Assembly: GCF_000430645.1 (NCBI RefSeq)
Contig: NZ_AUMK01000003.1
Coordinates: 620,001 to 684,000 of the forward strand
Direction of reading: 5' to 3'
DNA from: Aquimarina latercula DSM 2041
GTDB taxonomy: Bacteria; Bacteroidota; Bacteroidia; Flavobacteriales; Flavobacteriaceae
Length of the DNA stretch: 64,000 nt
The notes below the pieces were generated by a model, which was not told where the DNA came from, made no database searches, and worked only from the letters and a program-made list of their open reading frames with translations. Shown in pieces: positions 1 through 64,000 of the stretch. Made by a program: the position numbers and the translations under genes. Each line of letters opens with the position of its first letter. Positions within the stretch are counted from its first letter, which is position 1.

Positions 1-488
1 GATTTTAAAAACTTAAATCTTCCGATTAACATAGAAGCATCTAAACTAAAAAATATAGTATGCCTTAATCTCGAAGCAATTACTTTAAAAGGTTGCTTCT
101 CATAAAATGTAGTAACATTCTCCGCATATGATTTAATCAAAACCTGTTTACCCGTTAGGTTCACGGCTTCATTATAGATATAAGTTCCTAATACGGTATT
201 CTTATATGACTTATGAACCCACCAGGAAATCATCCAATATACTTTTTTAGGATCTCCATTCTTTACATTCAATAAATCAGGAAACATAAATATAAAAGAA
301 ATCATCTTATCTCCTTCATACCCTATTACACCACAATAATCATCCTCCTCAATTCTATTGTTAGCAACTAACCATAATGCCTTACTTTTGGGTAATGGCG
401 CGAGATCATTTTTCCAATAAGTATTATTATCAATAGCTTCGCTTAACATTTTTTTTGTTAAACCTATTACTTGTAAATCCTTACTCAT
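1..488 (-). CDS. GNAT-like acetyltransferase, partial (C-terminus off window)
   Basis: The reading frame starts at the ATG at 486-488 and stays open to the window edge, giving about 162 residues that begin MSKDLQVIGLTKK. The middle has WMISWWVHKSY followed by LGTYIYNEAV, and then FYEKQPFKVIASR; this order (core strand, acceptor helix, FYxxxPF near the end) resembles GNAT acyltransferases, where FYEKxGF is typical. It lies 21 bases downstream of the initiating sugar transferase on the same strand, so it is probably the last or near-last gene of a polysaccharide transcription unit and may acylate an amino sugar. The missing 3' end prevents a firm family call; a FemAB-like or other acyl-CoA-dependent protein is possible. 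Confidence 0.6.
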   Translation of the reverse strand, partial: MSKDLQVIGLTKKMLSEAIDNNTYWKNDLAPLPKSKALWLVANNRIEEDDYCGVIGYEGDKMISFIFMFPDLLNVKNGDPKKVYWMISWWVHKSYKNTVLGTYIYNEAVNLTGKQVLIKSYAENVTTFYEKQPFKVIASRLRHTIFFSLDASMLIGRFKFLK

Positions 489-509
489 TTTTTTATTAGT
501 ATAATATAA

Positions 510-1115
510 CTAGTTAGTTCCATCAAACCATTCTGACGTTAATTCTTTTGACAAATTAACATCTTCTTTTTTCAATACTTTTTTTAAAGTTAGACCTAAT
601 ATCTTTAGATCAAACAAAAAACTACAATTCTCTACATACCAAACATCATATTCGAACTTCTTTTTCCAAGTAATGGAATTTCTACCGTTAACCTGTGCCC
701 AACCTGTTATACCAGGTCTTACATTATGTCTTTTTTTCTGTGTTTCATTATAAACTGGTAAATACTCAATAATCAAAGGTCTAGGACCAATTAATGACAT
801 GTCACCTTTTAACACATTAATCAGCTGTGGAATTTCATCCAGTGATGTTTTCCTTACAAAAGTACCTACAGTCGTCATTCTTTCATTATCTGGCAATAAA
901 TTACCTTCATTATCCTTTAGATCATTCATTGTTTTAAACTTAATGATACTAAATATTTTTTCAGATTTACCGGGACGTTTTTGTACAAAAAATGGTTTTC
1001 CATTATTTGCTATTGCAAGAAATATTATCAACACTAAAAATATAGGCCCTATACATATCAATAGCATCAAAGAAATACTAAAATCAAAAACTCTTTTAAA
1101 AAAATACCTATACAC
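510..1115 (-). CDS. Initiating sugar-phosphate transferase (PglC/WcaJ-type)
   Basis: This 201-residue protein is a bacterial sugar transferase of the short monotopic class. It transfers a sugar 1-phosphate from a nucleotide sugar to undecaprenyl phosphate at the inner face of the membrane and so starts repeat-unit assembly. The N-terminus has one hydrophobic helix at about residues 10-35 after FFKRVFDF. Then come QKRPGK, KFKTM, the catalytic Asp-Glu pair in TSLDEIPQL, the GDMSLIGPRPL signature and RPGITGWAQVNGRN, all diagnostic of the family. The start is GTG at 1113-1115: an in-frame TAG lies two codons upstream of it and no ATG is available before residue 17. It follows a leader of about 160 bases if the promoter-like box at 1278-1285 is used. 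The sugar cannot be told from sequence. Confidence 0.93.
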   Translation of the reverse strand: MYRYFFKRVFDFSISLMLLICIGPIFLVLIIFLAIANNGKPFFVQKRPGKSEKIFSIIKFKTMNDLKDNEGNLLPDNERMTTVGTFVRKTSLDEIPQLINVLKGDMSLIGPRPLIIEYLPVYNETQKKRHNVRPGITGWAQVNGRNSITWKKKFEYDVWYVENCSFLFDLKILGLTLKKVLKKEDVNLSKELTSEWFDGTN

Positions 1116-1277
1116 CTTTTTCTAGTTAAAAATGACTACAATAAAAATCATGGAAAAAATTCCATGTCATACTTTTATACTTAAAAAACGGGGGAAATAA
1201 AATAGATAAACGATAAATGTCTGTCAGGGGGAATGCAGTGATCATCATATCTATAATTCTATCGTTAGAATCGCTGG

Positions 1278-1285
1278 CAAATATA
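1278..1285 (-). promoter_or_regulatory. Possible -7 box for the sugar transferase gene
   Basis: On the minus strand this reads TATATTTG, matching the Bacteroidota consensus TAnnTTTG. No good -33 TTG is visible at the usual spacing. If used, the leader to the GTG start is about 160 bases and contains a 7-bp hairpin (arms 1149-1155 and 1160-1166, loop AAAA) and two G-runs at 1190-1194 and 1227-1231 (C-runs in the transcript). The rest of 1116-1370 holds no gene. Confidence 0.3.
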
Positions 1286-1370
1286 CAATGTATATTTTAC
1301 TTTTTTAACTTAAATTAACTACTTTTTGATAAAAAACAATTCGTGCTTATATTTAAATTTTGCAGGCTCT

Positions 1371-2678
1371 TTAAGCACTGAATTCATTAACAATAGCTCT
1401 TTGTTTACCCGAATTTAATAAAGGGATTTCTGAAACATATTCTAATTTTATCAATGCATCTTCTCCTAGATATTCTTTAAACTCCTTTATAAACTCATTT
1501 TCTTTTTCAAAAACATTATTTTCAGTTTTTAATTTTATAAGATATTGATCTGCTGTCTTCTGGATAATTTGTCTTTGCTTAACTTCTTTGTACTTATTAA
1601 TAACCAAAAGAATACTTGTGGATAATATCTCTCCAGATGTACTACGTATCATATCCATCTTTCTCCCTTCTACTTTAGTCAAGACCGATCTTGTAACCTT
1701 CTGATCTTCTATATAATTCATAATACCAATATCTCCGGTATCATATCGAATCATAGGGGTATCATAATTAAATAAGTCTGTAATTACAATTCTTCCTAAT
1801 GTACCAGGCGTTACTCTAGTATCATTATTGAAATCTAAAATTTCTACATAATAACTTGCCCAGTTAATGATAAAATATTCTTTCTGGGAAGGTTGTTGCG
1901 CAATCATTCCATTTTCTGCATTAGAATATCTAGATACCATATCAACATCAAAATATTTTTTCATTGACTTTTTAGTTAATGGATCTAAACGTTCAGACAT
2001 TCCTATTACAGATCTTAATTTACAATGAATCGGAGTAGAATTTATAGTATCTAAATACTTACATATTTTATCAAATGATGACGCATACCCTAACATTCCT
2101 TTATTTGATTTATCGTTCTTTAAAACATTAACCAAATCCTTAATAGAGTCCGATGATAAATCAAATACATCAATTGGAGTAATATTTTGAAAAAAAGATG
2201 CTAGTTTATTTTTCTTTTTAAACATATTCCAAAAACGCAAATAGAACAGTTTATATCCAATATTAAACCCACACAACTCAGAAAAATAAATGATATCAGC
2301 GGTATTTCTAGCTTTTTTATTAATATCCTGATATACCGTAAAAGAGGCTCCAGTAGACCCACTAGTAGACACCCCTATTTTCTTACTATTCTTATGTTTT
2401 TGGGATTGAATTTTCTGATAAGAAGATCTTACAATTTCTTTATTAACCACAGGAAAATTCTCAAGGTTTTCTGGAATGATATCCTTATAAAACACAGTAG
2501 ATGTTACAGCATGATTTAATACATCTTGCAAAAACTTTGATTGTTTATCAATTATGGGCTTTTTTGAAGGATTCTCTATACTATCTTTGATATCAAGATA
2601 ATGTCTTCTAATTTTTCCACCAGAAACAAAATCAACTATCCAAAAAGAAATATTCCTAATCTTTTCGTTAACTCTCAT
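1371..2678 (-). CDS. PaaK/CapK-like adenylate-forming enzyme
   Basis: The 435-residue product belongs to the phenylacetate-CoA ligase-like (CapK) branch of the adenylate-forming superfamily. The phosphate-binding loop is visible as STSGSTGASFT at about residues 104-114, followed by YSNAENG (the aromatic-acid-AMP region) and YDTGDIG, the conserved Asp that binds the ribose. Such proteins are frequent in capsule and EPS loci and may activate a carboxylic or amino acid for attachment to a sugar, although the true substrate is rarely known. The start is ATG at 2676-2678. A second member of the same family is encoded at 8887-10290, so the locus has two. About 200 bases of AT-rich DNA without recognisable signals separate it from the next gene upstream. 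Confidence 0.85.
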   Translation of the reverse strand: MRVNEKIRNISFWIVDFVSGGKIRRHYLDIKDSIENPSKKPIIDKQSKFLQDVLNHAVTSTVFYKDIIPENLENFPVVNKEIVRSSYQKIQSQKHKNSKKIGVSTSGSTGASFTVYQDINKKARNTADIIYFSELCGFNIGYKLFYLRFWNMFKKKNKLASFFQNITPIDVFDLSSDSIKDLVNVLKNDKSNKGMLGYASSFDKICKYLDTINSTPIHCKLRSVIGMSERLDPLTKKSMKKYFDVDMVSRYSNAENGMIAQQPSQKEYFIINWASYYVEILDFNNDTRVTPGTLGRIVITDLFNYDTPMIRYDTGDIGIMNYIEDQKVTRSVLTKVEGRKMDMIRSTSGEILSTSILLVINKYKEVKQRQIIQKTADQYLIKLKTENNVFEKENEFIKEFKEYLGEDALIKLEYVSEIPLLNSGKQRAIVNEFSA

Positions 2679-2879
2679 ATTCTATACGTACTCTTTATGA
2701 ATAAAGCCCCGAAATAATCAAAGTCACATATTGATATTGTGTGTACAAAAAATGAAATTAAGATAAAACATATTGTGGGTAATACTATATTTTATCAATC
2801 TAAATTATGACGATGTTATTTACTTTTCTTGTTTTGGGTAAAATAAGAAATTGTTTCTAAAAACTAAAGAAAAAACAAA

Positions 2880-4034
2880 CTACAATTGTCGATATTCTTC
2901 TAAAATTGCGTTCCAAACATGTTTTCGTTCATATCGTTGGCATATCATGTCCCTTGCTTTCAAGGACAACTCATCAGCATATTTTTTGTCAGATGCAAAC
3001 TTCTTCATGGAGCCATAAAGCGCTTCAGAACTTTTAACTGGTATAATAGTACCATTTACACCTTCTGAAACAATTTCGTTACAACCGTTGATATTGGTAA
3101 CAATACTCGGTAACCCCATAGATCCCGCTTGCATGACAACATTAGGAAAACCCTCTCTATAACTAGGAAATGCTAAAGCATCAGATATCGAAAAAAACGG
3201 TCTAACATCATTTTGCCAACCAACAGAAATAATATTAGGATTATTATATATCTCATTTTCTGTTTCTGGTAATAGTGGATCAAGATCTCTCTCATACGTT
3301 CCTACAAGCAATAATTTTGTTTGCTTATTTTCGGTATTTAACTTCATAAAAGAAGTAATCAACTCATTAATCCCTTTATCTTTTACAAATCTTCCAACAA
3401 ATACAAAAACAAAATCCTTATCATCAATACCAAGCTCTTTACGTAATTTTGCGTTATCTTGATCTGTATATTTCGAAGGATCAAAATGAGCTGTATCTAT
3501 ACCATTAGAGCTTCCCTCTCCAATTACCTTTAATTTTTTTGCTCCGGTATATTTATTTTCTAAAATGATATCATTAAGACCAAAAGAATTAGGATATATC
3601 ATTGTTGCACAGGCGTAGGTCATTTTTTCTACCGTATCCAATAACAATCTTTTAGAACCTGTTGCTTCTAACAATGGTAATCCAGCAATAGTATGTAATC
3701 TATGTTTAACTCCAGCCAATCTTGCTGCCAACATAGATAGCGTACCAGCTTTAGGAGTATGACTATGAACAATATCAGGCTTTTCCTTTCTAAAAACTTT
3801 GTACAACTTATAAACCGCTTTTAGATCCTGAATAGGAGTGATTTTACGAGTCATTTCAATAGGAATTACCTCTATTCCTTCTTGTTTCGCTACTCTATCT
3901 AAAATATTTTCATCCTTGCTAGAAACACCTATCACTTCATAATATTGTGACATAAACTTTAGTTGTCCCTGAAGTAATCCTCCTAGAGACCTAGGAACAG
4001 TGGTTACACGAATAATTTTACCCTTATTTTTCAC
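2880..4034 (-). CDS. Glycosyltransferase family 4
   Basis: This 384-residue protein has the GT-B layout of a retaining GT4 enzyme. The N-terminal half has VTTVPRSLGG and HSHTPKAGTLS, the acceptor side. The C-terminal half has FVGRFVKDKGINELI and then FPSYREGFPNVVMQAG near residue 300. The usual EX7E pair reads E-x7-Q here, so the second glutamate is replaced, which is uncommon though tolerated in some GT4 members. It is the first gene of the downstream block of the polysaccharide locus. The start is GTG at 4032-4034, with no in-frame ATG just upstream, and a TATATTTG box lies 29 bases before it. Confidence 0.9.
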   Translation of the reverse strand: MKNKGKIIRVTTVPRSLGGLLQGQLKFMSQYYEVIGVSSKDENILDRVAKQEGIEVIPIEMTRKITPIQDLKAVYKLYKVFRKEKPDIVHSHTPKAGTLSMLAARLAGVKHRLHTIAGLPLLEATGSKRLLLDTVEKMTYACATMIYPNSFGLNDIILENKYTGAKKLKVIGEGSSNGIDTAHFDPSKYTDQDNAKLRKELGIDDKDFVFVFVGRFVKDKGINELITSFMKLNTENKQTKLLLVGTYERDLDPLLPETENEIYNNPNIISVGWQNDVRPFFSISDALAFPSYREGFPNVVMQAGSMGLPSIVTNINGCNEIVSEGVNGTIIPVKSSEALYGSMKKFASDKKYADELSLKARDMICQRYERKHVWNAILEEYRQL

Positions 4035-4464
4035 TTGTATATTAAAAATGTATGTTTTCGGTGCAAATATATAGATATAACAGGCTATTAAAGTTTTTAT
4101 TTATATTCTTTTTTAACATACATATTATATATATATTGGAAAACAATTTAGATTCAAAGATTTAATTCACAACAAAAAAGAAAGAAAAAACTTACAATCA
4201 CACTCCTTTTATTGGGGAATAAACCCATTAAATTTATGACTCACACACCCTCCATTAGTAACTACATAACTTTTTCTAATTTCAAATCAGATTTTGATCT
4301 TGATATCGAAATAAATTACGGTAAACCCACAACACTTTAATTGTTTAATTATCAATTATTTAAGATTTGTAAATTTTAACATTTTTTTTCGACATAATGC
4401 ACAATAGTATCGATGAAACTCCGTTAAAAATGAAATTAAAAACCAGAAACACCCCCCAACCAAA
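4035..4464. other. Divergent intergenic region between GT4 and beta-helix lipoprotein
   Basis: This is the only gap longer than 300 bases. It is strongly AT-rich and carries the probable minus-strand box at 4064-4071. No clear TAnnTTTG box for the plus-strand lipoprotein gene could be found. A 34-codon plus-strand frame (ATG 4236-4238 to TAA 4338-4340, MTHTPSISNY...) is present but has no known relatives that I recognise and may be chance. A short C-run, CCCCCC, lies just upstream of the lipoprotein start at about 4452-4457 in place of a purine-rich ribosome-binding site. Confidence 0.5.
4064..4071 (-). promoter_or_regulatory. Possible -7 box for the GT4-to-GNAT block
   Basis: The minus strand reads TATATTTG, a match to TAnnTTTG, 29 bases upstream of the GTG start of the glycosyltransferase gene. 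The -33 element is not obvious. It fits the idea that the genes from 4034 down to 1 form a separate transcription unit from those above 6.5 kb. Confidence 0.38.
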
Positions 4465-6447
4465 ATGAAAAAGTTACCCTATTTTCTATTAATTGTATTC
4501 ACTATAAGCTTCTTTGCTTGTAGTACGGAAAACATCGAAGATGTAATTTCTGAAGACGAAGAAGTTATTGAGGACGAAGACGATGATCAAGAAGAAGAGG
4601 AAGATGACGAGATTATCTCGGACACTCTTTGTGATTTTGATCTATCTGGCTTAGCTGCCAACTCTACAGTAACAATTGACTGCTTGTTAGATTTAGAAGG
4701 ACAAACTATTAATTTACCGCCTAATGTAACGTTTGACTTTGATGGTGGTGATATTTTTAATGGTACTCTAATTTTCTCTGGAGGAACTATTGATGGTAGA
4801 CTTTTAAATTCTAAATTAGGAACTGAAGGTAATGTAAACCTTAAAGATCCAGTATTTAAGTTTACAGCAACTAGATGGGAAAATATTGTGCAAGGACAGA
4901 CTACATCTGACATTGCATTAAAAAACACTGCCGAGTTCGAAAATTTAATGATCCGTATCAAGGAAATGGGTGGAACAACTTTTGAAACCAACGTTTTTGA
5001 TGCATTTTTTGAAACTACTAAAGTAACTAGTACTACAGCAGATCAGAATTTTTATGCTTCTGTAGAAGCTATTAATGTACCATCTGACTTTCATTTAAAA
5101 ATGTCTAACAATACAAATTTACGTCAGTTCCCTGCTGCGGGAGGTATAGAAAATGGAACTGTAATAGCTGTCAGAGATTCTGACAACGTTACAATCTCTG
5201 GAGGAAATATCATTGGTGATAGAAATGATCGTATTTATTCTCCTCAAGATGTAGGATTAGAAGGAACCCACCTTCTACATGTTCATTCAGGAAGAAATGT
5301 AACCATAGATGGTGTTAATTTTATAGAGGGTTCTAAAGGAGCTATTGCAATTTATTCTTTAGGTTTTAGATTTAATCCTGATTATGTTCCAACATATGGT
5401 ATCAAGGTTATCAATTGTTCTTTTACAAATATCAGAAGAATGGGTATTGCTCTTACTGATGGTAGTGATATTCTTATTGAAGGAAACACCTTTACAAATG
5501 TAGGTCAGCCAATGTCTGGATCTGATGGTGGCGAAGTTGGGTACGCTATTAATATAGAAGCTTTTAGAACTAGAGATGATAATGGTGTTCTTATGGAAAA
5601 TGAAAGAGCTTTTGATATTCTTATTACAAGAAATACAGAAATCAATAGTAGAGTTGGTTTTACTGCTGCAACTATTGGCCAAGATATCACAATTGATGAT
5701 AATGATATAGAAACTAGATGTATTATCTCATTAGCCTCTGGTACTAAAATTACAAATAACAGATTTAATGCCTCTGCTGCTGCTGCAGAAAGGTTTGCAA
5801 TTTTTGCCGCTGGTAGTCATAGCGAAACAGTTTTTGATAACGAAATAGCTAATAATAGCATTGTAGGGTATGCGATAGGAATTGCAACAGATACCAATGA
5901 CATTAATGTTCATGACAACACAATAACCAATGGTGAAATTGGAATTCAATTAAAAGATACTTCGGATTCTATGTTTAACAATAATATTATCAATGTTAAT
6001 GGAACTGGGATTAGTGCTACAAATACTTTTGTAAATAATACAAGTATTAATGAAAATGAAGTTACTGCTGGTGGATTTCACTTGTTCCTTACAGGATTTA
6101 ATAATACTACGGAATCTAATGGATATACAATTTCTTTTGAAAGAAATAAATTCTTAAATTCTAAAAAGATTACTATCAATAATGCCACTGGTATTACATT
6201 TAAGAATAATGAAGTAACAGGTGGTATTGAATTAGGAACTTCTGCCAATATTGATATCTCTTCAAATACTAAAATAGATCCTAACGATAGTGATGGAATA
6301 AGATTATATGGATCCCATTCTGACGTTTCTATTACTAATAATAATATTTTAGAACCTTCAGGAGCTGAAAGATTCGACTGTATTAATAACAACTCGGATA
6401 CTCCTAACGCTATTGTGTTAAGTGGTAATACATGTGCTACTAGATAA
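4465..6447 (+). CDS. Lipoprotein with right-handed parallel beta-helix
   Basis: The 660-residue product starts with a lipoprotein signal ending FFAC, so Cys19 is the probable lipidated residue. A very acidic linker rich in Asp and Glu fills about residues 25-52. The rest is made of many short repeats with the feel of a pectate-lyase-type parallel beta-helix: NVTISGGNIIG, NVTIDGVNF, GIKVINCSF, DILIEGNTF, ITRNTEINS, ITIDDNDIE, ISFERNKF, ITFKNNEV, VSITNNNIL. Helices of this kind bind or cleave polyuronides and other glycans at the cell surface. It is the only plus-strand gene within the polysaccharide locus. It could be a surface lyase, an epimerase-like modifier or an adhesin; no catalytic residues can be assigned. 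The ATG is followed by a Lys-rich signal, which supports this start. Confidence 0.82.
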   Translation: MKKLPYFLLIVFTISFFACSTENIEDVISEDEEVIEDEDDDQEEEEDDEIISDTLCDFDLSGLAANSTVTIDCLLDLEGQTINLPPNVTFDFDGGDIFNGTLIFSGGTIDGRLLNSKLGTEGNVNLKDPVFKFTATRWENIVQGQTTSDIALKNTAEFENLMIRIKEMGGTTFETNVFDAFFETTKVTSTTADQNFYASVEAINVPSDFHLKMSNNTNLRQFPAAGGIENGTVIAVRDSDNVTISGGNIIGDRNDRIYSPQDVGLEGTHLLHVHSGRNVTIDGVNFIEGSKGAIAIYSLGFRFNPDYVPTYGIKVINCSFTNIRRMGIALTDGSDILIEGNTFTNVGQPMSGSDGGEVGYAINIEAFRTRDDNGVLMENERAFDILITRNTEINSRVGFTAATIGQDITIDDNDIETRCIISLASGTKITNNRFNASAAAAERFAIFAAGSHSETVFDNEIANNSIVGYAIGIATDTNDINVHDNTITNGEIGIQLKDTSDSMFNNNIINVNGTGISATNTFVNNTSINENEVTAGGFHLFLTGFNNTTESNGYTISFERNKFLNSKKITINNATGITFKNNEVTGGIELGTSANIDISSNTKIDPNDSDGIRLYGSHSDVSITNNNILEPSGAERFDCINNNSDTPNAIVLSGNTCATR

Positions 6448-6474
6448 GAATTAACCTTTTGTATATAAATAAGT

Positions 6475-6509
6475 AAAAAGGGATGTCATATTTGACATCC
6501 CTTTTTTTT
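6475..6509. terminator. Bidirectional intrinsic terminator
   Basis: A 14-bp perfect stem (AAAAAGGGATGTCA at 6475-6488 with its complement at 6493-6506), a 4-base TATT loop and a T-run to 6509 form a strong intrinsic terminator for the beta-helix gene. The A-run on the other side gives a T-run on the minus strand, so it can also stop transcripts of the convergent SGNH gene, whose stop codon overlaps it. Confidence 0.88.
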
Positions 6510-7443
6510 AATTATCCATGCTATTTTGTTGATTTATACGTTCAGAAACAAGTTTTGTAAAGTACCTTGCTCCTTTATCATTAAGATGAGATGGATCATG
6601 AAACCAATCTAATTTATTATTAAAATTTTTATCCTCAGAGAAGTCTAATATAGGGACCTCCTCTTCTTTAGAAATTTTATTAATTAATGCTAAAGACTTA
6701 TTATTAGAACGTATCTTTCTTAATGCTGGAGAAATTACAAAAACTAAATCCACCTTATTAGATTTTGAATTATCGATAAACTCTTTTAAAGCAAAAACAA
6801 AGTTCTCATCAATTTCTTTACTCTGATCATCAATGTTATTTAAATCGTTTTTAATCTGATTATTACGCGTTATACCATGAAGAGGTCTATACCCTTTATA
6901 ATCTAATTGAGGAGATACATAGTATCGAAGTATATGAATGATTGTAGAGTTTAATAAATATGATTTAAAAAACATCTCTACATCAATAAATTTAGAATTT
7001 AATCTAAATATTGGTCTTAGTTCGTCCTTAAACTCGCTGTAATAAGGATGTAAGTCATTAAGTCGATCATAAGCAATATCAGAAGAATACAAAAAATCTT
7101 CATCTATATTAAGAATAAATAAATCAGGAGTACTACGTTTTAGAAGCATTTCTTGCATTGCTAAATGATATAACAATTGTTGTCCTTCTGCACCAGCGTT
7201 ATAAGCTGTAGTATGTAATTGTTTCTCCAAAACTTCAGGCACATAATGCCTATGCGCATGCGAACTTCCAAAAATCAATACTTCTGCTTCTGTTTCATAG
7301 ATTGTGTGATTAGCTCTGGCATATTTACCAGTTTCTTGCAAAAAGAATATTTGATTACTAACAATTCCTAGAAGCACATCTACAATCAAAATAATTATGA
7401 CAAACTTTATGATTTTTAAAAATATAGAACTGTATTCTTTCAT
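6508..7443 (-). CDS. SGNH-hydrolase-like protein, partner of MBOAT acyltransferase
   Basis: Starting at the ATG at 7441-7443 the product has 311 residues: a short N-terminal membrane anchor (about residues 8-27), then IFGSSHAHRHY, the block with the nucleophile Ser of SGNH/GDSL folds, and near the C-terminus HDPSHLNDKG, matching the catalytic Asp-x-x-His. Proteins of this type sit next to AlgI-like MBOAT membrane acyltransferases and finish O-acyl transfer to glycans in the periplasm, as AlgJ and AlgX do for alginate. The longer frame up to 7494 begins with GTG and would overlap the MBOAT gene by 41 bases, so the ATG, 10 bases after the MBOAT stop, is preferred. Confidence 0.8.
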   Translation of the reverse strand: MKEYSSIFLKIIKFVIIILIVDVLLGIVSNQIFFLQETGKYARANHTIYETEAEVLIFGSSHAHRHYVPEVLEKQLHTTAYNAGAEGQQLLYHLAMQEMLLKRSTPDLFILNIDEDFLYSSDIAYDRLNDLHPYYSEFKDELRPIFRLNSKFIDVEMFFKSYLLNSTIIHILRYYVSPQLDYKGYRPLHGITRNNQIKNDLNNIDDQSKEIDENFVFALKEFIDNSKSNKVDLVFVISPALRKIRSNNKSLALINKISKEEEVPILDFSEDKNFNNKLDWFHDPSHLNDKGARYFTKLVSERINQQNSMDN

Positions 7444-7453
7444 AAATGAATGC

Positions 7454-8869
7454 TTAAAATTGAAAATAAATAAATTGACTATGTCCGAAAACACCTAAAT
7501 AAAGAATTAAATATATTAAGGTTGCATATATAAACATCCTACCAAATTCACTTTTTGTAATAACCGCTACGAATGTATTATTGTTCCAATATTCTCTTTT
7601 AAGTTCAATTATAACTAATAAAAAGATAGCTAATACAGCATATATAGAGGCTGCTATATCATCACCACTACCAATATATAACTTACCTGGTTTAGTGAAA
7701 ATTTTATTAATAATATAAAAAGCATCACTAACACTATTAGCTCTAAAAAAAATCCAAGCAAAACTTATAAAACAAAAAGTACTTATTACATTAAAAACTC
7801 CTTTTCTCCTTTTACCATTGCAAAGTATTTCTATGATCAAGTAAATTCCATTAATTGCTCCCCAAATAACAAATGTCCACTTAGCTCCATGCCATAGACC
7901 ACTTATTAAAAATGTAATGAACAAATTAAAAAACCAACGGTATCTACCAACACGATTCCCCCCTAAGGGTATATATAAATAATCACGAAACCAAGTAGAT
8001 AAAGAAATGTGCCACCTATTCCAAAATTCGTGTATAGATGCAGAAAAATAAGGTCTTTTAAAATTTGTCATTAAATCAAATCCAAAAAGTTTTGCAGTTC
8101 CTATTGCTATTAAAGAATACCCTGCAAAATCTCCATAAATTTGAAACGCAAATAAAATAGTTGCAAAAACCAAACTTAAACCATCATGATACTCTACATT
8201 ATTATAAACAGAGTTTACATAAATAGCGGTTCTATCGGCAACTACTAGTTTTAAGAAAAAACCCCATATAATTAATTTTATTCCATAAGAAATTGACTCT
8301 CTTGTATATTTTCTTTTCTCTAAAAACTGCGGTAACAAATGTGTAGCTCTTTCAATTGGTCCAGCCACTAACTGTGGAAAAAACGAAACAAAAGCCGCAA
8401 AGGATATAAAATCTCTTGTAGGTCCTAGTTTATCTCTATAAATATCAATGGTGTAGGACATTGTTTGAAAAGTATAAAAAGAAATACCAACCGGAAGAAT
8501 AATACTTAAGGTTGTAACGTCTTGTATATCATACCCTATAGAACTACATAAGTCAACCCAAGAATCAATAAAAAAGTGACAATATTTAAAAAATGATAAT
8601 ACACCTAAATTAAAAATAACACTTACTAAAAGCCACCTTTTTCTTAATTTTTGAGTATCACAGAGACTAATTCTGATACCAACCAAATAATCTACTAAAG
8701 TACTTAAAGCAATTAATGCTAAAAATCTATAATCCCACCAACCATAAAAAACATAACTTGAAACAAGTAATATTATATTTTGAAATTGAAGTTTGCCTTT
8801 TTGGAAGAGCCAATAAGCAACAAAAACAATTGGAAGAAATATCAAAAAATCAAAAGAATTGAAATACAT
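7454..8869 (-). CDS. MBOAT family O-acyltransferase (AlgI-like)
   Basis: The 471-residue, multi-span membrane protein is a clear AlgI-type MBOAT. Diagnostic blocks are FFPQLVAGPIER near residue 165, IYGDFAGYSLIAIG near 245, the HEFWNRWHISLSTWFRDYLY block (His280 and His287) and SGLWHGAKWTF with the presumed catalytic His327. It would carry acyl groups, most often acetyl, across the inner membrane to the polysaccharide in concert with the SGNH protein just downstream. Its ATG lies 17 bases after the stop of the CapK-like gene, in an operon arrangement. Confidence 0.95.
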   Translation of the reverse strand: MYFNSFDFLIFLPIVFVAYWLFQKGKLQFQNIILLVSSYVFYGWWDYRFLALIALSTLVDYLVGIRISLCDTQKLRKRWLLVSVIFNLGVLSFFKYCHFFIDSWVDLCSSIGYDIQDVTTLSIILPVGISFYTFQTMSYTIDIYRDKLGPTRDFISFAAFVSFFPQLVAGPIERATHLLPQFLEKRKYTRESISYGIKLIIWGFFLKLVVADRTAIYVNSVYNNVEYHDGLSLVFATILFAFQIYGDFAGYSLIAIGTAKLFGFDLMTNFKRPYFSASIHEFWNRWHISLSTWFRDYLYIPLGGNRVGRYRWFFNLFITFLISGLWHGAKWTFVIWGAINGIYLIIEILCNGKRRKGVFNVISTFCFISFAWIFFRANSVSDAFYIINKIFTKPGKLYIGSGDDIAASIYAVLAIFLLVIIELKREYWNNNTFVAVITKSEFGRMFIYATLIYLILYLGVFGHSQFIYFQF

Positions 8870-8886
8870 GATTTAAACAAGTTCTT

Positions 8887-10290
8887 TTAAATCTCTATTG
8901 TAAAATTTCTTTTTACCGCATCAAATTTTCCATTTGGTCCTAGTGGAATATCATTTACAACATGTATTTGATAGTTTATAGTTTCACCTAACCTATCCTT
9001 CATATTGTATATAAGTTTTTGCTTCATTTGTTCATCAAATTTTTCATCAGCAATCAAATTAACTATAATCTCATTAGGACTTTCCTGTACAATTTGACTT
9101 TTCACTATTCCTTCTAAGCCTTTATACGCTGTATCCATTCTACCAACATATCCTTTTTCTTTTGTCCACAATATATCATCTTCTCTACCAGTCAATTTTT
9201 CTATCATAGGCATTAGACATCCACAGTTACACGTCTTCCCTTCTTCAGAAAGTAGCACTGTATCTTCTATATTATATCGAATCAAAGGTGTTTTAAGATT
9301 TGTAAAACTCGTAACTACTAATTGAGCAACTTCTCCAGCCTTCGCTTTTTCTCCTTTATTATTTATAAACTCAAAAATTCCCGAATCTGTATTTAAATGC
9401 AAATTACCTTGCGTACATTCTGTAATAAAAGGACTACCTTCGCTAGAAGCGTATTGATTATATACGTGACAATTAAATGCCTTCTCGATTTCCAATCGTT
9501 GATAATCATATAATGTTTCTGCTGTAACTGCAATTGCTTTTGGAGTAAAGTTTAATGTCAAATTATTCTTATTAATGAACCTACTAATAATATAAATAGC
9601 AGATGGATATCCATCTAATAAAATAGGTTTAAAACGATTTAGTTTTTTTACATAATGACCTAAATTATCATCTGTTAAATGATATGTAGACATTAGTAGT
9701 TGATTCTCGAAATAATTATATACCCAAAATGGTGGTTTTTTAGAATCTGGTTTTACAATTAACCTTCCAGAAAATCTAACTTGTTTCACTCTCTTTGTTT
9801 CTAGACCAATCGCTTTATGAAACCTTCTCCATAAGGCAAATGATCTATTGATTGATTCCTTATCTAAATAGTTAATCGTAGGAGCACCTGATGTTCCACT
9901 GGTATAACCAACCCCATCAGTATTTCGACTTTTATTAACCAGAACATCTGGATTCTTTTTACGTTCTGCTTTGGTAAGAATCGGCATTTGCTCAAGAACA
10001 TTGTAAGGATTCTCCTCTATATCCTCAAGCTCTATTCCTAATTCCTTCATTTTTTCGCTATACCAATCAGAGTATTGAAAAGCTTCGGATAATAATAGAA
10101 CCAATCTACTCTTTTGATATGCATCTATTGTTTTACTATCCGCCTTCCATAAGTCGACATACTCTTTTAAGAATGTATCAAACTCTGTTGTGTATCGCTG
10201 TTTAGAATTTTGAAAAGCCTTAATATTGAGTAATATAAACTTAAAAGGATAAGGCAAACTGTTATAAATTTTCTCTTGCAACTTTCCCAT
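8887..10290 (-). CDS. PaaK/CapK-like adenylate-forming enzyme with Cys cluster
   Basis: This 467-residue protein is the second CapK-like adenylate-forming enzyme of the locus. The phosphate loop is YTSGTSGAPT at about residues 129-138. QYASSEGSPFI is the adenine/acid-binding region. A compact CNCGC follows near residue 355, a cysteine cluster seen in many members of this family and probably a metal site. The C-terminal ligase subdomain ends with NDIPLGPNGKFDAV, where the lysine corresponds to the catalytic one of this superfamily. It sits 2 bases upstream (in transcription order, after) the GT4 gene and before the MBOAT gene, so its product, perhaps an acyl-adenylate or thioester, may be used to decorate the repeat unit. 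The substrate is unknown. Confidence 0.87.
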   Translation of the reverse strand: MGKLQEKIYNSLPYPFKFILLNIKAFQNSKQRYTTEFDTFLKEYVDLWKADSKTIDAYQKSRLVLLLSEAFQYSDWYSEKMKELGIELEDIEENPYNVLEQMPILTKAERKKNPDVLVNKSRNTDGVGYTSGTSGAPTINYLDKESINRSFALWRRFHKAIGLETKRVKQVRFSGRLIVKPDSKKPPFWVYNYFENQLLMSTYHLTDDNLGHYVKKLNRFKPILLDGYPSAIYIISRFINKNNLTLNFTPKAIAVTAETLYDYQRLEIEKAFNCHVYNQYASSEGSPFITECTQGNLHLNTDSGIFEFINNKGEKAKAGEVAQLVVTSFTNLKTPLIRYNIEDTVLLSEEGKTCNCGCLMPMIEKLTGREDDILWTKEKGYVGRMDTAYKGLEGIVKSQIVQESPNEIIVNLIADEKFDEQMKQKLIYNMKDRLGETINYQIHVVNDIPLGPNGKFDAVKRNFTIEI

Positions 10291-10292
10291 AA

Positions 10293-11435
10293 CTACCGTC
10301 TTACTTGTTCTTTATAAAATTCATGAATTTTTTTAGTATTCGAAACAATGTCGTAATCTCCTTTTACTATTTTCTCTGTATTATTATTCTTTTTGGAAGC
10401 ATCCGTTTCGATTATTTTTCCTGCCCAATATTCTGCAGGTTTATCAATAGACAAAAATTCTATATCATCAGTAAGGCTTACTTCTGTAGTAATACTATCC
10501 GAAGCAAAAACTTTGATTCCTGCAGCTTGTGCCTCAATCAATGTAACCGGCAATCCTTCATAAAAAGACGGAAAAACGAACACATCAAACATTTGAAATA
10601 ATTCCGGAACATCTGCTCGCACTCCTAAAAAATGTACATTATTCTTAATCCCTAAATTCTCTGCTTCTTTTTCCATTACTTTTCTTAGAGGACCATCCCC
10701 TATCATAACCAAATCACAATCTGGTTTTTCATCCAATAGGGCTGAGAAAATCTTTAACAAAAAAGCATGGTTTTTTTGACTTGCAAAACGCCCTACATGA
10801 CCAATTACCAAACGATTCTTTAAATTAAAATCTTCCTTATATTTATTCGCTACAGTAAAATTATGGGCAAACTTTTCTGTATTAATAGCATTATTCATGG
10901 TAATAAATGAAGTACTATCTCCAAATAACCATTTCCCAGCTTTGTCGCCACAAGAAAATAGATGAGTAGCATCTTTCTTTACCTTCTTTTTTAGCTGAAG
11001 TTTGATTAATTTCTTAAAAGTTTCTTTTTTACTTTCCTTATTGGAAAATAATGACATAAAACTAACATCATCAATTGCAATATGTGCATGGGCAATTCTG
11101 CAAGGGATATCGAATTCTTTAGCTATTTTAAGAGGAAAACAACTGAAAGTATTTAAGTGAGAATGGACAATATCATACTCTTTATGTTCTTTAAAAAACA
11201 ATCTAAGCTTTTGGTAATAGTCTCCTGGGAAAAGAGGATTTATAGGATCAAATCTATAAATTTTACCTCCTAGACTCTCAATTTCTTCATCAAAAGCAGC
11301 TTTTTCTTTTCTATGTACTAAAAAATCAAACTGTATTTTATTCTTATCAATCTTTCTATAATAATTCATGATCATGGATTCTGCTCCTCCTCTATTCATG
11401 ATCGTAAAAACTTGCAAAACACGTATTGCCCCCAT
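10293..11435 (-). CDS. Glycosyltransferase family 4
   Basis: A 380-residue GT-B enzyme. The N-terminal part has MNRGGAESMIMNYYR and HSHLNTFS, typical of Bacteroidota GT4 (EpsF-like) proteins. The nucleotide-sugar half shows GHVGRFASQKNHAFLLKI and FPSFYEGLPVTLIEAQAAG, which holds the EX7E pair intact. The start codon shares one base with the TAA stop of the upstream GT2 gene (TAATG), indicating translational coupling. It probably adds one sugar to the lipid-linked repeat unit on the cytoplasmic face; donor and acceptor cannot be read from sequence. Confidence 0.92.
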   Translation of the reverse strand: MGAIRVLQVFTIMNRGGAESMIMNYYRKIDKNKIQFDFLVHRKEKAAFDEEIESLGGKIYRFDPINPLFPGDYYQKLRLFFKEHKEYDIVHSHLNTFSCFPLKIAKEFDIPCRIAHAHIAIDDVSFMSLFSNKESKKETFKKLIKLQLKKKVKKDATHLFSCGDKAGKWLFGDSTSFITMNNAINTEKFAHNFTVANKYKEDFNLKNRLVIGHVGRFASQKNHAFLLKIFSALLDEKPDCDLVMIGDGPLRKVMEKEAENLGIKNNVHFLGVRADVPELFQMFDVFVFPSFYEGLPVTLIEAQAAGIKVFASDSITTEVSLTDDIEFLSIDKPAEYWAGKIIETDASKKNNNTEKIVKGDYDIVSNTKKIHEFYKEQVRR

Positions 11436-12325
11436 TAGAATTCTCCTTTTGTTTTATATCGTATATATAGGTTTAATAGTATTCCAAATGGTATTGCTAA
11501 AACGGTAGTCAATTTTTTTGGAGATTCACTAATAAAAGATCTATTTTTTGTAAAAATTGCACTCGATACATAATGAATTGCATTCTTAAATTGATCTTTA
11601 AAGTTTTCTGCTAGTTTCATTCTACTCTTTCTAGAAAAAGCAAAACCTTTAGGATGTCTTCTATATTGTTTTAAGATATTCATACTAGATCCATCTTGCA
11701 TATATTCTACCTCGCATAATACCTCATTAATAGGTAGTAATTTATAATCTTGATCTATTAATTGATATAAGTACCCTAGAGGAACAAAACGTTCTCCTTC
11801 GAAAATAGGATACGGCGGATATTTCTTTACAACCTCGGTTCGATACACTAACTTCTTATCTCCAAGTACTTTGTGTACATTATATAAATCATATAGTGTA
11901 GTTTCTTTTATATGCTCAGGAATTTTAGTTCCAATTAATTTTCCTGTGTGATCAGCATCTAATCCTACCAATCCAGCAAATTCTGGTTTATCTTTTATCT
12001 TTTCCCAAGCAACAAGAATCTTTTCTATAGCTTCCTCACCTATACAATCATCACTATCAACGCATACATTTAATGTAGTTTCAGTTAATCTATATGCCGC
12101 ATTATGACCACCATGCATTCCTTGATTCTCTTGATAATGATATTGTATATCAATTTTTCTTTCCTTGATCCAAGAAGCTACCAAAGTTTCTGTATCGTCA
12201 GTTGAACCATCATCAATAATTAACCAAACAAAATCCTGGTTAGATTGCTTGATTAAACTCTCATAGCACTTATGTAAACAGTAAGCTCTGTTATAGGTTG
12301 GTGTAAAAACAGTTATAGTTTTCAT
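11435..12325 (-). CDS. Glycosyltransferase family 2
   Basis: The 296-residue protein is a GT-A enzyme. It begins TVFTPTYNRAYCLHKCYESL, has LIIDDGSTDDTE for nucleotide binding and VCVDSDDC as the DxD-like metal site, then a shorter acceptor part with EGERFVPLGYLY. It lacks transmembrane segments apart from a weakly hydrophobic C-terminal stretch, so it acts at the cytoplasmic membrane surface. It is the second of the coupled chain GT2-GT4-CapK-MBOAT-SGNH, read from 12.3 to 6.5 kb. Confidence 0.93.
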   Translation of the reverse strand: MKTITVFTPTYNRAYCLHKCYESLIKQSNQDFVWLIIDDGSTDDTETLVASWIKERKIDIQYHYQENQGMHGGHNAAYRLTETTLNVCVDSDDCIGEEAIEKILVAWEKIKDKPEFAGLVGLDADHTGKLIGTKIPEHIKETTLYDLYNVHKVLGDKKLVYRTEVVKKYPPYPIFEGERFVPLGYLYQLIDQDYKLLPINEVLCEVEYMQDGSSMNILKQYRRHPKGFAFSRKSRMKLAENFKDQFKNAIHYVSSAIFTKNRSFISESPKKLTTVLAIPFGILLNLYIRYKTKGEF

Positions 12326-12346
12326 TAGTTGATTTGTTGTTAGTGA

Positions 12347-13441
12347 TTATCCCCAATATAAATAGTACATCATATATGTAAATGAAAAATAAGCCAGCAT
12401 TACTTTCCCTATCATAAAATGCTGATCTTTAAAAAATTGTTTCTTCAAAAATGGATATATGATTATTATTGCCATCATAAACCAAGATAGATAAGCAAAT
12501 CTATTAGAATAGTTTGCTTTTATAACTAAAATCCAAAAGCCATTACAAATCAAATATGTATTAAGCAACTGGAAGTAAAACTTATCTTGAAAATTCTTTT
12601 TATATATAAAGTACCATCCTGCAAATACTGCAAAAGCACTATGAAATAAGAAATCCCATCTAAATCCAGTACTAGCAAATGCATTTGCATCCACTTCTGA
12701 TGTTAAATATCCAGTAAGTCGATCATCTCCAAAACCTAAACTAGCGAAGAGCGTAACCCATAAACTTCCCATTACTAATGACAATGGAATACAAGCTAAC
12801 CATCCTTTAAAAAACACTTTAGGGTTGTTATAAAAATTAGTGATTATATAAGCGAAAATTGGCAAGAACAATGTTTTATGAAAAAAGGTAGCAGCGAGAA
12901 AGAATAACCCCATAACAACCTTATTTCGGTGGTAGCATAATCCCCATAAAAAAAGTGATGTAGCGGCTCCGTTACGCATACCATTTACTCCATATGTCCA
13001 AAATGAAAACGAAACAATAAACATCACAAAAGAATAGTACCAATACTGACCAAATAATGTTTTTGATATTTTATATAATGGAAAAATGTATATAAATGCA
13101 CAAATCGTAAAAAAAGTATGCGCCGATACAATCTGTGCCAATGTTTTCATAAACACATGCCAACCGTAATCATTTACCTCAGGAATATCCCCTCCTAATC
13201 TGTATCTATCAAATGTGACTATATAATTGACGGTATCCCCAAAAATCCCACTAATTGGTCGTTGACCAATATATAAAATTAAAAAGATCAATAGAAAATA
13301 ACCCGAAAAGTTTACAAACACGATATTTTTGTGCTCATTAATCTGTAACAGTCGGGTATGTAGTAATGTAAAAACAACCAAAAAGAAGCATAAATTAATA
13401 TACAACGGGTAGTAAAACTCTAAAGGCACAAAAGTGTTCAT
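12347..13441 (-). CDS. EpsG/Wzy-like polysaccharide polymerase
   Basis: A very hydrophobic 364-residue protein with about ten predicted spans. The pattern of a large loop near residues 55-90 (GQRPISGIFGDTVNYIVTFDRYRLGG) and the SYGVNGMRNG-like segment WTYGVNGMRNGAATSLFLWG is typical of the EpsG family, which stands in for Wzy and joins repeat units in the periplasm. It is the only polymerase candidate of the locus, which supports a Wzx/Wzy-dependent route. The ATG start at 13439-13441 follows a gap of 88 bases from the acetyltransferase gene, the largest in this part of the operon. Confidence 0.82.
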   Translation of the reverse strand: MNTFVPLEFYYPLYINLCFFLVVFTLLHTRLLQINEHKNIVFVNFSGYFLLIFLILYIGQRPISGIFGDTVNYIVTFDRYRLGGDIPEVNDYGWHVFMKTLAQIVSAHTFFTICAFIYIFPLYKISKTLFGQYWYYSFVMFIVSFSFWTYGVNGMRNGAATSLFLWGLCYHRNKVVMGLFFLAATFFHKTLFLPIFAYIITNFYNNPKVFFKGWLACIPLSLVMGSLWVTLFASLGFGDDRLTGYLTSEVDANAFASTGFRWDFLFHSAFAVFAGWYFIYKKNFQDKFYFQLLNTYLICNGFWILVIKANYSNRFAYLSWFMMAIIIIYPFLKKQFFKDQHFMIGKVMLAYFSFTYMMYYLYWG

Positions 13442-13529
13442 TCTACTAATTAATTTTAACCGTTATGTTATTACTATTTTGCTTCACTTCTTAAGGTCTT
13501 CTCTTTTGTTTTTTTATAAAAATATAAAA

Positions 13530-14102
13530 TTATACTTTTTTACCATCTTGCTTTATGATTCTTGCTGGATTTCCAACTACAACGCAATTGTCCGGAATAT
13601 CCTTAACAACCACAGAACCGGCACCTATAGAACAATTATTACCAATCTTAATATCTCCGATAATGATAGCTCCTGTATAAATAGATACATTATTACCAAT
13701 TGTAGGTCTTTTTCCATTTACTTCTCCTACAGTTACCAAATGATTTACATATAGATTTTCTCCAATTGAATCTGCATTTAAGATTGTACTATAAGGGTGT
13801 CCAGTTAACACACCGCCTCCTAATTTTGTACTAATATCAATTCTAAAATACTTTTCCTTCTTACAGTAAATGTTGAGTAAAATCGATAAAATACCTCTAT
13901 TTCTGAAATAGAATAATGTTCTAAAATCTGGAGAGTTTGCTAAAAAATTTAAAAGTAAAGATATCTTACTTCCTTTTGTTCCTTTAGCAGTTGCCCACCT
14001 ATCTATATCCATATCGATAACACCTCTATTTTTACTCGTCTTGTAAACGAATACATGAGGCAACAAAAAAATTTTATATATATTTAAAATTAATGATCTC
14101 AT
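13530..14102 (-). CDS. Hexapeptide-repeat (left-handed beta-helix) acetyltransferase
   Basis: The 190-residue product resembles serine acetyltransferase/WcaF-type sugar O-acetyltransferases. The last two thirds contain hexapeptide turns such as IGENLYVNHLVTVG, IGNNVSIYTGAIIIG and IGNNCSIGAGSVV, ending in the family-typical VVVGNPARII. The start codon overlaps the stop of the upstream GT4 gene by 4 bases (ATGA), so it is translated in the same unit. It probably acetylates a hydroxyl of a sugar intermediate in the cytoplasm. Serine acetyltransferase of central metabolism is less likely given the location. Confidence 0.85.
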   Translation of the reverse strand: MRSLILNIYKIFLLPHVFVYKTSKNRGVIDMDIDRWATAKGTKGSKISLLLNFLANSPDFRTLFYFRNRGILSILLNIYCKKEKYFRIDISTKLGGGVLTGHPYSTILNADSIGENLYVNHLVTVGEVNGKRPTIGNNVSIYTGAIIIGDIKIGNNCSIGAGSVVVKDIPDNCVVVGNPARIIKQDGKKV

Positions 14103-15220
14103 TTCTTTGGTGTTAAATCATTAAACATTTTTTGCCAAAGAGCCATGACAGCATCTAACTGGTAGTTCTTTGCATTTTCTCTAGCGTTCTTACCCATTTC
14201 CTGTATACGATCTCGATCACTCATTAATGTATTCAGTTGATCTACAAATGCATTATTATCATACGGAGGAATCAGGATACCTGTATTTTTATCAATAATA
14301 TTTCTTGGTCCATATGGACAATCAAAAGATACAATTGGTAATCCACAAGCTTGCGCTTCTAATAAAACTAGAGGAAAACATTCGTTGTGTGATGTCATCA
14401 CAAAAACCGATGATTGCATCATCTCTTCCTTAATCTTATCTGTTGATCCCATTAATTTAATAGAATCCTGTATACCAGCAGCATAAATCTTATCCTGAAG
14501 TTTCTTTACATAATTAGCTTCTCCACTACCAAAAATATGAAGCTGACAATCTTTTCGGGTTTTCGAAAACTCTTGCCAGATATCTATCAAAATATCATAC
14601 CCTTTTACAGCAGCTATTCTTCCCGCTGTAATAATTCTATTATTAGAAAGGTCTGATACATTATCTGGATAAAAAGTTAACGGATTAGAGATAACGATAG
14701 TATTGTCACCCTTATAGTAATTGGATTCGTCTTTATTTAGAATAACTAACTTATCATATTTTGATTCTACGTAATCCGCAAACTTGAAAAAGTACTTTTT
14801 AAAGAGACTCGGATTATTACGTTTTTCTTTTTCTATAAATCTCGAATAATGAAACTCTTTTACTTTTGGAATACCCTTAACTATAAATGGCACAAAATAC
14901 GTATCTACACTATGACTACAAACAACTACGATGTCAGGGTTTATATCTTTTAATGCAGCTTTTGTTTTAGAAATATGTTTAGGTAGTTTCTTAAGATTTT
15001 TTGGATGAAAATAAGATTTCCTTCGATTATAATTAATCCCTAGATCTTTAAAAATCACCCTTTTATCAAAACTATAACAAGGTTTTTCTTCTTTTTGTTC
15101 TGTTGTAATAATATGAACCTCGTTACCTTCTTGTTCTGCTAAATAATTAGCTTTTATAGAAAGTACTCTTTCTATTCCTCCGTGTAGATATACTTGATCA
15201 ATAATAAAGACTATTTTCAT
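14099..15220 (-). CDS. Glycosyltransferase family 4
   Basis: A 373-residue GT4 protein that begins KIVFIIDQVYLHGGIERVLS, the acceptor-side signature of this subgroup. The C-terminal half carries ITAGRIAAVKGYDILI and SHNECFPLVLLEAQACGLP, where the EX7E glutamates are intact. It overlaps both neighbours by 4 bases, and resembles the next gene (15217-16326) over its whole length, for instance in the shared CPYGP block near residue 305, so the two probably arose by duplication and then took on different linkages. Confidence 0.92.
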   Translation of the reverse strand: MKIVFIIDQVYLHGGIERVLSIKANYLAEQEGNEVHIITTEQKEEKPCYSFDKRVIFKDLGINYNRRKSYFHPKNLKKLPKHISKTKAALKDINPDIVVVCSHSVDTYFVPFIVKGIPKVKEFHYSRFIEKEKRNNPSLFKKYFFKFADYVESKYDKLVILNKDESNYYKGDNTIVISNPLTFYPDNVSDLSNNRIITAGRIAAVKGYDILIDIWQEFSKTRKDCQLHIFGSGEANYVKKLQDKIYAAGIQDSIKLMGSTDKIKEEMMQSSVFVMTSHNECFPLVLLEAQACGLPIVSFDCPYGPRNIIDKNTGILIPPYDNNAFVDQLNTLMSDRDRIQEMGKNARENAKNYQLDAVMALWQKMFNDLTPKK

Positions 15221-16326
15221 TTTGATCTTGGGTTCATTAAATTAGAGAATAACTGATTCCATTCTTCTGCAATAGTCTCAGGTAAATATTTCTTCACTGC
15301 TTCTTTTGCCTTAAGCCCCATAGATTTCCTTTCCTCTTCATTCTCTATTAAAGCAATTATCCCTTTTGCAAAAGCATCAACATCTCCGTTTTCTATTAAA
15401 AGTCCATTCTCCGTATCGGTAATAATATCAGAAGGCCCATATGGACAATCAAATGAAATACAAGGAACGCCATACGCCATAGCTTCTGTAAGTACCATTC
15501 CAAAACCTTCAAATCGAGAAGACATTGTATAGATGGAAGCTTGTTCATATTTTTCTGCTATGTTTTTTACAGGAGGATAAAAATTAATTGTCTTTGTTAT
15601 ATCTAAGTTCTCCGCTAATACTGCTAAACCTTCTGATTCACTAATAGTACCATATATATCTAGTGTCCAATCAGGGTATTTTGATACAACTTGTTTCCAA
15701 CTCTTTAACAATCGATCATATCCCTTTTGAAAACTATGCTTACCCACCGCAAGTACTTTTTTATTTTCTAGCGTACTTTTTGATTCAGGATAAAATGATA
15801 AAGGGTTAGGTATTACTTTTAGATTTTTAAAAGACCATTCATTAAGGTTCCCTTTTGTCAATACTATAAAATGATTGTAGTAGGATCCTCCAAAATTCAT
15901 CAAACCAAATTTAGTAGCAGTTGTGATTCTTTTGATTATTGATCTTTTTCCTTTTTTAATCTCTACACTTCTAGAAACATGCCTTTCATAAATCATAGGA
16001 CAAGGTTTCCCAAGTATTAAAGGAACGAAAAAACCTTTTAGGCCATCATCACATACAGCAATTATATCCGGATTTAAACTTTTAATAACACTGCGTAAAC
16101 CAGAAGCATATTTGTACATTCTGGATAACGGATTACCTTTAGCTCTCACATTATGATATGAGATTTTGGGACTGAAATCATAGAATAGTTCAGTAGTTTC
16201 TTGATTTAATGTAACTATATGTATATCGTAATTATAATCTTCGGCAAGTTTACTAGCTTTAATAGAAAGTACTCTTTCTAGTCCACCAGGACCATCTATA
16301 CGATTAACAATATATACAAGTTTCAT
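15217..16326 (-). CDS. Glycosyltransferase family 4
   Basis: The 369-residue product is a GT4 enzyme related to the one encoded just downstream: MKLVYIVNRIDGPGGLERVLS at the N-terminus, VGKHSFQKGYDRLLKSW, and SSRFEGFGMVLTEAMAYGVP with the EX7E pair, followed by CPYGPSDII. A frame start one codon earlier uses TTG at 16327-16329; the ATG at 16324-16326 is preferred. It ends in a 4-base overlap with the next gene. Function is inferred as addition of one residue of the repeat unit. Confidence 0.92.
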   Translation of the reverse strand: MKLVYIVNRIDGPGGLERVLSIKASKLAEDYNYDIHIVTLNQETTELFYDFSPKISYHNVRAKGNPLSRMYKYASGLRSVIKSLNPDIIAVCDDGLKGFFVPLILGKPCPMIYERHVSRSVEIKKGKRSIIKRITTATKFGLMNFGGSYYNHFIVLTKGNLNEWSFKNLKVIPNPLSFYPESKSTLENKKVLAVGKHSFQKGYDRLLKSWKQVVSKYPDWTLDIYGTISESEGLAVLAENLDITKTINFYPPVKNIAEKYEQASIYTMSSRFEGFGMVLTEAMAYGVPCISFDCPYGPSDIITDTENGLLIENGDVDAFAKGIIALIENEEERKSMGLKAKEAVKKYLPETIAEEWNQLFSNLMNPRSK

Positions 16327-16362
16327 CAAGTTTTACTTTAGAAAATGTCTGACCTTTTTTTA

Positions 16363-17322
16363 TTACTTTTTTATTACAATATCCAAATAAGGATAACAGA
16401 ATCCACTGGTTAAATTTTTATTCAGTGATTTTAAAAACTTAATATATCGTAACCCCTTAAAACCTACTTTTAAAAAAGCAGACTTTTCAAATTTCATTAA
16501 ACTACTAACCACGTTTATTTCTTTTAAAGGCGCAATCGCTACTTCGAACTCATGATAACTTGCTCCTCTTCCCCATCTTTTAAATTTCATCATACTTTCA
16601 TCATCCAATTCTCTATAAGAATCTTTGAAATTTTTTCTACTAGAAAACTTAGAATAATAATATCCTAAATCATCTGGTAGCCAATCGTAAAAAGGCAATG
16701 CGGCAGTATGCGAATCATAATACCACAATCTATTAGGCGTTTCAATAACTGCTAGATATCCTCCTTTTGATAACATACCCCAAGCTTGTTTTAAAGATTC
16801 TAATCGTTCACTAACAGTCATATGCTCCAATACGGCATAATAGATAATAAAATCAAATTTTTGATCCTTAAAATTCTTTTCTATTTCCTCTCCATTCACA
16901 TGATGCAATTCTGCTTCATATCCTGCAATCTTCATTCTATCTTTAGCAACTTCCAAAGCTCCAGCATCAACATCGACGCCAACTACTTTGGCTCCCTGCT
17001 CGCTTAAAGCTAAAGTGGAAATCCCAGTCCCACATCCAATTTCTAAAATACTTGTCCCATTTAAATCCTTAACACTATGTAACCAAGGAGCTATTCTATT
17101 TCTATTATAATATAATCGTTCAAAAAGCTGTCCACTTATTGCTTGGTTATATTCTTCAGTGGATAATCTACTTTTAGTGTTTCCTCTGTCTAAATAATTT
17201 TCCTTAAGCGATTTTGTTAGTTCTTCTAATTGCTCTTTGCTAAATGCAGTATGTTTTTGTTGCATTTTTTTCGGAGCTGTAAAGAATCTATCTTTTAACA
17301 GTTTTTTGAATACCCTTTTCAT
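16363..17322 (-). CDS. Class I SAM-dependent methyltransferase
   Basis: A 319-residue protein with a seven-strand methyltransferase fold: motif I is ILEIGCGTG at about residues 92-100, followed by VVGVDVDAGAL (the acidic residue for ribose), FIIYYAVLEHM and GGYLAVIETPNRLW. The long N-terminal arm (about 85 residues) and C-terminal extension are shared by many methyltransferases in polysaccharide loci. It may O-methylate a sugar of the chain or cap the chain end; the latter would control length. The target is not visible from sequence. Confidence 0.88.
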   Translation of the reverse strand: MKRVFKKLLKDRFFTAPKKMQQKHTAFSKEQLEELTKSLKENYLDRGNTKSRLSTEEYNQAISGQLFERLYYNRNRIAPWLHSVKDLNGTSILEIGCGTGISTLALSEQGAKVVGVDVDAGALEVAKDRMKIAGYEAELHHVNGEEIEKNFKDQKFDFIIYYAVLEHMTVSERLESLKQAWGMLSKGGYLAVIETPNRLWYYDSHTAALPFYDWLPDDLGYYYSKFSSRKNFKDSYRELDDESMMKFKRWGRGASYHEFEVAIAPLKEINVVSSLMKFEKSAFLKVGFKGLRYIKFLKSLNKNLTSGFCYPYLDIVIKK

Positions 17323-17337
17323 CGTTTGTGCGGTTGA

Positions 17338-18303
17338 TTAGATTTTATTAGTAACTTTTTCTTTTAATGCATTGGCAAGTTCGTGGTGTTTTTCGAGGTT
17401 TTTTACGGTTGTATTGTTGGTTATTTTTCCTTCTAATCCAAAATTAGAAGTATATGCTCCGGTTTTACTGTCAATATCAATTCTATTAAATAATTCTAGA
17501 ATACCATCAAATCGACAAGAGTCTACAAAACTATCAAAGCCATTAACAAAAATTACGGGTGTTCCCATTGCTAAACAAGGCAACGCACAATGAATTCTAG
17601 AGGTAATAACAAGTTTTGCTCTTGCATATTTATTCAGTAAATCTACGGCCATATCAAACTTCTCTTCATCTGTATAAGTATTAGAAGGTGGTTCTTGGTT
17701 AATAAATGTTGCTGTATCTAATACTTCTTTACTGATAAATTTCTTAATATGTTTATTCTTCTTTCCTAATTTAAAAGCTGATCCATTAAGAATGTTTTTT
17801 ATCGTAATCTTCGTGTTATAAAATACTTTTTCGGCTCTTGGATAACTGTATAAAGGATCTACGATATAAATATCATCTCCTCTTTCTGAATCATCAACTT
17901 TATAAGAATCCAATGTTAAAGTAAGGCATCCTGTAAAATGTGCATCAACCCCTTTTGCTTTTAATGTATCTGCAGTAAATTGATCTCTACATCCTATCGG
18001 TTCGTGCTTCTTTAAATAAGCAATACCTTTTTCACTTAGCATTGCAGGAGCAGCGGTATTGTTCATATGAAAAGATACAAATACCGGATCTATATCTTCT
18101 GAAGGAACCCAATTATGAATATTGTGTGTAAACCATCCATTCATAATTAACTTGATAGGATCTCCTTTGTATTCTCCTAATCGTTCTCTATTTAATAGCG
18201 TATCAACTTTTGGTAAAAATTGTTTAGCTGCTAAACTTTGAATATTATCTCCAACATTAAAGAAATTCTTATTCTCATCGTATGTAAGTAGTCCGTATTT
18301 CAT
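17338..18303 (-). CDS. Polysaccharide pyruvyl transferase family protein
   Basis: This 321-residue product fits the CsaB/PssM-type family, which adds pyruvate ketals from phosphoenolpyruvate to sugars. Features are YDENKNFFNVGDNIQSLAAKQFLP at the N-terminus (the GDxxI element is given here as VGDNIQ), HEPIGCRDQFTADTLKAKG in the middle, and in the C-terminal half ITSRIHCALPCLAMGTPVIFV, with the family's Arg-His pair. It starts 27 bases after the PP-loop gene. Pyruvylation would add negative charge to the polymer. Some family members do other chemistry, so the exact reaction is open. Confidence 0.85.
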   Translation of the reverse strand: MKYGLLTYDENKNFFNVGDNIQSLAAKQFLPKVDTLLNRERLGEYKGDPIKLIMNGWFTHNIHNWVPSEDIDPVFVSFHMNNTAAPAMLSEKGIAYLKKHEPIGCRDQFTADTLKAKGVDAHFTGCLTLTLDSYKVDDSERGDDIYIVDPLYSYPRAEKVFYNTKITIKNILNGSAFKLGKKNKHIKKFISKEVLDTATFINQEPPSNTYTDEEKFDMAVDLLNKYARAKLVITSRIHCALPCLAMGTPVIFVNGFDSFVDSCRFDGILELFNRIDIDSKTGAYTSNFGLEGKITNNTTVKNLEKHHELANALKEKVTNKI

Positions 18304-18330
18304 GAATTCTACAATTTACCTAGTTTTTAT

Positions 18331-19611
18331 CTATTTGAATTTTCTATATATCTTTTGCAACCAAGGGAACTTATTCCTGATAATAAATTTCAATCTGTTT
18401 GTTCCTTTATTTGCATTATTTAATTTTTCTTCTAAAAGCCTGTCCACCTTACCGTTTCTAAAATCATTCATATGTTTAGTTTCGGTTTCAAGATCATCAA
18501 AAACAAAGAAAGTATCCACATTTTTAGCTTTTTCCATAAGTTCCCACCAGAAGTATTTTACTCCCTTGCTTCCGGAACCTATATGTAATATTTGATAAAT
18601 TTTATCATAAACACTACTGTCAACATTAAATCCATATTCATTAGGATTTTGATTATTAAGTATCAATCCTAGTATTGTTCTAAAACATTTTTCGCAGTAG
18701 CTACAATTAAACTCCGTTCTTTTTTCAGAATAGCAAACACGCAATCGAAATCTTTTATCTTTCTCTGATGCAAATTTGGCAATCAAGTCTACCTTATCTT
18801 GCCTTTTTAGTTCATACCCATCATGAAATACCTTAAAACCAGATCCCCAAGTAATCTTCTCATCAATCTCAGGTGTTGATCCCCAGTCAATATCTATATG
18901 ATCTGTATAAGAAGAAGCAATATGAACTGAACCATATTTATTTACAAATGATAAAGGTGCAATCGAACCTACAAGAGCTAATCCATGTTGTACTTTTCCC
19001 CACCATCCAATATCATTTAACAACAGTTCTACTTGATAGGTATAAAAATCTCTAAGATTCGTTTCTATAAACTCCTTATTATTATCATTTAAAAGCTCTT
19101 CGTTCTCAATAAAATCCGTAAAATCATTCCATTGCTCTTTATCCTTGATTGTAATATCAGCTCCGTGAAGTGTTATTAAATCCGGTTTTTGGTCATAGAT
19201 TCTAATATATGTTGCAAACGCATCTACTCCTCCACTAAAAAGCATTGATGACTTAGATTTTTCTATTGAATTTTTTATTAACTTTTTCGCAACCAATGTT
19301 CCTTCAAAACTACTAGAAGTATCTCTTTTAGCAAATTCTTGTTTTATTTTTTCCTGCGCCCTATAAAAATCTTCGTCTACTTCATCTATCTCAATAGTAA
19401 AACCAGCAAACCAAGCCATTGGTAATACATTGGACAAAAATGGAATTACTGCAATACTTAATGGAGTTTTACTAACATCTATTTGATATTTAACGTAAAA
19501 CAGCTCATTCTCAGTAAATAATTTTTGGATATTAGCGCCCACTGAATATTCATAGTTAATCTTATGACCATCTTCTGAATATGTAATTGCATGTAGCTTT
19601 AATGTATCCAT
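18331..19611 (-). CDS. Unknown PP-loop (ATP pyrophosphatase-like) protein in polysaccharide locus
   Basis: I do not recognise a named family for this 426-residue protein. It contains FSGGVDA at residues 125-131, matching the SGGxDS/A loop of N-type ATP pyrophosphatases (asparagine synthetase, QueC, NAD synthetase, WbpG-like sugar amidotransferases). A cysteine set follows near the middle of the C-terminal half: Cys293, Cys303, Cys306 and Cys309 (C-x9-C-x2-C-x2-C), reminiscent of the zinc site of QueC. The first 115 residues and the last 100 have no motif I can place. It lies between the flippase and pyruvyl transferase genes, 8 bases from the former, in the same orientation. An ATP-dependent step on a sugar or on an attached carboxylate (amide, thioamide or similar) is a reasonable inference only. 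Confidence 0.6.
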   Translation of the reverse strand: MDTLKLHAITYSEDGHKINYEYSVGANIQKLFTENELFYVKYQIDVSKTPLSIAVIPFLSNVLPMAWFAGFTIEIDEVDEDFYRAQEKIKQEFAKRDTSSSFEGTLVAKKLIKNSIEKSKSSMLFSGGVDAFATYIRIYDQKPDLITLHGADITIKDKEQWNDFTDFIENEELLNDNNKEFIETNLRDFYTYQVELLLNDIGWWGKVQHGLALVGSIAPLSFVNKYGSVHIASSYTDHIDIDWGSTPEIDEKITWGSGFKVFHDGYELKRQDKVDLIAKFASEKDKRFRLRVCYSEKRTEFNCSYCEKCFRTILGLILNNQNPNEYGFNVDSSVYDKIYQILHIGSGSKGVKYFWWELMEKAKNVDTFFVFDDLETETKHMNDFRNGKVDRLLEEKLNNANKGTNRLKFIIRNKFPWLQKIYRKFK

Positions 19612-19619
19612 TTTTTAAT

Positions 19620-21161
19620 TTATTTTCGTCTCAATAATGAAACTATAGGTTTTCTAAATAATTCTCTTTCATATTCTAACATACCAACAAAATACATCAT
19701 AATCGCAAAAACAATGGTATATGAAACTCCTTTAGCTATAAAATTAAACCATCCTTCACCAGGAATATAGTTAATAAAATACCCTACGGCTATTACCAGT
19801 AGAACTACCAATAAAACCTTATGAAATAACTCTTTAAAAAATCGTAGAATATTCAATCCAATTTTATTATGATAATAAAAGTTCATCACATTCTGAACAA
19901 TCATCCATCCACCAACAAGCCCAACTATCATTCCTACTGCACTATACTTCATTGCTAAAAAACCACCAGCAACAACTCCAAAAATCATAAACACTAGATA
20001 AAGAATTGCCTTGAACGATAATTTATTTTTGGCTTCTAATATTGAATTCCCAAAAGCTTGTAATAAAGGTAGTGTATACCCTATCATGATAATTAGAGCA
20101 ATCATATAAATTTCTCTACATTCTTCTATTCCATACCTACCATCTACAGAAGAATCTCCTCCACCAACCCATAGGTTAATAAATTGTTCCCCATATAACA
20201 TAAAAGCTCCAAAAATATACATCAAAATAATAAAAGATAACCTTCCTAGTTTGATCATCATATTGGTTAACTCTTCTCCACTAGCATTGTTAACCGACAT
20301 CTGTGTTGCTCTTGGTAAAAAGACACTAGAAATTGCTGTAGAAAAAGCACCATAGTACGTTCCTAAAGCGATTCCTATTCCGTAAATACCCAAAACTTTC
20401 GGTATGCTAATAGCACCTAAAACCCAACTACCTGATTTCCATTGCAACATATTTACAATCGCAAATAGAAAAATCCAACTAGAATATTTGAAAATTTCTC
20501 TAATAAAATCTTTAGAAAATTGATGCAGTTTAAATCTTACTTTTAGTTTCACTAATACATAATAGGCAGACACTGAAATCGTCAGAATATTAAACACAGT
20601 ATCTACAATAACTAAGGCGATAGCTCTTCCTCCAAAAAACAAGACAGCTACAATAGTTAAAGATCTTAGAATGTATCTAATTATCCCAACGGATTCTGGA
20701 AAAACAAATTTTTCGTATCCTTTGCAAATCCCAGTAAATATCATCCCCGGAAGCTGAATTGCTAAGTTAAAAACTAGAATAACAAACATCATTTTTGCTA
20801 TTCTTAGTTCTTCAGGATTAAACTTCGTAAAGTACGTATCTATAAAGAAGTAAAATATAGTTCCAGAAATAACAACCAATGTAGAAACCGCGAAATAAAG
20901 TATCCTAACCGTTCCTAAGAAATTCTCTTCCCCTTTTTTATCTTTCTCCGCTCTATATTTAGCTACAAAACGAACTACTGTATTGGTCAATCCAAAATCC
21001 AGTAATGCAATTGTACCAATTAAAGCACCGATAGCATTAAATATACCGTACTCATCCTTGCCCAAATAACTAACTATCAATGGAGTTATCATAATTCCAA
21101 TAACGTTAATCAAAAAGATTTTTAAGTACGTAAGTAAAGCTCCTTTTTTTAATTGGCTCAA
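19620..21161 (-). CDS. Wzx-type lipid-linked oligosaccharide flippase
   Basis: The 513-residue protein has 12-14 predicted membrane spans and belongs to the MVF/MATE-type polysaccharide exporters. The N-terminus (GALLTYLKIFLINVIGIMITP, then YLGKDEYGIFNAIGALIG) is typical of Wzx proteins, as is LLDFGLTNTVVRFVAKYRAEK after the second helix. It would move the undecaprenyl-linked repeat unit to the periplasmic face for polymerisation. The start appears to be TTG at 21159-21161: the next in-frame Met is at residue 22 within the first helix, and no in-frame ATG is present just upstream. Confidence 0.93.
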   Translation of the reverse strand: MSQLKKGALLTYLKIFLINVIGIMITPLIVSYLGKDEYGIFNAIGALIGTIALLDFGLTNTVVRFVAKYRAEKDKKGEENFLGTVRILYFAVSTLVVISGTIFYFFIDTYFTKFNPEELRIAKMMFVILVFNLAIQLPGMIFTGICKGYEKFVFPESVGIIRYILRSLTIVAVLFFGGRAIALVIVDTVFNILTISVSAYYVLVKLKVRFKLHQFSKDFIREIFKYSSWIFLFAIVNMLQWKSGSWVLGAISIPKVLGIYGIGIALGTYYGAFSTAISSVFLPRATQMSVNNASGEELTNMMIKLGRLSFIILMYIFGAFMLYGEQFINLWVGGGDSSVDGRYGIEECREIYMIALIIMIGYTLPLLQAFGNSILEAKNKLSFKAILYLVFMIFGVVAGGFLAMKYSAVGMIVGLVGGWMIVQNVMNFYYHNKIGLNILRFFKELFHKVLLVVLLVIAVGYFINYIPGEGWFNFIAKGVSYTIVFAIMMYFVGMLEYERELFRKPIVSLLRRK

Positions 21162-21213
21162 TGCAGTTGGTTTAAAGTTATTTTTGTCGCTTTATTTAGA
21201 AAGATTATTTCCA

Positions 21214-22497
21214 TTATAATCTTCCGTGCACTTCTTCTTCTTTTAATATTCCTTTTACATCATACAAGACACCATTTGGTTTTAACAATGATTTTAAATC
21301 AATGTCCAAGTATTCTTTATGTGCAACGGTTAATACAACAGCATCAAATTTCGAATCAGGTAATTCGGTGATCGTTTCAAGACCATATTCGTGAGCTACT
21401 TCTGATGGACTAGCCCAAGGGTCATAAATATCTATATTAGTACCAAAATCTTTAAGGTTTTGTATTACATCAACCGCTCTTGTATTCCTTACATCTGGAC
21501 AATTTTCTTTAAAAGTAATTCCTAACACCAAAATATTAGCGCCTTTGATTTTGATATCGTGATTAACCATTAACTTAATCACTTCCGAAGCGACATACTG
21601 CCCCATGCTATCATTTAATCTTCTACCCGCTAATATGATTTCTGGATGATATCCAAATTCTTGTGCTCTTTGAGCTAAATAATATGGATCAACTCCAATA
21701 CAATGTCCTCCTACCAAACCGGGTTTAAAAGGAAGGAAATTCCATTTTGTCCCAGCAGCTTTTAAAACCTCATTAGTATCAATATTCATGAGGTTAAAAA
21801 TTTTTGCTAGTTCATTAACAAATGCAATGTTAATGTCTCTCTGCGAATTTTCTATAACCTTAGCAGCTTCTGCTACTTTTATTGTTGGCGCTAAATGAGT
21901 TCCTGCTGTAATCACAGATGCATAAAGTGCATCCACTTTTTTACCAATTTCTGGTGTAGAACCTGCTGTAACTTTTAGAATTTTTTCTACAGTATGTAAT
22001 TTATCTCCCGGATTGATTCGTTCTGGAGAATATCCTGCATAAAAATCCTCATTAAACTTTAATCCACTTATTTTCTCTAAAACAGGAATACATTCTTCTT
22101 CTGTAACACCTGGATATACTGTAGATTCATATATAACAACATCTCCTTTTTTCAATACTTTTCCAACAGTTTCGCTGGACTTATACAAAGGCGTAAGATC
22201 AGGTCTATTATTTTTATCTACGGGTGTTGGAACAGTTACAATATAATAATTACAATCTTTAATATCTCCAAGATCCGCTGAACAATATAATCCCTTATCC
22301 ATTTGAGAATTATCTTTCAATACAGACTGTAATACCGTATCTTCAACTTCTAAGGTAGTATCCTTTCCGGATCTTAGTTCGCTAATTCGATTTTGATTAA
22401 TATCAAAACCAATAACAGGAAATTTTGTTGCAAATAATCTAGCCAAAGGAAGTCCTACATATCCTAAACCTATTATTCCTATTTTAATATCTTTCAT
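21214..22497 (-). CDS. UDP-sugar 6-dehydrogenase (TviB/WbpA type)
   Basis: This 427-residue enzyme belongs to the UDP-glucose/GDP-mannose dehydrogenase family. IGLGYVGLPLA at residues 9-19 binds NAD. The middle has YSPERINPGDKLH, and the catalytic cysteine is in GGHCIGVDPYYLA near residue 265. The sequence YSPERINPG is characteristic of the Vi-antigen TviB/WbpA branch, which oxidises UDP-GlcNAc or UDP-GalNAc to the uronic acid with 2 NAD+. The next gene upstream is a WbpP/TviC-like 4-epimerase, so the pair most likely makes UDP-GalNAcA. It starts with ATG, 38 bases after that gene. Confidence 0.92.
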   Translation of the reverse strand: MKDIKIGIIGLGYVGLPLARLFATKFPVIGFDINQNRISELRSGKDTTLEVEDTVLQSVLKDNSQMDKGLYCSADLGDIKDCNYYIVTVPTPVDKNNRPDLTPLYKSSETVGKVLKKGDVVIYESTVYPGVTEEECIPVLEKISGLKFNEDFYAGYSPERINPGDKLHTVEKILKVTAGSTPEIGKKVDALYASVITAGTHLAPTIKVAEAAKVIENSQRDINIAFVNELAKIFNLMNIDTNEVLKAAGTKWNFLPFKPGLVGGHCIGVDPYYLAQRAQEFGYHPEIILAGRRLNDSMGQYVASEVIKLMVNHDIKIKGANILVLGITFKENCPDVRNTRAVDVIQNLKDFGTNIDIYDPWASPSEVAHEYGLETITELPDSKFDAVVLTVAHKEYLDIDLKSLLKPNGVLYDVKGILKEEEVHGRL

Positions 22498-22535
22498 TTT
22501 TGTGCTTATTTCGTTCGTTAATTGGTGACCTTTAA

Positions 22536-23534
22536 TTATTTTAAATTATCCCAATACCATTTTACAGCTTCTTTTAATCCCGACTTTATATCAAATTTAG
22601 GATCATAATTAAGAAGTGTTTTAGCTTTATCGACAGAAGCTAAAGAATGTGGAACATCTCCTTTACGTTCTGGTCCTTTCTTAACTTCAACATTACTTAT
22701 TTTGGAATCAAACTCTGACAAATATTCTTTTAGCAAAGTAACTAACTCATTTAAAGTAGTTCTTTCTCCAAAAGCTGTATTATATACGTTATTTAAGGCT
22801 TTCTCATTGTCGGAAACGATAGCTCTCAAATTCATTTGAATCACATTATCAATATATGTAAAATCTCTTGAAAAAGATCCATCACCATTAATTACCGGCG
22901 ACTCATACTTCATAAACTGCATTACAAATTTCGGAATTACCGCAGCATACGCTCCATTAGGATCTTGTTTTCTCCCAAAAACATTAAAATATCGTAATCC
23001 AACAGTATCTAAGTCATATGTTCTTTTGAAATTATCTGCATACAACTCATTTACATACTTAGTAATTGCATATGGTGATAAGGGTTTTCCTATTTTATCC
23101 TCTATTTTTGGTAATGCTTCTGAATCACCATAAGTGGAAGAACTCGCTGCATAAATAAATCGTTTAACTCCAGCATCTCTTGCAGCTACAAGCATATTTA
23201 GAAAACCTCCTACGTTAACATCATTACTCGTTATTGGATCATTAATAGATCTAGGCACGGATCCCAATGCAGCTTGATGTAATATATAATCTACACCTTT
23301 ACAAGCTTTATTACAATCTTCTAAATTACGAATATCGCCTTCGATAAATGTAAAATTTGGATTTTCCTTTAATGCTGTTAGGTTTTTCTTATGGCCAGTA
23401 GCAAAATTGTCTAGCCCCACAACTGTACTGTTAGCTTCTAATAATGCTTCGCATAGGTTTGACCCTATGAAACCTGCCGCTCCTGTAACTAAAACAGTAG
23501 AAGAACTAAGTAGTTCTAATTGGTTAGTGTTCAT
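22536..23534 (-). CDS. UDP-N-acetylhexosamine 4-epimerase (WbpP/TviC type)
   Basis: The 332-residue product is an extended short-chain dehydrogenase. [10 protein letters not shown] at residues 16-25 is the Rossmann loop, followed by [13 protein letters not shown], a stretch strongly shared with WbpP and TviC. The active-site serine lies in [10 protein letters not shown] and the Tyr-Lys pair in [11 protein letters not shown]. It interconverts the GlcNAc and GalNAc series at the UDP level and supplies or uses the product of the dehydrogenase encoded next. It is the promoter-proximal gene of the polysaccharide operon. Confidence 0.92.
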
Positions 23535-23547
23535 GTATTTTTATTTA

Positions 23548-23640
23548 CCCCTTGATTTTTAATCCCCTACGCTATGTTTATTCCATAGACAGCGCGAAAT
23601 TAATATTAAACAATAGAACACACAACTTAAATTCAAGGGG
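23548..23640. repeat. Inverted CCCCTTGA/TCAAGGGG pair in operon leader
   Basis: CCCCTTGA at 23548-23555 and TCAAGGGG at 23633-23640 could pair over a 77-base spacer in the 5' leader of the polysaccharide operon. No TAnnTTTG box for the epimerase gene was found in 23535-23789, and no other signal is visible there apart from the AGGTATTAATACCT palindrome at 23785-23798 that overlaps the E1 stop codon. Confidence 0.3.
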
Positions 23641-23789
23641 ATTTTAACCCTTAATATTCGCTTAATGTTCCGTTATCCTATAAAAAAATCAATTCACCGA
23701 ATCAAAAAAAATTAATCACCTGAAAATCAAACACATAAATTCCTACTTGATTTTATTAACAAAAACGTTTTCGAAACACAAAACAGGTA

Positions 23790-25787
23790 TTAATACCTAT
23801 AAAGTTCTATTAATTCTTTTTCGAATCTATTTTTTGCCAAATATTGAGATTCTAAGCCTGTTTCAAAAGGGATTGGAGTTTCTAAACTAGATACCCTTTT
23901 TACCGGAGCATCTAAAAATTCAAAACAATTTTCCATAATCATTGCAGAAATATCTGATGCGATACCTCCAAACATAGAATCTTCTTGTAATATAATTACT
24001 CTACCCGTTTTCTTTACAGACTCAAAGATAGTATCAATATCTAATGGTTGTAATGTCCTGAGATCAATCAAATCTGCGCTTATTTCAACATTACTTTCCA
24101 ATGTATCTAGTACCCAATGTACACCTGCGCCATAACTAATAATTGTTATTTGATCACCTTCTTTCAACTTAGCAGCTTTTCCAAAAGGAATTGTATAATA
24201 TCCTTCAGGCACTTGCTCCCTAACACTACGATATAGTGCTTTATGTTCAAAAAACAATACAGGATTTGGATCTTCTAGAGAAGTTAACAACAATCCTTTT
24301 GCATCTGCAGGAAATGCAGGATAAACCACCTTTAAACCCGGCGTTTTTGTAAACCAAGCCTCATTCGTTTGGCTATGAAATGGTCCAGCTCCTACTCCAC
24401 CACCACAAGGCATTCGCACTACTACGTCTGCAGGTTGCCCCCATCTATAATTTGATTTAGCTAATAAATTTACAATTGGATTAAAACCAGAAGAAACAAA
24501 ATCTGCAAATTGCATCTCAACAACTGCCTTTATGTTGTTAACTGACAGTCCATAAGCTGTAGAAATAATTGCTGATTCGCAAATAGGTGTATTACGCACT
24601 CTATTCTTACCGAATTCTTCTAAGAAACCTTCTGTAATTTTAAAAACACCTCCATAATCCGCAACATCTTGTCCCATAATCACAAGATCTTGATATTTAC
24701 GCATTCCTTCTTTTAAAGCATCAGAAATTGCATCTATAAGTCGTAATTCCCTAGTTGTATGATTAGGATCTACTCTCTTAAAATCAAATAATTTATAAAC
24801 ATCTTCTAACTCTTTATTCAAATCAACTTGAACCTTTTCTTCTTCATTTGTTCTTTGCCAATGTTCTTCAATTTCTGCTTTAATAGCGGATTTCTTTTGA
24901 AGATCATCTGTTACTGAAAGAATATTATTTTCTATAAGATATTCTTTATAATTATCGATGGGATCTTTTAAAGCCCAATGTTGCATTAACTCTTCTGGTA
25001 CATACTTGGTGCCACTAGCCTCTTCATGGCCGCGCATTCTAAAAGTCTTAAACTCCAATAATACAGGTCTTGGGTTTTGTCGTATACTCTCCGAAAGTTT
25101 ACTCACTTTATCATATACTTCTAATACATTATTACCATCAATAATGTGCGACTCCATACCATATCCTACTCCTCGATCGGCAAGATGCTTACAATTATAT
25201 TGCTCTCTAGTTGGTGTGGATAATCCGTACCCATTATTCTCAATACAAAAAATCACTGGTAAACTCCAAACAGAAGCCACATTTAATGCCTCATGAAAAT
25301 CTCCTTCACTGGTTCCACCTTCTCCCGTAAATACCGCAGTTGCCTTGTTGTAATTTTTCAAAAGGTTGCCCAAAGCAATCCCACAAGCGACACCTAATTG
25401 AGGGCCAAGATGTGAAATCATTCCAACCACATTATATTCTTGTGACCCAAAATGAAATGATCGATCACGCCCATTTGTAAAACCATTAGATTTCCCCTGC
25501 CATTGACTAAATAATCTATAAAGAGGAATATCACGACTTGTAAACACACCCAAATTACGATGCATCGGCAATACATATTCATTTTTATCTAAAGCAGCAG
25601 TAACCCCTACAGAAATAGCTTCTTGACCAATACCACTAAACCATTTAGAAATTTTACCTTGTCGCAATAAAATGAGCATCTTTTCCTCGATCAACCTAGA
25701 TTTTAGCATTTTAAAATACAAAGAAATTAATAGGTTGTCGCTGTACTCTTTCCTATCATAGTCAAATAACAATTTCTCTTCTGCCAT
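23790..25787 (-). CDS. Fused alpha-keto acid dehydrogenase E1 (alpha-beta)
   Basis: The 665-residue protein joins both E1 subunits of a 2-oxo acid dehydrogenase complex, a layout common in Bacteroidota. Residues about 1-320 are the alpha part with the thiamine diphosphate motif GEGGTSEGDFHEALN...ENNGYGLST. Residues about 340-665 are the beta part with the transketolase pyrimidine-binding region (MGQDVADYGGVFKITEGF, PICESAIISTAYGLS) and the C-terminal domain. It decarboxylates a branched-chain or similar 2-oxo acid and passes the acyl group to E2, which is not in this window. In this lineage the enzyme feeds branched-chain fatty acid primers. The ATG starts at 25785-25787; no clear promoter was found in 25788-26078. 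Confidence 0.92.
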   Translation of the reverse strand: MAEEKLLFDYDRKEYSDNLLISLYFKMLKSRLIEEKMLILLRQGKISKWFSGIGQEAISVGVTAALDKNEYVLPMHRNLGVFTSRDIPLYRLFSQWQGKSNGFTNGRDRSFHFGSQEYNVVGMISHLGPQLGVACGIALGNLLKNYNKATAVFTGEGGTSEGDFHEALNVASVWSLPVIFCIENNGYGLSTPTREQYNCKHLADRGVGYGMESHIIDGNNVLEVYDKVSKLSESIRQNPRPVLLEFKTFRMRGHEEASGTKYVPEELMQHWALKDPIDNYKEYLIENNILSVTDDLQKKSAIKAEIEEHWQRTNEEEKVQVDLNKELEDVYKLFDFKRVDPNHTTRELRLIDAISDALKEGMRKYQDLVIMGQDVADYGGVFKITEGFLEEFGKNRVRNTPICESAIISTAYGLSVNNIKAVVEMQFADFVSSGFNPIVNLLAKSNYRWGQPADVVVRMPCGGGVGAGPFHSQTNEAWFTKTPGLKVVYPAFPADAKGLLLTSLEDPNPVLFFEHKALYRSVREQVPEGYYTIPFGKAAKLKEGDQITIISYGAGVHWVLDTLESNVEISADLIDLRTLQPLDIDTIFESVKKTGRVIILQEDSMFGGIASDISAMIMENCFEFLDAPVKRVSSLETPIPFETGLESQYLAKNRFEKELIELYRY

Positions 25788-26078
25788 ATTGTTAAAAAAT
25801 CAGTTAATTCTTATACATGATGGTTTTCTAAAGTAGAAAACTCTTAGTAAATGTAATTATTTTTATCTCAGAAAAACAACCAATATCACAATACTATTAA
25901 GCACTTGTTAATTTATCATAAACAATTCTAAGAATTAATTAAATTTACTATGTTTTAATAGTTATATGTTAAAATATAATTATTTTGACAGTTCTGGGTT
26001 ATATTTTAAAAAAAGACATAATTCATAATGTATTTTTAATGAAATACATCTATTTTAGTTAAAGAAAATAATACCACC

Positions 26079-27029
26079 ATGAATAATATACCAAGTGTAG
26101 ATCTTGCAGATTTTTTATCTGAAGATCCTTCACGAAAACAAAAATTTGTTGATGAAATAGGAAAAGCCTATGAAGAGATAGGTTTTGTAGCTTTAAAAAA
26201 TCATTTTTTAAGTGATAATTTAGTAGAAGAATTATATAAAGAAGTAAAAGATTTTTTTGCTTTATCAGTAGCTGATAAACAAAAATATGAAATTGAAGGA
26301 TTAGGAGGACAAAGGGGATATATTTCTTTTGGAAAAGAACATGCAAAAGGAAAAAAAGAAGGTGACTTAAAGGAATTTTGGCATTTCGGACAAGAACCTT
26401 CTAAAGACGCTAACTTAATAGAAGAATACCCTCCAAATGTTATTGTTGAAGAATTAAAAGATTTCAACAATACCGGAATGGAAGCATACCGAATGTTAGA
26501 AAAAACGGGGATTCACGTCTTAAGAGCCTTAGCTATATATATCGGATTGGATGAACATTATTTTGATCACTGGGCTAGTAACGGAAATAGCATTTTAAGA
26601 CCTATACACTACCCTCCAATAACAGAGGAGCCAAAAGGTGCCGTTCGTGCCGGTGCACACGGAGATATCAATTTGATTACACTACTAATGGGCGCTTCTA
26701 CTGGAGGGCTACAAGTACAACGTAAAGACGGTGAATGGATAGATGCAATACCTCAAGAAGATGAGTTGGTAATCAATGTAGGTGATATGCTAGAACGTCA
26801 TACTAACAATAAATTGCGATCTACGATCCATAGAGTAATTAACCCTCCTAAAGAACAATGGGGTAAACCTAGATATTCTATTCCTTTCTTTATGCATCCT
26901 AGAAGTGATATGAAATTAAATTGTTTAGAAGAATGTATTACAAAAGATAACCCTAAACAATACGATGATATTACTGCTGGAGATTTTCTTCATCAGCGCT
27001 TAGTAGAAATTGGATTGATTAAGAAATAG
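26079..27029 (+). CDS. Isopenicillin N synthase-like 2-oxoglutarate/Fe(II) dioxygenase
   Basis: A 316-residue non-heme iron oxygenase. The N-terminal DIOX_N part has IPSVDLADFLSEDP and YEEIGFVALKNH. The C-terminal jelly roll carries the iron ligands His194 and Asp196 in HGDINLITLL and a distal His in STIHRVINPP, and RYSIPFF holds the Arg-x-Ser that binds the cosubstrate. The substrate is unknown; such genes are common in flavobacteria and are not evidence of antibiotic synthesis. It opens a plus-strand row of closely spaced genes and is divergent from the E1 gene over 291 bases. Confidence 0.88.
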   Translation: MNNIPSVDLADFLSEDPSRKQKFVDEIGKAYEEIGFVALKNHFLSDNLVEELYKEVKDFFALSVADKQKYEIEGLGGQRGYISFGKEHAKGKKEGDLKEFWHFGQEPSKDANLIEEYPPNVIVEELKDFNNTGMEAYRMLEKTGIHVLRALAIYIGLDEHYFDHWASNGNSILRPIHYPPITEEPKGAVRAGAHGDINLITLLMGASTGGLQVQRKDGEWIDAIPQEDELVINVGDMLERHTNNKLRSTIHRVINPPKEQWGKPRYSIPFFMHPRSDMKLNCLEECITKDNPKQYDDITAGDFLHQRLVEIGLIKK

Positions 27030-27038
27030 CAACTTCTC

Positions 27039-27368
27039 ATGGATTTAAAAGATCAATTAAAAAATTTATTTCCTGATCATGAACCTGTTGAAGAGGAAAA
27101 AGTTATAGAAAAAGAAAATGATATTTGGATGCAAGATGATCCTATCATTTGTAAATATGAAAAAAGAAAAGGAAAACCAATTACTATTTTAGAAGGATAT
27201 ACTGGAGCTGACCACGATTTCAAAAAACTAGCCAAGGAAATAAAAACAAAATTAAATGTTGGAGGTAGTTTTAAAGACGAACGAATTATTATTCAGGGAG
27301 ATTATCGGGATAAAATTATGGGTATCCTTAAGGAAAAAGGATTTAAAGTGAAAAGAGTTGGTGGATAA
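27039..27368 (+). CDS. SUI1/YciH-type translation initiation factor
   Basis: The 109-residue protein ends with a typical SUI1 fold: KGKPITILEGYTGADHDFKKLAKEIKTKLNVGGSFKDERI and GDYRDKIMGILKEKGFKVKRVGG. The N-terminal 40 residues are acidic and probably flexible. Bacterial YciH proteins bind the small ribosomal subunit and resemble eIF1; their role is thought to be in start-site discrimination. It starts 9 bases after the dioxygenase stop, so the two are probably co-transcribed. Confidence 0.9.
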   Translation: MDLKDQLKNLFPDHEPVEEEKVIEKENDIWMQDDPIICKYEKRKGKPITILEGYTGADHDFKKLAKEIKTKLNVGGSFKDERIIIQGDYRDKIMGILKEKGFKVKRVGG

Positions 27369-27403
27369 AATCATCATATAATATTATAGAAAACTGAAGA
27401 TAA

Positions 27404-28342
27404 TTGGGGGCTAAGACATTACATATAACTAATGGCGACACTTTAACTGATCGCCTAAAAGAGCTACATCTTGTAGATGGAGAATTAATAACATGGCGTG
27501 AAATGCTCTGTGAAGGTCCCACTAGTATAAAAATTGAAACAGAAAAAGCAATAGCAAAGCGAAAAGAATTTCTTCAGAAATATTATAGAATTTCACCCGC
27601 TGATTATCAAAAAAAATTTGTTTCTCAGCTAGAAAAACTGAATACTCCTGGAAAATATGATGAAATTATATTATGGTTCGAATATGACCTTTTCTGCCAC
27701 ATAAATATGATAGCGGTAATAAGTCTACTACTCCGAAAAAAAATTAAAGACACTCCAATATACCTAGTATGTAGTGGTCGTGTAGAAAACGTAAAAAAAT
27801 GCCTAGGTCTTTGTGAATTATCTGATGTACAATTAAAAAAACATTTTAAAGACAAGGTCTTATTAAATATAAATGATTTAGAACTTGCATCTCATATATG
27901 GACTTTATATTGTGAATCAAATCCTAAAAAGATCGTTGGCCAAATTAAAAAACAATCTTCCTTCGAGTACTTATCAATATGCTTAAGAGCACATTTGCAG
28001 AGATTCCCCAATATGCTTACTGGACTTAATATATTAGAGCATAATATCTTAGAAATGGTAGACACTTATCAGATTAAAAACATCAAGCAATTGATGGGGT
28101 ATGCCTTAGAATACCAAGGATTTTATGGATATGGTGATATGCAAATGAAGCGGGTACTTGCTAGACTTTTTCAGTTTTTTGATCAAACTAAAGAGCGTCT
28201 TTTATTATCCGATAGAGGAAAATTAGCGCTACAGCAAAAAAAGAATTTTTACAATACGCAAATGTTAGATTGGCACTATGGAGGTGTCAAGAAATATGAC
28301 TATCTATATAACAACGAAACACATAATTTATTAAAATTATAA
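27404..28342 (+). CDS. DUF1835 domain-containing protein
   Basis: A 312-residue protein starting at TTG 27404-27406; this is the only start before the conserved LHITNGDTLTDRLKEL segment, which is the beginning of DUF1835. Other family features include ITWREMLCEGP and IILWFEYDLFCHINMIAVISLL. The domain is found in cytoplasmic proteins of unknown function in Bacteroidota and Firmicutes. It is followed by a nucleoside phosphorylase gene after 1 base and preceded by the initiation factor gene, which suggests a common transcript. The TTG start may keep its level low. Confidence 0.8.
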   Translation: MGAKTLHITNGDTLTDRLKELHLVDGELITWREMLCEGPTSIKIETEKAIAKRKEFLQKYYRISPADYQKKFVSQLEKLNTPGKYDEIILWFEYDLFCHINMIAVISLLLRKKIKDTPIYLVCSGRVENVKKCLGLCELSDVQLKKHFKDKVLLNINDLELASHIWTLYCESNPKKIVGQIKKQSSFEYLSICLRAHLQRFPNMLTGLNILEHNILEMVDTYQIKNIKQLMGYALEYQGFYGYGDMQMKRVLARLFQFFDQTKERLLLSDRGKLALQQKKNFYNTQMLDWHYGGVKKYDYLYNNETHNLLKL

Positions 28343-28343
28343 T

Positions 28344-29222
28344 ATGGCTATAGCCGAATCTGAACTCATTCTTAATAAAGATGGTAGTATATATCATTTA
28401 AATATTAAACCAGAACATCTAGCAGAAACAGTAATAACAGTAGGTGATCCGGATCGTGTAACTCTAGTTACTAAGTATTTTGATACTATAGAACACAAAA
28501 TATCTAAAAGAGAGTTTCATACTCAAACTGGAGTATATAAAGGAAAAAGAATTACAGTACTATCCACAGGAATTGGAACAGATAATATAGACATTGTTTT
28601 TAATGAGCTAGATGCCCTTGTAAATATTGATCTAGAAACAAGAAAGGTAAAGTCCAACCATACTTCTCTCAATATTATTCGTATTGGTACTTCTGGAGCT
28701 ATTCAATCAGAAATTCCAATTGATAGTTTCATAGTTTCTGAACTTGCAATTGGATTTGATAGTTTACTTCATTTTTATGATAGCAAAGACATTCAGTTTC
28801 CTCAGATCTCTGAGCCTCTAATGAAACATTTAGATTGGAATAGAGATAAATCAACACCTTATGTAGTTTCTTTTGACAAAAAATTAGGAAGACATATGCA
28901 GAGTGATTTAACTAGCAAAGGGTTTACAATAACAAACGTCGGTTTTTATGGACCTCAAGGAAGAGTATTAAGACTGCCACTCTCCGACGCAAATTTGAAC
29001 AAAAAAATCGCATCTTTTAGTTATGCCGATAAGAAAATCACAAATTTAGAAATGGAAACCGCAGGTATTTATGGAATGGCAAAATTATTAGGCCATCGTG
29101 CTGTTTCTATGAATGCTATGATTGCTAATAGAGCAACCGGAAAGTTTAGTGACAATCCAGAAAAAACAGTTAATGAACTTATCAAATACACTTTAGATAA
29201 AATTGTTAGTTACCCAGATTAG
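28344..29222 (+). CDS. Nucleoside phosphorylase (uridine phosphorylase-like)
   Basis: The 292-residue protein is a PNP_UDP_1-type phosphorylase. GDPDRV near the N-terminus binds phosphate, STGIGTDNIDIVFNELDAL and IRIGTSGAIQ are family blocks, and NLEMETAGIYGMAKLLGH is the nucleoside-binding segment with the Glu-Met-Glu element. It splits a nucleoside with phosphate to give a base and ribose 1-phosphate in the cytoplasm. Whether the substrate is uridine or a purine nucleoside cannot be told. It is translated 1 base after the DUF1835 gene stop. Confidence 0.9.
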   Translation: MAIAESELILNKDGSIYHLNIKPEHLAETVITVGDPDRVTLVTKYFDTIEHKISKREFHTQTGVYKGKRITVLSTGIGTDNIDIVFNELDALVNIDLETRKVKSNHTSLNIIRIGTSGAIQSEIPIDSFIVSELAIGFDSLLHFYDSKDIQFPQISEPLMKHLDWNRDKSTPYVVSFDKKLGRHMQSDLTSKGFTITNVGFYGPQGRVLRLPLSDANLNKKIASFSYADKKITNLEMETAGIYGMAKLLGHRAVSMNAMIANRATGKFSDNPEKTVNELIKYTLDKIVSYPD

Positions 29223-29272
29223 ATTTAACTTTTACTTAAAACTAAACAGTATCTTATAACTTAACTTTAAAT

Positions 29273-31351
29273 ATGGATCAGAATAAATACCCTTTTAAAG
29301 ATAGAGATGTAAATTGGTTGAGTTTTAACGAACGTGTCTTACAAGAAGCAGAAGATCAATCTAACCCTCTTTACGAAAGATTAAAATTTTTAGCAATATT
29401 TTCGTCGAATCTTGATGAATTTTTTAGGGTAAGAGTTTCACGCTTACGTCAAATAAAAAAAATCGACAAGAAACTCCGGAAAAAACTAGCATTAAAACCC
29501 AACAAACAGGTAAAAGAAATTCTACAAAAGGTAAAAAATCAACAAGAACGATTTGGTCAAATTTTTCATCGACAACTAATCCCAGAACTTGCTAAACATA
29601 ATATTTATTTAATACAAGAAATAAACTTTGATTTTAATCAACATGCATTTGTAACGGAATATTTCATTTCTAAAGTTCTACCTCTAATTAAATCTGAAAT
29701 AGTTGACTTATCCAAACCCAAAAGCGTATTTCTCGAAAACAACAAATTATATTTTCTTGTAACATTCGAAGAACAAGATAGTTTTGGACTTGTTAATATT
29801 CCATCAGATGACTTAAGTCGATTTATATGTCTTCCAACTAAAAATAACAATACCTATATTGCTTTTTTAGATGATATCATACAACTCAACATGGATCAAA
29901 TATTTGATAATCAAAAGATTAAAAATTGTTTTGAAATCAAATTATCTAGAGACGCCGAATTATATATTGATGATGAGTTTGAAGGTATATTAGCAGAGAA
30001 AATAAAAGAATCCTTATCACAGCGAAACGATGGTCAACCAACTCGTTTATTATTCGATTCTTCTATGCCAAAAGAGGTTAAAAAAAGAACTCGAAACTTT
30101 TTTGGTCTTGGTAAAATAGATATGATGCCTGGAGGCAAATATCATAACTTTAGTGACTTTTTTAGTTTTCCTGACCCGACTAACAATCCATTTTTGCATT
30201 ATCCCCCTGCAACAGAAATAAAACATAAATCATTTGATAATAATACTGATTATTTCGATGTGATTTCTAAAGGAGATCAGTTAGTACATTTCCCTTATAT
30301 GTCTTTTGATTACGTACAAAACCTTATAAATCAAGCAGCAACAGATAAATGGGTTACAGAAATCAAGATTTCATTATATAGAGTAGCAAAACAATCCGAA
30401 TTGACAACCTCCTTACTAAAAGCCTTAGAAAATGGAAAAAAAGTTACGGTATTTGTAGAAGCCAAAGCACGTTTCGATGAGGAAAACAATTTAAAATGGG
30501 GTAAAATTTTTGAAGAAAAAGGAGCTATGGTTTTCTATAGTTATCCTAAAATAAAAGTTCACTCTAAAATATTATTGATCAACAGAAAAAAAGGAAACGA
30601 CAATATTTCTTATGCTTATATAGGCACTGGAAATTTCAATGCTAAGACATCAAAAATTTATTGTGACCATGGATTATTTACTTCTAATCCAGAAATCACA
30701 AAGGATCTTATAGAAGTCTTTGAAGTACTATCTGCAAAAATGATATTACCCAGACCTAAAAAATTATTAATATCACCCTTTACCACTAGAGATACTTTCG
30801 AAAAATTAATCGATATAGAAATAAACAATGCGAAAAATGGAAAGAAAGCGGGTATCAAGGTAAAACTAAATAGTTTAGAAGATAAATCGATCATCAAAAA
30901 ACTATATAAAGCTAATGTAGCTGGTGTAAAAATAGAACTATTAGTTAGAGGATTCTCTTGTTTAATACCTGGGTTAGAAGGAATAAGTGAAAATATCACA
31001 GTGACCAGTATTATTGATAGATATTTAGAACATGGTAGAATTTACTATTTCGAAAATAACGGTGACCCCAAATTATATATTGGTAGTGCAGATTGGATGA
31101 CTCGTAATCTTGACAAACGAATTGAAGTATTAGTCCCTATAATAAATAATAATTGTAAGCAGGAATTAACTGAAATCCTAAATATCCAATTAAACGATAA
31201 TACTAAGGCAAGAATACTAGATTTTGAAGAAAACAACTATTATAAAAAGAAAATGGACGAAAAACCGTCCATACAATCTCAATATCAAATAAGAGAATAT
31301 CTCGAGAAAAGACATTCTCCAAAAAGTACCTTATCCAAACAATATCTTTAA
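29273..31351 (+). CDS. ppk1: Polyphosphate kinase 1
   Basis: The 692-residue length and domain order fit PPK1, which forms polyphosphate from ATP reversibly at the membrane. The N-terminal domain has NWLSFNERVLQEA and FSSNLDEFFRVRVSRLRQI. The middle has HFPYMSFDYVQNLI, and the first phospholipase-D-like domain has ISLYRVAKQSEL, then KIKVHSKILL with the autophosphorylated His at about residue 429, and GTGNFNAKTSKIYCDHGLF. The last part has LYIGSADWMTRNLDKRIEVLVPI. The 3' end overlaps a small antisense gene (31331-31477) by 21 bases. Confidence 0.97.
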   Translation: MDQNKYPFKDRDVNWLSFNERVLQEAEDQSNPLYERLKFLAIFSSNLDEFFRVRVSRLRQIKKIDKKLRKKLALKPNKQVKEILQKVKNQQERFGQIFHRQLIPELAKHNIYLIQEINFDFNQHAFVTEYFISKVLPLIKSEIVDLSKPKSVFLENNKLYFLVTFEEQDSFGLVNIPSDDLSRFICLPTKNNNTYIAFLDDIIQLNMDQIFDNQKIKNCFEIKLSRDAELYIDDEFEGILAEKIKESLSQRNDGQPTRLLFDSSMPKEVKKRTRNFFGLGKIDMMPGGKYHNFSDFFSFPDPTNNPFLHYPPATEIKHKSFDNNTDYFDVISKGDQLVHFPYMSFDYVQNLINQAATDKWVTEIKISLYRVAKQSELTTSLLKALENGKKVTVFVEAKARFDEENNLKWGKIFEEKGAMVFYSYPKIKVHSKILLINRKKGNDNISYAYIGTGNFNAKTSKIYCDHGLFTSNPEITKDLIEVFEVLSAKMILPRPKKLLISPFTTRDTFEKLIDIEINNAKNGKKAGIKVKLNSLEDKSIIKKLYKANVAGVKIELLVRGFSCLIPGLEGISENITVTSIIDRYLEHGRIYYFENNGDPKLYIGSADWMTRNLDKRIEVLVPIINNNCKQELTEILNIQLNDNTKARILDFEENNYYKKKMDEKPSIQSQYQIREYLEKRHSPKSTLSKQYL

Positions 31352-31477
31352 ACTAATTAAAAAATTAGTAGCTAACAATACAGCAATAAAAACAACAATT
31401 CCGTTTTCTAATGTATTACTTTTTAATTTAGCTACTTTAACTTGAGCATTTTTATTCTTTAAAAAATTCTTTTTCAT
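31331..31477 (-). CDS. Small single-span membrane protein (48 aa)
   Basis: A 48-codon frame (ATG 31475-31477 to TAA at 31331-31333) encodes a Lys-rich N-terminus, MKKNFLKNKNAQVKV, then a hydrophobic segment, NGIVVFIAVLLATNFLISL. This layout (positive start, one span, very short end) is typical of small inner-membrane proteins. Two TAnnTTTG-type boxes lie upstream on this strand (31512-31519 and 31544-31551), the nearer 35 bases from the ATG, which favours real expression. Its end overlaps the convergent ppk1 gene by 21 bases. Function is unknown. Confidence 0.6.
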   Translation of the reverse strand: MKKNFLKNKNAQVKVAKLKSNTLENGIVVFIAVLLATNFLISLKILFG

Positions 31478-31511
31478 AGCAAATATTGTTTTTATTTGGG
31501 GTTAATTATTT

Positions 31512-31551
31512 CAAATGTAGTCGTAATTATCAGATTTATATTTCAAAAGTA
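31512..31551 (-). promoter_or_regulatory. Promoter-like boxes for the 48-aa membrane protein
   Basis: The minus strand reads TACTTTTG (31544-31551) and TACATTTG (31512-31519), both fitting TAnnTTTG. A TTG lies 24 bases upstream of the second, one base beyond the usual 17-23 range. Confidence 0.38.
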
Positions 31552-31633
31552 ATGATATTATTTATTATTCAACGACAAAAAGCAAATAAAATCGATAAAA
31601 TACACTTTTTTAACATTTCTTATACTATACAAC

Positions 31634-32485
31634 ATGCATACTATAAAAATTGGCGGTGTTCCTGAGCACTTTAACTTACCTTGGCATTTAACAATTGAAG
31701 AGGGAGCTTACTTAGAAAAAGATATCCAATTAGAATGGACAGATTTCCCTGGAGGAACTGGAGCAATGTGCGAGGCTTTAAGAAAAAAAGATATCGATAT
31801 CGCTATTATATTAACTGAAGGAATCATAAAAGATATTATAGGTGGTAACCCTTCAAAAATTGTCCAAACATATATTCAGTCACCTTTAGTTTGGGGGATT
31901 CATGTTGGTCATAATTCTAAATACACAAGTCTAAATGAGTTACAAAACACTTCTGCAGCGATAAGCAGATATGGTTCAGGATCTCATTTAATGGCATACA
32001 TTAACGCACAAAACGCTGGATGGGATACTACTAATCTGCAGTTCGAAGTTGTTAAAAATCTTGATGGAGCTGTAGAAGCTTTGACAGATGGTAGTGCCGA
32101 TTATTTTATGTGGGAACATTTCACAACTAAACCATTAGTAGATAATAAGACATTTAGACGCATCGCAGACTGCCCTACCCCTTGGCCATGTTTTGTAATA
32201 GCTGTTAGAGAAGAAATATTAAATACAAAAAGAGATCAGCTAAAAGATATACTACAAATTATAAATAATACGAGCTTAGATTTTAAACAAATACCTAGTA
32301 TTGATAAAACGCTAGCACACCGATATGATCAGAAATTAGAAGATATTAGAGAATGGTTGCAAATTACGGAATGGAGTCAGTCTATAATAGATCATAAAAC
32401 ATTAATAGAAATTCAGGATCAATTATTTAAGTTAGATATAATTGATAAAAAAATTGATCCTAAAGATTTAATTTTTGAATTCTAA
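31634..32485 (+). CDS. Periplasmic-binding-fold (NMT1/SsuA-like) protein without signal peptide
   Basis: The 283-residue product has the fold signature of ABC-type substrate-binding proteins: HTIKIGGVPEHFNLPWHLTIEEGAYLEKDI, then FPGGTGAMCEALRKKDIDIAI and the hinge-like SAAISRYGSGSHLMAYINAQ. It has no N-terminal signal, and no transporter genes are nearby, so it is expected in the cytoplasm, perhaps as a sensor or an enzyme of the SBP fold (compare MqnA/MqnD or Thi5-like proteins). The ligand is unknown. It is a single gene with 280 bases upstream that include the start region of the antisense 48-aa gene. Confidence 0.75.
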   Translation: MHTIKIGGVPEHFNLPWHLTIEEGAYLEKDIQLEWTDFPGGTGAMCEALRKKDIDIAIILTEGIIKDIIGGNPSKIVQTYIQSPLVWGIHVGHNSKYTSLNELQNTSAAISRYGSGSHLMAYINAQNAGWDTTNLQFEVVKNLDGAVEALTDGSADYFMWEHFTTKPLVDNKTFRRIADCPTPWPCFVIAVREEILNTKRDQLKDILQIINNTSLDFKQIPSIDKTLAHRYDQKLEDIREWLQITEWSQSIIDHKTLIEIQDQLFKLDIIDKKIDPKDLIFEF

Positions 32486-32540
32486 GCAACCTTTTAATTA
32501 TTTGCACATCTTGTTTACGTAGGAAAACAAATTAATTATC

Positions 32541-33128
32541 ATGAAACAGATATCAATAATCGTTATTATTTTATTTTCATTTCAAGTTTCTTTAGCTCAA
32601 GATCAAGCCGATCTACCAAAAAGAGATCTTAAAAAAAATGAATTCAGTATCAATCCTCTTAATTTAATAGCATTCGGAGCATTAGACATAGGTTACGAAA
32701 GAGTTCTTAATAACAATAGCACTTTAGGCTTTGACTTATTTTATAGTCTAGTAGATCGTGATAATGATGAAGATTTTATTAGTACAGACGATATATTTGA
32801 TAAAGAAATAGCATTTACAACAAGTTTTAAATATTTTTTTGGAAATCGAATTGCTAGAGGGTTTTATGTAGAAGGGTTTGGAATGTTATCTTCTGGTGAA
32901 CACGAGGAATATATAGAAGTTTTTGATAATCAAGGAAACTTTATCAGCGCCAGTGATGTAGAACAAGACTATACTGATTTCGCTATAGGTTTTGCTGTTG
33001 GAGGAAAATTTGTTACCAGAAACGGTTTCTTCATTGATATAGGATTTGGTATTGGGCGAAATTTATTTAGTAATAAAAGTCCAGAAATTATTGTAAGACC
33101 AAACATATATCTAGGATACCGCTTTTAA
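32541..33128 (+). CDS. Outer-membrane beta-barrel protein, copy 1
   Basis: The 195-residue protein has a signal peptide ending SLAQ (about residues 1-19) and alternating hydrophobic strands ending in the aromatic RPNIYLGYRF, the usual last strand recognised by the BAM complex. Blocks include IAFGALDIGYERVL and YFFGNRIARGFYVEGFGML. The pattern resembles the DUF3575-like small barrels of Bacteroidota. A paralogue of the same length follows at 33299-33886, giving a tandem pair. The role, perhaps as a pore or a receptor, is unknown. Confidence 0.85.
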   Translation: MKQISIIVIILFSFQVSLAQDQADLPKRDLKKNEFSINPLNLIAFGALDIGYERVLNNNSTLGFDLFYSLVDRDNDEDFISTDDIFDKEIAFTTSFKYFFGNRIARGFYVEGFGMLSSGEHEEYIEVFDNQGNFISASDVEQDYTDFAIGFAVGGKFVTRNGFFIDIGFGIGRNLFSNKSPEIIVRPNIYLGYRF

Positions 33129-33298
33129 GTAAGGTTATTTAATCCAATAACATACAATTTTCACCTTTTCTTAGTAGGGTATATTTTTATTAGTTTGTTT
33201 TAGGAAAGAAATCAAGATGATTTTAGAATAACATTAGTACTTAAACATCTCTTGATTATTTAAAAACAAAGACAATAAATTAATTTAAAAACAAACGA

Positions 33299-33886
33299 AT
33301 GAGATTTTTTACAACAATAGTTGCTATCATTTTCACATTACACTTAACAGCACAAGAACAATCAAATTCTACACCAAGAGATATCAATAAAAACGAATTT
33401 AGTTTAAACCCATTAAGTATTATTGCTTTTGGAGCTTTAGATATTGGTTATGAAAGGGTACTTACTGATAATACTACTTTAGGGTTTGACTTTTTTTATA
33501 GGTTTAGCGATGAAATAGATCAAGATGATGATATCATCGATAGAGATGGAATTTATGATAAAGAAATTGCATTGACAGTAAATTATAAATATTTTTTTGG
33601 GAGTAGAATAGCCAGAGGATTTTATATTGAAGGGTTTGGTATGTTATCTAATGGAGAACATGAAGAATTTGTAGAGATGACTAATATATCTGGAGATTTT
33701 GTAGGAGGAATGGATGTTGATATGGAATTTACTGATTTTGCTATAGGATTTGGTGTAGGAGGTAAATTTGTTACAAAAAAGGGGTTCTTTTTAGATATTG
33801 GAATTGGAATCGGCAGGAATTTATTTAATAATAATAGCCCAGATATCATCGTTAGACCTGATTTATATTTAGGATATAGATTTTAA
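33299..33886 (+). CDS. Outer-membrane beta-barrel protein, copy 2
   Basis: A 195-residue paralogue of the preceding gene with a signal peptide ending HLTAQ. Long identical blocks are shared: IAFGALDIGYERVL, IARGF, EGFGMLS, DFAIGF, GGKFVT and IGRNLF, whereas the acidic loop near residue 75 (DEIDQDDDIIDRD) differs from copy 1. The last strand LYLGYRF is conserved. The intervening 170 bases hold no terminator or clear promoter. The pair arose by tandem duplication. Confidence 0.85.
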   Translation: MRFFTTIVAIIFTLHLTAQEQSNSTPRDINKNEFSLNPLSIIAFGALDIGYERVLTDNTTLGFDFFYRFSDEIDQDDDIIDRDGIYDKEIALTVNYKYFFGSRIARGFYIEGFGMLSNGEHEEFVEMTNISGDFVGGMDVDMEFTDFAIGFGVGGKFVTKKGFFLDIGIGIGRNLFNNNSPDIIVRPDLYLGYRF

Positions 33887-34058
33887 AAGTAGGGTATTCC
33901 ATTATAGAAACGTTATATAATAGAGCGGTAAAGATGGTAAATGTTCAAATTTTTAGTATTTTTTCATCATACCTTAAATTAAATAGAATAAATATTTAAG
34001 ATATGTTTAATACACACATCTTATGGGCTTTCCGTAAGAAAAGATTGAAATATTTTTG

Positions 34059-34066
34059 TACATTTG
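34059..34066 (+). promoter_or_regulatory. Possible -7 box for the 56-aa membrane protein
   Basis: TACATTTG fits TAnnTTTG, 86 bases upstream of the ATG at 34153. The -33 TTG is not at ideal spacing. The rest of 33887-34152 shows nothing else. Confidence 0.33.
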
Positions 34067-34152
34067 CCTTGCCTACCCCAATAAACCAATTATTAAAATG
34101 TACGCAACCTTTTTGGAAAATTGCATCTAATAATTAACTAACAAATCAAACC

Positions 34153-34323
34153 ATGGCAACATTTTTATTAATTCTTGGAGGGCTTATAGCATTCAATTTT
34201 GTTCTTTTAAAATTCAGTATGCAATCAGTAGATTCCGAAAAAAAGAAGAATAAAGCAGTAAAATCTGTAACAAATTCTAAAATTAAAGAACCTAAAACTT
34301 CCGGTATCCCTAAAGCTGCATAA
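34153..34323 (+). CDS. Small single-span membrane protein (56 aa)
   Basis: A 56-codon gene (ATG 34153-34155, TAA 34321-34323). The product starts MATFLLILGGLIAFNFVLLKFS, one membrane span, then a Lys/Ser-rich soluble tail (SEKKKNKAVKSVTNSKIKEP). The next gene, ung, is convergent with a gap of 5 bases. I do not recognise a named family. The composition, hydrophobic start and basic tail look like real coding sequence rather than chance. The topology is probably N-out with a cytoplasmic tail. Confidence 0.65.
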   Translation: MATFLLILGGLIAFNFVLLKFSMQSVDSEKKKNKAVKSVTNSKIKEPKTSGIPKAA

Positions 34324-34328
34324 TTCAT

Positions 34329-34994
34329 TTACCATTCTATAGGTAATTGATTTGTACTTTTCAGATATTCATTAGTTTTCCCAAAGTGTTTATTTCCAAA
34401 CCAATAACCTCGGTTAGCACTTAAAGGAGAAGGATGTCCACTATTTAAGATAAAGTGTTTATTATCATCTATTTTAGCACCTTTTTTCTTAGCAAAACCT
34501 CCCCACAATAAGAAAACGACATTCTCTTTATTTTTTGATATATATTGAATTACTGCATCTGTAAGTTTTTCCCATCCCTTACCCTGATGAGATCCTGCCT
34601 GATGTGCTCTTACAGTTAAAGTCGCATTTAACAACAAAACTCCCTGATCAGCCCAACGTTTTAAGTTCCCATTAGAAGGAAAAGGAATACTTAGATCTGA
34701 TTCTATTTCTTTAAAAATATTTACTAATGAAGGAGGAATAGCAATTCCACTATTTACAGAGAAACAAAGACCATGAGCCTGTCCTATACCATGATATGGA
34801 TCTTGACCAATGATCACTACCTTAACATTATCAAAACTACAATAATTAAAAGCTGAAAAAATCTCTGATTCGGGAGGAAAACAAGTTTCTTTTTTATATT
34901 CTAATTCAATAAAATCAACTAAACTCTTAAAATATGGTTTATCAAATTCACTTTCTAAGTGTGTCCTCCAACTATTCTCAATATTTACATTCAT
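34329..34994 (-). CDS. ung: Uracil-DNA glycosylase
   Basis: The 221-residue enzyme is a family 1 uracil-DNA glycosylase, which removes uracil from DNA as the first step of base excision repair. The catalytic water-activating loop is GQDPYHG at about residues 63-69, followed by the uracil-binding GLCFSV region, LLLNATLTVR, and the DNA-intercalating loop GHPSPLSANRGY near residue 185. Length matches the family. It is a single gene on the minus strand with a convergent micro-gene downstream. Confidence 0.97.
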   Translation of the reverse strand: MNVNIENSWRTHLESEFDKPYFKSLVDFIELEYKKETCFPPESEIFSAFNYCSFDNVKVVIIGQDPYHGIGQAHGLCFSVNSGIAIPPSLVNIFKEIESDLSIPFPSNGNLKRWADQGVLLLNATLTVRAHQAGSHQGKGWEKLTDAVIQYISKNKENVVFLLWGGFAKKKGAKIDDNKHFILNSGHPSPLSANRGYWFGNKHFGKTNEYLKSTNQLPIEW

Positions 34995-35138
34995 CTTAGT
35001 ATCAAAAAAAATCGCAATTGTTTACATTTGCTTTCATATAAAATTATAATAAATACTTTTCTAAAAATAAACTTCTATCAAGTTTTATAATAAAGAAATT
35101 AACATAAAAGAATACCTCCTAAAAATTAGGATAACAAG

Positions 35139-37310
35139 ATGATCCGAATTTCAGAAAAAACACTTAAAGATCTAGAATTCCATACGGTACTTAGTCATAT
35201 CCAAGACTTATGCAATACAGATTATGGAAAAATAAAAGCTTTACAAATTGTTCCGTTATCTACGAAAGAAGAATTACACACATCATTACAACAAGTATTT
35301 GAATATAAATCTTCATACTTGAATGATGCAAGAATACCCAATCACGGATTTGATAGCATTGATAAGGAACTACAACTATTAGGAATAGAAAATACTTTCT
35401 TAGAAACTTTTAATCTAAAAAAGATTATCTCAATTAGTATTACTACTAATGATTTGCTAAGTTTTTTTAGAAAATTTAAAGAATTATACCCAATATTATA
35501 TCAAACATCATCTGAAGTACCTTTTACAAAAGAAGTAATCAACTGTATCGAAATTGTAGTAGATAAATTTGGAGAAATTAAAGATAACGCCTCTCCTACC
35601 CTTAGTATACTTAGAAAAGACATACATGAAGTACAAGGTAAATTAAATGGAAGTTTTGGACGTGATCTTACTAGATACAATAGTTTAGGATATTTAGATG
35701 ATATCAAAGAAAGTGTTGTTGATAATAGACGAGTACTTGCTGTAAAAGCTATGTACAGACGGAAGGTAAAGGGGTCTATCATGGGAAATTCTAAGACCGG
35801 AAGTATTGTCTATATAGAACCCGAAGCGACCTTGCAATTTAGTAGAACATTAAGTAATCTACAATATGAGGAACGAGAAGAGGTCGTTAAAATATTAAAA
35901 GATCTTACAAATAGAATAAGGCCTTTTTCTGAACTATTATCACAATACCAAGAATATCTAAGTCATATTGATATTGTAGCCGCTAAAACTAAGTATGCAA
36001 ATAAATTTAATGGGGTATTGCCTAAAATAACCCAAGATCGAGAAATAACCATTAAAGATGCGTACCATCCTCTACTCTATCTAAATAACCAAGAAAAAGG
36101 ACAGAAAACACATCCTCAAACAATTTCTTTAGATAAAAACAATAGAATTATTGTAATATCTGGTCCCAATGCAGGAGGAAAAAGTATCACTTTAAAAACT
36201 GTTGGGCTGTTACAAATTATGCTGCAAAGTGGTATGCTTATACCAGTTCATGAATATAGTAGAATGTGCGTTTTTGATACTATTCTTACCGATATAGGAG
36301 ATAATCAATCTATAGAAAATCATTTAAGCACCTATAGTTATCGATTAAAGAATATGAACTATTTCCTAAGGAAATGTAATAATAAAACGTTATTTCTTAT
36401 TGATGAGTTTGGAACTGGAAGTGATCCCGAATTAGGTGGAGCCCTGGCTGAAGCCTTTTTAGAAGTTTTTTATGAACGTGAATCTTTTGGTATAATCACC
36501 ACACATTATGCTAATCTTAAAATGTTAGCAAATGAACTTCCGAATATGACAAATGCTAATATGCTTTTTGATTCTAGAACATTAGAACCCTTGTTTAAAT
36601 TATATTTAGGAGAAGCAGGAAGCTCTTTTACATTCGAAGTAGCGCAAAAAAACGGAATACCATATAGCTTAATCAATAAAGCTAAGAAAAAAGTAGAACG
36701 TGGTAAAATTCGTTTTGATAAGAGTATTGCCAACTTACAAAAAGAGCGATCAAAACTTCAAAAAACTACTTCATCTTTAAAATCTAAAGAGCAAAAAGCA
36801 GAAGATGAAAAAGAAAGATTGGATAAAATAAATAAAAGATTACAAAACAAATTAGAAAGCTACCAGGAATTATACGACAGTAATCAACGAATGATTTATT
36901 TAGGACAAAAACTAAATGAAATCAGTGAAAAATATTTTCATAATAAGAAGAAAAGAGAGCTTATCGATGAATTTATGAAAATAGTGCAAGTAGAGAATTC
37001 AAAGAGAAAAAAGCAATCCACCAAACAAAGAAGAGCAAAAAAAGCTAAAGAAGAAAAAATAGTCAAAGAAGTAGAGAAAAAGGTAGAAATAATTAGAGAG
37101 AAGAAAAAAGAGCAGAAGAAAAAAGAAGAAAAAATAGAAAAAGAAAAGCCAAAAGTAGTTCTCAAAATTGGTGACAGAGTAAGAATGATTGATGGAAAAT
37201 CAATTGGTACGATAGATGTTTTAGAAAAAGGAAAAGCGGTAGTTAATTATGGGATATTTACTACGAATGTAGCGATTGATCAATTAGAATTCGTAGAACG
37301 AAAAAAATAA
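35139..37310 (+). CDS. mutS2: MutS2-like DNA-binding ATPase without Smr domain
   Basis: The 723-residue protein has the MutS2 layout: N-terminal core (VLSHIQDLCNTDYGKIKA), lever region, then the ATPase with Walker A in SGPNAGGKSIT at about residues 340-350, FLIDEFGTGSDPELGGALAEAFLE (Walker B/signature) and THYANLKMLA. A long Lys/Glu-rich coiled coil follows at about residues 530-670, and the end is a KOW-like segment, LKIGDRVRMIDGKSIGTI. The Smr nuclease domain that ends typical MutS2 proteins of about 780 residues is absent, so DNA cutting through Smr is not expected; ribosome-collision or recombination roles have been described for MutS2 in other bacteria. The ATG is preceded by AGGATAACAAG. 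Confidence 0.93.
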   Translation: MIRISEKTLKDLEFHTVLSHIQDLCNTDYGKIKALQIVPLSTKEELHTSLQQVFEYKSSYLNDARIPNHGFDSIDKELQLLGIENTFLETFNLKKIISISITTNDLLSFFRKFKELYPILYQTSSEVPFTKEVINCIEIVVDKFGEIKDNASPTLSILRKDIHEVQGKLNGSFGRDLTRYNSLGYLDDIKESVVDNRRVLAVKAMYRRKVKGSIMGNSKTGSIVYIEPEATLQFSRTLSNLQYEEREEVVKILKDLTNRIRPFSELLSQYQEYLSHIDIVAAKTKYANKFNGVLPKITQDREITIKDAYHPLLYLNNQEKGQKTHPQTISLDKNNRIIVISGPNAGGKSITLKTVGLLQIMLQSGMLIPVHEYSRMCVFDTILTDIGDNQSIENHLSTYSYRLKNMNYFLRKCNNKTLFLIDEFGTGSDPELGGALAEAFLEVFYERESFGIITTHYANLKMLANELPNMTNANMLFDSRTLEPLFKLYLGEAGSSFTFEVAQKNGIPYSLINKAKKKVERGKIRFDKSIANLQKERSKLQKTTSSLKSKEQKAEDEKERLDKINKRLQNKLESYQELYDSNQRMIYLGQKLNEISEKYFHNKKKRELIDEFMKIVQVENSKRKKQSTKQRRAKKAKEEKIVKEVEKKVEIIREKKKEQKKKEEKIEKEKPKVVLKIGDRVRMIDGKSIGTIDVLEKGKAVVNYGIFTTNVAIDQLEFVERKK

Positions 37311-37341
37311 GAATTAAATAAAAAATAGTTTAATAAAATTC

Positions 37342-37376
37342 AAAAGCCCACTAACCAAATGGATAGTGGGCTTTTT
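37342..37376 (+). terminator. Intrinsic terminator after mutS2
   Basis: AAAAGCCCACTA (37342-37353) pairs with TAGTGGGCTTTT (37364-37375), a 12-bp stem with a 10-base loop, ending in T residues. It lies 31 bases after the mutS2 stop and just before the convergent gene at 37400. Confidence 0.9.
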
Positions 37377-37399
37377 CGTAGGTTAAGTTCAATCGATTA

Positions 37400-37759
37400 T
37401 TACTTCCCTCCTGCTAATAATACAAATGAATTAGCTGATACAGGAGATACATGATAGCTTTTTACTTTTTTTAAGGTCTTTATATATTTTTCTGCTTCTA
37501 CAAATGCCAATTCCATAGCACTAGAGGAGGCCTTCTCACTAATCTCAATAGTCTTAGAAATAATATCTCCATTAGAATATTCTATTGTCATTTTCCACTT
37601 CTTAATTGAATGAAAATTTCTTGATACTAGACTATTCACGTTAGTGCCTTCCTTATTCTCTTTTTTGTTTTTCTCCTTCTCATTTGTTGGGTTTGAATTT
37701 AAAGGAGCTGCATATCCAAATGTTACGCAAAATAATGCAATTACTAATGAGAGTTTCAT
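37400..37759 (-). CDS. Secreted protein of unknown function (119 aa)
   Basis: Started at the ATG at 37757-37759, the product begins MKLSLVIALFCVTFGYAAP, a good signal peptide, followed by a charged Lys/Glu/Asn linker (NPTNEKEKNKKENKEG) and a small C-terminal domain with WKMTIEYSNGDIISKTIEI and SYHVSPVSANSFVLL. The frame continues upstream to 37873 but that part is full of non-coding-like residues, so the inner start is preferred. No family is recognised. It is divergent from the small HTH gene at 37873. Location is expected to be periplasmic. Confidence 0.75.
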   Translation of the reverse strand: MKLSLVIALFCVTFGYAAPLNSNPTNEKEKNKKENKEGTNVNSLVSRNFHSIKKWKMTIEYSNGDIISKTIEISEKASSSAMELAFVEAEKYIKTLKKVKSYHVSPVSANSFVLLAGGK

Positions 37760-37872
37760 TTTTTCGAGGTTTTGATTTGTATGATTCGAATATACAATTA
37801 TTTTTTGATTATACAAATATTTTTTTAATAAAAATTTATTTGTATATTTAATCCATATAACCATATTAATCA

Positions 37873-38085
37873 ATGATTAACAAGAAATTAAAAAGGTTAC
37901 TTAAAAAAAGTAAAGGAGCTAAAACTGTTTATGGTATATCCAAAATATTAGGTATTAGTCCACAAGCGGGAGACTATATTGTAAAGCGAAAAGATCTAGC
38001 AAAAGACTTTGAACGGTTACAAAAGATTGCTGATTATATGGGGGTAGATATTATTGAAATTGTTGACTATAAAAAGAATAAATAG
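37873..38085 (+). CDS. Small Cro/C1-like helix-turn-helix protein
   Basis: The 70-residue product resembles the XRE/Cro type fold: GAKTVYGISKILGISPQAGDYIVKRKDLAKDFERLQKIADYMGVDIIEIVDY. The segment AKTVYGISKILGIS has helix-2 and the recognition helix follows. Such orphan regulators of about 70 residues bind short palindromes; the target is unknown. It is divergent from the secreted protein gene at 37759, which it may control from the shared 113-base gap. Confidence 0.75.
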   Translation: MINKKLKRLLKKSKGAKTVYGISKILGISPQAGDYIVKRKDLAKDFERLQKIADYMGVDIIEIVDYKKNK

Positions 38086-38152
38086 CCTTAAAACTCTAGC
38101 TATTGATATAACTCTTTTTACAGCGAATAGAAACTAAGTATTCTAAATGCTT

Positions 38153-38160
38153 TACTTTTG
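38153..38160 (+). promoter_or_regulatory. Possible -7 box for the first symporter
   Basis: TACTTTTG fits TAnnTTTG, 21 bases before the ATG at 38182. No clear -33 TTG at the usual distance. Confidence 0.33.
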
Positions 38161-38181
38161 AAGCACAACAATTCATCTTAC

Positions 38182-39483
38182 ATGGAAATTTACCTTTACC
38201 TAGCTACCTACATTGTTTTAATTATCGGTTTATCGACTTATATATCTCGATCTTCGAATACAGAAGATTTCTTAATTGGTGGTAGAAATCGTAGTGGGTT
38301 AACAATTCTATTTTCAAAATTTGCAGGTGCAATTGGTGTAAGTACCTTAATTACATACACTGGCTATGCCTATAAATTTGGTTGGGGTCTTTTTGCAATG
38401 TCTATCGGATCTGTAATTGGTTATCTTCTATTTGCTTTTTGGGCAGCACCAAGAATTAAAAAACTATCCTTAGAAGGAGTCTTTTATACACAAGGGGATT
38501 TACCCGTTTTTGTAACAAAAAATAAAACAACCGGAATAGTTACAAATAGCATAACCATTATCGTTCAGTTTTTTTGGATACTACTTTCCTTAGCCGGAGG
38601 AGCAAAAGTAATCGCATACTTTGATTTATTCTCTTATGATATTGCACTGTTAATTACAGCTTCAGTTGTACTGATTTACGTTACATTATCAGGATATAAA
38701 GCGGTAATAATAACAGATATTATTCAAGGAATTATTATAATAGTCTTTTTATGTCTTTTAATTTCAGGAATACTAGACATAAGAGATTTCAGCAGTGTTC
38801 TAAATACATCAACTAGCGAGACCGTTCAATTGGGTAGTATCATTGGTCTTATATTATATGGTGGATTATCCGTATTTGGATTAGCAGACAGATATCAATT
38901 ATGTTATGCCGCAAAAGATGTCAAATCTTTGAAAAAAGGTTTAGGTTTGGCAATCTTACCCGTACTGTTCGTTGCATTTTTGCTGCTAATCATTGGATTA
39001 TATGCGTATAACCAAAATCCAGATCTAGATCCAGATACTGTATTCGTATATTCAATGCAACATTTAATTAATCAATCTTGGATTCCAATATTATTGGTAC
39101 TTTTCTTTGCGGGGTTAATGAGTACAGCAGACACGTCAATATTTGCTGTTTCATCTCATTTGGTATATAAATCTAAAAAAAATGAAAAAGTTAAATTCCT
39201 ACGATATGCAACTATAATAACGGTACTAATAGCATACATCATCGCTCATTTTTGGAAAAACATCGTAGATATAACCATTGTGGGTGCAGCCTTAAGAATG
39301 ACCTTATCAATAGCAATGATCTATGTTATTAATAAAAAAAGAAATCCTGGTCGTTTTATTGCAAGTGCACTAGGAGGTATAATTGGTTTAACAATAGGTC
39401 TAATGGCCTTTGGACCTAAACCAACAATAGCAATTACCGTACTTTTAGGTTCCTTGCTTGGATTAATATATAGATCAAAATAG
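38182..39483 (+). CDS. Sodium:solute symporter (SSF family)
   Basis: A membrane protein of 433 residues from the ATG at 38182. It has about 12 spans and the SSF-type layout: EDFLIGGRNRSGLTILFSKFAGAIGVSTLITYTGYAY in helix 1-2 and the second inverted repeat ending in FFAGLMSTADTSIFAVSSHLVY. An in-frame TTG at 38158 would add 8 residues, but it lies inside the -7-like box TACTTTTG (38153-38160), so the ATG is preferred. The substrate is unknown. It is shorter than the second SSF protein at 42263. Confidence 0.87.
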   Translation: MEIYLYLATYIVLIIGLSTYISRSSNTEDFLIGGRNRSGLTILFSKFAGAIGVSTLITYTGYAYKFGWGLFAMSIGSVIGYLLFAFWAAPRIKKLSLEGVFYTQGDLPVFVTKNKTTGIVTNSITIIVQFFWILLSLAGGAKVIAYFDLFSYDIALLITASVVLIYVTLSGYKAVIITDIIQGIIIIVFLCLLISGILDIRDFSSVLNTSTSETVQLGSIIGLILYGGLSVFGLADRYQLCYAAKDVKSLKKGLGLAILPVLFVAFLLLIIGLYAYNQNPDLDPDTVFVYSMQHLINQSWIPILLVLFFAGLMSTADTSIFAVSSHLVYKSKKNEKVKFLRYATIITVLIAYIIAHFWKNIVDITIVGAALRMTLSIAMIYVINKKRNPGRFIASALGGIIGLTIGLMAFGPKPTIAITVLLGSLLGLIYRSK

Positions 39484-39530
39484 TCCTGTTAAAGTATCCT
39501 TAAACGTAAAAACCGAGAATTTTATCTTTT

Positions 39531-39538
39531 TATATTTG
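39531..39538 (+). promoter_or_regulatory. Possible -7 box for the PIG-L gene
   Basis: TATATTTG fits TAnnTTTG and lies 34 bases before the ATG at 39573; a matching -33 TTG is not seen. Confidence 0.38.
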
Positions 39539-39572
39539 ACGAAATACTCAAAACTATTATCAAATCTTTATT

Positions 39573-42071
39573 ATGAGAAAATTACTTTCTGTAATAGTTT
39601 TCAGCGCTCTATTTATCAATATTGCTGAAGCACAACAACCTAAAAAACCAAACTCTGTAGAAATTCATGAGGCCATAAAAAAATTAAACTTTTTAGGTTC
39701 CGTTTTATATGTTGCTGCACATCCAGATGATGAGAATACCAGATTAATCTCTTACATGGCTAATCAAGTAAAAGCAAGAACCGCTTATTTGTCGCTTACA
39801 CGTGGTGATGGTGGTCAAAATTTAATTGGTCCAGAAATAAGAGAATTATTAGGTGTTATAAGAACACAAGAATTATTAGCGGCTCGTAATACGGATGGTG
39901 GAGAGCAAATCTTTACTCGTGCTAATGACTTTGGATATTCTAAACATCCCGATGAAACTTTAGCAATTTGGGATAAAAAAGAAGTTCTAAATGATGTCGT
40001 TTGGGCAATTAGAAAATTTCAACCCGATGTTATCATAAATAGGTTTAACCATAGAACTCCTGGTAGTACTCACGGTCATCATACATCTTCTGCCATGCTA
40101 AGCGTTGAGGCTTTTGATTTAGTAGCTGATAAAAACGTTTATCCAGATCAATTAAAATATGTAGATACTTGGCAACCAAAAAGACTTTTCTTTAATACTT
40201 CTTGGTGGTTTTATGGAAGTAGAGAAAAATTTGAAAAAGCTGATAAATCAAATCTTCTAGAGTTTGATACTGGAATTTATTATCCTGACTTAGGACTTTC
40301 TAATACAGAAATAGCTTCTCTGAGCCGTAGTCAACATAAATCGCAAGGTTTTGGAAGTACTGGAACTAGAGGCACGCAAACCGAATACGTAGAACTGATC
40401 AAAGGAGAATTACCAAAAGATAAAACAAATATTTTTGATGGAATAGATACTTCTTGGAATCGAGTTAAAGGAGGAAAAGCGGTTGGTGATATTTTATATC
40501 AGGTAGAAAAAGACTTCGACTTTAAAAACCCTGCTGCCTCGGTTAATGAATTAATCAAAGCGTACCAATTAATTCAAGGATTAGAGAATGATCATTGGAA
40601 AGTAATTAAAACCAAAGAAATAAAAGAAATTATAGCAGCTGTAACCGGTCTTTATATAGAAGCAGTTGCAACAGAAGCCTACACCACTCCAAATAGTGAT
40701 GTAACTATAAAGATTGAAGCTATTAACAGAAGTAATGCTACTATACAATTAAAATCAATTGATATTTCTTCTATTGGAATTATAGAAAACATTGGAACTA
40801 GTCTAGAAACCAATAAAAGAAGTAATTATGAATTAAAAGGTAAGATAATCTCGAATACTAAAAATACGACTCCATATTGGTTAAATAGTAAAGGTACTTT
40901 AGGAATGTATAGTGTAAATGATCAAAAACTTATTGGGACTCCAGAAACTGAGCATCAAACTAAAGCTATTTTTAATATAGAAATTGGAGGAATTATTGTT
41001 CCATATCTTAAAGACATCGTTTACAAAACTAATGATCCTGTAAAAGGAGAAGTTTATAAGCCTTTTGAAATAATCCCAACAGTTTCTGCTAGCATAAAAG
41101 ATAAAGTGATTATTTATGCCAATAATCCTTCAAAACAAATTCCTGTAACACTAAAAAGTTCTGAACCAAATATTAAAGGAACGATATCCCTAAAACGTCC
41201 TGAAGGATGGAAAGTATCACCGGAAAAAATAGATTTTAAACTAGCTCAAAAAGGCGAAGAAAAAACAGTGATTTTTACGCTAACCGCTCCACAAAATCAA
41301 AGTGAAGGGTATATTTCTCCACAAGTAAATATAAATGGAAAGACATATTCTGATGAAATTGTAAACATCAATTATGATCATATCCCTTATCAAACGGTAG
41401 TATTACCTTCTGAAACTAAAGTGGTACGATTGGATATAAAGAAGAAAGGACAAAATATCGGTTATATCGAAGGTGCTGGTGATGTTGTTCCAGAAAGTTT
41501 AGAACAAATTGGGTATAAAGTAACTACCATTTCTCCGGAATCAATTGCTCTAGAAACTTTACAAGCATTTGATGCTATTGTTATAGGAATAAGAGCGTAC
41601 AATACTGTTGAAGAACTAAAATTTAGACAAAAACATTTGCTTGAATATGTAAAAAACGGTGGGAATTTAGTAATTCAATACAACACTAATAGAAGGTTAA
41701 AAGTTGAAGATAATCTTGGCCCTTATCCTTTAAAACTATCTAGGGATCGAGTTACAGATGAAAACGCTACCATAAAACTTTTAGCAAAAGACCATGCTGT
41801 ACTAAATACTCCAAATAAAATTACCAATAAAGATTTTGAAGGTTGGGTACAGGAAAGAGGTCTATACTTTCCTAATAAATGGTCCGATGAATACGTTCCT
41901 ATTATCGCTGCAAATGACAAAGGAGAATCTGAAAAAAAAGGAGCTTTGTTAATTGCTAAATATGGAAAAGGATATTACGTATATACGGGTCTTAGCTTCT
42001 TTAGAGAGTTTCCCGCGGGAGTATCTGGAGCTTATAGATTATTTGCAAATATGTTATCTTTAGGAAAATAA
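39573..42071 (+). CDS. PIG-L family deacetylase, large secreted form
   Basis: The 832-residue protein has a signal peptide (about residues 1-20, ending NIAEA) and an N-terminal PIG-L deacetylase domain with YVAAHPDDENTRL (AHPDDE at about 49-54, metal-binding His/Asp) and HGHHTSSAM, the second metal-ligand region. After it, at about residues 380-600, there are NEW3-like beta domains (PEGWKVSPEKIDF, VIFTLTAPQNQSEG), and the C-terminus at about 630-830 has a glutamine-amidotransferase-like fold (IDIVIGIRAYNTVEEL-type segment AIVIGIRAYNT and NGGNLVIQYNTN). PIG-L enzymes deacetylate N-acetyl sugars; large periplasmic forms occur in many Bacteroidota. The next two plus-strand genes, a 36-aa micro-protein and a symporter, follow closely. 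Confidence 0.88.
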   Translation: MRKLLSVIVFSALFINIAEAQQPKKPNSVEIHEAIKKLNFLGSVLYVAAHPDDENTRLISYMANQVKARTAYLSLTRGDGGQNLIGPEIRELLGVIRTQELLAARNTDGGEQIFTRANDFGYSKHPDETLAIWDKKEVLNDVVWAIRKFQPDVIINRFNHRTPGSTHGHHTSSAMLSVEAFDLVADKNVYPDQLKYVDTWQPKRLFFNTSWWFYGSREKFEKADKSNLLEFDTGIYYPDLGLSNTEIASLSRSQHKSQGFGSTGTRGTQTEYVELIKGELPKDKTNIFDGIDTSWNRVKGGKAVGDILYQVEKDFDFKNPAASVNELIKAYQLIQGLENDHWKVIKTKEIKEIIAAVTGLYIEAVATEAYTTPNSDVTIKIEAINRSNATIQLKSIDISSIGIIENIGTSLETNKRSNYELKGKIISNTKNTTPYWLNSKGTLGMYSVNDQKLIGTPETEHQTKAIFNIEIGGIIVPYLKDIVYKTNDPVKGEVYKPFEIIPTVSASIKDKVIIYANNPSKQIPVTLKSSEPNIKGTISLKRPEGWKVSPEKIDFKLAQKGEEKTVIFTLTAPQNQSEGYISPQVNINGKTYSDEIVNINYDHIPYQTVVLPSETKVVRLDIKKKGQNIGYIEGAGDVVPESLEQIGYKVTTISPESIALETLQAFDAIVIGIRAYNTVEELKFRQKHLLEYVKNGGNLVIQYNTNRRLKVEDNLGPYPLKLSRDRVTDENATIKLLAKDHAVLNTPNKITNKDFEGWVQERGLYFPNKWSDEYVPIIAANDKGESEKKGALLIAKYGKGYYVYTGLSFFREFPAGVSGAYRLFANMLSLGK

Positions 42072-42079
42072 TATGTAAT

Positions 42080-42190
42080 ATGAGAGATTCAAATACCAAG
42101 ATAGTTTGGAAAAAACTATACTCAATTGTATTAATTGCTAACGTATTCTATTTGCTTTTCTTTTATTGGATAACTACTGCTTTTTCCTAA
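42080..42190 (+). CDS. 36-aa membrane micro-protein before the second symporter
   Basis: ATG 42080-42082 to TAA 42188-42190 encodes 36 residues: MRDSNTKIVWKKLYS, then IVLIANVFYLLFFYWITTAF, one membrane span. The charged start followed by a short hydrophobic span and near-immediate end resembles small subunits that accompany symporters. It starts 8 bases after the PIG-L stop and ends 72 bases before the second sodium:solute symporter. Direct evidence of a function is lacking, but position and coding character support a real gene. Confidence 0.65.
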   Translation: MRDSNTKIVWKKLYSIVLIANVFYLLFFYWITTAFS

Positions 42191-42262
42191 AAACAGTAAA
42201 TAGACCCTTAAAAGTTTACCATATACTATTATTTTCTAATACTTACCACATACAACTAACAT

Positions 42263-43960
42263 ATGCAACTTATAGATTGGATCGTATTAATAGGAACTCT
42301 ATTGTTTATAGTACTCTATGGAGTTTGGAAAACTCGAGGAAGCAAAAGTGTACAAGACTATATCCGTGGAGGAAATGAAGCAAAATGGTGGACTATAGGG
42401 CTTTCTGTAATGGCAACACAAGCATCTGCTATCACCTTTCTTTCTACTCCTGGTCAAGCGTTTCATAGTGGAATGGGCTTTGTTCAGTTTTATTTTGGTT
42501 TGCCTATTGCAATGATCATTATATGTATTGTGTTTATTCCATTATACCATAAGTTAAAAGTGTATACGGCCTATGAATACTTAGAAAGCAGGTTTGATTT
42601 AAAAACTAGAACTATTACGGCTTTTTTCTTTTTAATTCAACGAGGATTAGGAGCTGGAATTACAATCTTTGCACCAGCAATTATACTTTCTGCCGTATTA
42701 GGTTGGGACTTGACAACATTAAACATAATTATTGGAATATTAGTAATTGCATATACTGTATCTGGAGGTACAAAAGCTGTAAGTGTTACCCAAAAACAGC
42801 AAATGGCGATTATTTTTACAGGAATGTTTATTGCTTTTTTCCTTATAATAAGTTACTTACCCGACAATGTAACCTTTTCTAAAGCTCTAGAAATTGCTGG
42901 AGCTAGTGGGAAAATGGAAGTATTAGATTTCTCTTTTGACCTAAGTAATAGATACACCGTTTGGACTGGTATTATTGGAGGTACATTTTTGATGCTCTCA
43001 TATTTTGGTACAGATCAAAGCCAAGTACAACGTTATCTCTCCGGAAAATCTATAAAAGAAAGCCAGTTAGGGTTATTATTTAATGGGTTACTCAAGATTC
43101 CGATGCAGTTTTTCATATTACTAGTTGGAGTCATGGTATTTGTATTTTATCAATTTAATTCCGCTCCTCTTAATTTTAATCCTACTGCTTCTGTAGCTGT
43201 AGAAAATTCAGAATATGCGCAGGAATACAAAGAATTGGAAAATAAACTATCGGAAATTCAAAATTATAAAGAGACTTCTGTTAAAAACTATATAGAAGCT
43301 ACTAATGCTAAAGAAAAGCAGGAGGCTAAAGAATTGATTATAGCTTTAGACAATTCTGACAAAAAAACCAGACAAGCTGCTAAAGAACTAATCAAAGAAG
43401 CAAATTCTGATGTAGAAACAAATGATAAGGATTATGTTTTCATACATTTTATTTTAAATAATCTCCCAAAAGGATTAATTGGATTATTATTAGCAGTTAT
43501 ATTATCAGCTGCAATGTCCTCAACAGCTTCAGAACTAAATGCATTAGCATCTACTACTGCTATTGACTTATACAAGCGAAATATTGGAGAAGAAAAAAGT
43601 GAAAAACATTATGTTAACGCTTCTAAATTTTTCACATTAGTATGGGGAATATTAGCTATTCTAGTGGCATGTTTTGCTAACTTATTTGACAATCTTATAC
43701 AGTTAGTAAACATTATAGGCTCTGTTTTCTATGGAAATGTTCTCGGTATCTTTTTATTGGCATTTTTTATAAAATTTGTAAAAAGTAATGCTGTTTTCGT
43801 TGCAGCAATTGTAACACAAGTGATTATCATTTATGTATGGTGGCAAGATTGGCTTCCTTTTTTATGGCTTAATGCACTAGGATGCGGAATCGTAATGTTT
43901 TTAGCAATTTTGTTAGAGATGTTCATTCCAACTAGCGAAATTGAGCTAGAATCTGAATAG
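42263..43960 (+). CDS. Sodium:solute symporter (SSF family, SGLT-like)
   Basis: A 565-residue transporter with about 13 spans. SVMATQASAITFLSTPGQAFHSGMGFVQFYFG fits the second transmembrane region of SSF proteins, and LLSYFGTDQSQVQRYLSGKS the SSF signature around helix 6-7. Unusually, a charged insertion of about 80 residues rich in Lys and Glu (near 310-390, EYKELENKLSEIQNYKET...) lies between two spans and is probably a cytoplasmic helix. SAAMSSTASELNALASTTAIDLYKRNI near residue 420 completes the core. The substrate is unknown but could be a sugar released by the PIG-L product encoded upstream. Confidence 0.9.
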   Translation: MQLIDWIVLIGTLLFIVLYGVWKTRGSKSVQDYIRGGNEAKWWTIGLSVMATQASAITFLSTPGQAFHSGMGFVQFYFGLPIAMIIICIVFIPLYHKLKVYTAYEYLESRFDLKTRTITAFFFLIQRGLGAGITIFAPAIILSAVLGWDLTTLNIIIGILVIAYTVSGGTKAVSVTQKQQMAIIFTGMFIAFFLIISYLPDNVTFSKALEIAGASGKMEVLDFSFDLSNRYTVWTGIIGGTFLMLSYFGTDQSQVQRYLSGKSIKESQLGLLFNGLLKIPMQFFILLVGVMVFVFYQFNSAPLNFNPTASVAVENSEYAQEYKELENKLSEIQNYKETSVKNYIEATNAKEKQEAKELIIALDNSDKKTRQAAKELIKEANSDVETNDKDYVFIHFILNNLPKGLIGLLLAVILSAAMSSTASELNALASTTAIDLYKRNIGEEKSEKHYVNASKFFTLVWGILAILVACFANLFDNLIQLVNIIGSVFYGNVLGIFLLAFFIKFVKSNAVFVAAIVTQVIIIYVWWQDWLPFLWLNALGCGIVMFLAILLEMFIPTSEIELESE

Positions 43961-44056
43961 TATTAAAGAATACATATATACTCGACTTTATAAAAAATGG
44001 TGCTTACTATTAAATTAAGAGTATTACGTTGTGTAAATTATCACCTATATTATACT

Positions 44057-44088
44057 AAAAATCCACGAATAAAATTCGTGGATTTTTT
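44057..44088. terminator. Bidirectional intrinsic terminator
   Basis: AAAAATCCACGAA pairs with TTCGTGGATTTTTT over a short AT-rich loop between the convergent symporter and M16 protease genes; both strands end in T-runs. Confidence 0.85.
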
Positions 44089-44148
44089 AATATTACTACT
44101 TTACTTATGATAAGCCAATTATTAAGACATAATCATAATATCTATAAA

Positions 44149-47133
44149 TTACATTTTGACATCCTTGTCGTTTTTCTCATAGTTAAATAGATAATCTATA
44201 TCCATCTCCTTAACATCTCCTAGTTTATTCAATGCATTCATATCTACATCTTTTTTGTTACCTATCACTAGAACATTGTAATTTTCGCCTTTAATATTTT
44301 TATTAAAAAACTTCTTAAGATCTGCTAACTCCATATTCTTTATGGTATTATACATTTCTTCTCTATTATCATTATCAATTCCTCTTTTCTTAAGGTTTTC
44401 ATAAGTCCAAAAGATATTAGATTTCGTTATACGTTGCGCAGCAATTTTCTTTAATGTAGCTTCTTTAGCTTGATTAAACTGTTCTTCTGCTTCTGGCATA
44501 TCCGTCATTAACTCCATCATTGCATCTACTGCTTGCGGCATTTTATTAGCCTGTGTACCAACATAAGCCATCACATAATCTGATTGACCAACCTCTCTAG
44601 CTTGGCTATAGCTAGAAAATGCAGAATAAGCCAATGATTTAGATTCACGAATTTCTTGAAATACAATAGATGATAATCCACTACCAAAATAAGTATTAAA
44701 TAATCTAGAAGCCGCCATCTTTTTAGGATCAAACTCTGCTCCTTTTGCTAATAAAAGCATTTCACTCTGCACCATATCATAATCCACAAAATACACATTT
44801 CCTCCGGTTTCCTTTTCTAAATATTGAGTCTTTTCTGGATAATCCAATAATTCGGATTTTACAATATGATTTTTATCCAAAGATGCTATAGCTCCATTAA
44901 CATCATTACCATAATAAAAAATACGTTGTTTAAAATTACGTAATTCTTTTACCTTATCTACAAGTTCTTGTGGATTCATTGCTTGTAATTCTGAAGCTGT
45001 ATAAATATTACGTAAACGTGAGTTTTCACCATATTTTCCATAGCTCATAAGTCCATTCCAGAAAATGTTACCCTTTTGAGTTTTATTATCCTTACGCCCT
45101 TTTAAAACTTTATCTACATATTTATTATATGTTTCTTGATTAGGCACTGCATTATTCCATAAATCTTCTAATAATGTTAAACCTGCATCAAGGTTTTCTT
45201 TTAACCCAGAAATCCCAACATACGTTTTATCATCAGCAGTAAAAACATTGTAGCTCACTCCAACTTTATAGAATTCTTGTTTAAGTTGCTCTGGTGTATA
45301 CTTGTTCGTACCCAAATAATCTAGGTAACCAGCTGCTAAAGACATTTTTGGATCGTGATCTTTCCCCATATCAAAAATGATATTCAGACTAAATATATCA
45401 TTATTTGGGTTTTCTATATGTGATACAGTTAACCCACTATTTGTCTTATTCTCTTTAATAGCAGTTTTGTAATCGATAAACTGTGGAGATAAACTAGGCG
45501 CTTCTAACTTATTAAACTCTTGTAAAAAATTAGATTCCTTGTCCCTATTAAGTTCAATAGGCGTAATTCCAGGATTCTCTACTTTTACAATACTTTTGTC
45601 TTCACCTTTAATCTTATGAACTTCTACATAGTTATTACCATAAAGAGTATTTGCAAACGCTACTACTTGCTCTTTTGTAATTTCCTTCATATTATCCAAC
45701 ATCTCTAGGCGACTTTTCCAGTCCTGGAAACCAATAAATGCATCCAAATAAGAATATGCAGTAGAAGATGCATTTTCATATTGTCTAATTTGTGATAAAC
45801 GTAAGTCATTCACAACAGCGTCTAACAACCATTCTTCAAATTCACCTTTTTTAACCTTATCAATTTGAGCCAATAATAGATCTCTAACTTCATCTAATGT
45901 TTGATCTTCTTTTGGAGTTCCATATAATAAATGGAATCCATAATCATTATCAAAATTTGTAAATGACGATGCATTTTGAACTAATTGCTTTTGATTTAGA
46001 TTTAAATCGATCAATCCTGCTTGAGAGTTTGCAAGCATATAATCTATAAGAGTAACTATTACTTCTTGCTCAGTTCCTTTACCTTCTGTTCTAAAAGCTA
46101 CATAAATAGACTCTGCCGTAGGTCCATATACTTCTTTCTTAACAGGAGCTGCAAGTGGCTCTAGTTTTTCGAATGTAGGATGCGAAACTTCTTTCTTTTT
46201 ATATGATCCAAAAGATTCATTTACCTTTTTTATTGTAGTATCAAAGTCAATATCTCCAACTAATATTACTGCCATATTATTTGGCACATAATATTTATCA
46301 AAATATGCATGAATTGCCTCCATCGAAGGGTTTTTAAGATGCTCTGATACCCCTATTGTAGATTGTGTACCATATGGATGTGTTGGATACAAACCTTCTA
46401 ATACAGCAAAATACTGCTTGCGCCCATCACTATCTTGCCCTCTATTGAATTCTTCATATACAGCTTCTAATTCCGTATGAAATAAACGTAAAACTAACTT
46501 ACTAAAACGCTCACTTTCTACAGTTAGCCATTTATCTAATTCGTTAGTTGGTATTTTATTCACATACACTGTCTGTTCGTTAGATGTAAAAGCATTTGTT
46601 CCTTCTGCTCCTAATGAACTTACCATCTTATCGTATTCATTAGCTATAGAAACTTTAGATGCTTCTTGAGAAACTTCATCTATCTTCTTATAAATTTCTT
46701 TTTTCTTTACGGTATCGGTTTCTTTCTTATGCGCTTCGTATAAATCCGAAATTTCCTTTAGAAAAACATTCTCTTTTTCGAAGTCTTGTGTTCCTATTTT
46801 ATCAGTCCCTTTAAAGACCATGTGCTCTAGATAATGAGCCAAACCTGTATTATCCGCAGGATCATAAGTTGACCCAGCTCGAACTGCAATTAACGTCTGG
46901 ATTTTTGGTTCTTCTTGATTTTTACCTAAATAGACTTTTAAACCGTTATCTAAGGTATACAGGCGCAATCCTGTTGGATCATTTGAAACTGTCTCATAAG
47001 AAAACCCTGCAGGATCTGTATGTGTTTCTACTTTAAGTTCTTTTTCGGAAGTTTTTTCTTGATTTGATGAATTCTTACAATTACTAAGTAATACTACTAA
47101 ACATAATAGTAAGAGAGATTTTAATGATTTCAT
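44149..47133 (-). CDS. M16 family zinc metalloprotease, lipoprotein
   Basis: The 994-residue protein has a lipoprotein signal with the lipobox LSNC (Cys19), then two M16 repeats. The first repeat contains HYLEH (His100, Glu103, His104), the inverted zinc-binding motif HxxEH of pitrilysin/insulinase-type enzymes, with a downstream Glu in ELEAVYEEFNRGQD. The second repeat has no HxxEH, as expected for the inactive half. It is likely anchored at the periplasmic side or outer membrane and degrades peptides. It is a single gene; a terminator lies between it and the symporter. Confidence 0.93.
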   Translation of the reverse strand: MKSLKSLLLLCLVVLLSNCKNSSNQEKTSEKELKVETHTDPAGFSYETVSNDPTGLRLYTLDNGLKVYLGKNQEEPKIQTLIAVRAGSTYDPADNTGLAHYLEHMVFKGTDKIGTQDFEKENVFLKEISDLYEAHKKETDTVKKKEIYKKIDEVSQEASKVSIANEYDKMVSSLGAEGTNAFTSNEQTVYVNKIPTNELDKWLTVESERFSKLVLRLFHTELEAVYEEFNRGQDSDGRKQYFAVLEGLYPTHPYGTQSTIGVSEHLKNPSMEAIHAYFDKYYVPNNMAVILVGDIDFDTTIKKVNESFGSYKKKEVSHPTFEKLEPLAAPVKKEVYGPTAESIYVAFRTEGKGTEQEVIVTLIDYMLANSQAGLIDLNLNQKQLVQNASSFTNFDNDYGFHLLYGTPKEDQTLDEVRDLLLAQIDKVKKGEFEEWLLDAVVNDLRLSQIRQYENASSTAYSYLDAFIGFQDWKSRLEMLDNMKEITKEQVVAFANTLYGNNYVEVHKIKGEDKSIVKVENPGITPIELNRDKESNFLQEFNKLEAPSLSPQFIDYKTAIKENKTNSGLTVSHIENPNNDIFSLNIIFDMGKDHDPKMSLAAGYLDYLGTNKYTPEQLKQEFYKVGVSYNVFTADDKTYVGISGLKENLDAGLTLLEDLWNNAVPNQETYNKYVDKVLKGRKDNKTQKGNIFWNGLMSYGKYGENSRLRNIYTASELQAMNPQELVDKVKELRNFKQRIFYYGNDVNGAIASLDKNHIVKSELLDYPEKTQYLEKETGGNVYFVDYDMVQSEMLLLAKGAEFDPKKMAASRLFNTYFGSGLSSIVFQEIRESKSLAYSAFSSYSQAREVGQSDYVMAYVGTQANKMPQAVDAMMELMTDMPEAEEQFNQAKEATLKKIAAQRITKSNIFWTYENLKKRGIDNDNREEMYNTIKNMELADLKKFFNKNIKGENYNVLVIGNKKDVDMNALNKLGDVKEMDIDYLFNYEKNDKDVKM

Positions 47134-47231
47134 TTAAATAGTTTAAGTTACTGTTTCTTTAACATTCTATTAAACGCAAAATGTTAATACATGTTACGGT
47201 TTTTAAGAATACTTTAACACATATACCAAAA

Positions 47232-47266
47232 GAAAAGTCCAAAAGGAAAAACCTCTTGGACTTTAT
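47232..47266. terminator. Intrinsic terminator after sucD
   Basis: AAAGTCCAAAAGG (47234-47246) and CCTCTTGGACTTT pair with one mismatch over a short A-rich loop. It lies 41 bases after the sucD stop on the minus strand and before the M16 start, with T residues on the minus strand. Confidence 0.75.
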
Positions 47267-47306
47267 ATATTATTAAAAAAGAATTAAATACTCTTTTCTG
47301 TATTTA

Positions 47307-48179
47307 TTAGCCTAATACTTCAGCTACTTTTTTACCAATTTCTGCCGGAGAATCTACTACGTGAATTCCACATTCTCTCATAATCGCTTTTTTAGCAGCT
47401 GCAGTATCTTCACTTCCACCAACAATCGCACCAGCATGTCCCATTGTACGACCAGCAGGAGCTGTTTCTCCAGCGATAAAACCAACCACTGGTTTAGAAG
47501 TACCACTCGCTTTAATCCATTTAGCTGCATCAGCTTCTAACTGACCTCCAATTTCTCCTATCATTACTACACAACTAGTCTCAGGATCATTAATCAATAA
47601 TTCTACAGCCTCTTTTGTAGTAGTTCCAATAATAGGATCTCCTCCAATACCAATCGCTGTAGTAATTCCAAGTCCTTGCTTAACAACTTGATCAGCCGCT
47701 TCATAAGTTAACGTTCCAGATTTAGAAACAATACCTACATTTCCTTTTTTGAAAACGAAACCTGGCATAATACCAACTTTAGCTTCTCCTGGAGTAATAA
47801 CACCAGGACAGTTAGGTCCAATCAAACGACATGCCTTATCTTTTATATAATTAGACGCAGTAATCATATCCGCAACAGGAATACCTTCAGTTATAGTGAT
47901 GATAACTTTAATTCCTGCATCCGCAGCTTCCATAATAGCATCCGCAGCAAATGCTGGTGGAACAAAAATAATAGTGGTATCAGCTCCCACTTGCTTAACT
48001 GCTTCCTCTACAGTATTAAAAACTGGTTTATCAAGATGTGTTTGACCACCTTTACCAGGAGTAACTCCTCCGACAACGTTAGTACCATACTCGATCATCT
48101 GACCTGCATGAAAAGTACCTTCACTACCCGTAAAACCTTGAACTATTATTTTAGAATCCTTATTTACTAGAACACTCAT
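47307..48179 (-). CDS. sucD: Succinyl-CoA ligase alpha subunit
   Basis: A 290-residue alpha subunit of succinyl-CoA synthetase, which makes ATP or GTP from succinyl-CoA in the citric acid cycle. The CoA-binding part has [16 protein letters not shown] and [21 protein letters not shown]. The phosphorylated His is in GHAGAIVGG near residue 250, and [12 protein letters not shown] is the ligase loop. The beta subunit gene is not next to it, so the genes are split in this genome. It has an ATG start and a good -7 box 35 bases upstream. Confidence 0.97.
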
Positions 48180-48213
48180 TGCGTTATGATTTTTTTATTT
48201 TTTTTTGCAGTTT

Positions 48214-48221
48214 CAAAAGTA
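48214..48221 (-). promoter_or_regulatory. Possible -7 box for sucD
   Basis: The minus strand reads TACTTTTG, fitting TAnnTTTG, 34 bases from the sucD ATG. A -33 TTG is not at the expected distance. Confidence 0.4.
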
Positions 48222-48345
48222 CGGTTTTGAACATTATAGTTAAAATGAAAAATCAAAAAAAAACATTTTTTTAATTTTTTGATTTTACAGAGCTTTTAAT
48301 AAATTTTTATAAAAAACCGAACCTATTTTCTTAGATATAAATAAT

Positions 48346-48753
48346 CTATTTAGAAAAAAATGATTTTAAATTCTCTTGAGTATTATCTCCTTGTTGACTA
48401 ATTTGATATCCTCTGTATAATTTATCGTTCTTTAATTCCCAGATGGCAATAAAATGTGCTATTGCTTCTTCCTTATCGGGTCTTTCTATAGTGGTAGCAA
48501 CATATGTATATCTAATAGTTACCATACCGTCCTCTTCTAAAAGATGACTAATTTCACATTTAAAAGTTTCAAATGAACTGGACATTTCCTTAAACATCAT
48601 CTTAATATCCTCGAAACCTTTCTTATTATAACCGAAACTACTATTCCAATTTAACTCAACTTCCGGATGTAAATATTCAGAAAAGGCGTCTATATTATGA
48701 ATCAAATCCGTTTGATAAAAGGATTTCACTACCTCTTTTGCTGTTTTACTCAT
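48346..48753 (-). CDS. NTF2/SnoaL-like protein
   Basis: A 135-residue protein of the NTF2 fold: KEVVKSFYQTDLIHNIDAFSEYLHPEVELNWNSSFGYNKKGFEDI, then ISHLLEEDGMVTIRYTYVATT and a last strand with HFIAIWELKNDKLYRGYQIS. Such proteins range from isomerases to ligand-binding proteins and the ligand is not evident. Its ATG overlaps the end of the lpxD-like gene by 8 bases, so it is the last gene of the lipid A transcript. Confidence 0.8.
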   Translation of the reverse strand: MSKTAKEVVKSFYQTDLIHNIDAFSEYLHPEVELNWNSSFGYNKKGFEDIKMMFKEMSSSFETFKCEISHLLEEDGMVTIRYTYVATTIERPDKEEAIAHFIAIWELKNDKLYRGYQISQQGDNTQENLKSFFSK

Positions 48754-49684
48754 TGTTCTTCAATTTTTCTATTATTTCAGGTATTTGCCTGATGGCTGCG
48801 ATTTCTTTATATTTTTTTCTAAAATCATCTGCAGGCGTTCCAAAATAACTTTTATTTCCTTCTAACGATTTGCTAATACCCGACTGAGCAGAAACAACAG
48901 CTTTAGTACCAATAGTAATCCCACTGGTAACACCAACTTGTCCCCACAAAGTAACTTCATCTTCGATTATTACACATCCTGCGATACCAACTTGGGATGC
49001 TATTAAACACTTTTTTCCAATAACAGTATCATGACCTATATGAACTTGATTATCAATCTTGGTACCTTCTTGGATCGTAGTATCTCCTGTAACACCTCTA
49101 TCAATAGTACATAGAGAACCTAAATCAACATTATCTCCTACTACAACTCTACCTCCAGAAATCAATTTATCAAAACCTTCTGGTCTTTTTTTATAATAGA
49201 ATGCATCAGCCCCTAATACTGTTCCGGAATGTATTGTAACATTATTACCTATAACGGTATTATCATATAAACTTACATTGGCATGAATCAAACAGTTATC
49301 TCCAATAACTACATTATTACCAACAAAAGCTCCAGGTTGGATTACCGTATTATTGCCAATTTTTGCAGTATCTGCAACTATAGAAGTAGCTTTTTCGAAG
49401 GGTTTAAAGTATGTAGTTAACTTATTAAAATCTCTAAAGGGATCATCCGAAATCAATAAAGCTTTTCCTTCAGGACAAGATACTTTTTTATTTATCAATA
49501 CGACAGTTGCATCACTTTCCAGCGCTTTGTCGTAATACTTGGGATGATCTACAAAAACAATATCTCCAGGTGTTACAACATGTATTTCATTCATGCCAAG
49601 AACCGGAAAATCGGGACTACCAACAAATTCCGAAGATATTATGGTAGCTATTTGTTTTAATGTGTGTTTTTGAGGAAATTTCAT
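48746..49684 (-). CDS. LpxD-like N-acyltransferase, second copy
   Basis: The 312-residue protein resembles LpxD: an N-terminal domain (PQKHTLKQIATIISSEF, FVDHPKYYDKAL) that binds the nucleotide and a left-handed beta-helix with many hexapeptide turns, ending in GIAGCVIIEDEVTLWGQVGVTSG. The presumed catalytic His is in QVHIGHDTVIG. A fuller LpxD is encoded at 52554-53582, so this is a paralogue that lies after efp in the same operon, an arrangement found in Bacteroidota. It may act in lipid A or in another acyl-sugar pathway. The start ATG is 40 bases after efp. Confidence 0.85.
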   Translation of the reverse strand: MKFPQKHTLKQIATIISSEFVGSPDFPVLGMNEIHVVTPGDIVFVDHPKYYDKALESDATVVLINKKVSCPEGKALLISDDPFRDFNKLTTYFKPFEKATSIVADTAKIGNNTVIQPGAFVGNNVVIGDNCLIHANVSLYDNTVIGNNVTIHSGTVLGADAFYYKKRPEGFDKLISGGRVVVGDNVDLGSLCTIDRGVTGDTTIQEGTKIDNQVHIGHDTVIGKKCLIASQVGIAGCVIIEDEVTLWGQVGVTSGITIGTKAVVSAQSGISKSLEGNKSYFGTPADDFRKKYKEIAAIRQIPEIIEKLKNNE

Positions 49685-49724
49685 TCTATCATTACAAATT
49701 CAGAATTAATAATTGACTTCCGAA

Positions 49725-50291
49725 TTATTCTTTAATACGTTCTTTGTACGTTCCTTTGTCTGTTTCAACTTTGATTTTATCACCCTCATTAATAAAAAGA
49801 GGAACCATAACCTCTGCTCCTGTTTCTACGGTAGCAGGTTTAGTAGCGTTAGTAGCTGTATTTCCTTTTACTCCAGGCTCAGTAGATGTAACTTCTAAAA
49901 TCACACTTGCAGGCATTTCTACAGAAAGAGGCATTTGATCTTCAGAGTTTATAATTACAGTAACTACTTCCCCTTCTTTTAATAATCCTGGGGCATCTAA
50001 TGTGGATTTCTCCAGAGTTATTTGATTGTAATCTTCTGTATTCATAAAGTGATGTGTATCACCCTCTGCATATAAAAACTGGAACTTATGAGTCTCAACT
50101 CTGACATCTTCTATTTTATGACCAGCAGAGAATGTATTATCAATAACTTTTCCAGTAGTAACACTTTTCAATTTAGTTCTTACAAAAGCAGGGCCTTTTC
50201 CCGGTTTTACGTGTAAAAATTCAATAATCTTGTATATATCGTGATTATATTTTATACATAATCCATTTCTAATATCACTCGTACTTGCCAT
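49725..50291 (-). CDS. efp: Elongation factor P
   Basis: The 188-residue protein has the three-domain EF-P layout. The loop carrying the modified lysine is HVKPGKGPAFVRTKLKSV, with Lys32 as the expected modification site. Later blocks are YAEGDTHHFMNTEDYNQI and MPASVILEVTSTEPGVKGNTATNATKPATVETG. It rescues ribosomes stalled at polyproline tracts. It is in the lipid A operon, 35 bases after lpxA, a conserved neighbour order in this phylum. Confidence 0.97.
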   Translation of the reverse strand: MASTSDIRNGLCIKYNHDIYKIIEFLHVKPGKGPAFVRTKLKSVTTGKVIDNTFSAGHKIEDVRVETHKFQFLYAEGDTHHFMNTEDYNQITLEKSTLDAPGLLKEGEVVTVIINSEDQMPLSVEMPASVILEVTSTEPGVKGNTATNATKPATVETGAEVMVPLFINEGDKIKVETDKGTYKERIKE

Positions 50292-50326
50292 TGTTATTTC
50301 TTGTTACTTAATTCTTATTTTATTTA

Positions 50327-51109
50327 TTAATTAGAGAAATATCCCTTCATAATTCCTCTTTGAGAGTTCTTTATAAACTCTAATACTTCATCTCGCTCAG
50401 GAGTAGCTTCCATCTCAGCTTCAATAATTGCTACTGCTTGCGAGTTATTATAATTACTTTGATATAATATTCTATAAATAGATTGTATCTCTCTTATTTT
50501 TTCTGTTGAAAAACCTCTTCTCCGTAATCCTATTGAATTTATTCCCACATAAGATAATGGTTCACGTGCAGCTTTCGCATATGGAGGAACATCTTTGCGC
50601 ACTAATGAACCACCAGTTACAAAAGCATGATTACCAATACTACAAAACTGTTGAACTGCTGCCATACCGGCAAGTACTACAAAATCACCTACATTAATAT
50701 GCCCTGCCAAAGTGCTATTATTAGAAAATATACAATTGTCGCCCACGATACAATCGTGCGCTATATGACAATACGCCATGATCCAACAATTATTACCAAT
50801 CTTGGTTTTCATTCTATCTGTTGTACCTCGATTAATAGTAACACATTCTCGAATAGTAGTATTATCTCCTATTTCGGTAGTAGTATCTTCATCATTAAAT
50901 TTTTTATCCTGCGGAACTGCAGATATTACAGCTCCTGGAAAAATACTACAATTTTTACCAATACGAGCACCTTCCATTATAGTTACGTTCGAACCGATCC
51001 AGGTCCCTTCTCCTATCACTACATTATTATGAATCGTAGTAAAAGGTTCAATAACTACATTTTTTGCAATTTTTGCTCCTGGGTGAACATATGCTAAAGG
51101 CTGATTCAT
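50327..51109 (-). CDS. lpxA: UDP-N-acetylglucosamine O-acyltransferase
   Basis: A 260-residue hexapeptide-repeat enzyme matching LpxA in length and layout, the first acylation of lipid A synthesis (UDP-GlcNAc at O-3). The beta-helix starts VHPGAKIAKNVVIEPFTTIHNNVVIGEGTWIG, and the catalytic His lies in AYCHIAHDCIVGDN near residue 125. The C-terminal helical part is GINSIGLRRRGFSTEKI. It follows the lpxC/fabZ fusion by 48 bases. Confidence 0.97.
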   Translation of the reverse strand: MNQPLAYVHPGAKIAKNVVIEPFTTIHNNVVIGEGTWIGSNVTIMEGARIGKNCSIFPGAVISAVPQDKKFNDEDTTTEIGDNTTIRECVTINRGTTDRMKTKIGNNCWIMAYCHIAHDCIVGDNCIFSNNSTLAGHINVGDFVVLAGMAAVQQFCSIGNHAFVTGGSLVRKDVPPYAKAAREPLSYVGINSIGLRRRGFSTEKIREIQSIYRILYQSNYNNSQAVAIIEAEMEATPERDEVLEFIKNSQRGIMKGYFSN

Positions 51110-51157
51110 TTATTTCGTTTTAATGTTTTAATATATAATAACAGATATACTAAATAA

Positions 51158-52567
51158 TTATTTTGATTTAACTATTTGTGCCATAAGTTCTGCTTCAGTC
51201 ACTAACTTTCCGTTAGCATACGCAAAACCTTGCATATGGCAAATCCCCCTTCTTATCGGAGTTAATAATTCTAATTTAAATATCAATGTATCTCCTGGAA
51301 GAACTTGTTGTTTAAATTTTACTTTATCAATTTTCATAAAATAAGTCAAGTAATTCTCTGGATCAGGCACAGTACTAAGTGCTAGTATCCCTCCTGTTTG
51401 CGCCATAGCTTCTACTTGCATAACTCCAGGCATAACTGGTGCTCCAGGAAAATGTCCAACAAAAAATGGTTCATTCATAGTCACATTTTTCATCCCAACA
51501 ACATGTTTGTCTGACATTTCTAAAATTCGATCAATCAATAAAAATGGAGGTCTATGAGGAAGCATAGACATAATTTTATTGATATCCATTAAAGGTTCTT
51601 GATTTAAATCAAATTTAGGAACTTTATTACGTTTCTCAATTTTTATAATCTTAGAGAGTTTCTTAGCAAATTGTGTGTTTACATAATGCCCTGGTTTATT
51701 TGCTATGATTTTACCTCTTATGCGTGTTCCAATAAGGGCAAGATCTCCTATTACATCCAATAATTTATGTCTTGCGGCTTCATTAGGATAGTGCAACGTT
51801 AAATTATCTAATATCCCGTTTGGTTTTATAGCAATAGATTCTTTGCCAAAAGCAACTTTTAGCTTTTCCATGGTTCCTGAACTAAGTTCCTTATCCACAT
51901 AAACAATTGCATTATTTAAATCTCCACCTTTTATCAAGCCATGTTCTAGTAACATTTCTAATTCGTGCAAAAAGCTAAATGTTCTAGCATCTGCAATTTC
52001 TTCCTTAAAATCAGAAAGGTGTTTTAAAGATGCATTTTGAGTTCCTAAAACCTTAGTCCCAAAATCCACCATTGTAGTTACCTGATACTCATCAGATGGC
52101 ATTACTATAATTTCACTTCCAGATTCTTCATCTGTATATGATATTACATCTTTAACTATATATTCATCTCTTTCTACTTCTTGCTCCACAATACCAGCCT
52201 GTTCTAGAGCTTGTATAAAAAACTTACTAGATCCATCCATTATGGGTGGTTCAGAAGCATTAAGCTCTATCAATAGATTATCTATTTCTAGACCAACACA
52301 AGCTGCCAACACATGCTCAGAAGTTTGAATACTTACTCCATTTTTCTCAAGGTTTGTTCCCCTTTGAGTATTTACAACATAATTAGCATCTGCCTCTATA
52401 ATTGGATTGCCTTCTAAGTCAACACGGCAAAAAGCGTATCCATGATTTTCTGGTGCAGGTTTAAAAGTAAGTGTAACTTCTTTTCCTGTATGAAGCCCTA
52501 CTCCTTTGAGTTCTATTTCTTTCTGAATAGTTCTTTGTTTATTCGCAACGGAATTACTCATTGTCAT
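51158..52567 (-). CDS. lpxC-fabZ: Bifunctional LpxC deacetylase / FabZ dehydratase
   Basis: The 469-residue protein joins LpxC (about residues 1-300) to FabZ (about 315-469), a fusion typical of Bacteroidota. The LpxC part contains EHVLAACVGLEIDN and HYPNEAARHKLLDVIGDLALIG, with zinc-binding His residues and the catalytic Asp; it deacetylates UDP-3-O-acyl-GlcNAc, the committed step of lipid A. The FabZ part has MLPHRPPFLLIDRI and GHFPGAPVMPGVMQVEAMAQTG with the catalytic His and Glu. The fusion may balance fatty acid and lipid A output. A second in-frame ATG lies at 52559-52561; either may be used, both overlapping the end of lpxD. Confidence 0.97.
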   Translation of the reverse strand: MTMSNSVANKQRTIQKEIELKGVGLHTGKEVTLTFKPAPENHGYAFCRVDLEGNPIIEADANYVVNTQRGTNLEKNGVSIQTSEHVLAACVGLEIDNLLIELNASEPPIMDGSSKFFIQALEQAGIVEQEVERDEYIVKDVISYTDEESGSEIIVMPSDEYQVTTMVDFGTKVLGTQNASLKHLSDFKEEIADARTFSFLHELEMLLEHGLIKGGDLNNAIVYVDKELSSGTMEKLKVAFGKESIAIKPNGILDNLTLHYPNEAARHKLLDVIGDLALIGTRIRGKIIANKPGHYVNTQFAKKLSKIIKIEKRNKVPKFDLNQEPLMDINKIMSMLPHRPPFLLIDRILEMSDKHVVGMKNVTMNEPFFVGHFPGAPVMPGVMQVEAMAQTGGILALSTVPDPENYLTYFMKIDKVKFKQQVLPGDTLIFKLELLTPIRRGICHMQGFAYANGKLVTEAELMAQIVKSK

Positions 52568-53582
52568 CTATCTTTTTCTCAAGTTTGTATACTCTATCTA
52601 CAATTTTGGGTAAATTTTTAAAATGTACGTAAGATTTGTTATAATCTGAGTACCCTAATGCTGGAGAACCTTGAATAGCTTCTCCATCTTTAATATTTCT
52701 TCCTATTCCCGATTGTGCCTGAATTCTAACATTATTACCTATAACTAAATGTCCGGCAATACCAACCTGGCCTCCTATCAAACAATGTTTTCCTATTTTG
52801 GTAGATCCCGCAATACCAGTTTGCGCAGCAATTGCAGTGTGCTCTCCGATCTCTACATTATGCGCTATCTGAATTTGATTGTCGAGTTTTACTCCTTTTC
52901 TAATAATTGTTGATCCAAGGGTAGCTCTATCAATTGTTGTTCCTGCTCCAACATCTACGCTGGATTCAATAATAACATTTCCTGTTTGTGGGACTTTACT
53001 ATACTCCCCTTTTTCATTAGGTGTAAACCCAAATCCATCTGCACCAACAATAGCGCCACTATGGATAACACAATCATCTCCTATTATTGATTCAGAATAT
53101 ATTTTAGCTCCGGCAAAAACAATAACATTATTTCCTATAGTAACATTATCTCCTATATATACATTAGGATAAATCTTAGCACTTTCTCCAATACTAACAT
53201 TATCACCCAAATATGAAAATGCACCTAAATACATATTATCTCCATATTTAGCAGTTTCTGAAATAAAACTAGGCTGTTCAATACCTGTCTTATTCATCTT
53301 TACCATATTGTAATAATCCAATAACTGTGAGAATGCTTTATAAGCATCATCTACCCTAATCAAAGTGGTCTTAATATCAGACTCAGCTTCAAAAGTTTTA
53401 TCTACTATCGTAATAGATGCATTAGTAGAATAAATGTATGGAGTATATTTGGGGTTAGACAAGAATGTGAGCGAACCTTTAGTTCCTTCTTCTATCTTTG
53501 CTAGTTTTGATACTTCTACGGTTTCATCTCCTTCGATTTCACCATTTAGAATACCTGCAATTTGTGTGGCTGTAAAAATCAT
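52554..53582 (-). CDS. lpxD: UDP-3-O-acylglucosamine N-acyltransferase
   Basis: From the ATG at 53580-53582 the product has 342 residues. The N-terminal domain (FTATQIAGILNGEIEGDETVEVSKLAKIEEG, LTFLSNPKYTPYIY) is that of LpxD. The beta-helix includes GFGFTPNEKGEYSKVPQTG and TTIDRATLGSTIIRKG, and the catalytic His is in QIQIAHNVEIGEHTAIAAQTG. It adds the N-acyl chain to lipid A precursors. It is the first gene of the lpx operon, and a TACTTTTG-like box (53589-53596 on this strand) lies only 7 bases upstream, which would give a near-leaderless transcript if used. A start 9 bases upstream (MLLM) falls inside this box. Confidence 0.94.
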   Translation of the reverse strand: MIFTATQIAGILNGEIEGDETVEVSKLAKIEEGTKGSLTFLSNPKYTPYIYSTNASITIVDKTFEAESDIKTTLIRVDDAYKAFSQLLDYYNMVKMNKTGIEQPSFISETAKYGDNMYLGAFSYLGDNVSIGESAKIYPNVYIGDNVTIGNNVIVFAGAKIYSESIIGDDCVIHSGAIVGADGFGFTPNEKGEYSKVPQTGNVIIESSVDVGAGTTIDRATLGSTIIRKGVKLDNQIQIAHNVEIGEHTAIAAQTGIAGSTKIGKHCLIGGQVGIAGHLVIGNNVRIQAQSGIGRNIKDGEAIQGSPALGYSDYNKSYVHFKNLPKIVDRVYKLEKKIDDNE

Positions 53583-53607
53583 TAGCAACAAAAGTATAAA
53601 AAATGTG

Positions 53608-54837
53608 TTAATCTATGTACTTTGGATAACATATAAAATATTTAGTTACTGGTTTTGATAACGCCTTCAAATTAAATTGATCCGTAGCACTCACTATATC
53701 AACTATTTTACTTGATTTGTATAAAATATTTATATTCTGTTTATTTTGATGATAAGCCTGATTAGAAATCATTCCTGTAAATATAAAATAACGTGCTTCC
53801 TCTTCAGAAATGTTAGATTTTAATCTAAAATCATTTATACGTTTATCTATTTTATCCGCATTAAATGTTTTCTTTTTAATTTTTATACGCAATAAATCTC
53901 TATCGATAATCATATTACATAAATTTCGTAATACAAAATCTTCAGAAGTTGCCCATTCCTTCATAGCCGATACTATATCATAATCATCTAGCTTCGAAAA
54001 AGTTTCTAAAACCTCTTTTGTGAAATTATCTGCGGTTATTTTATTTTCTAGAAAAAACAACAAAGGTTTACTAGCATTTAGCTTTTCTCCTTGATCAACT
54101 AATTCCTTAGCTCTTTTTAAAACTCTAATCAACAGACTTTCGGCGACTATACTAGTCTTGTGTAAGTATACTTGCCAATACATAAGCCTTCTTGCTAATA
54201 AAAACTTCTCTACTGAATATATCCCTTTTTCTTCAACTACCAATTCATCCTCTACAACATTTAACATTGTAATAAGACGCTCACTATTAATATTACCCTC
54301 TGCAACTCCAGTGTAAAAACTATCTCGCTTTAGATAATCTAAACGATCCATATCTAATTGTCCAGAAATCAACTGATGAAGGAATTGACGATTATACTCT
54401 CCTTTAAAAATCTGTATAGCGAGCGTTAAACTCCCGTTAAATTCTTTATTGATTTCCTCCATAAACATCAAGGAAATTGCTTCGTGATTTACTTCATTAA
54501 CTATACTATGTTCCATCGCATGCGAGAAAGGACCATGTCCTATATCGTGTAATAATATAGCTATATATAATGCGTCTTCTTCATCCGCAGAAATACTAAC
54601 TCCTTTAAAACGAAGGACTCGCACTGCATTTTGCATTAAATGCATACACCCCAAAGCATGATGAAATCTAGTATGATGCGCTCCTGGATATACTAAATAT
54701 GATAAGCCCATCTGAGATATCCTACGTAATCTTTGAAAATATCGATGTTCAATAAGATCAAAAATTAGTTCATTAGGTATGGTAATAAAACCGTAAATTG
54801 GATCGTTTAATATTTTGAGTTTATTTCTTTTTTTCAA
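53608..54837 (-). CDS. HD domain phosphohydrolase
   Basis: The 409-residue protein has HHTRFHHALGCMHL and LLHDIGHGPFSHAMEHS, the His-Asp pair of HD metal-dependent phosphohydrolases, and GQLDMDRLDYLKRDSFYTGV, which is found in the dGTPase/SAMHD1-type branch. The substrate is likely a dNTP or other nucleotide. It sits upstream of lpxD on the same strand (25-base gap) and divergent from porX. The start is TTG at 54835-54837, since the upstream codons lack ATG and the family N-terminus begins with a short Lys-rich stretch before LKILNDPIYGFI. Confidence 0.88.
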   Translation of the reverse strand: MKKRNKLKILNDPIYGFITIPNELIFDLIEHRYFQRLRRISQMGLSYLVYPGAHHTRFHHALGCMHLMQNAVRVLRFKGVSISADEEDALYIAILLHDIGHGPFSHAMEHSIVNEVNHEAISLMFMEEINKEFNGSLTLAIQIFKGEYNRQFLHQLISGQLDMDRLDYLKRDSFYTGVAEGNINSERLITMLNVVEDELVVEEKGIYSVEKFLLARRLMYWQVYLHKTSIVAESLLIRVLKRAKELVDQGEKLNASKPLLFFLENKITADNFTKEVLETFSKLDDYDIVSAMKEWATSEDFVLRNLCNMIIDRDLLRIKIKKKTFNADKIDKRINDFRLKSNISEEEARYFIFTGMISNQAYHQNKQNINILYKSSKIVDIVSATDQFNLKALSKPVTKYFICYPKYID

Positions 54838-54857
54838 GTTTATAGTACTTTTATCAA

Positions 54858-54865
54858 CAAATATA
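54858..54865 (-). promoter_or_regulatory. Possible -7 box for the HD phosphohydrolase
   Basis: The minus strand reads TATATTTG, fitting TAnnTTTG, 20 bases before the TTG start. The remaining 200 bases to porX show no other clear signal. Confidence 0.35.
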
Positions 54866-55069
54866 TATGTATGGATTCAGAATTACGAATTAACTCATAT
54901 GAATTATACTATATCCTTATATATTGATAAAGTAAAATTGTAATTATTTAAAATAGAAACAGTCACTAAATAAAATGAAACTAAAGAGTAAAGACTATAT
55001 AAACTGTACTCCTTTAGTCGTTTTGTGACATAACCATCTGGTAATAACGAATAAAAAAATAACATAATA

Positions 55070-56620
55070 ATGAGCAACATAAAGATACTTTGGGTAGATG
55101 ATGAAATTGATTTATTGAAACCACATATATTATTTCTCGAAAAGAAAAATTATCAAGTTACCAAATGCCAAAGTGGTACTGAAGCGATTGAAACACTTGA
55201 AGATGAAAATTTTGACATCGTTTTTCTTGACGAAAATATGCCCGGACTATCAGGAATTGACACATTAGCGGAGATCAAAGAAAAGAATGACAGCCTTCCT
55301 GTGGTAATGATTACTAAAAGTGAAGAAGAATATATTATGGAAGAAGCAATTGGAAGCAAGATTGCTGACTATCTAATTAAACCCGTAAATCCGAATCAAA
55401 TTTTACTGAGTCTAAAAAAGAATTTAGATCATTCTAGATTAGTTTCTGAAAAAACGACTTCAAATTATCAGCAGGAATTTAGAAAAATAGCTATGGATAT
55501 GGCTATGGTAAATTCCTATTCTGAATGGGTTGATCTATACCAAAAACTAGTGTATTGGGAAATTCAATTAGAAGATATTGAAGATACAGGGATGTTCGAA
55601 ATTCTAGAATCTCAAAAAGTAGAAGCGAATTCTCAATTCTGTAAATTTATTGACAAAAATTATCCGGACTGGTTTAATGGAGATGGAGACGCTCCAATTA
55701 TGTCTCATACACTTTTTAAAGAGAAAGTAGTTCCAGAGTTAAGTAAAGAGCAACCAACACTTTTTGTAGTAATTGATAATCTTAGGTATGATCAATGGAA
55801 AGCGTTTGAACCTATTGTAAATAACTATTACAAAAAAGAAGAAGAAATATCGTATTGTAGTATTTTACCAACTGCAACACAATATGCGCGTAATGCTATT
55901 TTCTCCGGTCTTATGCCTGCCGACATGAAGAAAAGACATCCGGATCTTTGGTTAGACGATGTGGATGAAGGTGGTAAAAACATGAACGAGAATGAGTTTC
56001 TTACTGCGCAATTACAAAGGCTAGGTCTTGACATTAAGCACGAATATTATAAAATCACAAATGAAAGATCTGGAAAAACCTTAGCAGCTAATTTCAAAGG
56101 ACTTAAAGACAATGATCTAACAGTTGTTGTTTATAATTTTGTAGATATGTTGTCGCATAGTAAAACTGAAATGGAAGTGATTAAAGAGTTGGCTTCTAAC
56201 GACAAATCTTACAGATCATTAACCCAAAGCTGGTTTAAAAACTCTCCTTTGTTAGAGATGATACAACAAGCACAGCAAATGGGATTTAAATTATTAATTA
56301 CTACAGATCATGGGACCATTAATGTAAAAAACCCTTCTAAAGTTATTGGTGATAAGAATACCAGTTTAAACCTAAGATATAAAACTGGAAAGAGTCTTAC
56401 TTATGAAGATAAAGAAGTATTAGCAGCTACAAATCCGAAATCTATTCATCTACCATCCATTAATATGAGTAGTTCATTTATCTTTGCAAAAGGAGATTAT
56501 TTCTTTGCATATCCAAACAATTACAATCATTATGTTGGATATTACAGAAATACGTATCAACACGGAGGAGTTTCTCTTGAAGAAATGATTATTCCGTTTG
56601 CGGTTTTAAATCCCCGATAA
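55070..56620 (+). CDS. porX: PorX, type IX secretion response regulator with PglZ domain
   Basis: The 516-residue protein has an N-terminal receiver domain (LWVDDEIDLLKPH, with the phosphorylated Asp54 in FDIVFLDENMPG and Lys near residue 107 in MITKSEEEY) and a C-terminal PglZ domain (alkaline-phosphatase-like). The PglZ metal-site blocks are VVIDNLRYDQWK around residue 232 and TTDHGTINVKNP around residue 411. PorX, with the kinase PorY and a sigma factor, controls the type IX secretion genes and probably hydrolyses nucleotide or oligo-nucleotide messengers. The partner kinase is not in this window. It is divergent from the lipid A operon. Confidence 0.97.
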   Translation: MSNIKILWVDDEIDLLKPHILFLEKKNYQVTKCQSGTEAIETLEDENFDIVFLDENMPGLSGIDTLAEIKEKNDSLPVVMITKSEEEYIMEEAIGSKIADYLIKPVNPNQILLSLKKNLDHSRLVSEKTTSNYQQEFRKIAMDMAMVNSYSEWVDLYQKLVYWEIQLEDIEDTGMFEILESQKVEANSQFCKFIDKNYPDWFNGDGDAPIMSHTLFKEKVVPELSKEQPTLFVVIDNLRYDQWKAFEPIVNNYYKKEEEISYCSILPTATQYARNAIFSGLMPADMKKRHPDLWLDDVDEGGKNMNENEFLTAQLQRLGLDIKHEYYKITNERSGKTLAANFKGLKDNDLTVVVYNFVDMLSHSKTEMEVIKELASNDKSYRSLTQSWFKNSPLLEMIQQAQQMGFKLLITTDHGTINVKNPSKVIGDKNTSLNLRYKTGKSLTYEDKEVLAATNPKSIHLPSINMSSSFIFAKGDYFFAYPNNYNHYVGYYRNTYQHGGVSLEEMIIPFAVLNPR

Positions 56621-56637
56621 ACAAAACATTTATTATA

Positions 56638-56675
56638 AAAGCGTATGTACAAAAATATAATAGTACATACGCTTT
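56638..56675 (+). terminator. Hairpin terminator after porX
   Basis: AAAGCGTATGTAC (56638-56650) pairs perfectly with GTACATACGCTTT (56663-56675), 13 bp with a 12-base loop, 18 bases after the porX stop. There is only a short T tract, so some transcript may pass on into tsaE. Confidence 0.7.
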
Positions 56676-56677
56676 AT

Positions 56678-56685
56678 TAACTTTG
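56678..56685 (+). promoter_or_regulatory. Possible -7 box for tsaE
   Basis: TAACTTTG fits TAnnTTTG, 26 bases before the GTG start of tsaE and directly after the porX hairpin, which fits a separate promoter. No -33 TTG is visible at the right distance. Confidence 0.35.
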
Positions 56686-56711
56686 ACAAGTCATTCTAAA
56701 AACAAACTGTA

Positions 56712-57119
56712 GTGAAGATAACGTATACCCTAGACGAACTTTCGCAAACTGCACAACACATTATTACCTACTCTAAACACAAAACAATCCTATTTGACGC
56801 GGAAATGGGAGTTGGCAAAACAACTTTAATAAAAGAGATCTGCAAACAATTAGGTGTACGTGACAATATCTCTAGTCCCACCTACTCTTTAGTAAACGAA
56901 TACAAAGGTGGTGAAGAAAACACCATTTATCATTTTGATTTTTACAGAATACAAGAAGAAGAAGAAGCTTATGATATCGGTTTTGAAGAATACCTAGACA
57001 CTAATGCTTGGATATTTATTGAATGGCCAGAAAAAATATCAAATTTATTACCAGAAAATAGTGTTAAAATTAAAATCAAACTATTAGACGATGGTAAAAG
57101 AGTACTTTCATTAGGGTAA
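56712..57119 (+). CDS. tsaE: TsaE, ATPase for threonylcarbamoyladenosine tRNA modification
   Basis: The 135-residue protein is TsaE, an essential ATPase working with TsaB and TsaD to form t6A at position 37 of tRNAs. The Walker A motif is GVGKTT at residues 33-38 in FDAEMGVGKTTLIKEICKQLG. SSPTYSLVNEY and HFDFYRIQEEEEAYDIGFEEYLDTNAWIFIEWPEKI are the family's conserved segments. The start is GTG at 56712-56714 (MKITYTLDEL). It is in the usual flavobacterial neighbourhood close to porX and alanine dehydrogenase. Confidence 0.96.
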   Translation: MKITYTLDELSQTAQHIITYSKHKTILFDAEMGVGKTTLIKEICKQLGVRDNISSPTYSLVNEYKGGEENTIYHFDFYRIQEEEEAYDIGFEEYLDTNAWIFIEWPEKISNLLPENSVKIKIKLLDDGKRVLSLG

Positions 57120-57322
57120 AAAGATGTTAAAAAAGTCATTTTAATAAACTTTAACAGAGTTACGCTTTTTCTTACAGCTAGAATAACCTATTTTTATTGT
57201 TGTTTTTTACTAGTACTTAATCGATAAAAATATGTTTTTTAACAGGAATCACGTAAGAACAATACTTTTTTGCAGTAACAAAATAGCCTTCTTACAGCTT
57301 GCAAAACTACAATTTTTTTAAA

Positions 57323-57354
57323 TTGAGCTACCGATAGATTTTCATCTAAGTTTG
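57323..57354 (+). promoter_or_regulatory. Bacteroidota-type promoter (TTG, N21, TAAGTTTG)
   Basis: TTG at 57323-57325, a 21-base spacer and TAAGTTTG at 57347-57354 match the Bacteroidota consensus on both elements, 29 bases before the ATG of the 64-aa gene. It is the best promoter seen in the window. Confidence 0.55.
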
Positions 57355-57383
57355 GGACCATAACTAATTTAAACCCTATAAAG

Positions 57384-57578
57384 ATGAAAATCACAACAAC
57401 CATTATTTTTAGTTTTTTATTTTCCCTAACAACCTACATATTCTCCGATGTAGATAATAACAACCAGACAAAACTCAATACCTCAACCACACAAAATGAC
57501 AACACCCAACAAGGAAAAACTATCTCAAAATCAATCTTATCCCCCAAGAAAAAAATCAAAGTACCTGGCTCTAAGTAA
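57384..57578 (+). CDS. Small secreted or membrane protein overlapping the next gene (64 aa)
   Basis: This 64-residue product begins MKITTTIIFSFLFSLTTYIF, a signal-peptide-like stretch, followed by a polar Asn/Thr/Gln-rich part and a Lys-rich tail, SPKKKIKVPGSK. Its last 83 bases overlap in another frame with the 178-residue gene at 57496. The full promoter at 57323-57354 supports expression. I recognise no family. It could also be a leader that couples translation to the next gene, or a chance frame, but the signal-like start argues for a real protein. Confidence 0.6.
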   Translation: MKITTTIIFSFLFSLTTYIFSDVDNNNQTKLNTSTTQNDNTQQGKTISKSILSPKKKIKVPGSK

Positions 57579-58032
57579 TATTGTAGTTATTTTAATAGCT
57601 ATAATTCCTTTTTTATTTTACGTAAATGATATTTTCCCAGATGGTGCCATCTGGGAAAATTCTTTTTTCACCTATCAAAGTAAATATTATGAAAGTGTTA
57701 ATGTATTTATATGGGTTGTACTCGGAAAACTTATCCCCTTACTCCTATTCATAATATGGTTTTTCACCTGTAAGCATTGGTGGTACCCTGTTATTCTGAT
57801 TCCAATTTCTCTTTACTCTTTTCAGCTTGTATTTATCATTCTAGAAGATTCAGAACAAATTGATAGTGATCATTTTTATTATCTAATACCAGTTGTAATA
57901 ATTATATTATGTACGGTATATTCTATGAGAACAAAAATCTTTGATAAAATACATGGTATTGATCTGTCAGAATTAAACTCTTTAAACAAATCGAATAAAA
58001 AATCTTGGTGGAATCGATTTCGCGAGTTGTGA
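57496..58032 (+). CDS. Predicted membrane protein of unknown function
   Basis: The 178-residue product begins with a hydrophilic part, TTPNKEKLSQNQSYPPRKK, then LALSNIVVILIAIIPFLFYV and later spans (VNVFIWVVLGKLIPLLLFIIWFF, WYPVILIPISLYSFQLVFII, HFYYLIPVVIIILCTVY), so about four transmembrane helices. No known family is recognised. It lies between tsaE and alanine dehydrogenase. Downstream, 58060-58113 contains an imperfect hairpin with arms of the AAAGGGGTTTAT type, which may be a terminator but lacks a T-run. Confidence 0.75.
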   Translation: MTTPNKEKLSQNQSYPPRKKSKYLALSNIVVILIAIIPFLFYVNDIFPDGAIWENSFFTYQSKYYESVNVFIWVVLGKLIPLLLFIIWFFTCKHWWYPVILIPISLYSFQLVFIILEDSEQIDSDHFYYLIPVVIIILCTVYSMRTKIFDKIHGIDLSELNSLNKSNKKSWWNRFREL

Positions 58033-58180
58033 AACATTAATAATTTATGTGTATTTAAATATAAAAGGGGTTTATTTGTGTAATTCTGTATTACTTATAT
58101 AAACCTTTGCAAATACGGTAATACTAAATTTGGATGCTATCCTTTTTTATTCGTAATTTGAGATAAAGAATATCACACAA

Positions 58181-59380
58181 ATGAGCAAACCAACCTCTCC
58201 TTTTACCAAAGAACAGCTTCTACCTCAAGAAGAAATGATTGAAGTCGCTCGAAAAAAAGGAAAACTTTTTATAGGTATACCTAAAGAAACTAGTTATCAG
58301 GAGAAGCGAGTATGTTTAACTCCCGATGCCGTTGCTGCGTTAACAGCTCATGGTCATCGAGTATTATTGGAAACTAATGCTGGTTTAGGAGCAAGCTTTA
58401 CTGATCGTGAATACAGTGAAGCAGGTGCAGAGATCACAAATGATACTAAAAAAGTTTTTGGTTGCCCTATTATTCTCAAAGTGGAACCACCATCAATAGA
58501 AGAATTAGCGCATATCAACCCACAAACAGTTTTAATTTCTGCGTTACAATTAAAAACGCAATCCAAGATATATTTCCAAGAATTGGCAAAAAAGAGGATT
58601 ACTGCTTTGGGATTCGAATTTATTAGAGATGCGGATGGAGCTTATCCAGCCGTGCGAGCATTAAGTGAAATTGCAGGTACTGCTGGAGTTTTAATAGCCT
58701 CAGAATTAATGAGTAGCGCAACACAAGGCTCTGGTTTAATGATGGGTAATATCAGTGGCGTACCACCGGTAGAAGTGGTTATTATTGGCGCAGGCACAGT
58801 AGGTGAATTTGCTGCACGTTCTGCCATAGGATTAGGAGCTAATGTGAAAGTTTTTGACAACTCAATTACTAAACTTAGATGCATCCAAACTAACATAGGA
58901 CGACCATTATACACCTCAACAATACAACCTAAAAATCTATTAAAAGCCCTGAGACGCTGTGATGTAGTTATTGGAGCTGTTAGAGGAAAAAACAGATCAC
59001 CAATTATTGTATCAGAAACTATGGTAGAGCGTATGAAAAATGGTGCTGTAATCATAGATGTTAGTATTGATATGGGTGGTTGTTTTGAAACTAGTGAAGT
59101 AACATCTCATGATCATCCGACTTTTGAGAAACATGGTGTAGTGCACTATTGTGTTCCTAATATTCCATCGCGTTACGCAAAAACTTCATCTTTATCTATT
59201 AGTAACATCTTTACTCCTTACCTATTACAAATTGGAGATGAAGGTGGCATAGAGAATGCAGTTCGTTTTGATCGAGGCCTAAAGAGTGGATTATATTTTT
59301 ATCATGGAATTCTAACCAGTAAATCCATAGCTGATTGGTTCGATCTTTCTTATCGTGATATCAATTTATTAATACTTTAA
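58181..59380 (+). CDS. ald: Alanine dehydrogenase
   Basis: The 399-residue protein has an N-terminal alanine dehydrogenase/PNT half (IGIPKETSYQEKRVCLTPDAVAALTAHGH and LETNAGLGASFTDREY) and a NAD-binding half with VVIIGAGTVGEFAARSAIGLGANVKVFDN. It interconverts L-alanine and pyruvate plus ammonia with NAD. About 30 residues before IGIPKET are longer than in the classical enzyme of about 370, a form common in Bacteroidota. It is a single gene. Confidence 0.94.
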   Translation: MSKPTSPFTKEQLLPQEEMIEVARKKGKLFIGIPKETSYQEKRVCLTPDAVAALTAHGHRVLLETNAGLGASFTDREYSEAGAEITNDTKKVFGCPIILKVEPPSIEELAHINPQTVLISALQLKTQSKIYFQELAKKRITALGFEFIRDADGAYPAVRALSEIAGTAGVLIASELMSSATQGSGLMMGNISGVPPVEVVIIGAGTVGEFAARSAIGLGANVKVFDNSITKLRCIQTNIGRPLYTSTIQPKNLLKALRRCDVVIGAVRGKNRSPIIVSETMVERMKNGAVIIDVSIDMGGCFETSEVTSHDHPTFEKHGVVHYCVPNIPSRYAKTSSLSISNIFTPYLLQIGDEGGIENAVRFDRGLKSGLYFYHGILTSKSIADWFDLSYRDINLLIL

Positions 59381-59451
59381 TTTTAAATAATTAGAAAACT
59401 TTACTTGAGATTCTTTGCTATATAGAAAGTTTATAAATGCAAAACTTTCCT

Positions 59452-59459
59452 TACTTTTG
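59452..59459 (+). promoter_or_regulatory. Possible -7 box for the DUF4258 gene
   Basis: TACTTTTG fits TAnnTTTG, 21 bases before the ATG at 59481. Confidence 0.37.
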
Positions 59460-59480
59460 AGCATTGATTTTAGAACACCT

Positions 59481-59855
59481 ATGAAACTAGCGCATCGACT
59501 GGGATTTTACTTTTTTGGATTTATTATAGGATTATTTTTACTTCTATTTTTCTTAGGAGGAAAAAATGCATCTTGCGATTACTCTCCAAATGCTCGAGTA
59601 TTAAAAAATATTAGAATTAAAGAGCGTGTATTTTCCAAAAATATTTTAAGTTCTATGCAAATCCATAACATAGACACTGCAGACATATCATCTATATTAA
59701 CTACTGGAAATGTGGATTTTGGAAAAAGCAACACTAAATTAGATTCATGTAACACCTATTTTATAAAAGGACTGGTTAAAGAAAAAAATATTGGATTACA
59801 TATAACAAATTGTGATTCTATTGCTAGAATGAATGCTTTAGAGATTTTAAAATAA
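59481..59855 (+). CDS. DUF4258 domain-containing protein
   Basis: From the ATG at 59481 the product has 124 residues. It begins MKLAHRLGFYFFGFIIGLFLLLFFLGG, a membrane anchor, then CDYSPNARVLKNIRIKERVFS and HNIDTADISSILTTGNVDFGKS, which are typical of DUF4258 proteins, and ends with the GLHITNCDSIARM segment. The frame continues upstream without a signal-like start, so the inner ATG is preferred. The frame continues past the TAA with a second hydrophobic stretch, described as a separate entry. Function is unknown; it follows alanine dehydrogenase. Confidence 0.8.
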   Translation: MKLAHRLGFYFFGFIIGLFLLLFFLGGKNASCDYSPNARVLKNIRIKERVFSKNILSSMQIHNIDTADISSILTTGNVDFGKSNTKLDSCNTYFIKGLVKEKNIGLHITNCDSIARMNALEILK

Positions 59856-59999
59856 TTAGAGTTTCTTACTCTTCATCCAAAAACCAAAATCTTCTTTACC
59901 AATGCTAAATTTATTGCCTTAAGCTTAAGTGTTGTTCTTTCCATTATTGGGGTTTTTCTAGAACAAAAAACTAGAGAAAAAAGAAAATCTAAATCCTAA
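59856..59999 (+). pseudogene. In-frame membrane-like extension after the DUF4258 stop, without start codon
   Basis: Directly after the TAA at 59853-59855 the same frame stays open for 47 codons to the TAA at 59997-59999. It reads KIFFTNAKFIALSLS, then VVLSIIGVFLEQ and a basic tail TREKRKSKS, a plausible membrane span with positive flank. No ATG, GTG or TTG occurs in frame, so it is not a normal gene. It may be a decayed small gene or a stop-codon variant of a longer DUF4258 protein; chance cannot be excluded. Confidence 0.4.
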
Positions 60000-60009
60000 T
60001 AAACCTTCT

Positions 60010-60300
60010 CTATCGCTCTCTTGGGTTAGTATCTCTAAACCTTTCTAGTAATTTCTTAAATTTTTCAAGTTTTATTGGTTTATAAACCACTTTGGTACTT
60101 AATGGATATTTTTCTAACAACCGAGTAGGCCTAGATGGTCTTTTAGTAAAACCTCCTCCACAATTTGGACAAACATTAAACAAAACAGTATCCACACAAT
60201 CTTTACAAAAAGTACATTCAAAAGTACAGATCATTGCCTCTTTACTATCATTAGGTAATAATACATTACAATTTTCGCAAGTGGGTCTAATTTCTAACAT
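60010..60300 (-). CDS. DUF1272 domain-containing zinc-ribbon-like protein
   Basis: A 96-residue protein from the ATG at 60298-60300: LEIRPTCENCNVLLP at the start is the DUF1272 signature, followed by Cys pairs CTFECTFCKDCVD and CPNCGGGF, so eight or so cysteines probably bind zinc. An upstream start at 60336 would overlap the end of the PNPOx-like gene and lacks the family N-terminus. Function unknown. It lies 22 bases after that gene and is probably co-transcribed. Confidence 0.85.
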   Translation of the reverse strand: MLEIRPTCENCNVLLPNDSKEAMICTFECTFCKDCVDTVLFNVCPNCGGGFTKRPSRPTRLLEKYPLSTKVVYKPIKLEKFKKLLERFRDTNPRER

Positions 60301-60322
60301 ACTAATTAGATTTGATTTTATA

Positions 60323-60982
60323 TTAACTATTGACATTCACATATTGTAATACTGCATCAGGGGTTTTAATTTCAGGTATTAAATCGGGATCCGAAATAGG
60401 CTCATATGCAACTTGTTTTATAGGTACAACTCCAGCCCAAATTGGTAAATTATGATCTTCTTTTTCATCCAAGACGCCTTCTGCCCTTACCTTAGCTGAG
60501 GCAGTATCTATTTTAATAGCCATTACTAATGTAGCATTAAATTCTTTAGTATTCGGTTTTCTTATATTATTCCAGTGTCCCGGAACCATATGATTTAAAA
60601 TACATTCTAAAGCACTCATCTTCTCTTTAGTATTTTCTACTTTACGTACATTTCCAAAAACAGTCACTGATCGATAATTCGCAGAATGATGAAAAGCAGA
60701 TCTTGCCAAAACCAAACCATCAAGATGAGTTACTGAAATACTTGCTTTACCTTCTTCCAACAAATTAACGATCATTCTATTTTTTAACGAACCATGGATA
60801 TAGATTGTGTCTCCTTCTCTACCATACGCTGTAGGTATCACTATTGCTTGATTGTTCCAAACATATCCTACATGACATAAAAAAGTATCATCCAAAATTT
60901 TATTAATTTCTGTCTTATCGTAGGTAGCTCTTTTTGCCCCTCTAATTACTTTATTAAGAGGAGTAACTTTATATTCTGACAT
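60323..60982 (-). CDS. Pyridoxamine 5'-phosphate oxidase-like flavin-binding protein
   Basis: The 219-residue protein belongs to the flavin-nucleotide-binding (NimA-like, PNPOx fold) family: GYVWNNQAIVIPTAYGREGDTIYIHGSLKNRMIVNLL, ISVTHLDGLVLARSAFHHSANYRSVTVFG and the terminal PIWAGVVPIKQVAYEPISDPDL. Such proteins bind FMN/FAD and often reduce or detoxify compounds. It is divergent from a MocR/PdxR regulator with a palindrome in the 73-base gap, a strong hint that the regulator controls it and that the substrate may be related to vitamin B6. Confidence 0.88.
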   Translation of the reverse strand: MSEYKVTPLNKVIRGAKRATYDKTEINKILDDTFLCHVGYVWNNQAIVIPTAYGREGDTIYIHGSLKNRMIVNLLEEGKASISVTHLDGLVLARSAFHHSANYRSVTVFGNVRKVENTKEKMSALECILNHMVPGHWNNIRKPNTKEFNATLVMAIKIDTASAKVRAEGVLDEKEDHNLPIWAGVVPIKQVAYEPISDPDLIPEIKTPDAVLQYVNVNS

Positions 60983-60994
60983 TACTTGTTCTTT

Positions 60995-61012
60995 TTTTGA
61001 TTTGAATCAAAA
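60995..61012. promoter_or_regulatory. Inverted repeat operator candidate between PNPOx-like and mocR genes
   Basis: TTTTGATT-TG-AATCAAAA is a perfect 8-bp inverted repeat with a 2-base centre. It overlaps the possible -7 box of the PNPOx-like gene (61008-61015, TAATTTTG on the minus strand) and lies 44 bases before the regulator ATG, so it fits an operator that represses or activates from the shared gap. Confidence 0.5.
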
Positions 61013-61015
61013 TTA
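61008..61015 (-). promoter_or_regulatory. Possible -7 box for the PNPOx-like gene
   Basis: The minus strand reads TAATTTTG, fitting TAnnTTTG, 25 bases before the ATG, and overlaps the palindrome at 60995-61012. Confidence 0.35.
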
Positions 61016-61055
61016 GTAGTTTTATGGTGTATTAAATTAATCCAGTTTATATAAT

Positions 61056-62552
61056 ATGAGTAGTCCGGTTATATTTCCATTTAAGAGCAACATCGATTTA
61101 GATAAAAATTCAAATCGACACCTCTACTTACAATTATGTGATCAATTGATTGGATTTATCAAATCCGGAAAACTAGCTCCTTCTACAAAGCTACCTGGAT
61201 CACGTAAATTATCGGAAGATTTAAAAATACATCGCAAAACTGTAATCGCAGCCTATGATGAACTAATATCACAAGGCTGGATAGAAAGTATTCCGGCAAA
61301 AGGGACGTTTGTTAATCACAATTTACCAATTATAAACCCGAAAAAACTTGCTAATTCTAATAAACCTGTCTCATCGAAAAACATATCGGGGTTTGATTTT
61401 AAAAAACGTAAAAACTTATTTATAAAAGGAATAGAAACCATACAAGCTTCTCTTAAAGTAGATGAAGGAGTTCCTGATCACCGATTGGCGCCTATAGAAG
61501 ATATTGCAAGAAACTATAGAAACATTACAAATAAAAAACATTACCAAGAATTATTAACCTATGGTGATACACATGGTAATTTCGATCTACGCAAAGCACT
61601 AGTATCATATCTAAATAAAACGAGAGGGTTAAAAATAACTACGGATAACATTCTCATAACAAGAGGAAGTCAAATGGGAATTTACCTTGCAAGTGAATTA
61701 CTGCTCGATGATCAGAAAATTATTGTCACAGGGAACACCAATTATATGACAGCCGATAATACATTTATAGAAGCTAATGGTATTATCAAGCAAGTTTCTG
61801 TAGATCAACATGGTATTAATACTATGGAAATTGAAAAAATATGTAAAAAAAACAAGATTAGTGCTGTTTATGTTACATCTCATCACCACCATCCTACAAC
61901 TGTAACTTTATCTGCAGAAAGACGTATGCATTTACTTAATCTAGCACAAGAGAATAATTTTGCAATTATAGAGGATGATTATGACTATGATTTTCATTAT
62001 CGCAATGCACCTATTCTACCATTGGCGAGTAATGATACCAAAGGGAATGTGATTTATATTGGAGGGTTTACAAAAATTATTGCTCCTGCTTTACGAATTG
62101 GTTATTTTATTGCTGCTAAAGATGTTATAGATGAGGCAGCAAGATTAAGGCGTATTATCGATAGACAAGGCGACACTTTATTAGAACAAACATTAGCAAG
62201 AATGATCATCAATGGAGATGTCCAAAGACATAGTAATAAAGTTCGAAAGATTTATAAAGAACGAAGAGACCTATTCTGCAGTTTATTAAGAGAGAAGCTT
62301 GTTGATTTTTTTGATTTTGAAACTCCAAATGGAGGAATGGCAGTTTGGGTTCGATTAAAACAACCTTATAATTGGGATGTAGTAATGGCAGAAACTTTAA
62401 AATTAAATGTAGCTTTTAATCCAGAATGGAGGCGTTATGACAACAACAACCTAGGACATAATGGAATACGAATAGGGTTTGCAGCTTTAAACAAAGAAGA
62501 AATTATTACTGTTATAAATACATTAGAAACCGTTATGAAATCTATTCGATAA
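61056..62552 (+). CDS. MocR/PdxR family PLP-dependent transcriptional regulator
   Basis: The 498-residue protein joins an N-terminal GntR winged helix (HLYLQLCDQLIGFIKSGKLAPSTKLPGSRKLSEDLKIHRKTVIAAYDELISQGWIESIPAKGTF is split here into its blocks LYLQLCDQLI, TKLPGSRKLSEDL and VIAAYDELISQGW) to an aminotransferase-like domain. The latter shows ITRGSQMGIYLASELLL, VTSHHHHPTTVTLS and YIGGFTKIIAPALRIGYF, in which the Lys at about residue 339 is the expected PLP Schiff-base site. MocR regulators of this type, such as PdxR, control vitamin B6 genes. It is divergent from a PNPOx-like gene and ends 11 bases into the convergent pentapeptide gene. Confidence 0.92.
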   Translation: MSSPVIFPFKSNIDLDKNSNRHLYLQLCDQLIGFIKSGKLAPSTKLPGSRKLSEDLKIHRKTVIAAYDELISQGWIESIPAKGTFVNHNLPIINPKKLANSNKPVSSKNISGFDFKKRKNLFIKGIETIQASLKVDEGVPDHRLAPIEDIARNYRNITNKKHYQELLTYGDTHGNFDLRKALVSYLNKTRGLKITTDNILITRGSQMGIYLASELLLDDQKIIVTGNTNYMTADNTFIEANGIIKQVSVDQHGINTMEIEKICKKNKISAVYVTSHHHHPTTVTLSAERRMHLLNLAQENNFAIIEDDYDYDFHYRNAPILPLASNDTKGNVIYIGGFTKIIAPALRIGYFIAAKDVIDEAARLRRIIDRQGDTLLEQTLARMIINGDVQRHSNKVRKIYKERRDLFCSLLREKLVDFFDFETPNGGMAVWVRLKQPYNWDVVMAETLKLNVAFNPEWRRYDNNNLGHNGIRIGFAALNKEEIITVINTLETVMKSIR

Positions 62553-63114
62553 TTAGATCAAACTTCTTTAACAACCCTTTCATATTATCTTTAGAAAACG
62601 TAGCTTTCTTTAACTTATTCTTTGTAGGATCTATATCAAAATTAATTGCTGTTCTAAAATCCACTTTTTCTGCATTTGTTTGATCAAAAATAGCAGTAGA
62701 TAAATCACAATCATTAAAGACAGAACCAGTAATTGTAGCTTCTGTAAAATCAACACCTATCAGTTTAGATTTAGTAAATAGGATACTCTTTAGTTCAAAA
62801 CCATAAAAAGAAGCATAATCTAACACACAAGCTTTAAACTCTACCGAAAACATAAATGCATTACAACTACTGAAATTTGCTCCTAAAAGTTTACAATTTT
62901 CAAAAACACACGCATCTCTAAAAGAAGCCTGTTTCATCATAACTTTGGTAAAATTACAATCTATAAATGTACACTCTAAAAATAGTACAACGGATAAATT
63001 TGCCTCTGTAAAATCGCAATTAACAAATGAACAATTATCATATTCTGCGCCTGGTATTTTTTGATTAGAAAAATCGTGATTAGTAAATGTTTGATCTAGT
63101 ATTATGTTATTCAT
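62542..63114 (-). CDS. Pentapeptide-repeat protein
   Basis: The 190-residue product has the A(D/N)LxX rhythm of pentapeptide repeats throughout: CSFVNCDFTEANLSVVLFLECTFIDCNFTK, ASFRDACVFENCKLLGANFSSC, and CVLDYASFYGFELKSILFTKSKLIGVDFTEA. It forms a right-handed quadrilateral beta-helix. Length and the cysteine-rich start are reminiscent of Qnr/McbG-type gyrase-protecting proteins (about 215 residues), but without a specific motif the role is open. The start ATG is 63112-63114. It ends 11 bases inside the convergent mocR gene. Confidence 0.85.
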   Translation of the reverse strand: MNNIILDQTFTNHDFSNQKIPGAEYDNCSFVNCDFTEANLSVVLFLECTFIDCNFTKVMMKQASFRDACVFENCKLLGANFSSCNAFMFSVEFKACVLDYASFYGFELKSILFTKSKLIGVDFTEATITGSVFNDCDLSTAIFDQTNAEKVDFRTAINFDIDPTKNKLKKATFSKDNMKGLLKKFDLIIE

Positions 63115-63190
63115 ATATGTGATTGTTAGAAGCTATTTTAATCAATAATTCTAAGTACAATTTATATAACAAATTTGTCTAGTATCGTTA

Positions 63191-63571
63191 CTAACTATTT
63201 ATTTTCCAGGGAGGGTTTTTCCTATTATCACCAGCAAAATATAAAATAATATTATTCCCATCGGGATCTTTAAGTCTTGCTTCTCTCCATAACCAACTTT
63301 GATCTGTTGGTAATAGATCGAACTCTATTCCTATAGATCTTAGCGTATCCACCTCTTTATCTAGTTGTTCCGTTTCAAAATAAACGTAAACACCTTCTCC
63401 CTCTGGCAATTTTTCAACTTCATGAATAGAAAAAGTAGCTTCTCCTTCTTTACACTCGAATCTAGCATAATGTGGTAATGCTTTTACAATTAGCACTAAA
63501 CCTAATTTCTCATAAAAAGAAATAGATTTTTCCACATTTTTAGATGGAACAGTAACTTGATTCAGATTCAT
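63191..63571 (-). CDS. VOC (glyoxalase-like) superfamily protein
   Basis: A 126-residue protein with two beta-alpha-beta-beta-beta modules: MNLNQVTVPSKNVEKSISFYEKLGL, HYARFECKEGEATFSIHE and LKDPDGNNIILYFAGD. Members bind metal in glyoxalase- or dioxygenase-type reactions or act as antibiotic-binding proteins. The substrate is unknown. It lies 5 bases after the proline dehydrogenase gene on the same strand. Confidence 0.85.
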   Translation of the reverse strand: MNLNQVTVPSKNVEKSISFYEKLGLVLIVKALPHYARFECKEGEATFSIHEVEKLPEGEGVYVYFETEQLDKEVDTLRSIGIEFDLLPTDQSWLWREARLKDPDGNNIILYFAGDNRKNPPWKINS

Positions 63572-63576
63572 AGTTA

Positions 63577-64000
63577 TTATAACTTTCTTCTTTTTCTTTC
63601 CTTAGATAACAAATCTAACTCTCTAGTTGTTTGACCAGCAACCGAAGTATTTTCTTCTGCTCTTCTTATAAGATAAGGCATAACATCCTTTACAGGACCG
63701 AACGGTAAATATTTAGCAACATTATACCCTTCTGAAGCCAAATTAAAACTAATATGATCACTCATACCATACAACTGTCCTAACCAAACTCTAGGATCAT
63801 TTTTTACTATTTTTTGTTTTCTCATCAATTCAATAGCCTGATAACAACTTATTTCATTGTGAGTACCTATGAACACAGAAATATCATTTAAGTTTTCCAA
63901 TATATATTCTAAAGTAGTATTAAAATTAAGGTCTGTAGCCTCTTTACTTTCGCATATTGGAGTTGGGTATCCTTTTTCTGAAGCGCGATCATTTTCTTTT
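63577..64000 (-). CDS. Proline dehydrogenase, C-terminal part (N-terminus off window)
   Basis: The frame runs to the window edge; the visible 140 residues include ENDRASEKGYPTPIC, TLEYILENLNDISVFIGTHNEISCY, VWLGQLYGMSDHISFNLASEGYNVAKYLPFGPVKDVMPYLIRRAEEN and the end TTRELDLLSKERKRRKL. These match the end of monofunctional flavin-dependent proline dehydrogenase; QLYGMSDHIS and YLPFGPVxDVMPYLIRRAEEN are family signatures. It oxidises proline to pyrroline-5-carboxylate. It is co-directional with the VOC gene, which probably shares its transcript. Confidence 0.93.
   Translation of the reverse strand, partial: KENDRASEKGYPTPICESKEATDLNFNTTLEYILENLNDISVFIGTHNEISCYQAIELMRKQKIVKNDPRVWLGQLYGMSDHISFNLASEGYNVAKYLPFGPVKDVMPYLIRRAEENTSVAGQTTRELDLLSKERKRRKL

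Follow-up and report, generated by a model that had tools for sequence, protein, structure and literature searches.

QueC (PF06508) has a PP-loop at the start of its core and a four-cysteine (Cys4) site at its end. QatC (NF041925), a protein of about 400-450 aa, places N- and C-terminal extensions around a QueC core (PMC13279940, in the available part of the paper), and its cysteine spacing is described as C-x19-C (PMC13329287, available part). The same portion of PMC13329287 presents WbpG, of the WbpG/WbuX type (TIGR03573), as a PP-loop enzyme of surface-glycan loci, and gives LarE as an instance of PP-loop chemistry beyond amide formation. Amides of acidic sugars have precedents in an Aeromonas glycan (GalNAcA amide) and a Microbulbifer glycan (the GalNAcA-D-alanine amide, GalNAcA6(D-Ala)), both from the accessible text of PMC3210612. 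In the Bordetella b-Cool locus, genes for UDP-GlcNAcA and UDP-GalNAcA occur with a putative asparagine synthase (BB0880), and the glycan mass suggested uronate-amides (PMC12407052, accessible text).

We compared these systems with a PP-loop gene from Aquimarina latercula DSM 2041, found in a 64,000-nucleotide stretch of contig NZ_AUMK01000003.1 (positions 620,001 to 684,000; the whole stretch is hereafter the window). The gene is separated by 8 bp from a flippase gene and by 27 bp from a pyruvyl transferase gene (Table 1). This placement, noted in an earlier sequence-only reading, holds in 38 of 38 Flavobacteriaceae loci, at identities as low as 39% (L022 and L049, counted separately, probably belong to the same contig); genes further downstream vary while the three-gene order stays. 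The downstream protein scores 67.6 bits against PF04230 (cut-off 25.3); pyruvyl transfer is its predicted activity. The TviB-like protein (547 bits) and the TviC-like protein (419 bits) fall under the curated cut-offs of 592 and 760, respectively, and WbpP and WbgU are among the closest PDB chains of the latter. We propose that the TviB-like dehydrogenase is the source of UDP-GlcNAcA and that the TviC/WbpP-like protein is a UDP-GlcNAcA/UDP-GalNAcA epimerase. No glutaminase was recognized in a Pfam scan of nine of the 14 other genes of the locus; the remaining five appear by eye to comprise glycosyltransferases and an MBOAT protein.

Table 1. Features of the PP-loop protein and of neighbouring genes (nucleotide positions refer to the window)
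Feature	Position	Strand	Remarks
PP-loop gene	18331..19611	minus	ATG at 19611, stop at 18331; intact ORF, 426 aa
N-terminal region	residues ~1-115 of PP-loop protein		limits set by eye
PP-loop SGGVDA	residues 126-131 of PP-loop protein
WGSTPEID motif	residues 243-250 of PP-loop protein
HDG motif	residues 263-265 of PP-loop protein
R270/K273	PP-loop protein
Cys4 site	C293-x9-C303-x2-C306-x2-C309 of PP-loop protein
C-terminal extension	residues ~315-426 of PP-loop protein		limits set by eye
Wzx-type flippase, 513 aa	19620..21161	minus	PF01943 E 2.7e-17; upstream neighbour of PP-loop gene
Polysaccharide pyruvyl transferase family protein, 321 aa	17338..18303	minus	PF04230 E 2.3e-18; downstream neighbour of PP-loop gene
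TviB-like UDP-sugar 6-dehydrogenase, 427 aa	21214..22497	minus	NF011729 TviB E 2.5e-164
TviC/WbpP-like UDP-sugar 4-epimerase, 332 aa	22536..23534	minus	NF011728 TviC E 1.2e-125
SAM methyltransferase	16363..17322	minus	PF13649 E 2.5e-18; variable part of the locus, 10/38 loci
EpsG-like polymerase	12347..13441	minus	PF14897 E 6.8e-22; cluster in 32/38 loci, counted in stretches of ~20 kb each, so some may be cut off

The two motifs on which the sequence-only reading relied, SGGVDA and the C-x9-C-x2-C-x2-C set, are both present in the intact frame, and the protein has no cysteine outside the Cys4 site, presumably a zinc site. Residues S126, G127, G128 and D130 and all four cysteines are invariant in three alignments: A1 (n=25; the protein and 24 of its 120 listed matches), A2 (n=70, reaching relatives at about 20% identity) and the cross-phylum A4 (n=16). 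The pattern is therefore not due to chance. The phosphate loop reads SGG[VI]DA in A1, and SGGxDS occurs in none of the 25 close relatives and in 30 of 31 members of the Hymenobacter-side branch; haloarchaeal and Pseudobutyrivibrio relatives have a TGGVD loop and the cysteine cluster. Across four overlapping family sets, NC-x2-C-x2-C is found in 25/25, 31/31, 36/36 and 30/30 sequences, with a fourth cysteine 5-14 residues ahead of it in 25/25, 30/31, 36/36 and 30/30.

The impression that the protein is unlike asparagine synthetase or QueC was borne out by single-sequence scans, but not by cross-phylum profile-profile comparison, which found QueC. At E<=1 the protein matches no PP-loop family in Pfam (PF06508, asparagine synthetase and NadE included) or NCBIfam (WbuX TIGR03573 included), and a PDB sequence search returned nothing at the same threshold. 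Unlike the asparagine-synthase-like BB0880, it matches no AsnB family in Pfam or NCBIfam. Relatives that match PF06508 do so at 11-17 bits (cut-off 22), and every Pfam scan remained below the QueC cut-off. Searching the PDB with A4 gave GMP synthase and QueC chains at E 0.09-0.9 only; with A1 the top match, a splicing factor aligned to the C-terminal extension (E 0.002), was set aside as chance. Using hhalign, A4 against 30 QueC sequences gave 94.6% (E 7.3e-8) and 74 cut cores gave 95.8% (E 6.8e-9), aligned in both cases from the PP-loop through the Cys4 site. The cut-core set skipped nine sequences that failed the motif pattern (seven haloarchaeal, Pseudobutyrivibrio and P0364), and motif patterns had also been used to choose the QueC and WbuX sequences for comparison. 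With single-branch alignments the match is weak (A1 16.7%, A3 51.3%, A5 27.4%), so it depends on alignment diversity. Controls from neighbouring families did not exceed 2.4% (13 families, against A4) or 0.9% (7 families, against the cut cores), and a one-sequence NadE profile gave 6.8% with the cut cores. Judging from these profiles, the core very probably has a QueC-type fold from the PP-loop to the Cys4 site (95-96% with cross-phylum profiles). Several relatives also match DUF6395 (PF19932) weakly over the cysteine region, as do weakly 16 of 36 members of a 550-aa branch (best E 4e-5); the protein from the window does not match it, and a literature search found no mention of the DUF6395 name.

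Is the protein, then, a QueC? A confident QueC match was named in the sequence-only reading as grounds for abandoning its proposal, and the core does give one, at ~95% with cross-phylum profiles, but the QueC substrate motifs are missing. VPxRN and YPDC occur in 0/25, 0/31, 0/36 and 0/30 sequences of the PP-loop family sets, versus 29/30 and 30/30 in QueC, which makes a preQ0 synthase unlikely and suggests that the role should differ from that of QueC. The YxQxHxxE pattern as written failed on 30 of 30 QueC sequences, so its absence from the family is uninformative. The CY of the QueC zinc motif, in which the Tyr following the first Cys is essential, is shared by 25/25 close relatives and by 2/30 of a wider set, and the exact C(x)8CxxCxxC spacing occurs in none of the 30 Bacteroidota QueC compared with the C-x9-C-x2-C-x2-C protein. 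Compared with QueC, the PP-loop protein has extra N-terminal (~115 aa) and C-terminal (~110 aa) regions and sits in glycan loci.

The extensions and overall length recall QatC. The cut cores match QatC at 86.2%, and uncut A1, A3 and A4 at 25-53%, but the first cysteine interval is x9 rather than the x19 described for QatC; as a test this pattern is weak, C-x19 being found in 2 of 122 family entries but also in just 4 of 9 QatC-type proteins. No QatA- or QatD-like gene was found among nine Pfam-scanned neighbours in the window, and PADLOC gave no match to the PP-loop protein at E<=1. QueC itself was not found in this genome, as in 20 of 61 genomes of the phylum, this one included, that have no match at E<=1e-5. 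The genome has three PTPS/QueD-type matches, so absence of the deazaguanine pathway cannot be claimed. These matches, the QueC-type core and the QatC-like extensions (PMC13279940, available part) would suit an enzyme of true QueC, Cap9 or QatC type that makes or attaches a 7-deazaguanine compound. With VPxRN and YPDC absent throughout the tested family, no PADLOC match and a gene fixed in glycan loci, we regard such a role as extremely improbable.

WbuX-family PP-loop enzymes are considered to make acetamidino groups in O-antigen loci, and the sequence-only reading took WbpG as its model for amidation of a glycan carboxylate. Amidation is retained below as the best reading, but the model is not: the cut cores match WbuX at 89.9% over the PP-loop half only (columns 5-153 of 217), and the Cys4 cluster, which is QueC-like in its pattern, is present in none of 18 WbuX proteins. 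There is no match to TIGR03573 in this genome and no HisH/HisF-type gene among the nine scanned neighbours. Acetamidino-group formation in the manner of the N-acetyl sugar amidotransferases WbpG and PseA, to which the PP-loop half lends some credit, is thus very unlikely.

Our preferred reading, based on fold and gene context and given a probability of roughly 0.43, is that this QueC-type-core ATP-pyrophosphatase adenylates and amidates a carboxylate of a glycan precursor in the cytoplasm. The substrate pocket of the core would have been rebuilt for a sugar. ATP would adenylate the carboxylate, and ammonia (or a small amine) would attack the acyl-adenylate to give the amide, AMP and PPi, a reaction equivalent to the first half-reaction of QueC, halted at the amide. 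The leading candidate is the carboxylate of an N-acetyl-hexosaminuronic acid from the TviB/TviC-like pair, and the second is that of a pyruvyl ketal added by the adjoining pyruvyl transferase; the adjacent flippase may then flip the modified unit. Here we infer the adenylation, the amide product, the amine source, the substrate and the place in the order of events. Sulfur transfer and ligation of other amines are also within the reach of PP-loop enzymes, so the fold does not force an amide product. A HexNAcA amide is likewise the product proposed for b-Cool, where HexNAcA-pathway genes also share the locus. In AsnB-type proteins a glutaminase domain is part of the protein itself.

Genomic context is consistent with the preferred reading. 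Both TviB-like and TviC-like genes are present in 36 of the 38 flavobacterial loci, a co-occurrence on which the sequence-only reading had suggested a check, and the two exceptional genomes have a TviB homologue, 64-68% identical, elsewhere; the count was made in PP-loop-bearing flavobacterial loci alone, with no base rate. Twelve related 15-kb loci have a pyruvyl transferase of 37-48% identity but lack the PP-loop gene; none of them matches the TviB cluster, and in five a flippase-like gene stands directly before the transferase.

The target could instead be specifically the pyruvyl ketal carboxylate, with the PP-loop enzyme amidating, and so capping, the pyruvate added by the transferase to leave an uncharged ketal. 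The two genes adjoin in all 38 flavobacterial loci, and, of 397 Flavobacteriaceae genomes, the 17 that have the PP-loop gene are also precisely those that have a pyruvyl transferase homologue of at least 65% identity. Among more distant relatives, PS_pyruv_trans genes adjoin the PP-loop gene in Gloeothece and Priestia; in Gemmobacter and Pseudobutyrivibrio they lie two genes away, and in none of the four is the distance more than 4.5 kb. In Azospirillum the two genes form a pair, and the plasmid gene table, which is incomplete, lists neither a glycosyltransferase nor a flippase within 10 kb on either side. As a control, none of 10 TviB contexts on plasmids (taken from among 60 listed of 634 records) has PS_pyruv_trans within 4.5 kb, a loose comparison, since several contexts fall short of a full glycan cluster and one was ended by the record edge. 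However, the 37-48% identical transferases manage without a PP-loop gene in 12 of 12 loci, and no PS_pyruv_trans was seen in the stretch read for 10 of 15 genera outside Flavobacteriaceae (Nostoc, Paracoccus, seven haloarchaeal genera and Hymenobacter). We know of no amidated pyruvyl ketal, and consider this specific target unlikely. The family is not always partnered by PS_pyruv_trans, nor is it always partnered by TviB.

The PS_pyruv_trans profile was built from the Azospirillum, Gloeothece and Priestia genes, among others, which it recovers by construction; it found no further gene and under-calls, missing the annotated but divergent genes in Gemmobacter and Pseudobutyrivibrio. By eye, the Paracoccus relative P0246 (558 aa) resembled a fusion of PS_pyruv_trans and PP-loop domains. 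We dropped this idea: 71 N-terminal parts gave 0.7-1% against PS_pyruv_trans with hhalign, P0246 itself has no Pfam match, and PF04230 matches just 2 of 36 relatives (best E 0.006).

An amino acid or other amine, rather than ammonia, might be coupled to the glycan carboxylate. Amide-linked amino acids occur on bacterial glycans, as in the Microbulbifer example (PMC3210612, accessible text), Cap9, a member of the QueC family, links a carboxylate to the N-terminal amine of a protein (PMC13329287, available part), and an adenylation-domain protein akin to DltA/NRPS domains (cluster c16) is encoded in 17 of the 38 flavobacterial loci. That gene does not occur in the window locus, nor in most of the 38, and no amine-carrier candidate was recognized in the window locus, which makes amine coupling decidedly unlikely.

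The family of the PP-loop protein, apparently undescribed so far, has members in Bacteroidota, Bacillota, Cyanobacteriota, Pseudomonadota, haloarchaea and phage-like contigs. Plasmids were searched with P0167, P0241, P0244 and the protein from the window, and every listed genus, though not every record, was opened at least once (18 contexts); a flippase query run as a control matched its own record only. Homologues found mainly outside glycan loci would have spoken against the sequence-only reading, but all 38 flavobacterial loci are glycan loci, and 15 of the 18 plasmid contexts have, in the stretch read, one or more glycan genes (annotated as glycosyltransferase, flippase, pyruvyl transferase, polysaccharide deacetylase or tyrosine autokinase), the others being L066, L070 and L071. 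Hymenobacter and phage-like copies also occur outside glycan loci. More tentatively than for the single enzyme, we suggest that the QueC-fold enzymes of this family, in several bacterial phyla, in haloarchaea and on phage-like contigs, may amidate surface-glycan uronates or pyruvyl ketals without a glutaminase; copies that stand alone beside phage tail and lysis genes would perhaps serve lysogenic conversion of the host surface.

Amidation of acidic sugars alters the charge of a surface glycan and could alter antigenicity and phage sensitivity. The uronamide loci known to us, b-Cool included, use asparagine-synthase-like genes. Should amidation by the PP-loop enzyme be correct, the QueC scaffold would gain a further use beside its recently shown roles in nucleobase synthesis and anti-phage protein modification, and hundreds of proteins labelled hypothetical or '7-cyano-7-deazaguanine synthase' would become easier to name. 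One gene within a conserved five-gene block offers a ready test system.

Literature searches found no paper that joins a PP-loop protein, pyruvyl transferase and polysaccharide, none that joins 7-cyano-7-deazaguanine synthase with polysaccharide pyruvyl transferase, and none that joins galacturonamide, O-antigen and amidotransferase. The papers that pair QueC-like with polysaccharide are, by title, all phage work.

The PP-loop gene, in a window cut from contig 2 (bases 620001-684000) of a 6.25 Mb assembly, is an intact ORF encoding 426 amino acids, with the SGGVDA loop at residues 126-131 and only four cysteines (C293, C303, C306 and C309). Its closest named relative, 98% identical, comes from the flavobacterium Aquimarina sp. 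Aq107, and 19 of the 21 close loci (65-91% identity to the window protein) are titled Aquimarina. It belongs to a run of 15 consecutive minus-strand ORFs (6508-23534), tabulated below. Pfam was used to scan 9 of the 14 neighbours of the PP-loop gene; proteins called glycosyltransferase or MBOAT were so labelled by eye. Also by eye, the 467-aa protein resembles CapK-like adenylating enzymes.

Minus-strand ORF run containing the PP-loop gene
ORF	Assignment	Coordinates	Strand	Remark
1	TviC-like epimerase		minus	best NCBIfam model TviC, below curated cut-off
2	TviB-like dehydrogenase		minus	best NCBIfam model TviB, below curated cut-off
3	Flippase		minus	
4	PP-loop gene	18331-19611	minus	
5	Pyruvyl transferase		minus	
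6	Methyltransferase		minus	
7-8	Two GT4-like proteins		minus	label by eye
9	Hexapeptide acyltransferase		minus	
10	EpsG-type polymerase		minus	
11-12	Two more glycosyltransferase-like proteins		minus	label by eye
13	467-aa protein	8887-10290	minus	no Pfam match at E ≤ 0.001
14	MBOAT-like protein		minus	label by eye
15			minus	final ORF; no Pfam match

Neither Pfam nor NCBIfam assigned the window protein to a PP-loop family (E ≤ 1), and there was no match at all in PDB sequences or PADLOC (E ≤ 1) or PHROGs (E ≤ 1e-5). An initial search yielded 537 relatives at E ≤ 0.001, of which 120 were listed. Starting from a relative in a Hymenobacter genome (E 2.4e-22), one reaches a broader branch of 791 proteins (again 120 listed), and from a Paracoccus relative another set of 138 (likewise 120 listed). 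Among the matches listed, organism names include Chloroflexota, Desulfobacterales, Planctomycetota, and alpha- and betaproteobacteria, and some database entries are labelled ‘7-cyano-7-deazaguanine synthase’. Five relatives of the Paracoccus protein (P0350, P0353, P0355, P0356 and P0363) carry precomputed Pfam domains for methyltransferase, glycosyltransferase 2, PF00768 and PF02875, which suggests fusions or mispredicted genes. Counting the window genome, matches at E ≤ 1e-5 occur in 17 of 397 sampled Flavobacteriaceae genomes and in 3 of 296 genomes of the phylum sample, the third being the distant Hymenobacter match. A search of the phylum with the cross-phylum alignment matched 3 of 395 genomes.

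In profile-profile comparison, this 16-member cross-phylum alignment matches 30 Bacteroidota QueC (probability 94.6%, E 7.3e-8) along the core that runs from the PP-loop to, and includes, the four-cysteine site; single-branch alignments score lower (A1 16.7%, A3 51.3%, A5 27.4%). For 74 family sequences cut to this core, the probability is 95.8% for QueC (E 6.8e-9), 89.9% for the sugar amidotransferase WbuX, where the likeness is limited to the PP-loop half, 86.2% for the anti-phage protein QatC (12-53%, varying with the alignment, when uncut) and 6.8% for a one-sequence NadE profile. Seven neighbour families, used as a control, reached 0.9% at most. QueC's VPxRN and YPDC motifs (29/30 and 30/30 QueC) are absent from four family sets (0/25, 0/31, 0/36 and 0/30); the YxQxHxxE pattern as used matched none of the 30 QueC either and is uninformative for the family. 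Conversely, NC-x2-C-x2-C occurs in every family sequence tested and is missing from QueC (0/30), QatC-type proteins (0/9) and WbuX (0/18). The window protein and 29 relatives share a signature of [ST][GC]GxD, mostly WGSxPxxD (WGxxP in 25/30), RxxK or RxxR, and NC-x2-C-x-K-C, and the Paracoccus branch has SCGVD and lacks the WGSxP motif. Given the core matches, the missing VPxRN and YPDC and the family's own signature, the fold relation to QueC is, judged by sequence, remote but specific, and QueC's nucleobase-binding part is replaced. The whole assembly, rated 100% complete, has no QueC (PF06508) match, yet three PTPS/QueD-type matches; 20 of 61 genomes of the phylum sample, this one among them, are without a QueC match.

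Our literature search, with preprints and most subscription journals outside its scope, found no description of such a family. The available text of a 2026 QueC-family paper (PMC13329287) divides PF06508 into canonical QueC, QatC, Cap9, LarE, purine-salvage-linked, WbpG-like, GMP synthase and archaeal clusters; the present family falls short of PF06508, and none of the clusters set out in that text corresponds to it.

Gene order was compared across 38 flavobacterial loci (the window, 21 close and 16 further loci, 39-91% identity to the window protein), of which at most 37 are independent, since L022 and L049 are probably one contig. The order flippase, PP-loop gene, pyruvyl transferase is unbroken in all 38, with intergenic gaps of -37 to +54 bp. 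Of these loci, 36 have both the TviC and the TviB cluster, and the genomes of the other two encode a 64-68% identical TviB homologue elsewhere (only TviB was sought). The EpsG-type polymerase cluster occurs in 32 loci and the window's adjoining methyltransferase in 10. Homologues of the pyruvyl transferase with 65% identity or more are confined to the 17 of 397 genomes with the PP-loop gene, all of which have one; 25 further genomes, none with that gene, have homologues of ≤ 50% identity. In 15-kb stretches from 12 of these 25, neither the PP-loop gene (profile E ≤ 1) nor the TviB cluster was found. Five of the 12 (L201, L206-L209) encode the pyruvyl transferase directly after a flippase-like gene (four with PF01943), so the two occur without the PP-loop gene. 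The identity split and these 12 loci therefore indicate that the PP-loop gene accompanies one pyruvyl transferase subfamily and the uronate genes, the TviB association being counted within PP-loop loci and the 12 stretches.

Outside Flavobacteriaceae, a PS_pyruv_trans gene lies near the PP-loop gene in 5 of 15 genera, in each of the five on plasmids (PLSDB). It adjoins in Azospirillum, as a two-gene pair on a plasmid, in two Gloeothece species and in two Priestia strains with two tandem PP-loop copies (in the first strain 32-33% identical to the window protein), and is two genes away in Gemmobacter and Pseudobutyrivibrio. The Priestia copies (L064:6236-8840, L079:4593-7206) are also near galU, with a DUF6395 gene next, at the edge of L079. 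No PS_pyruv_trans was seen near the gene in Paracoccus, Hymenobacter (where a neighbour looks, by eye, respiratory-chain-like), two Nostoc copies (one adjoining a flippase) or eight loci from seven haloarchaeal genera. Haloarchaeal relatives in L069 and L071-L076 have TGGVDS, not SGGxDS, and lie close to long unnamed proteins, of which one is annotated DUF6541; in most of these loci, genes for a polysaccharide deacetylase and an alkaline phosphatase family protein are also close by. In 15 of 18 plasmid contexts one or more glycan genes are annotated, and none of 10 control TviB-like contexts (4.5 kb each side, one shortened by a record end) has PS_pyruv_trans.

What might the enzyme do? By the precedent of QueC, a carboxylate and ATP would yield an acyl-adenylate, and ammonia would then yield the amide; because of this precedent, the simplest reading is that the PP-loop enzyme would form an amide on a glycan carboxylate. 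As a whole, this reading, for which we infer chemistry, zinc and substrate alike, has a probability of roughly 0.43, reduced because single-branch profiles match QueC weakly and the TviB link is without a base rate. None of the window-locus genes was recognised as a glutaminase, at a Pfam coverage of 9/14 neighbours. The candidate targets would be the carboxylate of a HexNAc-uronate or that of a pyruvyl ketal. The flavobacterial data lean slightly to the uronate, since each of the 38 loci, or else its genome, contains a TviB homologue and related pyruvyl transferases exist in genomes lacking the PP-loop gene, whereas the Azospirillum pair favours the ketal. Bacterial glycans with GalNAcA as an amide or as an amino-acid amide have been reported (PMC3210612), as has a Bordetella locus with a putative asparagine synthase gene, where glycan mass suggested uronamides (PMC12407052).

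PP-loop relatives are also encoded on 8 of 73 viral-contig stretches with the cysteine pattern, two of which (L175 and L176) look alike. In L171, L173 and L174 the gene runs opposite to the endolysin, tail-fibre or baseplate genes around it, and in L175 it lies near a tail-fibre-like gene; of the scanned neighbours in L178, one belongs by its match to a phage exonuclease family and another has no match. Such copies are possibly cargo that alters the host surface, as in lysogenic conversion. The L171 relative (3703-4989; IMGVR_UViG_3300025735_000053), 40% identical, stands alone between endolysin and tail/baseplate-type genes.
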